Source: a virus. Taken from it: 23,606 nt of DNA. Position 1 is the first letter of the stretch. Each line of letters begins with the position of its first letter. Below the pieces are notes generated by a model. The model ran no database searches, was not told the DNA's origin, and saw only the letters and a program-made list of their open reading frames with translations. This document shows, piece after piece, positions 1 to 23,606 of the stretch. The stretch spans positions 1-23,606 of the IMG/VR virus record IMGVR_UViG_3300031749_000474. The stretch is one strand, 5' to 3'. Position numbers and translations under genes: made by a program.

Positions 1-1170
1 ATGAAAGAACGACAGTTTCGGTTCAGAGGAAAGTCGTACAAGATTTTCATCCGCCCGGATGCTCCACACGGACCGTATTACATACACTTCCAAGTCCGCG
101 GCATGAGGATCAAGAGGTGCCTTAACAGCAGGTGCGCTTCTGTGGCCATCAAGGCTGCAAAAAAAATCATCGCCGATGAACAATCACGGCCGGCACACGA
201 ACAGCGTGAAAAAGCCGCCCCGGTCACTATCGGCGACATAATATCGCTCTACAGCACCAGAGCCTCGTTGGCTCGCCGCACGGTGCGAAACAATATTCTC
301 GCCCTACGGTTGATTTTGAGGACCGTTCTCGGTTCGGACCGCGATGCAACGCCGGTCTCGGTCCTCGACGCCCGTCTTGTGCGTGAGTTTCAGTCACGAT
401 TTGTGAAACGATACGTTGCTCTCGCGGGCACGGACGCCGACGCAAGGCTGGCGCGCGAGCGCGCGCTGCGGTCCAGTCGCAGCTTTATTCAGCAGGCCAG
501 GTCCATATTCGCCCGCTCACTGGATTGGCCGGGGTACTACAGCAGGGCGGGTTTTCCACTGCCGAAGTCAATCGAGGAATTCATGACAACGCCACTTGAG
601 GGCCGGATCGGGGGTACAACGTACAGCGCCCCGGACGACGCGGTTGTCAAGCGCACGTTTGAGCTTTTCGCCTCGGACGAACAGGTTGGTCAAAACAGCT
701 ACTTGGCGTTCTGGCTCGCACTGGGTGCTGGCCTTCGTCGGAGCGAGATTTCAAACCTGCAATGGCAACATATCGTGATCCGTGCCGGTCAAGCGTGGGT
801 TTGCGGCGGTGTCGGCAAGGACGGTCAGCGCGTCGAGGTCCCGATCCAGCAGGCAGCGTGGAATGCCATCGCGCCGTACAAACGCGAGACAGGCTTTGTC
901 ATCAGCGAACGCGGACTCGGTTGGGCAAAACGCCTCTCGGCCCAGCTCGCCTCATGCGGTTGGACAGCGCGAAAGCGTCTTCACGAATTGCGAGCGTATA
1001 TTGGCTCTCTGCTGTATCAGGCGGAACCAGTTGCCGCGATGCGGTTTCTCCGCCACAAAAGTATCAGGACAACTGAACAGTTTTACGTTCGCCATTTCTC
1101 CGGCACTCGCATGCCGGAGGTTCTGCCTTGTGTTCCGCCACCCAAAGCCGAAGATAGTCCTCGGAGATAA
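1..1170 (+). CDS. int: Tyrosine recombinase (phage integrase)
   Basis: Site-specific recombinase that would integrate and excise the element. The full catalytic set is visible in the 389-aa protein: first Arg in GLRRSE (R246), beta-hairpin Lys in GKDGQ (K273), H328-x-x-R331 in LHELR, H352 in LRHKS and the nucleophile Y362 in QFYVR. Residues 1-60 are basic and fit an arm-binding domain; about 75-180 fit the core-binding SAM-like domain. It is the only + strand gene here and converges on the excisionase-like gene, whose 3' end it overlaps by 107 bases. The ATG is the first base of the window, so its leader cannot be judged and a start further upstream is possible. The attachment site would be expected left of the window. 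Family call is secure; target site unknown. Confidence 0.95.
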   Translation: MKERQFRFRGKSYKIFIRPDAPHGPYYIHFQVRGMRIKRCLNSRCASVAIKAAKKIIADEQSRPAHEQREKAAPVTIGDIISLYSTRASLARRTVRNNILALRLILRTVLGSDRDATPVSVLDARLVREFQSRFVKRYVALAGTDADARLARERALRSSRSFIQQARSIFARSLDWPGYYSRAGFPLPKSIEEFMTTPLEGRIGGTTYSAPDDAVVKRTFELFASDEQVGQNSYLAFWLALGAGLRRSEISNLQWQHIVIRAGQAWVCGGVGKDGQRVEVPIQQAAWNAIAPYKRETGFVISERGLGWAKRLSAQLASCGWTARKRLHELRAYIGSLLYQAEPVAAMRFLRHKSIRTTEQFYVRHFSGTRMPEVLPCVPPPKAEDSPRR

Positions 1171-1285
1171 GCCGCCGCCGACCGAGCCGGTACGTCGCAA
1201 TCTCGCCGTCACGGATTCGCATCCAGACCCATCTCTTTGACATACCGATCATCTCGGCTGCCTTATCAACAGAGATCAATTTCAT
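1064..1285 (-). CDS. Excisionase-like helix-turn-helix protein
   Basis: A 73-aa protein with a MerR/excisionase-type (HTH_17) DNA-binding fold: VDKAAEMIGMSKRWVWMRI forms the helix-turn-helix and RLGRRRLISEDYLRLWV the wing and last helix. Such small proteins bind DNA next to attachment sites and direct the integrase towards excision; some act as regulators instead. It is the last gene of the long minus-strand run, 13 bases after the preceding stop, and its 3' 107 bases lie antisense to the integrase 3' end. The tail beyond residue 55 is basic and Cys-containing with no recognised fold. The excisionase role is inferred from size, fold and position. Confidence 0.8.
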   Translation of the reverse strand: MKLISVDKAAEMIGMSKRWVWMRIRDGEIATYRLGRRRLISEDYLRLWVAEHKAEPPACECRRNGERKTVQLS

Positions 1286-1298
1286 GCGTTCTACCTAG

Positions 1299-1604
1299 CT
1301 ACACTGTTTCAGGCGTGAGATTTTCTGGAACGTTTTGTTCCTCGATTCCTAGGGGCAGTTGAGCGGCGTCATGGACTACGCTGACGACCTGCGCAACGTG
1401 CCGTTTCGTGTGTGCCAGCTCAACAGTTAGCCGGGCACGCCCAATGTCATCATACTTGATCTTAACGCTGATCGTCACGCGCACTTTCGCTTCCGTTGCC
1501 AGCGCTTCGTCAACGATTTCGGCGTTATCGGTCCATAGGTTCTCTACCGCTTTGGCGATTAGCGGTCCTGCCATTTCTGCTACTGATTTTGGTGTCTCAC
1601 TCAT
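1299..1604 (-). CDS. Hypothetical phage protein, 101 aa
   Basis: No family recognised. The start at 1604 (MSETPKSVAEM) is chosen because it overlaps the end of the DnaC-like gene by eight bases (ATGAGTGA), a common coupled arrangement; a longer reading of 135 aa is open but would overlap the DnaC-like gene by over 100 bases. The protein has an N-terminal helical half (about residues 8-35), then an alternating stretch typical of beta strands (VRVTISVKIKYDD and RARLTVELAHT, residues 40-70) and a polar C-terminus. Placed between helicase loader and excisionase, it is probably an accessory of the replication block. Confidence 0.7.
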   Translation of the reverse strand: MSETPKSVAEMAGPLIAKAVENLWTDNAEIVDEALATEAKVRVTISVKIKYDDIGRARLTVELAHTKRHVAQVVSVVHDAAQLPLGIEEQNVPENLTPETV

Positions 1605-2436
1605 GCCAGTATGCTTTTTTTCCGGTTGCGGCGCGTTCCGACGCGCCTTTGAACTTGATTTGGCCGACACAGGCTTCGCTGATTCGGTCCGCCAATGTCG
1701 GACCAAGTGATTCCATGAAAAGCCGAATTTCCACCGAGCCGGTTATCACGGTTGGAGCCCGCCGTGCGTGTCGCGCCGCTATGATGTCCCTCGCCAGCCG
1801 CACGTCGCCGGTGGTGCATGCGCTATGCACGTCGTCGAGCACCAGAAGCCGTGCATTTCTGCACACGGTTTCGATGTTCGTGTCGGTCTGTCGGTCCATC
1901 CATTCGCGCACCTTGCTCGCGAGATCGCTCACCACCATGAACCGACCGACTCTGGCCGCGCGGAGCGTTGCAACCGCAAGGTGCGTCTTGCCAGTGCCGG
2001 GTTCTCCGAACATGAGGAGAAACCCGCGCATTTTCTCCACCAAACAGCGTGCAGCATGCAATGCCGAACGCTGCGAATCTGTTGTCGCGATGAAGTTGTC
2101 GAACGATGCGTGACAGATGCACTCGGGTACTCCGCGCGATAGAAGCCATTGCCGCACCTGGCTTTCTTCGGCGTGTTTGATGCAGTCCCTGCACGGCTTG
2201 TAAACCAGCACAAACTCGCGCTGATTCCAAGTGCGACGCACTGATTCTTCCCAGTCCAGTTCGCGCACTGTCCCATGCCGTTCGCATTTCAGGTGATCAG
2301 GCTGGTGAGACGCCCATTCAGCGAGTTTCCGCCTGACGTCTTCGTACATGCGTTGAACTCGCTGCAACCTTTCAACAGCGCTTTCAACGACCTGGCCTGC
2401 TGACTTCACGTTTCCGCTTTCGAGGTCCTCGCTCAT
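1597..2436 (-). CDS. DnaC/IstB-like AAA+ ATPase, probable helicase loader
   Basis: A 279-aa AAA+ ATPase. Residues 144-151 hold Walker A GEPGTGKT, 197-203 Walker B LLVLDDV, TVITGS near 229-234 fits sensor 1, and DRISE near 250 fits the arginine-finger region. Before the ATPase a probable zinc module has C51, H54, C82 and C85 (CERH...CRDC). DnaC-type proteins load the replicative helicase at an origin opened by an initiator; here the initiator-like gene lies immediately upstream. The second ATG (2436) is preferred because AAGAG sits six bases before it, but directly abuts the first ATG (2442). IstB transposition helpers share this fold, but no transposase is present, so helicase loading is the better reading. 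Confidence 0.88.
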   Translation of the reverse strand: MSEDLESGNVKSAGQVVESAVERLQRVQRMYEDVRRKLAEWASHQPDHLKCERHGTVRELDWEESVRRTWNQREFVLVYKPCRDCIKHAEESQVRQWLLSRGVPECICHASFDNFIATTDSQRSALHAARCLVEKMRGFLLMFGEPGTGKTHLAVATLRAARVGRFMVVSDLASKVREWMDRQTDTNIETVCRNARLLVLDDVHSACTTGDVRLARDIIAARHARRAPTVITGSVEIRLFMESLGPTLADRISEACVGQIKFKGASERAATGKKAYWHE

Positions 2437-2445
2437 AGGCATCTC

Positions 2446-4107
2446 TTAGAAGTCGATTACCTTGTTCACGATGTTGGCCCCGCCATCGAGTTCAGGGTGC
2501 TCATCGAGGTCGGGTTTACCAGCCGGGTTGGTCGCTACAACTTCGGCCCAGTAACGTCTCAAGCCGTACAGCGTGTTTGCCTTTGCTTTGATCCATTCCG
2601 GGCACTTCGGATTGCGCCATGCCTCTTTGGCTAGTCGCATCACCGTTTCGGCGTCCCAGCCAAGGTCAACAAGCTCATAGGCGGCCTTTGCGTCACGGCT
2701 GTTGAACGGGTACTTGAGCCGGTGGATTCTCGCAAATTCCCTGCACCAGATTGCAATCAGCTTTCGGGCCTCTTTGAGTCGGACCGGGTCGCGCTTGGAC
2801 GCGGCCTTTGCCCGCTTGGCCCTTGGTTTCGTTTCGCCGAGAAGGTCGCCGTCGGTGATTTGCAAGTTTAGCTGTTCGGCCAGAAACGTGTCAGACTCTG
2901 GAGCCGAGTTCACCGCCGGTTTCACTTGAGCCGGTTCGCCGGTTACGGGTGAATTTTCGCGCGGAGTTGGATCATCGAGGGAACAAGTCGCGCTCATGGT
3001 AACACCATTGGACTCAACGCATTCGGTCGAGCAAGGTTGAGTTTCGTGCAGGCCGAAATCGCGCGCGCGCGCGTTAATTTCAGTGTTAATCAACGTTCTT
3101 TGTTCTTCAAAGCGTAACGTAGGCCTTACGTATGCCTTGTCTTGTAGAAAGTCGTCGTTATTTCCTATACCTATGTACTTACTAAGGCCTACGTACCTTC
3201 TGTTAATGCTTTTTATGTCAAGTATTCTACTTACATGATTTTGTGCACCAACATGTTCGTGATGATCAGACACTGGATGCCCCGGTTTTTCGCCGGAAAC
3301 GCTTGAAAAATCAGGGTTTAAGACTGATTGTGTCCCATCAGGATGATCGGCACCGAGCCGCGCTGTAAGCCGTTGGTGATCAGACGTTTGGCCGTGGAAA
3401 ACAGCGTCATTTTGTTGAGTGGACACTTGCGCCGTCGTTTGTCCGCTGTAAGTAGTTGGTAAATCGTGCTGTTGCGCCGATAGTGGCCCGTGAGGATGAT
3501 CGGCACTCAGAGTGGACAAATCGTGCACCGAGCACTGATCGCAGTGCCTGTCGCCATGCTTGGGTAGCAGCGCCGCGGTCTCAGCTATGCCGGAGTTGAC
3601 CGTGTCATGTTCACCAGAATCCCCGCGCTTCATTGCCAAAACGCTACCAGCGCAGTCGAAATAGGGTGGTCGGGTGCTTGGTATCACCCGCTTGTCAGAA
3701 CAGCTTATATCGCACCCAAGGGCTGTTTGCAGCGTCCTTTGGGTGACGCAGCCCGAAATGCCGTCAATCACGACCCCGGTTGGAGCCGGGCCGATGTCGA
3801 ATTCGACGGTGACCGAAATGCCAATCACTCCGGTCCAGCCGAACGCGCCGTTTACGGACCTTGCGGTTGGTGCGACTCCATCCGGTCGAGGTCGATCTTT
3901 AACCGTGACCAGAAGTCCCCGGCCAGTTCTGCGTTCAACCGAGACGATCCCATCACTTTGAAGCTCGCGCAGTGCCCTTGACACCGTTTTCGGCGAGCAT
4001 TTGTTTCGTTGTGCGATTCGCTTTAGGTTGATTTCACCGTTGTAGGCGACACAGCTTCTAATCGCACGTCGCAATGCCGCCCTTACCTTTCGTTTCGTTT
4101 GTTTCAT
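2446..4107 (-). CDS. Winged-helix phage replication protein, probable initiator
   Basis: A 553-aa protein with three parts. Residues about 10-70 are a GntR-like winged helix (RIAQRNKCSPKTVSRALREL, then VSVERRTGRGLLVTV). The long middle (about 75-430) is low in predicted structure and rich in His, Gln, Ser and Thr, with four SDH/ADH words that reflect iteron-like DNA repeats. The C-terminal 100 residues (KEARKLIAIWCREFARIHRL to YWAEVV) are helical, as in phage replisome organisers that contact helicase loader or helicase. The DnaC-like gene follows after nine bases (or three to its first ATG). The start overlaps the previous gene by 50 bases and reads ATGAAACAAACGAAACG; no other ATG precedes the winged helix. 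The initiator role is inferred from architecture, position and the internal origin-like DNA. Confidence 0.78.
   Translation of the reverse strand: MKQTKRKVRAALRRAIRSCVAYNGEINLKRIAQRNKCSPKTVSRALRELQSDGIVSVERRTGRGLLVTVKDRPRPDGVAPTARSVNGAFGWTGVIGISVTVEFDIGPAPTGVVIDGISGCVTQRTLQTALGCDISCSDKRVIPSTRPPYFDCAGSVLAMKRGDSGEHDTVNSGIAETAALLPKHGDRHCDQCSVHDLSTLSADHPHGPLSAQQHDLPTTYSGQTTAQVSTQQNDAVFHGQTSDHQRLTARLGADHPDGTQSVLNPDFSSVSGEKPGHPVSDHHEHVGAQNHVSRILDIKSINRRYVGLSKYIGIGNNDDFLQDKAYVRPTLRFEEQRTLINTEINARARDFGLHETQPCSTECVESNGVTMSATCSLDDPTPRENSPVTGEPAQVKPAVNSAPESDTFLAEQLNLQITDGDLLGETKPRAKRAKAASKRDPVRLKEARKLIAIWCREFARIHRLKYPFNSRDAKAAYELVDLGWDAETVMRLAKEAWRNPKCPEWIKAKANTLYGLRRYWAEVVATNPAGKPDLDEHPELDGGANIVNKVIDF
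3117..3194. repeat. Inverted repeat around a more A+T-rich stretch
   Basis: Two perfect 12-base arms, ACGTAGGCCTTA at 3117-3128 and its reverse complement at 3183-3194, enclose 54 bases that are richer in A+T than the rest of this gene. The arms contain the palindrome AGGCCT, and the first arm is itself part of a near-palindrome running to about 3131. The element lies inside the coding sequence of the replication protein, next to the iteron-like cluster, so it may be part of an origin rather than coding constraint alone. Confidence 0.55.
3259..3547. repeat. Iteron-like direct repeats, candidate replication origin
   Basis: Four related words occur in 250 bases: GTGATGATCAGACAC at 3259-3273, GGATGATCGGCAC at 3341-3353, GGTGATCAGACG at 3375-3386 and again GGATGATCGGCAC at 3494-3506. 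Two are identical over 13 bases. All have the same orientation around a central GATC. A six-base stem hairpin, GCACTG-ATCG-CAGTGC, follows at 3532-3547. The repeats lie in the poorly structured middle of the replication protein and next to a more A+T-rich segment (about 3075-3250). That is the plan of lambdoid origins, where the initiator binds iterons inside its own gene. No binding evidence is available, so this is a candidate only. Confidence 0.5.
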
Positions 4108-4864
4108 CTTTCTGAGTCGTTTCGTTTCGAGTTTCCGATGTTACAGCCCGAACCAGCGCCCTTGTGACGCTGGTACGGTTCAATCCAGTTTGGCGCGCCA
4201 CTTTTGCCACGGTCGCGCTTGGATCACGCGCGGCGGCCAGCAACGCCATTCTTGCCGCCGCGGAAATGGTCGTGTCGCGCATGAAGTTTGGACAACAATC
4301 CGGCGCGAGCTTGATTCCAGCGCGCTGCATCCACAACAAGGCCATGTCCAAGTCAAAGGCCAGCTTTTTGGGTGAGATTCTAGTCACGGGCAACCCAGAC
4401 CTGCGCAGGCGAAGCAGAGTTGCGTAGGGAACGCCGGTAATTCGCGCGAGGTCCTTTCCGCTCACGTAAACCGCCGCGCGCGTTCTCAGCGCCTGCATTG
4501 GCACGACGTTCGGTTTTCGCACGCTCTTGAGTAAACAGTCGCGCCACCTGGCCGCCTCGTCTGTAACGCCGCGCAGATCGAGGTCACTGCTGGTCACCAG
4601 AAGTTTCATCAGCCCGCCCTGCTCTGTGCCGGGTACGCGAAAGACGAGCCTTGCGCGTTGCAACTCATTGACGGCCTTTCGCGCGAGGCTTTTGGAGATG
4701 CCGATTGCGGAAGCCAGAAATCCCAACCCAATCTCGCAATAGCCGCTCGTGTTCGTGAAACACAGGATCACACCGTATTCGAGCCGCGCTGCGAGACTGA
4801 TTCTGAGGTCCTGCAACAGCCAGTGCGGCAGATGCAGTCCGTTCCGATCTACACTGGGGTTCAT
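4058..4864 (-). CDS. Protein with three helix-turn-helix-like segments
   Basis: A 268-aa protein of unknown name. Residues about 10-90 resemble the winged helix of phage replisome organisers (GYCEIGLGFLASAIGISKSLARKAVNELQRARLV). Residues about 125-170 look like a MerR/excisionase-type fold (VSGKDLARITGVPYATLLRL). Residues about 195-240 form a third helix-turn-helix (TVAKVARQTGLNRTSVTRALVRAV). The C-terminus is a Glu/Thr/Lys tail partly encoded by GAAAC pentamers. It starts with an ATGA overlap on the helicase stop and overlaps the next gene by 50 bases, so it is translated with the replication block. A role as regulator or replication accessory is likely; partitioning cannot be excluded. Confidence 0.75.
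   Translation of the reverse strand: MNPSVDRNGLHLPHWLLQDLRISLAARLEYGVILCFTNTSGYCEIGLGFLASAIGISKSLARKAVNELQRARLVFRVPGTEQGGLMKLLVTSSDLDLRGVTDEAARWRDCLLKSVRKPNVVPMQALRTRAAVYVSGKDLARITGVPYATLLRLRRSGLPVTRISPKKLAFDLDMALLWMQRAGIKLAPDCCPNFMRDTTISAAARMALLAAARDPSATVAKVARQTGLNRTSVTRALVRAVTSETRNETTQKDETNETKGKGGIATCD
4081..4135 (-). repeat. GAAAC-rich repeat cluster at a gene start
   Basis: Read on the minus strand, this stretch holds several GAAAC or AAACGAAAC units on both sides of the ATG of the replication protein (4107). It encodes the C-terminal ETRNETTQKDETNETK tail of the upstream protein and the KQTKRK start of the downstream one. The same pentamer occurs at the starts of four other minus-strand genes in this window. 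Confidence 0.6.
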
Positions 4865-6666
4865 GCGGTCGCAGGTTCGGATTTTCGCTCGCGGTAGCGC
4901 CTTACCGCCAGCCGTGTTATTTCACGGCGTCTTTCGATGACTTCTTCCACCTTGCCAACGGTCGCTTCCTGCCACGGTATTGCCGCCCAAGAAACCGTGC
5001 CAGCGCGCGCTTCGGTCGCCAGTGAAGGTGTCGTGACCGGCAATCCAGTCTCAGCCAAGAACCGGCTCGGCTCGACTTTCGCCGGGGTCCTCGGTGGCCA
5101 ATGCGAGGTCCGTTCGCATGCAAACGAAATGTAGAGCTCGTTCCTAGCCCGCGTTATCCCGACATATGCTACGCGCCGTTCTTCCTCTAGGTCTTCATCC
5201 CCTGCAGTGCCGGGAATGATTTGATCCTCGAACGCCGGCATATAGACGCAGTCGTATTCGTGGCCCTTTGCAGCGTGGATCGTCGAGACCACGGCACCCG
5301 ATCCTTCCGTTTCGACGGAGGTTCCAACCTCCCGCAATGCTGTGATGCAGTCGGCAAACGTTTCGCTCGACTCAACTGCGGTCCGAGCCAGTTCGATCGA
5401 GCGCGGGCTAAGATTGAACGACGCCATCAGCGTTAGCAGGTCAGCAGGTTTTTGCGCCGTCAAACCAGCGAATTCAGCCAGGTTCCTGCCAGCAGCAAGC
5501 GCCCTTGTTTGGATTTCCGACGCCCGCTCGATTCCGTGGCAAGTTTCAAGGAACGATAACGCCGCGTAGTCGTTTGTCGGGCACTCAACAGCGCGGGCAA
5601 GCAGCATTGCTACCGTCCAGTCTTCGGGCAGGTCCACCCTTTTACGCTGGGCTACTTGGACCCCGAACGATCTGAGCTGTTCGGCCATCAGTCCGACAAG
5701 GTGGTTTGTGCGCACAAGTACGGCGCACGATTTGCCAGCCGCGAGCTGCGCCCTGAGCTCTTGCGCGAGCCATCTCGTTTCGTCGAACTCGTTTGCGTGC
5801 CTAACGGCAATTGCGATTCCTCTTTCGCCGCTTTCGCTGAGCGTTTTTTGCGGAATTCTGATCTTGTTGTGCGCAATCAGGTTATTTGCAGCCCAGCAGA
5901 TCATGCCGTCCGACCTGTGATTGACCGAAAGGTTGATCACTGCGGCCTCGGGTTGAGTTGATCTTGCCCGGCGCAACATCACGCCTGCATCAGCCCCGCG
6001 GAACGTGTAGATGCACTGGTCGAGGTCGCCCACAAAGAACTTGTTCGGGACCGGCAACGCCGAGTAAATCTCGTCGTCAATTGCGCTGCTATCCTGATAT
6101 TCATCAACGAGAAGGTCCGTCCAAGCGATGAGCCGCCTGACGTGCTCGTTTGGTTCCTTGAGTGCGGCCAGAGCGCGCTTGAGCATGTCGTCAAACGTTA
6201 TGAGAGAATTCCGGCGCAGGTAGTTTCGCCACATGGTTACGGCGACACCGGCTGCTGTTACCGAAGTTTGATCGCTCTTCGCCGCTTCGATGAGGGCCGT
6301 CTTGCTCACCTTGATCCCTGCGTTTGCGGCCGCTTGCATCAGAAGTTGTTCAGCTTCCTGCTGGTCAATAGGGATGAGGTCTTCTTGTTCAGCCGCACGT
6401 GCTATTCTGAGTGCCAATGCGTGCAGTGTTCCAACGTAGCCCAAGCCTTTGCAGCCGAGGTCAGCAAGCCGGTTTCTCATTTCGGCTGCTGCGGCGCAGG
6501 AGAAGGTCACCAACGCGATCGCTTCGGGGCGAACGCCCGATTTGATTAGCTGTATCGTTCGCGCGATGATAGTTGAGGTTTTGCCCGAGCCCGGGCCAGC
6601 GCTTACAAGGATTACCGGCCATCGAGCTTCGACGGCCATTTGAGCTGCGTACATTGGATCTTTCAT
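4861..6666 (-). CDS. UvrD/PcrA-like superfamily 1A DNA helicase
   Basis: A 601-aa ATP-dependent 3'-5' DNA helicase by family. Motif I is AGPGSGKT (residues 23-30), motif II VDEYQDS (187-193), motif III GDLDQCIYTFRGAD (213-226), motif IV NHRSD (249-253), motif V STIHAAKGHEYD (461-472) and motif VI EERRVAYVGITRARNELY (495-512). It is shorter than chromosomal UvrD or PcrA (about 700 aa or more), mostly because subdomains 1B and 2B are trimmed and the C-terminal tail is reduced. It lies after a Rad50-like ATPase and an OB-fold protein, so it probably serves phage replication-linked recombination or restart. The leader before its ATG contains GAAACGAAGC. Family assignment is strong, exact role inferred. 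Confidence 0.93.
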   Translation of the reverse strand: MKDPMYAAQMAVEARWPVILVSAGPGSGKTSTIIARTIQLIKSGVRPEAIALVTFSCAAAAEMRNRLADLGCKGLGYVGTLHALALRIARAAEQEDLIPIDQQEAEQLLMQAAANAGIKVSKTALIEAAKSDQTSVTAAGVAVTMWRNYLRRNSLITFDDMLKRALAALKEPNEHVRRLIAWTDLLVDEYQDSSAIDDEIYSALPVPNKFFVGDLDQCIYTFRGADAGVMLRRARSTQPEAAVINLSVNHRSDGMICWAANNLIAHNKIRIPQKTLSESGERGIAIAVRHANEFDETRWLAQELRAQLAAGKSCAVLVRTNHLVGLMAEQLRSFGVQVAQRKRVDLPEDWTVAMLLARAVECPTNDYAALSFLETCHGIERASEIQTRALAAGRNLAEFAGLTAQKPADLLTLMASFNLSPRSIELARTAVESSETFADCITALREVGTSVETEGSGAVVSTIHAAKGHEYDCVYMPAFEDQIIPGTAGDEDLEEERRVAYVGITRARNELYISFACERTSHWPPRTPAKVEPSRFLAETGLPVTTPSLATEARAGTVSWAAIPWQEATVGKVEEVIERRREITRLAVRRYRERKSEPATA

Positions 6667-6692
6667 TGCTTCGTTTCGTTTTTGTTTGGGGT
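6667..6692 (-). promoter_or_regulatory. GAAAC-bearing leader before the helicase gene
   Basis: The 26-base gap between the ATPase stop and the helicase ATG reads on the minus strand as an A-rich leader ending AAAAACGAAACGAAGCA. It resembles the leader of the OB-fold gene (9490-9510): both share GAAACGAAGC preceded by CCCA-(A/C)-ACAA. No classical AGGAGG ribosome site is present, so the A-rich leader may itself help ribosome loading. Function is inferred only from position and recurrence. Confidence 0.4.
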
Positions 6693-8612
6693 TTACTTTT
6701 CTGTCCTGATTAGGGTGACTACTGGACCGCCGTCGTAAACGGCCGGGTCAGTGTCGATCCCGATAAACTGGTCAACTACGCCCTTGTTCACCAACTCGAT
6801 CATGTTGGCAATGAACTTGCGTTTATTCTCCCTGTCCAGACGGCCCATTTCGTCGAGCAGCACGAGCTTCAACGGACTGTTGTGGGCGAGCGCCGATGCG
6901 ATCGCCGCGAAAGCTACCGCCTGTTCTGTGCCGCTGAACACCGTCAGCGGAATCCACGTGCCGTTCACGATCTTCCCGAACTCGCCGTCTCGGTATGTCA
7001 GTGGCGCGTCAAGGACCGCCCCAGCTATGCTGTTCACTCGTTCCAACAAACCGCCGATCGCGGTCTCCACAGCTTTTTCCTGAATCGTTTCGAGGATTTT
7101 CACGACCGCAGCGTAGGCTTCCACCTCTGCTTTCGCTCTCCGCGATTCAAGGATCGTCTTTGCCTCTGTCCGGGCCCGTTCCCGTGCACTCAGTGCGGCT
7201 TCATATTGATTAGCCGCACCGTTGAGTCGCTTGAGAGCCTCCTGGTGTTGATCAACCAGTTTGAGTACAGCCTCGTGCGCTTCCCTGTATCTCTCGTCGA
7301 GGTCCTCAGGGAACGTCTTAAGCGATGCCGTCACGGTCTCGATTTTCAGGTCACCCTCTTTCAGGCTCCGTTCAAGCCTTTCGGCCTCGCCGATCGCTTT
7401 CTCGTATTCGGCCAACGCGTCTGCCAGCCGTGCCCTTTCTTTGCGCTCAACTTCCAACTGGCTGTTGATCTTGTCCAGCTCGTCTTGGGTCACCGACTCG
7501 AGTTCCGATGCTTGGATCAGGTCTTTGTTGATTTCGGCCAGTTTGGCGGGCTTCCAGACGCTGCCAAGTGTTCCGCATACCGGGCACTTATCCATTCGAT
7601 CGAAGTTCTCTGCATTCTCGCGGAGCTCTGCGATTTTCCGCCGCGTCTCGTTGAGCTTGTACTTGAGCTCTGCTGCCTTTCCTACGATGCCGTCGATTCG
7701 CCTGACAATCTCTTCAAACTTATCGAGATCGGGCTTTGGAACGGCCCGCAATGTTTCGATCCTCTTTCGCAGGTCCGTATTGTCAGCCGCTTTAAGTTCA
7801 ACCAGTTGTTTAGCGAGCTTGTCCCGCTTTTCAATCTGCTGCCGGTATCCTGCCCGGGTAGCATCTGCTGCCGACAATTTTGCATTGAGCTCGTTGCACT
7901 CTTTCTGGAGTTGATCGTACTGAGCTTTCGCGGCCTTTAACCCGGCGTCATTCTCGTCGGCCGCAACCACCGCCAGCCCCTGCACTGTCTTGGCCATCCG
8001 ATCGGCGTGCGCTCGCGCAACCTTGAGTTTCTCTTTAACGGTCGCAATCTGTTCCCGCAACCATTCCTGAATGCTTCCGTCAAGTTCGTGCCGTTCGCGG
8101 TCGGTCTTGTCGAGGAGGTTGACAACTTCGCGAATCACTTGTTCGTGGTCCTCGGTGTGATTCTCCACCTTGCAATTTTTCACCTCTGCAATTACCGCGT
8201 CCGGGTTCAAGGAAGACTCGCACAGCCCGAATACGTAGCGGACACGCTCTTTCGCGCCGAGTGAGAAGTAGGTCGAGGGGTCAAGTAGCACTGTTGGAAT
8301 CGGGACTTCGTCATCGCCAGACCTGGTCCACTTGCCCCGGCTGTACGTCCATTCACGTTCCACTGTGCTCTTACCGTTCCACGGTTGGTCGAACTCGATC
8401 GAAACAGCAAGGAGCGAGCCGTTGGCAAGCTGGGTAGTTCCTGACACCGTCTTGCCAAGCTCGGGCGAGTAGCCAAGCAATGCCAGCCTGATTGCGTCGA
8501 ATCGCGCCGACTTGCCCGTTGCGTTGGGTCCGGCAATGATGGTGACCGGGCCCAGCTCGTCGTTGATTTTTGCCGCCTTTAGTCCAGTGGCAGCGAGTCT
8601 CTTTATTCTCAT
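6693..8612 (-). CDS. Rad50/SbcC-like SMC-family ATPase with zinc hook
   Basis: A 639-aa ATPase. Walker A GPNATGKS lies at residues 28-35 and Walker B LVLLDEMG at 583-590, with a long helical coiled coil between them. In its middle, CPVCG (343-347) is the classic zinc hook that joins two subunits in Rad50 and SbcC. The signature-like FSGTEQA (559-565) stands where LSGGE is found in ABC/SMC ATPases. It is shorter than SbcC (over 1000 aa), as in phage homologues. The start at 8612 is chosen over an upstream reading because an AAAGGA site precedes it and the product starts MRIKRL directly before the ATPase fold. No Mre11/SbcD nuclease gene is adjacent; a metallophosphoesterase lies about 7 kb away. 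It probably acts in phage recombination or end processing. Confidence 0.9.
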   Translation of the reverse strand: MRIKRLAATGLKAAKINDELGPVTIIAGPNATGKSARFDAIRLALLGYSPELGKTVSGTTQLANGSLLAVSIEFDQPWNGKSTVEREWTYSRGKWTRSGDDEVPIPTVLLDPSTYFSLGAKERVRYVFGLCESSLNPDAVIAEVKNCKVENHTEDHEQVIREVVNLLDKTDRERHELDGSIQEWLREQIATVKEKLKVARAHADRMAKTVQGLAVVAADENDAGLKAAKAQYDQLQKECNELNAKLSAADATRAGYRQQIEKRDKLAKQLVELKAADNTDLRKRIETLRAVPKPDLDKFEEIVRRIDGIVGKAAELKYKLNETRRKIAELRENAENFDRMDKCPVCGTLGSVWKPAKLAEINKDLIQASELESVTQDELDKINSQLEVERKERARLADALAEYEKAIGEAERLERSLKEGDLKIETVTASLKTFPEDLDERYREAHEAVLKLVDQHQEALKRLNGAANQYEAALSARERARTEAKTILESRRAKAEVEAYAAVVKILETIQEKAVETAIGGLLERVNSIAGAVLDAPLTYRDGEFGKIVNGTWIPLTVFSGTEQAVAFAAIASALAHNSPLKLVLLDEMGRLDRENKRKFIANMIELVNKGVVDQFIGIDTDPAVYDGGPVVTLIRTEK

Positions 8613-8626
8613 GTTTCGTTTCCTTT

Positions 8627-9475
8627 CTAGTTTTGGCAGTTTCTCATTACCTGAATGAACAGGCTTGACACGCAAGCCTGGTAATGTTCTGGCGACATCG
8701 GCTCTTGCTTGTTTGCTGTGCGCTCGGCGTTCACCCAATCCGCCGCGTCCATGCAGCGGAGGTACGTTGTCGCCAACACGAAAAGCATCTTGTCGAGCCG
8801 TTCCGACTGCTCATTGACCAAGTCAGGCCGGGCGTGGTTATTCGATTTAGGTTTGACCGGCGCGGCCTGTTGTACCGCGCCGGTTGTGTTGGGAGCCGCG
8901 GTCGGTTGTTGTGCGTTTGGCGTAGGCGGAAGCTGTGTCTGCGGACGAATCGGCTGGCCCTGGTGTGGCGCAGGCGGTGCCACCGGCACCGGCTGTGTCG
9001 GGATCGAGGGGGGAGTGTGGACGGGTGCCGGTGCCGGTGGCTGTTGTGCTGGCTTTGGTTGGGCGTGCGGCGTTTCAGCCGCAGATTCGACTGAATTGGA
9101 TTGCACGACGCCGCAAGATGCGGCGTTCGCAGCGGTATCAAGGATAGCTTTCTCGCCGACGAAGATTTCTTTCTGCTTGACCCCGCGGTACTCGTCTTCG
9201 GACACTTTCATGCCAACAGGACCGTTCTTGCCAGAGACACAGGTTAGAATAACCTCGTGGCCGTTCCATTCACGACCTAGCTTGGACCTGTTGCTGAACC
9301 GCAGTCGGATTTTATTTCCAGAACCATCGGTAAGAATAGCTCGCTGGAGACTCCACGGTCCCAGTTCGCTATTTCCAGTGTAGTAACCTCCAACGGAATT
9401 TATTACGCCCCGAATTCCTGGAACGGTCTCGCCGGGCTCCATCTGCAAGACCTCGGCTATTGTCAGAATTCTCAT
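8627..9475 (-). CDS. OB-fold protein with Pro/Gln-rich linker, possible ssDNA-binding protein
   Basis: A 282-aa first gene of the replication block. Residues about 15-110 look like an OB fold, a five-strand barrel with alternating hydrophobics (WSLQRAILTD, NKIRLRFSNR, HEVILTCVSG). A Pro/Gln/Ala-rich linker spans about 135-210, and a helical C-terminal part (about 218-282) contains NEQSERLDKMLFVLATTYLR. OB folds commonly bind single-stranded DNA, and long flexible linkers are known in SSB proteins, but the C-terminal acidic tip of SSB is missing and a helical domain stands in its place. It precedes the Rad50-like ATPase by 14 bases, so the two are probably coupled. ssDNA binding is inferred; no catalytic motif is visible. 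Confidence 0.7.
   Translation of the reverse strand: MRILTIAEVLQMEPGETVPGIRGVINSVGGYYTGNSELGPWSLQRAILTDGSGNKIRLRFSNRSKLGREWNGHEVILTCVSGKNGPVGMKVSEDEYRGVKQKEIFVGEKAILDTAANAASCGVVQSNSVESAAETPHAQPKPAQQPPAPAPVHTPPSIPTQPVPVAPPAPHQGQPIRPQTQLPPTPNAQQPTAAPNTTGAVQQAAPVKPKSNNHARPDLVNEQSERLDKMLFVLATTYLRCMDAADWVNAERTANKQEPMSPEHYQACVSSLFIQVMRNCQN
8850..9075 (-). repeat. Low-complexity Pro/Gln-rich coding stretch
   Basis: The DNA is strongly biased here (many CCG, CCA, CCC and CAG codons on the minus strand) and encodes the Pro/Gln/Ala linker of the OB-fold protein, residues about 135-208. Long open frames on the opposite strand arise from this bias and are not genes. Confidence 0.6.
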
Positions 9476-9549
9476 GTTTCAGTTCAATTCGCTTCGTTTC
9501 TTGTGTGGGAGTAAACCTATGTTTTTGCCAAATGCAAGCGGAAAAAATT
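9476..9549 (-). promoter_or_regulatory. Leader and presumed promoter region of the replication block
   Basis: On the minus strand this A+T-rich stretch leads into the OB-fold gene. A weak -35-like TTGCAT (9531-9536) is present, but no convincing -10 sequence, so a promoter is presumed from position only. The last 35 bases contain GAAACGAAGC and end in GAAAC directly at the ATG, without a clear Shine-Dalgarno sequence. A TTTGGCA word (9526-9532) belongs to the set of repeated TTGGCA elements in the gap. Confidence 0.35.
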
Positions 9550-9640
9550 AAAAAAAAGTGTGTCTTAGCTGAACAATTGGCACGATGTTTGACACAGCAC
9601 CCAGCTTGCCAAAGGGGGGGCTAGCAATAGGCGTGCCAAT
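9525..9640. repeat. Four TTGGCA elements forming inverted pairs
   Basis: The hexamer TTGGCA or its complement TGCCAA occurs four times: TTGCCAAA at 9525-9532 and 9606-9613, ATTGGCACG at 9576-9584 and its complement CGTGCCAAT at 9632-9640. The last two form a perfect nine-base inverted repeat 47 bases apart. The pattern resembles operator half-sites for a dimeric regulator, upstream of the replication block. No regulator is identified. Confidence 0.45.
9550..9596 (-). terminator. Probable Rho-independent terminator after the surface cassette
   Basis: Reading on the minus strand, TGTGTC (9591-9596) can pair with GACACA (9559-9564), with an inner AACA/TGTT pairing, and is followed by CT then a run of eight T residues (9550-9557), AA and six more T residues. 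The stem is short and the loop large, so efficiency is uncertain. Its place between the GT2 gene and the replication block would separate the two transcription units. Confidence 0.5.
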
Positions 9641-9676
9641 GGCTTACACGGTCAGGCATCTCGTTTCCGTTGCAGC

Positions 9677-10498
9677 CTACCACTTCCACGGCCAGCGGCG
9701 GAGCTCTTTGTGCACTCTGTACAACCCACAGAGGTCGAGCCATGCTGTCCGTGCAATCCTCACAGTTGTCGTTTCGCTGTCTTTCCATCTGACTGGGACC
9801 GACGTGATTCTGAATCCCAGAGCCGAAGCCTTGAGTAGCAATTCCGTGTCCCAGAAAAAGCCTGTGTCCAAAACGCTGGGTAGAAGGCGCCGCGCGGCTT
9901 CGGTCCGAATCGCCTTGAACCCGCACTGCATGTCGCGAACCGGTGTCGCGAACATCATGCGGACCAACAAATTGTATGTACGGCTGATAAACTCTCTTTT
10001 CAAGCCACGCTGAACTATGGCCCCGCGTTCGAGTCGGGAGCCGACTGCAACGTCTGCGCTTTCGAGCGCGTCTATCAGGGCCGGAAAACAGGCCAAGTCA
10101 GTCGCCAAGTCAACGTCCATGTAGGACAGGATGTCTGCCGTACTGCCGAGCCACGCCGCCGCAAGAGCGCGACCACGACCAGGCCTGTCTGTTTCCATCA
10201 GGCGGACGCCGTCGAACTTCGCGGCAAGCCCCCTTGCCACGGTTCGCGTTTGGTCAGTTGATCCATTCTCGGCAATCACAATCTCGAACGGATAGCGTGA
10301 ATGCAGAAACTGCCAAACAGAAACAACAGCTCGCTCGAGGTAGGCCGCGCCATTGTGAACTGGCAGGGTCACGTTGACCAACCGACGATTTGGCGGGTCG
10401 CCTGTTTTCTCCTGCCGGTCGGGGTGCGGTACCGCCGGTCTAGTTAGCAGCCGCGCGGCACTGATTCCATCGCTTTCGGTTGTTTGAGGAAGTGCCAT
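9677..10498 (-). CDS. Family 2 glycosyltransferase, polyprenyl-phosphate glycosyltransferase type
   Basis: A 273-aa GT-A enzyme. The core opens with VNVTLPVHNG (residues 41-50), then ENGSTDQT (77-84), the metal- and nucleotide-binding DVD (128-130), MQCGFKA (190-196) and FFWDTELL (214-221). The QCGFK and D-T-E-L-L motifs are hallmarks of the dolichyl-phosphate glucose/mannose synthase group, which transfers a sugar from a nucleotide to a lipid carrier at the inner membrane. Unlike GtrB it has no C-terminal transmembrane pair. The ATG at 10498 overlaps the preceding membrane glycosyltransferase by 55 bases, suggesting coupling: this enzyme would make the lipid-linked donor that the membrane enzyme uses. 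The sugar is unknown. The first 40 residues are not part of the core, so a later start is possible. Confidence 0.88.
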   Translation of the reverse strand: MALPQTTESDGISAARLLTRPAVPHPDRQEKTGDPPNRRLVNVTLPVHNGAAYLERAVVSVWQFLHSRYPFEIVIAENGSTDQTRTVARGLAAKFDGVRLMETDRPGRGRALAAAWLGSTADILSYMDVDLATDLACFPALIDALESADVAVGSRLERGAIVQRGLKREFISRTYNLLVRMMFATPVRDMQCGFKAIRTEAARRLLPSVLDTGFFWDTELLLKASALGFRITSVPVRWKDSETTTVRIARTAWLDLCGLYRVHKELRRWPWKW

Positions 10499-11844
10499 GC
10501 CAAGGCCAGTGCAGTGAACAAGACGCCACAAAACAACGCTACCGAGGCGGTCTTCGACAGCCCAAGTGTCGTCCCGAGGTTATAGCTGAGCACACCGCGC
10601 CGCCATAGGTCCCAATTCCATTCGACGATGGCCCAATACCGATCCGCCGGCACAAGCGTACTGGTCAAAGAAGCCTGCAGGCAATGCAGAGCAGATATAA
10701 CTGCCAACACGATTGCTGTCCGCTGAAACATCTGTGCACCTACAGCGCAGCCTACCATTAGTAGCGGCACTATCGGCGCGAGGAGCCGAGGACCAAAGCA
10801 ATCACCTGCGGTCCAATCCCATGCGCGGCCAGAGATCACCAGCGCCGTTAAAACCGGGACACCCAGCCAGAGCCACAAACGGCGGTCGCCACCCGCAGCC
10901 ATCCGCGCGAATCCTATTACCGCCATGAACAGGAATGGACAATACCAGAACAGCCCGCGTTCTGGCCCGATCAGAAGTCGAGCCAGGATGTCAATTCTCG
11001 GCCATTTTATGGCGTAAATACCCTCTTTCATTGGCGGGAAACTGGCTTGGTAGCTGTATGGGAGCGCAAACGGCGATCCAACAGTCGCCAGGCTGTAGGC
11101 GGGTATGAGTAGCAACGGCGGAATCGCGGAAGCGATAAAACTCATTAGTTGCCCGCTCTCGCGCAGTTTTCTGTAAGCCGACAGCCCGATTGCGACTATC
11201 ACAATACCTGCTGTGTATTCGCTCGCAAGTGCAAGACCGAGGACGAAACCGGCGATCATGGCATGCGACCGGCGAAGGGTGCCGGTGCCGAGTTCAAGGA
11301 TGCAGATTGCCAGGGCGATCAACCCCATGACGAGCGTGTGGCTCCAGAGCGCGCCGGTAAATGCCAATGGCATTCCACCAAGCCAGGCCCCAACCACGCA
11401 TGTAAACGCCGTCCTAGGATCGAAACGGGTACTCAGAAATTTGTAAGCTGCGACACCACCAAAGGCGAAAGCCAGCGCCAAGGTTGATGCGCAGGTTATC
11501 CAACTTGTCGCCAGCCAGCCAGTCCGACTGTCAAGGGGTGTCCCGACCGCTTTCAGTAAGGCGGAAGCGATGTAAAACGGCGCAAACCCTACAGCAATGG
11601 TTCCGGGTGCTTTATCGCTGTAATAACGTCCGTTCACGACCGCCTTGTCGGTTGTGTTGGTGTGCCATTGATCAATTTCCAAGGTCCCGTGTTCGACAAG
11701 CGCGTGCAGTGCGTCAAGTCGTGATACTGGCGTGGCGAAACGATACTGCCGCTGGTGCACGAATGCGGCAGCCCAGAAAAGCCCAAGCCAGAGTAGGATC
11801 AGGCCAATCCTATGCCGGCCCTGTTGCGCCTTGTCGCCAGCCAT
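10444..11844 (-). CDS. Multi-spanning membrane glycosyltransferase, GT39/ArnT-like
   Basis: A 466-aa very hydrophobic protein with about ten to twelve predicted membrane segments, starting with IGLILLWLGLFWAAAFV. Between the first two segments lies a loop with RLDALHALVEHGTLEID and YYSDKAPGTIAV; the SDK-P-G motif and preceding acidic residue are typical of GT-C enzymes of the PMT/ArnT type that take a sugar from a polyprenyl-phosphate carrier outside the membrane. The last third contains GRAWDWTAGDCFGPRLLAPIVPLL, also common in this group. The ATG at 11844 is preferred to a GTG two codons earlier. It overlaps both neighbours, so it is part of one translated set with the GT2 enzyme. Acceptor unknown: pilin, lipid or polysaccharide are possible. 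Confidence 0.8.
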   Translation of the reverse strand: MAGDKAQQGRHRIGLILLWLGLFWAAAFVHQRQYRFATPVSRLDALHALVEHGTLEIDQWHTNTTDKAVVNGRYYSDKAPGTIAVGFAPFYIASALLKAVGTPLDSRTGWLATSWITCASTLALAFAFGGVAAYKFLSTRFDPRTAFTCVVGAWLGGMPLAFTGALWSHTLVMGLIALAICILELGTGTLRRSHAMIAGFVLGLALASEYTAGIVIVAIGLSAYRKLRESGQLMSFIASAIPPLLLIPAYSLATVGSPFALPYSYQASFPPMKEGIYAIKWPRIDILARLLIGPERGLFWYCPFLFMAVIGFARMAAGGDRRLWLWLGVPVLTALVISGRAWDWTAGDCFGPRLLAPIVPLLMVGCAVGAQMFQRTAIVLAVISALHCLQASLTSTLVPADRYWAIVEWNWDLWRRGVLSYNLGTTLGLSKTASVALFCGVLFTALALAWHFLKQPKAMESVPRGC

Positions 11845-12265
11845 ACACACAATTTACGATCCCAGTTAACAGTAGCAGCGCAGCTATTGTGATCGCAGCG
11901 AATTCCGCAGCCGATTCGGACATGCCAATCCAGCCCCATGCAGAGCCAAGGCAGGGGCAGCGCCCTCGCCCGCCAGCGAGCCAGAGCGCTGCATGATACC
12001 AGAGGAACTCGGCTCCAACGGTGGCCAAGATAACACCCCTTAGGAGCGTGGATGAGGTCCAGAGAAGCGCAGTCGCGACCGCAACCTCAGCGGATCCGCC
12101 AACGAAATGTATCCAAGACTCCCGCACATGCAAGATTGGGTCTGTAAGATCAATCTCTGGCGGGTGTTGGAGAAACGTCACAAGCTTCAAGGCCGCCGTA
12201 ATGCAAAGCACAACTACGCTCGCCTTTACGGCAGTCTCAAGCCAGCGCCTGTCGTAGGAGCCCAT
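11810..12265 (-). CDS. MauE/DoxX-like redox-associated membrane protein
   Basis: A 151-aa inner-membrane protein with four predicted membrane helices (about residues 10-27, 55-72, 74-97 and 115-140). The loop RCPCLGSAWGWIG carries the Cys-Pro-Cys pair seen in the MauE/DoxX-type family. MauE is needed for correct disulfide formation in the small subunit of methylamine dehydrogenase; relatives are thought to pass electrons to or from periplasmic thiols. The ATG at 12265, eight bases after the preceding stop, is preferred to a GTG at 12304 that would overlap the previous gene. The gene directly upstream encodes a 12-cysteine exported protein, a fitting substrate. Family call moderate to good; role inferred. 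Confidence 0.75.
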   Translation of the reverse strand: MGSYDRRWLETAVKASVVVLCITAALKLVTFLQHPPEIDLTDPILHVRESWIHFVGGSAEVAVATALLWTSSTLLRGVILATVGAEFLWYHAALWLAGGRGRCPCLGSAWGWIGMSESAAEFAAITIAALLLLTGIVNCVYGWRQGATGPA

Positions 12266-12273
12266 TGCTGCTA

Positions 12274-12699
12274 CTATTCCGGCGGCGTTCCAGTGCCGAC
12301 GCACCCGGTGCCCTCGAATTTGCTATTTAGCTCTCCGGACAGAACCTTCGATATTTCATGACCGCCACAATATTGGCAATAGCCGGTGCATCGATAGGTA
12401 CACGCGTCTCCGGGCTCCGTAACCGTCATTCCAGGTTCATATGTACCCGCCGGTACCGATACATAGCGCGTTGACGTCCATGTGACCGTGGCTTTTTTGG
12501 TGCATTTGAAGCACAGATCGCACTGGACACCACCAAGTCCATAGCAATATGGGTGCACGCAACTGCTATTTAGGTCTCGACAGTTCGAGGTGTTTGTAGC
12601 GTAGCAAGGCGATCCAATTGCAATCTGGTTCGGAACCAGTCTGAACAGGAACGCAATGCCAAGCACAGCCAGCAGGGGTATGATCGCTCGCTTTTGCAT
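12274..12699 (-). CDS. Exported 12-cysteine protein of unknown function
   Basis: A 141-aa protein with an N-terminal hydrophobic segment (IIPLLAVLGIAFLFRLV, residues 6-22) that is a signal peptide or membrane anchor. All 12 cysteines follow it, in clusters such as CDLCFKC and CTYRCTGYCQYC. An even number of cysteines outside the membrane suggests up to six disulfides or a bound metal. Between the clusters a stretch (ATVTWTSTRYVSVPAG) looks like beta strands. The family is not recognised. It is followed at once by a MauE-like membrane protein, so the two probably work together. It does not resemble MauA beyond the cysteine count. Confidence 0.7.
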   Translation of the reverse strand: MQKRAIIPLLAVLGIAFLFRLVPNQIAIGSPCYATNTSNCRDLNSSCVHPYCYGLGGVQCDLCFKCTKKATVTWTSTRYVSVPAGTYEPGMTVTEPGDACTYRCTGYCQYCGGHEISKVLSGELNSKFEGTGCVGTGTPPE

Positions 12700-12708
12700 T
12701 GTCGTATG

Positions 12709-13698
12709 TTAGTTCTTGTACTCATTACCTGACATGCGCCTTCGTTGAGCCACAACAAAGGCCACGGCGCAGCCGAGCACAATTGCCGCGCCGAAATAAT
12801 AAAACGCCGGATTTTCACGCATTCGCTGCTGACGGTTGATGCGTCTGAGGATTGCGGGGTCGATTTCAGGCATTGGAATTAGGCCCGTAGGGGTTTCGAG
12901 CCATTTTGTCTTACCGCGAATAACGACGGTTTTCGCACCGGCAGGAACGCGAGGCTCAAACCTGCTTTTAGGCAAAGGATCGCCGTTGACCGCCATTCTG
13001 TAATACATGAACCCATCAAGGTTCGGGTTTTCACGCGGTGGACGTAATACAACGTGCTTTACGGTGAGCAAGGCAGAATTTGTTTCGCCGTTCTTGCCGT
13101 ATTCGAGAGTAGCGCGTCCTTCTATTTTATACGGACCGCTCTTTTCAAGGAGCGACCGAGTCCATTCAATGCTACCTACTGCGCCTTGCTCATTTCTGAT
13201 GAGCCGGCCGGTCACAACCATTTCGGGCTTGTTGGTCGGTCCGCAGGTCCAGCGCAAGACGTCCTTCTCCACTATTTCGGGTTTTAGGCCAAACGGGATT
13301 CCAAGTCCAAGAGAAAGGAGCCTTCCGCCTTGGATTTCGATCACCGTGTCGGTCAGCGTCCACCCGGACAATTCTGGCGTTTCGACCTTCGTCAAAGTCT
13401 GCGTTTTCGGCCCCATTCCGGCGCCAACGTACCATACGATGCCATCATATGAGCCTGCGCCCTCTTCGTAATGTTGGAACTCGCCATCGCCGAATACTTC
13501 CTCAGCCACGGGCCCGATCCTGATGAAACAGGCATCAGGTTGCCAGCGGAACAAGTAGTAGCTCGGGGGTCCAATTGGATTCGTAAGCCGGCACATGATT
13601 TCGCCGGTTTTAGGCGGGTCTTGCAAGAACTCCGCTATGTCGATTGCAGCGTTGCAACTAATCGCTGCGATTATTGGAATGATCTTAAACAGCTTCAT
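12709..13698 (-). CDS. Exported protein with C-terminal membrane anchor, unknown function
   Basis: A 329-aa protein with a signal peptide (KLFKIIPIIAAISCNAAI), a large extracytoplasmic part rich in beta-type sequence (about residues 25-270) and one C-terminal membrane helix (FYYFGAAIVLGCAVAFVVA, about 298-316) followed by a basic tail, so it would sit in the inner membrane with its bulk outside. A Cys at residue 15 could be a lipobox-like site, but the context ISCNA is weak. It starts with an ATGA overlap on the pseudopilin stop, meaning the two are translated together. No family or catalytic motif recognised. Confidence 0.7.
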   Translation of the reverse strand: MKLFKIIPIIAAISCNAAIDIAEFLQDPPKTGEIMCRLTNPIGPPSYYLFRWQPDACFIRIGPVAEEVFGDGEFQHYEEGAGSYDGIVWYVGAGMGPKTQTLTKVETPELSGWTLTDTVIEIQGGRLLSLGLGIPFGLKPEIVEKDVLRWTCGPTNKPEMVVTGRLIRNEQGAVGSIEWTRSLLEKSGPYKIEGRATLEYGKNGETNSALLTVKHVVLRPPRENPNLDGFMYYRMAVNGDPLPKSRFEPRVPAGAKTVVIRGKTKWLETPTGLIPMPEIDPAILRRINRQQRMRENPAFYYFGAAIVLGCAVAFVVAQRRRMSGNEYKN

Positions 13699-14471
13699 GG
13701 CTGTCTCCTGTATTTTTCAGCTAAAAAGACCACATTCTGCAGCCGTATCAAGTCTGCCCTATCCTCAGCCGTTTCAGCGGCCTTCCAATATGTTGTGCGG
13801 TCTTTGAACCGTTTGGGAGCGCGCCAAATCCACGTCTCAAGGTGTCCGTCACAGAAGGACAGCACTCCAGCCTGACCGTGCCGGTCCGATGGCATGTTTA
13901 CCCATCTGTCGTCGGGGTACGGCCAAACGAGGAAATGGCCGTCGTCAATGCTATCTTGATGTTCGCAGATGAACGAGAGCAGTCTTGCCGGTTCTGGTAT
14001 TTGGTCCATGCGAAAGGCGACGTTCTGAACTTCGTTCGTTCTACCAGCGAGATTGCCGTTGAGCGAGTAGGACCGAACCCGTGGTTTTCGCGTCCTTGTC
14101 AAAGAATGATCCGATGGACAAACAAAAACCTGCGCTGCCTGCACGTACGGCCAGAGGCTGCCTTTCATTATCTGTTCTTGTGTCTCGTCGAGCACGGCGC
14201 TGCTGAAACCGGTCCACGAGTTTGATTCACTGCGCCACACCCTGTTCCAGACTGCTGTGTTGATCGGGAGACGGCCATCGTTCTCGTCCGCGTACATCGT
14301 CCAGCCAAGCTGAAGCTGTCGCAGGTTCGAGACGCAGCGGGCGGCTGAGGTTCGTTGCTTTGCCTTGGACGTGGCAGACAACAGCAACGACGAAAGTACA
14401 GCAATTATCGAGATTGTGACCAGAAGCTCGATCAATGTGAAACCAGTCCTCTTGCAAAAGTCGGCGCGCAT
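13695..14471 (-). CDS. Type IV pilin-like/pseudopilin protein with H-X9-DG motif
   Basis: A 258-aa protein with a class III-type leader: KRTG-FTLIELLVTISIIAVLSSLL, where a prepilin peptidase would cut after Gly10 and leave Phe11 and the conserved Glu15. A conserved N-terminal helix follows (RCVSNLRQLQLGWTMYADENDGRLP), typical of the very large pseudopilin-like family of Verrucomicrobiota, Lentisphaerota and Planctomycetota. Near the C-terminus, H198 is followed nine residues later by D208-G209, the H-X9-DG signature of this family. Function of the family is unsettled: surface fibre or secretion pseudopilus subunit. It is the first gene of a cassette of envelope genes and is preceded by a promoter-like sequence. 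Presence in a phage is unusual. Confidence 0.9.
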   Translation of the reverse strand: MRADFCKRTGFTLIELLVTISIIAVLSSLLLSATSKAKQRTSAARCVSNLRQLQLGWTMYADENDGRLPINTAVWNRVWRSESNSWTGFSSAVLDETQEQIMKGSLWPYVQAAQVFVCPSDHSLTRTRKPRVRSYSLNGNLAGRTNEVQNVAFRMDQIPEPARLLSFICEHQDSIDDGHFLVWPYPDDRWVNMPSDRHGQAGVLSFCDGHLETWIWRAPKRFKDRTTYWKAAETAEDRADLIRLQNVVFLAEKYRRQP

Positions 14472-14546
14472 TTTTAACTATCCGTTTCATACGTGCGCGG
14501 TTTATGCCCCGCAAGCAAAAAATTGTGAGATTTGATTACATGCTGG
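14472..14546 (-). promoter_or_regulatory. Promoter-like sequence before the surface cassette
   Basis: In this 75-base gap, reading on the minus strand, TTGCGG (14507-14512) is followed after 17 bases by TATGAA (14484-14489), a fair match to a sigma-70-type promoter. Just upstream a run of six T residues follows the end of the RlpA-like gene, without a clear stem, so termination there is doubtful. A small palindromic element, GCGG...CCGC, lies in the spacer. A promoter here would make the cassette its own transcription unit. Confidence 0.4.
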
Positions 14547-14957
14547 TTAAGGCGATGTCGTGCCCAGCGCGGCGTGAACCGCGCACCGCCGAAGCCTTTG
14601 ATTATCCAACGACCGAATCCGCACTACAACCAGTCCAACGCGCGGATTGGCAAGTCGCCGGAACGCTGCGGCGCTGAGGTCAATTGCCCTGCCGAGGTGT
14701 TTTGCGGGCCCGCGATCTGTCACCGTAACAACGACAGATTTCCGTCCTCGGCTGACGAGAAGTTTCGCGCCGAGGGGATAATCCCAGCAAGCGCATGTGA
14801 GCGCGTCTGGATCAAATCGTTTCCCGTTGGCCATGATTCTGCCCCGGTGCGAGTTACCGTACCACGATGCGATTCCTGTAGTTTCGGTAGGCTCGCTGCC
14901 GATGGCCGGTTGAAGCAAAGCTGATGCGGCAATGAACAGAAGCGCGGCAGTTTTCAT
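14547..14957 (-). CDS. Exported RlpA-like double-psi beta-barrel protein
   Basis: A 136-aa protein with a signal peptide (about residues 1-20, ending LLQPAIGSE) and one RlpA/DPBB domain (about 27-118). Diagnostic motifs are GIASWYG (28-34), GRIMANGKRFDPDALTCA (39-56), PLGAKLLV (61-68), TVTDRGP (78-84) and RAIDLSAAAFRRL (90-102). In RlpA of Pseudomonas this domain is a lytic transglycosylase acting on glycan strands without stem peptides. The SPOR domain of full RlpA is missing. The gene overlaps the previous stop by ATGA. In a phage it may aid lysis or cell-wall passage; it is the only exported wall-active candidate in the window. Role inferred. Confidence 0.88.
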   Translation of the reverse strand: MKTAALLFIAASALLQPAIGSEPTETTGIASWYGNSHRGRIMANGKRFDPDALTCACWDYPLGAKLLVSRGRKSVVVTVTDRGPAKHLGRAIDLSAAAFRRLANPRVGLVVVRIRSLDNQRLRRCAVHAALGTTSP

Positions 14958-15313
14958 GGCAAACTCGTCGAGGGCGCCGCCGGGTGCCTGTTGAAATCAT
15001 GTTTCACCGCCAGTTTCCACCGTTTTCGCCCAGGCGGATTGAGGTCCGGTCGCGGCCTGTTGTGCAGGTTCCCGTTGTTTCCGCTCGCGCAACCAGCCGG
15101 TCGTCCCATAATAGTCATACCGACAAGGTTTCCTCTTTCGTCCGCCACGCCAACCAAAAACTTGTGGCAAGGCAGCCTGCGATGATGCCTGTGATACCGC
15201 TGCACAGAAGCGTTGGCTTGTTCAAGCGCTACGGGAACAATATGCAGCCTCGGCTGCCGGCTTTTGTTTTGCGTTTGGGTCCTCGCGTTGGTGCTGGTAA
15301 GCAAACTGGGCAT
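14954..15313 (-). CDS. XF1762-like protein with a large internal deletion
   Basis: A 119-aa protein whose residues about 23-73 match the start of the phage/plasmid XF1762 family: LHIVPVALEQANASVQRYHRHHRRL, then HKFLVGVADERGNLVGMTIMGRP. In that family the GRP motif is followed by about 65 residues including a TLEVTRL-CTDG segment and an acetyltransferase-like core. Here that part is missing and the text passes at once to HNRPRPDLN and RKRWKLA, which fit the family's last 30 residues. The frame stays open, so the loss is a clean in-frame internal deletion. The ATG at 15313 overlaps the upstream gene by 92 bases; a later non-ATG start is possible. The function of the family is not established, and the shortened form may be inactive. 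Confidence 0.65.
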   Translation of the reverse strand: MPSLLTSTNARTQTQNKSRQPRLHIVPVALEQANASVQRYHRHHRRLPCHKFLVGVADERGNLVGMTIMGRPAGCASGNNGNLHNRPRPDLNPPGRKRWKLAVKHDFNRHPAAPSTSLP

Positions 15314-15533
15314 ATTGGATCATGTCATAGAATGTGTCCTGTTGATAGGTGCGCGCAGCGCGTTGCGCTTTGAATACCACAAGCATGAGCTCGACCAGCC
15401 AATCAGGTAGCGGATGGGGAAGCTCGATGCCGTAATGCTGGTTAATGAGTCCTGTCCACGATAGACCGATGTTCCGATGCGACTCGGAGGGGGGGCCGTA
15501 GATGTGACTTTTAGGACCTGGCGCTTCTGTCAT
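15222..15533 (-). CDS. DUF6378-like phage protein
   Basis: A 103-aa soluble protein. Its core, HRNIGLSWTGLINQHYGIEL, then WLVELMLVVFKAQRAAR and DTFYDMIQYAQFAY, fits the small helical phage family often annotated DUF6378. Conserved points are the W/F-x-x-L after a Gly-rich opening, the helical MLVVFK-x-x-R and the D-x-x-x-D-x-x-x-Y near the end. No enzymatic role is known for the family. The start at 15533 forms an ATGA overlap with the metallophosphoesterase stop; a longer open frame upstream would overlap that gene. The C-terminus is polar. Confidence 0.72.
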   Translation of the reverse strand: MTEAPGPKSHIYGPPSESHRNIGLSWTGLINQHYGIELPHPLPDWLVELMLVVFKAQRAARTYQQDTFYDMIQYAQFAYQHQREDPNAKQKPAAEAAYCSRSA

Positions 15534-16828
15534 TTTGTCAGTCTGTGAAACGGGGTGAAAGCGAAGACGCCGTGATGCGTGTCCACCAAAAATCCGACTT
15601 GGCAAGGGGCCGCGAATCTGCCGGCTGAGTGATCATATTCTGTCGTGCCGGTCAGCGCGCCGTTCACTATCACCCGATTTTCCAAGAACACCGGCGTGTG
15701 CCAGTGGCCAGTCACAACATAATCAAATCTTCTTCGGTTCATTCTGCGGATTGCTTCCCGCCCAACCTCGCGCTGAATGCCATACCACGGCACCCCCATC
15801 CAAGCCCGAACCGTATCTCCATGCTCACACAAGAACCGCCATCCATTGATGTTCGCCATTATCTTCATCCCGGGGGAGGAAATGCAGACCACGTTTGGCA
15901 AGGATCGAAGGCGAAGCTCAGCCAGTGCATATGTCAGGTATCCCATGTTGTATTCGGCCTTGCGTTTTGCGACCGGCTTCGGCGTTAGCCGCCCGTGATT
16001 ATCGGCACCGACTTCCCAGAAGTCCACATGGCTGAAGTGGGCCGCGACAGTGGCGACAGCCCAGGAGAGAAGCGAACCCGCGCGCGCTACCTGTACCGGT
16101 GTCGGAAATTCGGCGTTCGCCCTGAGTTCTTCCCGAATTTCGCCGGAAATCCAATCGCCGAGACCAATTATGGCACAATGGTCAATTGCGTACGCGCCAC
16201 GCTGGCAGATCACCCATTTGATGAACGCGCTGACAATCCGTTCGATCCCGGCCTGCGCCGCCTTCCAATTGAATCTGTTGCTGAATTCTACCTCGGACCC
16301 GCGGATAATTTCGCCGATATGCCAATCGCCAAGGAGCAGAACTGCGGAAACCTTCGGTTTTGATCGGGGCTGGGGTTTTATCAGCCTCACCTTTGGCGGT
16401 TCAATTTCTCTGACTGCGTCTCGGAGCCGGTCCATCGTTTCCTCCCGGGAGCCGAGCCGCTCCTTCAGAGATGCAATCTCGGTCCGCAGCATCGTTATCT
16501 GCTTTCGCAGAAAGTATTCGATAGGCTTCGTTTCTGAGGCCTCCCCAAGCGTCGTTGGACCAGCGCATATGGCGCGGTCTCGGTATTGTCGGCTTGCTTC
16601 ACCGCTCGATCCAGCTACCCATCTGACAGCAGCGCGTGCGCTTTCGATGCTCGGGAACAAGTCCGGTCGCCTGTCAGCCAGGGTCCTTGCGATCGTCTTG
16701 AACGGCAACGTTGGGTTTGCCGCAAGCGCAGCACGCACTATAATTGCGCGCTGGCGTTTCCATTCTGCCGCGCCACGCGCCAGTGGCGTTGTGGGTTTCG
16801 TTTCGTTTCGTTTCGTTTCGACGCTCAT
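15530..16828 (-). CDS. Metallophosphoesterase with N-terminal helical/HTH-like region
   Basis: A 432-aa protein. The calcineurin-like core begins near residue 160 and shows the metal-binding set: LLGDWHIGE (165-173), GLGDWISGE (222-230), GADNHGR (274-280), CEHGD (334-338) and GHWHTP (374-379). The GDWHIGE opening is shared with phage metallophosphoesterases and with SbcD/Mre11 nucleases. Residues 25-75 are helical with an HTH-like pattern, and 100-145 form a short coiled coil. It starts at 16828, overlapping the tail-tip gene stop by ATGA; the first codons are followed by five perfect GAAAC repeats. Substrate unknown: DNA ends, RNA or nucleotides are all possible. A partnership with the distant Rad50-like ATPase is conceivable but unproven. 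Confidence 0.85.
   Translation of the reverse strand: MSVETKRNETKPTTPLARGAAEWKRQRAIIVRAALAANPTLPFKTIARTLADRRPDLFPSIESARAAVRWVAGSSGEASRQYRDRAICAGPTTLGEASETKPIEYFLRKQITMLRTEIASLKERLGSREETMDRLRDAVREIEPPKVRLIKPQPRSKPKVSAVLLLGDWHIGEIIRGSEVEFSNRFNWKAAQAGIERIVSAFIKWVICQRGAYAIDHCAIIGLGDWISGEIREELRANAEFPTPVQVARAGSLLSWAVATVAAHFSHVDFWEVGADNHGRLTPKPVAKRKAEYNMGYLTYALAELRLRSLPNVVCISSPGMKIMANINGWRFLCEHGDTVRAWMGVPWYGIQREVGREAIRRMNRRRFDYVVTGHWHTPVFLENRVIVNGALTGTTEYDHSAGRFAAPCQVGFLVDTHHGVFAFTPFHRLTK
16795..16819 (-). repeat. Five tandem GAAAC repeats in a coding start
   Basis: Five perfect copies of GAAAC (minus strand) stand six bases after the ATG of the metallophosphoesterase gene and encode ETKRNETK. Because a pentamer cycles through three frames, the protein repeat is irregular while the DNA repeat is exact, showing that it is the DNA, or slippage during replication, that shaped it. 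Confidence 0.85.
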
Positions 16829-19692
16829 GGTTCCTCTGTGCCGATCGGCCTTGCCCGACCTGATTGATCGAGATAATAGTGCTCGCTCACGATCGGCGAA
16901 TTGCTCAGGCCGGCGGCTGCCGCGTAGGCGTGCAGGGTCTTGTCCGAGTAAACTGCAATCGGTCCAGAATAGAGGGTCCACTGACCGGCCTGCGGTTGGC
17001 CGTAGAGTTGCGTTATCTGATAGTAGATTGACGCGCCAGACGTTTTTGAAGTCAGCGTGATGGTTTTCGGATAGGTCTTGTACGGTCCGCCAACCGGATC
17101 GACAACTGGCGATAGCGCCGTGAGACCTTCGCCGATCGACAGGGTTCGCGTCGAGCCGCCGATGCTAACCTCTGATTGGGTGACAAGGCCCGATTCGTCT
17201 GTTACGATCCCAAACAAACGCCAGCAGCCGGGCTGCGGGAGGGTGAAAGTCGCAACAACGGTTTTTTGAGCAAGACGTTCTCGCGACGAGAACAGCACAA
17301 CCTCGTTCGCGCCCATCCTGCCCACAAGTTTGATCTCCGCGAGGTAACTGTCCGAGGCACTCGCCGAGAAGGACAGCCTGAACGTCGTATTCGGCGGGTA
17401 CTCGGTGTCCCAGCTAATAGGGCCGAAATCGGTTTCGCTCGCGAGTCGCGCTTCGGCCCCAAGCCATTCAACCTTCGGTGCAAAGATGTTCGCGAACGTG
17501 AATTGGACCGGATCGGTTTCGGACAGCTCGGACATTCCGAACTGGTTAATACTCTGAGCTTTCACATTTACGGTCGCCCCCGTGCGTTGGCATGCAGCGA
17601 ACAGCGGATGCTTATAAACAGCCAACGACTTCCGCCACAAAACCCATGCAATGTCTCCGGCGTGAAGGTACATCGGCTGGCGACCATCGCAGCCGCGCTT
17701 GACCCTTAGACGGTACGTGCCATCGTTTAGGTAAATTCGCCTGACCGACATCACCTCGAACTGTGACGGATCGTTTGCCTTGAACACGACACAGAGCAGC
17801 TTGTTGTCGGCAACGTCATCGCTGTCCAATAATGCTTCAACCTTTGCCCAGTCGTCGGTCGGCACCGAGGCGTCAGGCGTAATCCTGATGCCTTCCGACC
17901 AGTCTTCATACGGGTTTTTCGTCACAACGCCGCCAGTATCGTTCGTTTGAGTCTCATCGGGTCCGGGCGACTGGTAGCTGAACGTCCATACGTCAACCCA
18001 CGTGACTTTCACCCCGTCGATGTTGTATCCGGTTCCGCCAAGCCCTCGGATGTCAACCGTTTGGTCGTTCACCAGACCGTGCATGTTCGGGTACGTGCAC
18101 ACGGTGGCAACGTTATTCTGCCGTTTGCGCCATGCAGTTTGCACCGCTGGTTGCCAAACGCCGTGGTCTTGAGAGATCGTGCCGCGCACGCCACAGCTTT
18201 GCTGAGTCCCGAGCAAGCTGTACTGCTGCTCACCATCAGTTTGCCACCAGATGTTCCAGCCGACCGTGTTCATGTCACGGCGGTGCACGAGCACACCCAG
18301 CGCGCACGGCACGCCAGCAATGCAAGCCGGTACCTGCCATACCTGAACTTGGCCTTCCTCCGGGATTTCGGCTTCGCACTGTGCCTGTCCGACCGGGTGC
18401 GAAGCCGCGGTCAAACGCTGCGCAACCGGTGCCGACCGCTCAAGCTCCCATTCGATCTCGACGCTACCAGAATCGGGGCTGCCCCAGCGCTTCGAGATGC
18501 AACGCGCGACAAACTGCATTCCGAGAGCCTCATGGCTGATTTTGAAAAGCGAGCCGGGTTTGATTTGATCGGTCTTTTCTGCGCGTGCAGTAAGCGTGCC
18601 GGAAAGGGATGGCCATGCATTCAGTTTTAGCATCTCGTTCGCGAACGTCGTCGCCTGCTGCGCCCAATTTATCCACGGCATGTCATACGTTCTCGCCCGA
18701 GGCGCCCCGGTCAATGCCCAATTGGCGCGGTCAATTGCCTTCACGCAGCTATCCTTCCAGGCTCGCGCGCCGTCGCTGTAACGTACGCTGATCTCGTTAA
18801 ACGACGCCTCAGCCGTCTGCGCGTCGAACGACAGTTCGTCAACAAGGTCATGTATCGTCACCGTTTGCAGGGTGCCGGTGATCTGTTCGCTATGCGGAAA
18901 CCTGCCAGCAATGACTTTGCCGCTCGGGTCCCACCTGAACCAGCCGTCATAGTAGCTCGTAAGGTGGCGCAGAAAGTCGCGGATTGTCGTACCCTCTTCG
19001 AGGATCGGCGATACGTAAGAATCTTCTGACCGCGCCATCAGCGCGTTCGCCGTTTCGACCCACGACGTTGTGTCAATCACCGAGGCTGGCAACCCCAATC
19101 CACTAGCAGGGTTCGTGATCAGTTCCGCAGCAGCAGCAAGGGGGTTCATTTGCCCGCGCTCGTCCTCATGCTGTAGGTCGCCGGTGAGAATCTGTTGGTC
19201 AGGCCATCGCCGCATGATCAGCTCGATGTTCGGGGCAGCCTGTCGCATTCTGCCAAGGTACCAGTGGACGAGCTCGACTACAACGAACCCGCGGCATGGG
19301 GGGTGTCCGAGGTATTTTAAGACGCCCATTGGATGAACATCTTGGTCCAATGTGCCGCGATAGAAGAACATTGTGCCATAGCCGGGAACATATATTGAGA
19401 AGGGATTCGACTTATCCCCCAGCCACACGGTAAAAATCTGCCAGTACATGGAAGGCGGCGCATTCTGTTTACTTGATTGATGCGTGAGAACGCACTGCCA
19501 GATTCGTCCGCCGTGCGCTACGATCGCCCCGGAGTCGTACGTCTTGTTTTCTTCCCAGACCACGTATCCCGGCCAGATTAACTTGCCATCACAAACGACG
19601 CCCATTAGGTGCGTCACGGGGCCAACGCACACTACTCCGGCTACGTGGCCGTAATAGTCGTAAACGCCTGCGGATGCTTTATTCCACGACAT
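16825..19692 (-). CDS. Tail tip/host-attachment protein (gp15/J-like)
   Basis: A 955-aa protein in the place of the tip or host-specificity protein of phiJL001-type and gene-transfer-agent tails. The N-terminal region, DGKLIWPG and YVPGYGTMFFYRGTLDQ, and the central NWAQQATTFANEMLKLNAWPSLSGTL resemble the phage tail protein family. Two carbohydrate-binding-like modules stand out: a CBM5/12-type insert (about residues 45-87, aromatic positions W, Y, W, W) and a C-terminal chitobiase/hexosaminidase C-terminal-like domain (about 864-941, TYPKTITLTSKTSGASIYYQ). Fibronectin-like segments lie between (about 690-850). These parts probably contact the host surface. ATGA overlaps join it to its neighbours. 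Confidence 0.85.
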   Translation of the reverse strand: MSWNKASAGVYDYYGHVAGVVCVGPVTHLMGVVCDGKLIWPGYVVWEENKTYDSGAIVAHGGRIWQCVLTHQSSKQNAPPSMYWQIFTVWLGDKSNPFSIYVPGYGTMFFYRGTLDQDVHPMGVLKYLGHPPCRGFVVVELVHWYLGRMRQAAPNIELIMRRWPDQQILTGDLQHEDERGQMNPLAAAAELITNPASGLGLPASVIDTTSWVETANALMARSEDSYVSPILEEGTTIRDFLRHLTSYYDGWFRWDPSGKVIAGRFPHSEQITGTLQTVTIHDLVDELSFDAQTAEASFNEISVRYSDGARAWKDSCVKAIDRANWALTGAPRARTYDMPWINWAQQATTFANEMLKLNAWPSLSGTLTARAEKTDQIKPGSLFKISHEALGMQFVARCISKRWGSPDSGSVEIEWELERSAPVAQRLTAASHPVGQAQCEAEIPEEGQVQVWQVPACIAGVPCALGVLVHRRDMNTVGWNIWWQTDGEQQYSLLGTQQSCGVRGTISQDHGVWQPAVQTAWRKRQNNVATVCTYPNMHGLVNDQTVDIRGLGGTGYNIDGVKVTWVDVWTFSYQSPGPDETQTNDTGGVVTKNPYEDWSEGIRITPDASVPTDDWAKVEALLDSDDVADNKLLCVVFKANDPSQFEVMSVRRIYLNDGTYRLRVKRGCDGRQPMYLHAGDIAWVLWRKSLAVYKHPLFAACQRTGATVNVKAQSINQFGMSELSETDPVQFTFANIFAPKVEWLGAEARLASETDFGPISWDTEYPPNTTFRLSFSASASDSYLAEIKLVGRMGANEVVLFSSRERLAQKTVVATFTLPQPGCWRLFGIVTDESGLVTQSEVSIGGSTRTLSIGEGLTALSPVVDPVGGPYKTYPKTITLTSKTSGASIYYQITQLYGQPQAGQWTLYSGPIAVYSDKTLHAYAAAAGLSNSPIVSEHYYLDQSGRARPIGTEEP

Positions 19693-19698
19693 ACAAGC

Positions 19699-19884
19699 TC
19701 ATTTCTTGCCGCCAATGTCAACCTCGACTGCGTATACGCCTGTTACATTGCAAATCCAACGGACAGCGACCTTCCGGTCGCCAACAAACCACGGAATTAC
19801 CGTTGCTTCTTGGTTTGTATTCAGCTCCACTGGCTCAACGTTTGCCATCTCCAGTTCGTCGTTGACGTTGGGCGAATCATTCAT
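19699..19884 (-). CDS. Small tail-module protein, 61 aa
   Basis: An acidic N-terminal third (NDSPNVNDELEMANVEPVEL) is followed by a compact beta-type part (ATVIPWFVGDRKVAVRWICNVTGVYAVEVDIGG). No family recognised. The start at 19884 is chosen for its ATGA overlap with the NlpC/P60 stop; the tip gene follows six bases after its stop. Tight packing and good codon continuity with neighbours support a real gene, probably a tail-tip assembly accessory. Confidence 0.65.
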   Translation of the reverse strand: MNDSPNVNDELEMANVEPVELNTNQEATVIPWFVGDRKVAVRWICNVTGVYAVEVDIGGKK

Positions 19885-20318
19885 TTTGGCCTCCAGATAA
19901 TTGCAAGACGGTGTCCCCAAGTCGGATCCGCGAGGTCTGAAATTATTACGCCGGGCCCGCGTATGCAGTGGACGAACCTGTTTCCGTCGAGGGCAACGCC
20001 AAGGTGATGCACGATCCTGCCGACCCTGAATGCGAGTAGATCGCCAGTCTGGGGCGTTGTGCCGTCGATCCGAATAAACCGGTCAAGCCCGGCCATGAAC
20101 GGTTCGATCAATCCGTCTCGTGCGTAGCGGTAATAGTCCATCGGCACCTCGGGCACGGATACGTCAATAACACCGGCCTCGCGGTAAATCTCGGCAACGA
20201 GCTTTTGGCACGAGACACCGACCCCTTTCTGGCTCGCATTGGCCCGGAATGGCGTCCCGAGCCAGCTCTCAACAATCTGCCGCAGTTTCGGCGACATGTC
20301 TTCTCCGGTTGGAGTCAT
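19881..20318 (-). CDS. NlpC/P60 peptidase of the tail tip (gp14-like)
   Basis: A 145-aa cysteine peptidase. C37 in GVGVSCQKLVAEIY is the nucleophile, H104 or H105 in RIVHHLGVAL the base and H117 in RFVHC a likely third residue; TPQTGDLLAF (88-97) is the usual segment before the catalytic His. In GTA and phiJL001-type tails the equivalent protein cleaves peptide stems in peptidoglycan during DNA entry. The residue before the catalytic Cys is Ser where Asp is common. The start at 20318 overlaps the hub gene stop by ATGA; the longer open frame reads back through the hub gene and is rejected. Confidence 0.85.
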   Translation of the reverse strand: MTPTGEDMSPKLRQIVESWLGTPFRANASQKGVGVSCQKLVAEIYREAGVIDVSVPEVPMDYYRYARDGLIEPFMAGLDRFIRIDGTTPQTGDLLAFRVGRIVHHLGVALDGNRFVHCIRGPGVIISDLADPTWGHRLAIIWRPK

Positions 20319-22357
20319 TTCTTTCCCCCACCTACTGCCATGTTCCCAGCCTGAACGAGTCCAGGGTTCGCAACCGGTATCATTGGGAACCCGCCGAAAT
20401 TGTCGTAATTGTCGAACTTGCCTTCCGGGTTTTCGGCGCTGTACGCTTTGCAGGTCTCGGCGCGGCCATCGCACCCCGGCCATACGTTCACGCTGACGCC
20501 TTGCGCAGGCTGCTGCGTTAGCGGGCGGGACGGCTGCAATTCGATCGAGCCGTTGTTGGGCACGCTCGACTTCGCAATGGAAACCACTTCCGGAATGTCG
20601 GTCGCAATCTCAATCCAACCACCAGCGAACCAGTCTTCCCAGAAGGTCGGTTCTTGGCCCTGCTGTCGGTGGAAATCGGTCAGGACCAGCTTGTAGGGCC
20701 AGCTCGTCTGATATGACGACACCTTGCCAGTCCAAACCCATAGCGAGGGGTTAAGCCTGCAGATGCCGTCGAACAATGCGTGATTGCAGCCAAGCTGCAG
20801 ACGCATTCGCGGGATTGCGCGGTCCCAGATCGCAAGGCCGCTGACAGCCTTTATTTGCACTGTTTCGCCCTGCACGGACTCGCTTTCGATCACGCCGTTA
20901 AAGATGCACTCGACGGCGGTGTCGTACCGGTAGATTTTGACTCGGAGCGCGCTGAACGCGCGGAGAAAAGCAATGTCAGCCGCTATCGGCACATCACCGA
21001 TTGCCGCTTCAATAGTTACCTCATCTCGGTCCAAGTTTAGCCCGCTTGTGACCGATTTATGGCTAATGCGTTTTGCCGTCCACACTTTATCGTCTGCAGT
21101 CACGTCCTGTTCGTAGCTCGTGTAGCGGGCGACCCCGGTCGCACTGCCAATCGTCCACTCAAACTCGTAAAGATAGCGTCTCGGAGCCAATGGCCCGATT
21201 GTCACCCCGAGCTGTTCGCCAGTTGGGATCGTGTATTCGGTCGGCGCTTCCTCGAACTCGTGCGTTATGGTCGCTATGTTCGCCTCATGCCATTCAATTT
21301 GTAGCTCTGGCTTTCCGTACTTGGACAGGACAAGGTTATTGATCACGGTCCAGTCCTTTTCGCACGGGCCGGGAGACGAAAACGTATTGAAGAAGCTCTC
21401 GCTGTTTACACTGCGGATCTTGGCGAAACTGTACGACGTACCGTCCATCTGCCAGAAAACGAGCCAATCGGCGACGCGCAACCCAGCCGTGCTCTTCACA
21501 TAGATTTTCGTCTGACCTTGGGCAACATCTTGCGTGAGACGCGCACATGACGGCCACAACTGGCTCCAGAAGCTATTTCCAGTGGAATGGACTGCGAAGT
21601 GATATAGCGCCAACTGACACTGAGCTCTTGTAGCGGTCATGACGGTGCATCTCTGCCGCCGTGCCCGCGCCGATTCGTATGTTGTCAGAAGGGGTTTTCG
21701 ACCGAATCCGATCTGTCGCTCGATCACCATCAGGTCCGGTTGAGTGCTGAAGTCCTCCAAGCCAATTGCGAAAGGATAAAATTTCGGTGCCTCCGGATAG
21801 CCAGTGAGCGAAGGGCCAACCGGAAGTGTGCACGGGACTGGCGCAATGGCGTAAGCCGTGTCGCTGGTTTCTTTGAAGCTGTAGCGAACCCGACAATTTT
21901 CCGCATCAACCCATTTTATTTCTGGCACAGCTATCGTGCCCCAGAGTAGTGGGATCAGGAGATCATCATCTTGCGGTGTCGGGCTCGGCACGGTGCCGCT
22001 TGCGTGGATGGACCAAGCACCGCTCACATCGCGCATTAAGGCGTACATGCCATACGACATAACGATGCTTGCTTGGTCAGCCCAGCGGACGCCGAACGGC
22101 CAGAGTGGGCAGAGAACCGGTTGAAGGATGATTTCGCGGCAGTTCCTCACTGTTTTCTTCGCTTCGGTACCGCTGAGTAAGGATTCAAACTCGACGGTCC
22201 AACGGAGCGATGATGCCAACGGTCGTCGAGCCGTTCGCCCGCTGAGGCCGACCGTCTCCTTGGTAACGGCCGATACCTTTGCGACTACAGGTTTGTCTAT
22301 TGCAGGATAATCGTCAAGTAGATAGACTGTTTGGCCCTGCCATGATAGAGCGATCAT
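20315..22357 (-). CDS. Fused tail hub protein (gp12-like plus DUF2163/BR0599-like)
   Basis: A 680-aa tail protein with two parts. Residues about 1-385 resemble the distal-tail type: an early beta part (LRWTVEFESLLSGTEAKKTV) and a later part with LYHFAVHSTGNSFW and AGLRVADWLVFW. From about 390, LYEFEWTIGSATGVARYTSYEQDV starts a region like DUF2163/phage BR0599, with the four Cys at 524, 533, 629 and 636 (LQLGCNHALF, DGICRL, PGCDGRAETCKA) and the typical ending KFDNYDNFGGFPMIPVANP. In gene transfer agents and related phages these are separate genes (gp12 and gp13). The two are fused here. It follows the tape measure stop by four bases. The N-terminal assignment is weaker than the C-terminal one. 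Confidence 0.8.
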   Translation of the reverse strand: MIALSWQGQTVYLLDDYPAIDKPVVAKVSAVTKETVGLSGRTARRPLASSLRWTVEFESLLSGTEAKKTVRNCREIILQPVLCPLWPFGVRWADQASIVMSYGMYALMRDVSGAWSIHASGTVPSPTPQDDDLLIPLLWGTIAVPEIKWVDAENCRVRYSFKETSDTAYAIAPVPCTLPVGPSLTGYPEAPKFYPFAIGLEDFSTQPDLMVIERQIGFGRKPLLTTYESARARRQRCTVMTATRAQCQLALYHFAVHSTGNSFWSQLWPSCARLTQDVAQGQTKIYVKSTAGLRVADWLVFWQMDGTSYSFAKIRSVNSESFFNTFSSPGPCEKDWTVINNLVLSKYGKPELQIEWHEANIATITHEFEEAPTEYTIPTGEQLGVTIGPLAPRRYLYEFEWTIGSATGVARYTSYEQDVTADDKVWTAKRISHKSVTSGLNLDRDEVTIEAAIGDVPIAADIAFLRAFSALRVKIYRYDTAVECIFNGVIESESVQGETVQIKAVSGLAIWDRAIPRMRLQLGCNHALFDGICRLNPSLWVWTGKVSSYQTSWPYKLVLTDFHRQQGQEPTFWEDWFAGGWIEIATDIPEVVSIAKSSVPNNGSIELQPSRPLTQQPAQGVSVNVWPGCDGRAETCKAYSAENPEGKFDNYDNFGGFPMIPVANPGLVQAGNMAVGGGKK

Positions 22358-22361
22358 ACGG

Positions 22362-23606
22362 TCACATTCCCAGAATCTCCGTCACATGTTCGCGGAACAA
22401 ATCGACGAGCAGCCTCCGACCTTTCGTCGTTCGCAAGGCCTCCAAGGCGGCAGCGCGGCTATTGTACAGCGCAACGTGCACCTCGGGTGCAGCACCGTCC
22501 TTCGTCGGGCTCGGCGCTGATGCCGCGGCTGCGACTGGCGTAATCTCAGGCAGACCGAGAGCGAAGCCGGTTTCACTCGGCGCAACGAGGTCGATCGAAG
22601 CAGGGCTGGCCGGTGCACTTGCAATGGCCAGGTTGCCACGGAGCTCCGCGCCGACCGGCGATACAGCAGCGCTTGTTCCTTGGAGCGCGCTCATAGGCCT
22701 TGTGAATACGGCAACGCCATTTGCGCCCGCCCTCAGATCAACCGAGCGCGCAGCACGGTCCAGCACGTTCATTTCGAGTTTGAGGGTATCCGGAGTCGGG
22801 GGCGTAGCTTCCCTGACGCGGGCTTCGGATTCAAGCTGAGCGATTCTTGCTTGCGAGGAGCCAAGGACCCTGATTGGGTCCGCAGCCGTTACCATTGGCA
22901 CGCGGGTTTGGCTGATAATGGCAGTAGGGGCAGTTGCCGCAGCCGCGCTGGTCGCCGCGTAGTCAGTTGCACCACCACGCCGTGGGCTCGTAACAGCGCG
23001 TGCGCCAATCGCGGCCTTGGGTGGGACCATCTTGCCACTGGCAGATTCAGCAAGCGTTAGATTGTCAGACTGGAGAACCACCGTCGCGCCTTTTCTCAGC
23101 AGTTCGAGTGTATCGACTCCGACTCGGTTTACGCTTGTTGTGTCGAAGAGGAACTTGCCCCGGTGGATAACGTCAACGGTTTCTATTGTCGGTCCGTGTC
23201 CTGCGTAGCCGCCTCGGTCGAATCTCGTCGGTGTCGAGGTCGCTTGAACGGCGGGACCGACGATGACGGCATCTTGGCCAGGCTGAGCCAAGGCACCGTA
23301 CTCCGGCCGGCTGACAGGCCACGGTGTCATCACGTCACCGACCTTGAGCACCGTTTTCCTCCTGACCCTCAGGTCTTCGAGCGTCTCGCGCCCGATCCGC
23401 TTCACTGTCTGTGCGTCCAGCACGTACTCGCCGCGGTGCGCAATGCCAGCCGGTTCAGTTTCAGGTCCTTCGCCGGTGTAACCTCCACGCTGAAACCCGG
23501 CAGCGCGCACATTGGCCGGCCACGTCGTAATCTCATCATTGATCGTCAGGATCCGAAGCTGGCCCTTCTTCACCCTTTCGAGCGTTTCAACGCCGATTCG
23601 CTTGAC
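22362..23606 (-). CDS. Tape measure protein, C-terminal part (partial)
   Basis: The frame is open to the right edge, so 414 C-terminal residues of a longer protein are seen; a GTG at 23573 is internal, not a start. The sequence holds repeated segments of about 47-50 residues in the style of tape measure C-termini: GFQRGGYTGEGPETEPAGIA then HRGEYVLDAQTVKRIG, and FDRGGYAGHGPTIETVDVIH then RGKFLFDTTSVNRVGVDTLE, with a third partial copy (VKRIGVETLER) at the edge. The downstream part (about 215-370) is Ala/Pro-rich with low complexity. The tape measure fixes tail length and passes through the tail to the host envelope. Head-side genes are expected further right. Confidence 0.82.
   Translation of the reverse strand, partial: VKRIGVETLERVKKGQLRILTINDEITTWPANVRAAGFQRGGYTGEGPETEPAGIAHRGEYVLDAQTVKRIGRETLEDLRVRRKTVLKVGDVMTPWPVSRPEYGALAQPGQDAVIVGPAVQATSTPTRFDRGGYAGHGPTIETVDVIHRGKFLFDTTSVNRVGVDTLELLRKGATVVLQSDNLTLAESASGKMVPPKAAIGARAVTSPRRGGATDYAATSAAAATAPTAIISQTRVPMVTAADPIRVLGSSQARIAQLESEARVREATPPTPDTLKLEMNVLDRAARSVDLRAGANGVAVFTRPMSALQGTSAAVSPVGAELRGNLAIASAPASPASIDLVAPSETGFALGLPEITPVAAAASAPSPTKDGAAPEVHVALYNSRAAALEALRTTKGRRLLVDLFREHVTEILGM
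22990..23606 (-). repeat. Repeats in the tape measure gene
   Basis: Two full and one partial copies of a coding repeat: each has GGY-x-G-x-GP, a HRG(E/K)(Y/F) loop and a V-x-R-(I/V)-G-x-(E/D)-T-L helix. The copies are diverged at DNA level, which fits old duplication kept by selection. More copies may lie beyond the edge. Confidence 0.6.

Follow-up and report, generated by a model that had tools for sequence, protein, structure and literature searches.

The gtrABC operons of P22 and of Shigella phages are morons of temperate phages, which change the surface of the lysogen (PMC11436027). They combine a polyprenyl-phosphate sugar synthase (GtrB-like) with a membrane transferase, and the same pairing is found in the six-gene cassette described here, which is part of a virus record of 23,606 bp analyzed at its full length (the window). 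Unlike gtrABC, the cassette additionally encodes a pilin, an anchored exported protein (the anchor), a Cys-rich exported protein and a MauE-like membrane protein. No match to a GtrA-like (flippase) family was obtained among the cassette proteins, and the assignment as a gtr operon was rejected. The acceptor of the sugar is probably a protein and not O-antigen. The mau cluster resembles the cassette in a different respect: in both, a MauE-like membrane protein adjoins a small exported Cys-rich protein, a pairing which is to be read as an analogy. For MauE a role in disulfide formation of the methylamine dehydrogenase beta-subunit was proposed (PMC7794033). Since none of the record's annotated proteins was recognized as a subunit of methylamine dehydrogenase, as MauD or as the product of a cofactor gene, a mau operon was rejected as well.

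The phage pilin further resembles the pilins of the Verru_Chthon cassettes (TIGR02596, TIGR02599), with weak matches to this Verrucomicrobial pre-pilin family. With about 17 bits against cut-offs of 70 and 256.5, and with other genes in the neighborhood, these cassettes were also rejected. Finally, polyprenyl-phosphate-sugar dependent protein glycosylation, consisting of a dolichol-phosphate mannose (DPM) synthase and a GT-C transferase, is reflected in the GT2 profile and the multi-pass membrane partner of the cassette. Unlike the transferases of those systems, the membrane partner (GTm) matched neither a solved transferase nor a Pfam family, besides a weak match to NF047440; its class (GT-C) and its acceptor are therefore guesses.

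Gene organization and phage context

The cassette consists of six intact ORFs at positions 9677-14471 (Table 1), which overlap or lie no more than about 9 bp apart. The pilin and anchor genes overlap by 4 bp, and the Cys-rich gene follows the anchor gene after 9 bp. Whether the genes for the Cys-rich protein, MauE, GTm and GT2 overlap or just adjoin each other is decided by the starts chosen, the start codon of GT2 being uncertain (10531 to 10381). With 0.53-0.59 the GC content is the same as in the phage. According to PHROGs, the left 9.5 kb and the right 9 kb of the record are composed of phage genes, with the cassette in between: the first start of the early block is located at 9475, and rlpA ends at 14547, 75 bp from the pilin gene. 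The record is a temperate phage or prophage.

Table 1. Features of the 23,606-bp virus record.
Feature	Position	Strand	Evidence
Integrase	within 1..9475	+	PHROGs
Excisionase, DnaC-like loader, replication initiator, DNA helicase, SbcC-like ATPase	within 1..9475	-	PHROGs
GT2, polyprenyl-phosphate-sugar synthase type	9677..10498	-	PF00535 70.5 bits
GTm, multi-pass membrane protein, probable GT-C type glycosyltransferase	10444..11850	-	chromosomal homologs; weak NF047440
MauE-like membrane protein, CxC motif (CPCLG)	11810..12304	-	PF07291 E 3e-5
Small 12-Cys exported protein (putative cargo)	12274..12699	-	positional counterpart of chromosomal Cys-rich proteins
Exported protein, N-terminal signal and C-terminal TM anchor	12709..13698	-	weak homology to L142
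Class III pre-pilin (pseudopilin), Verrucomicrobiota type	13695..14471	-	N_methyl PF07963 29.6 bits; subfamily found at GTm loci
RlpA/DPBB protein, phage gene immediately preceding the cassette	14547..14957	-	PF03330
Exonuclease-like protein, tail tip, NlpC, hub block	15530..23573	-	phrog_284, phrog_1101, phrog_329, phrog_778

The initial annotation had postulated a six-gene block with moron-like layout, whose products point to the envelope and of which none is a normal phage part. Place, strand and near-zero spacing of the six intact ORFs were confirmed, as was the position of non-phage genes between the tail and early blocks with phage modules on both sides, and the moron-like layout and the envelope theme hold as well. 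Two regulatory elements proposed at the same time were not recovered: the 75-bp gap before the pilin gene contained no promoter-like match of sigma-70 type, a consensus that may not fit this phylum, and the 201-bp gap after GT2 contained no terminator-like match. In folding, neither gap surpassed shuffled sequence. The search against Rfam gave no match, PADLOC had zero matches on the cassette proteins, and no repeat of at least 9 bp is common to both cassette ends.

The order hub-NlpC-tail recurs in Verrucomicrobiota prophages of one order with a tail identity of ~24-33%, and the host of the phage therefore probably belongs in or near this order, which would be Limisphaerales/Pedosphaerales. 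A tail match was found in 49 of 320 genomes, for some of them to the C-terminal domain only. In the stretches read of these distant prophages no match to the glycosyltransferases or the MauE of the cassette was detected. Two of the loci (L168 and L172) carry an integrase-like gene within a few kb of the tail gene with no cassette in between, and are too distant to represent an empty site; a near-identical cassette-free phage was not found. The only close relative is a sister phage (L002), which is 97% identical. Its contig carries rlpA and stops inside this gene at 14585, 114 bp short of the cassette. This end might mark a site of difference among related phages.

Counterparts on Verrucomicrobiota chromosomes

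The combination of genes had been called unfamiliar in the initial annotation, together with the suggestion to search for the proteins in chromosomes and phages. For phages this impression stands: no second copy of GTm was detected by tblastn in the phage and plasmid collections, tblastn with the pilin and with MauE gave no match in phages, and viral scans with the anchor, the pilin and the SbcC-like ATPase singly returned zero relatives. A GTm-profile scan of IMG/VR was likewise negative; it used two short peptide patterns, of which the first misses the phage's own GTm. For chromosomes the impression does not hold, as the cluster recurs among the genomes sampled from a single order of Verrucomicrobiota. 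GTm homologs occurred in 19 of 196 genomes of this order, and in a phylum-wide sample only 10 of 388 genomes reached an E-value of 1e-20 for GTm, so that the cluster is found mainly here. In a limited collection of literature on MauE or pseudopilins and Verrucomicrobia, the titles and opening lines of the abstracts do not describe it.

Many of the fetched GTm loci carry alongside a GT2 (45-53%), a MauE-like protein (about 23-33%) and a pilin, most of whose full-length matches are 45-51% identical; ORFs for exported proteins, either Cys-rich or anchored, are interspersed. Thus pilin, MauE, GTm, GT2 and the Cys-rich protein, the latter matched by position only, are adjacent on chromosomes as well. 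Locus L126 encodes a pilin, a MauE::anchor fusion, a Cys-rich protein, GTm and GT2, and locus L129 a response regulator, pilin, MauE, anchor, Cys-rich protein, GTm, another membrane protein and GT2. Within 17 kb, locus L138 combines pilin, anchor, MauE, GTm and GT2 with a subsequent anchor-Cys-MauE unit, which has the gene order of the phage and whose anchors belong to the phage's own group. Fusions of MauE to an exported anchored domain even occur in tandem at L200 and L201 (G111 C1 2.277-2.293 Mb), each beside different exported Cys-rich genes. In another locus (L142, 2657-4471), an ECF sigma factor is fused to an extracytoplasmic anchor-like domain and directly followed by a pilin.

The association was also assessed by counting and lies well beyond chance expectation. 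The 16 GTm-positive genomes contain 61 MauE-like matches, and 14 of these lie within 10 kb of GTm (0.34 expected). Pilin matches are abundant, with about 854 in 16 genomes (17-90 per genome), and the 13 best matches of the phage pilin stand apart in score; eight of these 13 are situated within 10 kb of GTm (0.07 expected). Such counts assume independent positions and were obtained from related genomes, G031 and G111 looking like close relatives, and the p-values for co-location are therefore indicative. The bait alignment for the pilin profile search of the genome contigs included four synthetic rows resembling the pilin family, and the matches listed were confirmed against the phage pilin. 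Cluster DNA (0.42 Mb) contained 17 exported Cys-rich ORFs, against one in a background of 1.09 Mb of further Verrucomicrobiota-rich DNA. One ORF of each set looks like a frame open by chance, and L126 and L127 stand for one and the same locus.

Properties of the cassette proteins

The pilin exceeded the cut-off of the N_methyl family PF07963 (21.2 bits) and also matched TIGR02532; its best chromosomal homologs are 47-55% identical. The anchor belongs to no Pfam or NCBIfam family, reached only E 0.08 in PHROGs and had no sequence match in the PDB. It is weakly homologous to L142 (E 2e-5) and via L142 to the anchored proteins of the L138 cluster. Altogether the anchored proteins form two groups without profile match to each other, and the second, unrelated-looking group occurs at other loci. 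A C-terminal helix (residues 297-328) appears in a low-confidence model of the anchor, whose single-sequence fold is unusable (pLDDT 38).

All 12 Cys residues of the Cys-rich protein are located after the N-terminal hydrophobic segment. The Cys-rich proteins could not be reliably aligned, and the phage protein corresponds to its chromosomal counterparts in position and composition rather than in sequence. The MauE-like protein scored 24.6 bits against PF07291, slightly below the cut-off of 27. Since the motif C116-x-C118 with G120 is invariant in 14 sequences, the comparison supports a distant relationship to PF07291. The MauE::anchor fusions and the array of fusions and Cys-rich genes suggest that MauE and the anchor serve the Cys-rich partner.

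The phage GTm is 36-45% identical to the aligned chromosomal proteins and retains every invariant column. In the phylogenetic tree it nests in a 100/99 clade of chromosomal homologs with a long branch (2.01). For the GT2 family profile the best match was dolichol-phosphate mannose synthase (5mlz, E 1e-23). The phage GT2 also matches the GtrB-like phrog_841, shares 46-52% identity with the GT2s of the chromosomal clusters and retains the motifs which are invariant in the GT2s of the clusters.

Origin and possible function

The recurrent chromosomal cluster explains where the cassette came from, and its chromosomal origin is well supported by the comparison of sequences. The nesting of the phage GTm in the chromosomal clade, its long branch and the lack of another copy in the phages and plasmids searched fit an acquisition from a host chromosome that did not happen recently. 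With its open frames and the retained invariant motifs of the chromosomal alignments, the phage copy is apparently intact. We consider it moderately probable that the cassette is a captured host gene cluster which is kept for lysogenic conversion, i.e., a moron.

The motifs of GT2, GTm and MauE, together with the fusions and arrays, led us to propose a pathway of export, oxidation and glycosylation with display by the pilin, for which we infer the biochemistry and the benefit to phage or lysogen as well as the sugar acceptor and the route to the surface. GT2 would load a hexose onto polyprenyl phosphate at the inner membrane. On the periplasmic face, a GT-C-like GTm would pass this sugar on to an exported acceptor, which may be the pilin, the anchor or the Cys-rich protein. 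The MauE-like protein would form disulfides in the Cys-rich protein, and anchor and pilin might hold, export or display the latter by means of the host's own apparatus for pili or type II secretion. The cell surface of lysogens may thus be altered; the new surface, or a secreted glycoprotein, could block superinfection or aid competition.

This competitive aspect can also be given a different weight. The Cys-rich protein might be a secreted antibacterial or signaling protein, matured by MauE and the anchor and decorated by the glycosyltransferases, which could alternatively protect the producer; spread by the phage, it would then give the lysogens a competitive gain without any change of receptors. 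Most Cys-rich proteins are indeed too variable to be aligned, while the neighboring enzymes are 36-45% identical; moreover, [MauE::anchor]+[Cys-rich] units are arrayed in tandem in one chromosome, and response-regulator or LuxR-type regulators adjoin two chromosomal loci. As no immunity gene or dedicated exporter was recognized, and such a cargo is not usually accompanied by a pilin and two glycosyltransferases, we regard this explanation as unlikely.

The clear chromosomal counterparts and the single phage copy in the collections searched would also agree with a transduction accident, in which host DNA was captured intact and has no function for the phage. Six open frames, the invariant motifs kept, the operon-tight spacing, the phage-like GC content and the long branch from the known chromosomal copies argue against a fresh accident, and this reading is improbable. 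Still smaller is the probability that two phage elements were joined with host chromosome in between, so that the cassette is not phage-borne at all. The contig of the sister phage ends in rlpA by the cassette, hence no second record links the left and right parts. Nevertheless, both flanks consist of phage genes arranged as is plausible for a prophage, with a single terminal integrase, the GC content is uniform, the junctions show no repeat, rlpA and the pilin gene are only 75 bp apart, and the 23,606-bp record contains no chromosomal housekeeping gene.

The phage copy is a minimal version of the chromosomal cluster and singles out a matching set of pilin, Cys-rich protein, MauE and glycosyltransferases. 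It offers a small testable unit of a surface or secretion system whose genes are elsewhere dispersed over big genomes from mostly uncultured organisms. Lysogenic conversion would also reach beyond O-antigen enzymes and include a pathway which probably serves an exported glycoprotein. A more far-reaching interpretation, to which we give a somewhat less than even chance, is that of an undescribed surface system of Verrucomicrobiota. This would comprise a hypervariable disulfide-rich exported protein, a MauE-like oxidase with its anchored partner, glycosylation by polyprenyl-linked sugar and display by a dedicated pilin, mobilized by phages to reshape the surface of the lysogen.

Further genes of the phage

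Outside the cassette, an ORF at 14954-15313 encodes a Mom-like protein (XF1762), which is present in the sister phage, too. It matches the first 51 of 143 model positions only, and the remainder is out of the family; the ORF appears to be what is left of a DNA-modification gene. The first gene of the early block (8627-9475) encodes a protein of 282 amino acids without family in Pfam or PHROGs. At 4861-8738 the SbcC-like ATPase adjoins a UvrD-like helicase, with LmuB- and GajB-like matches in PADLOC. The best match of the helicase is the phage helicase phrog_1967, and ATPase and helicase therefore probably belong to the DNA metabolism of the phage.
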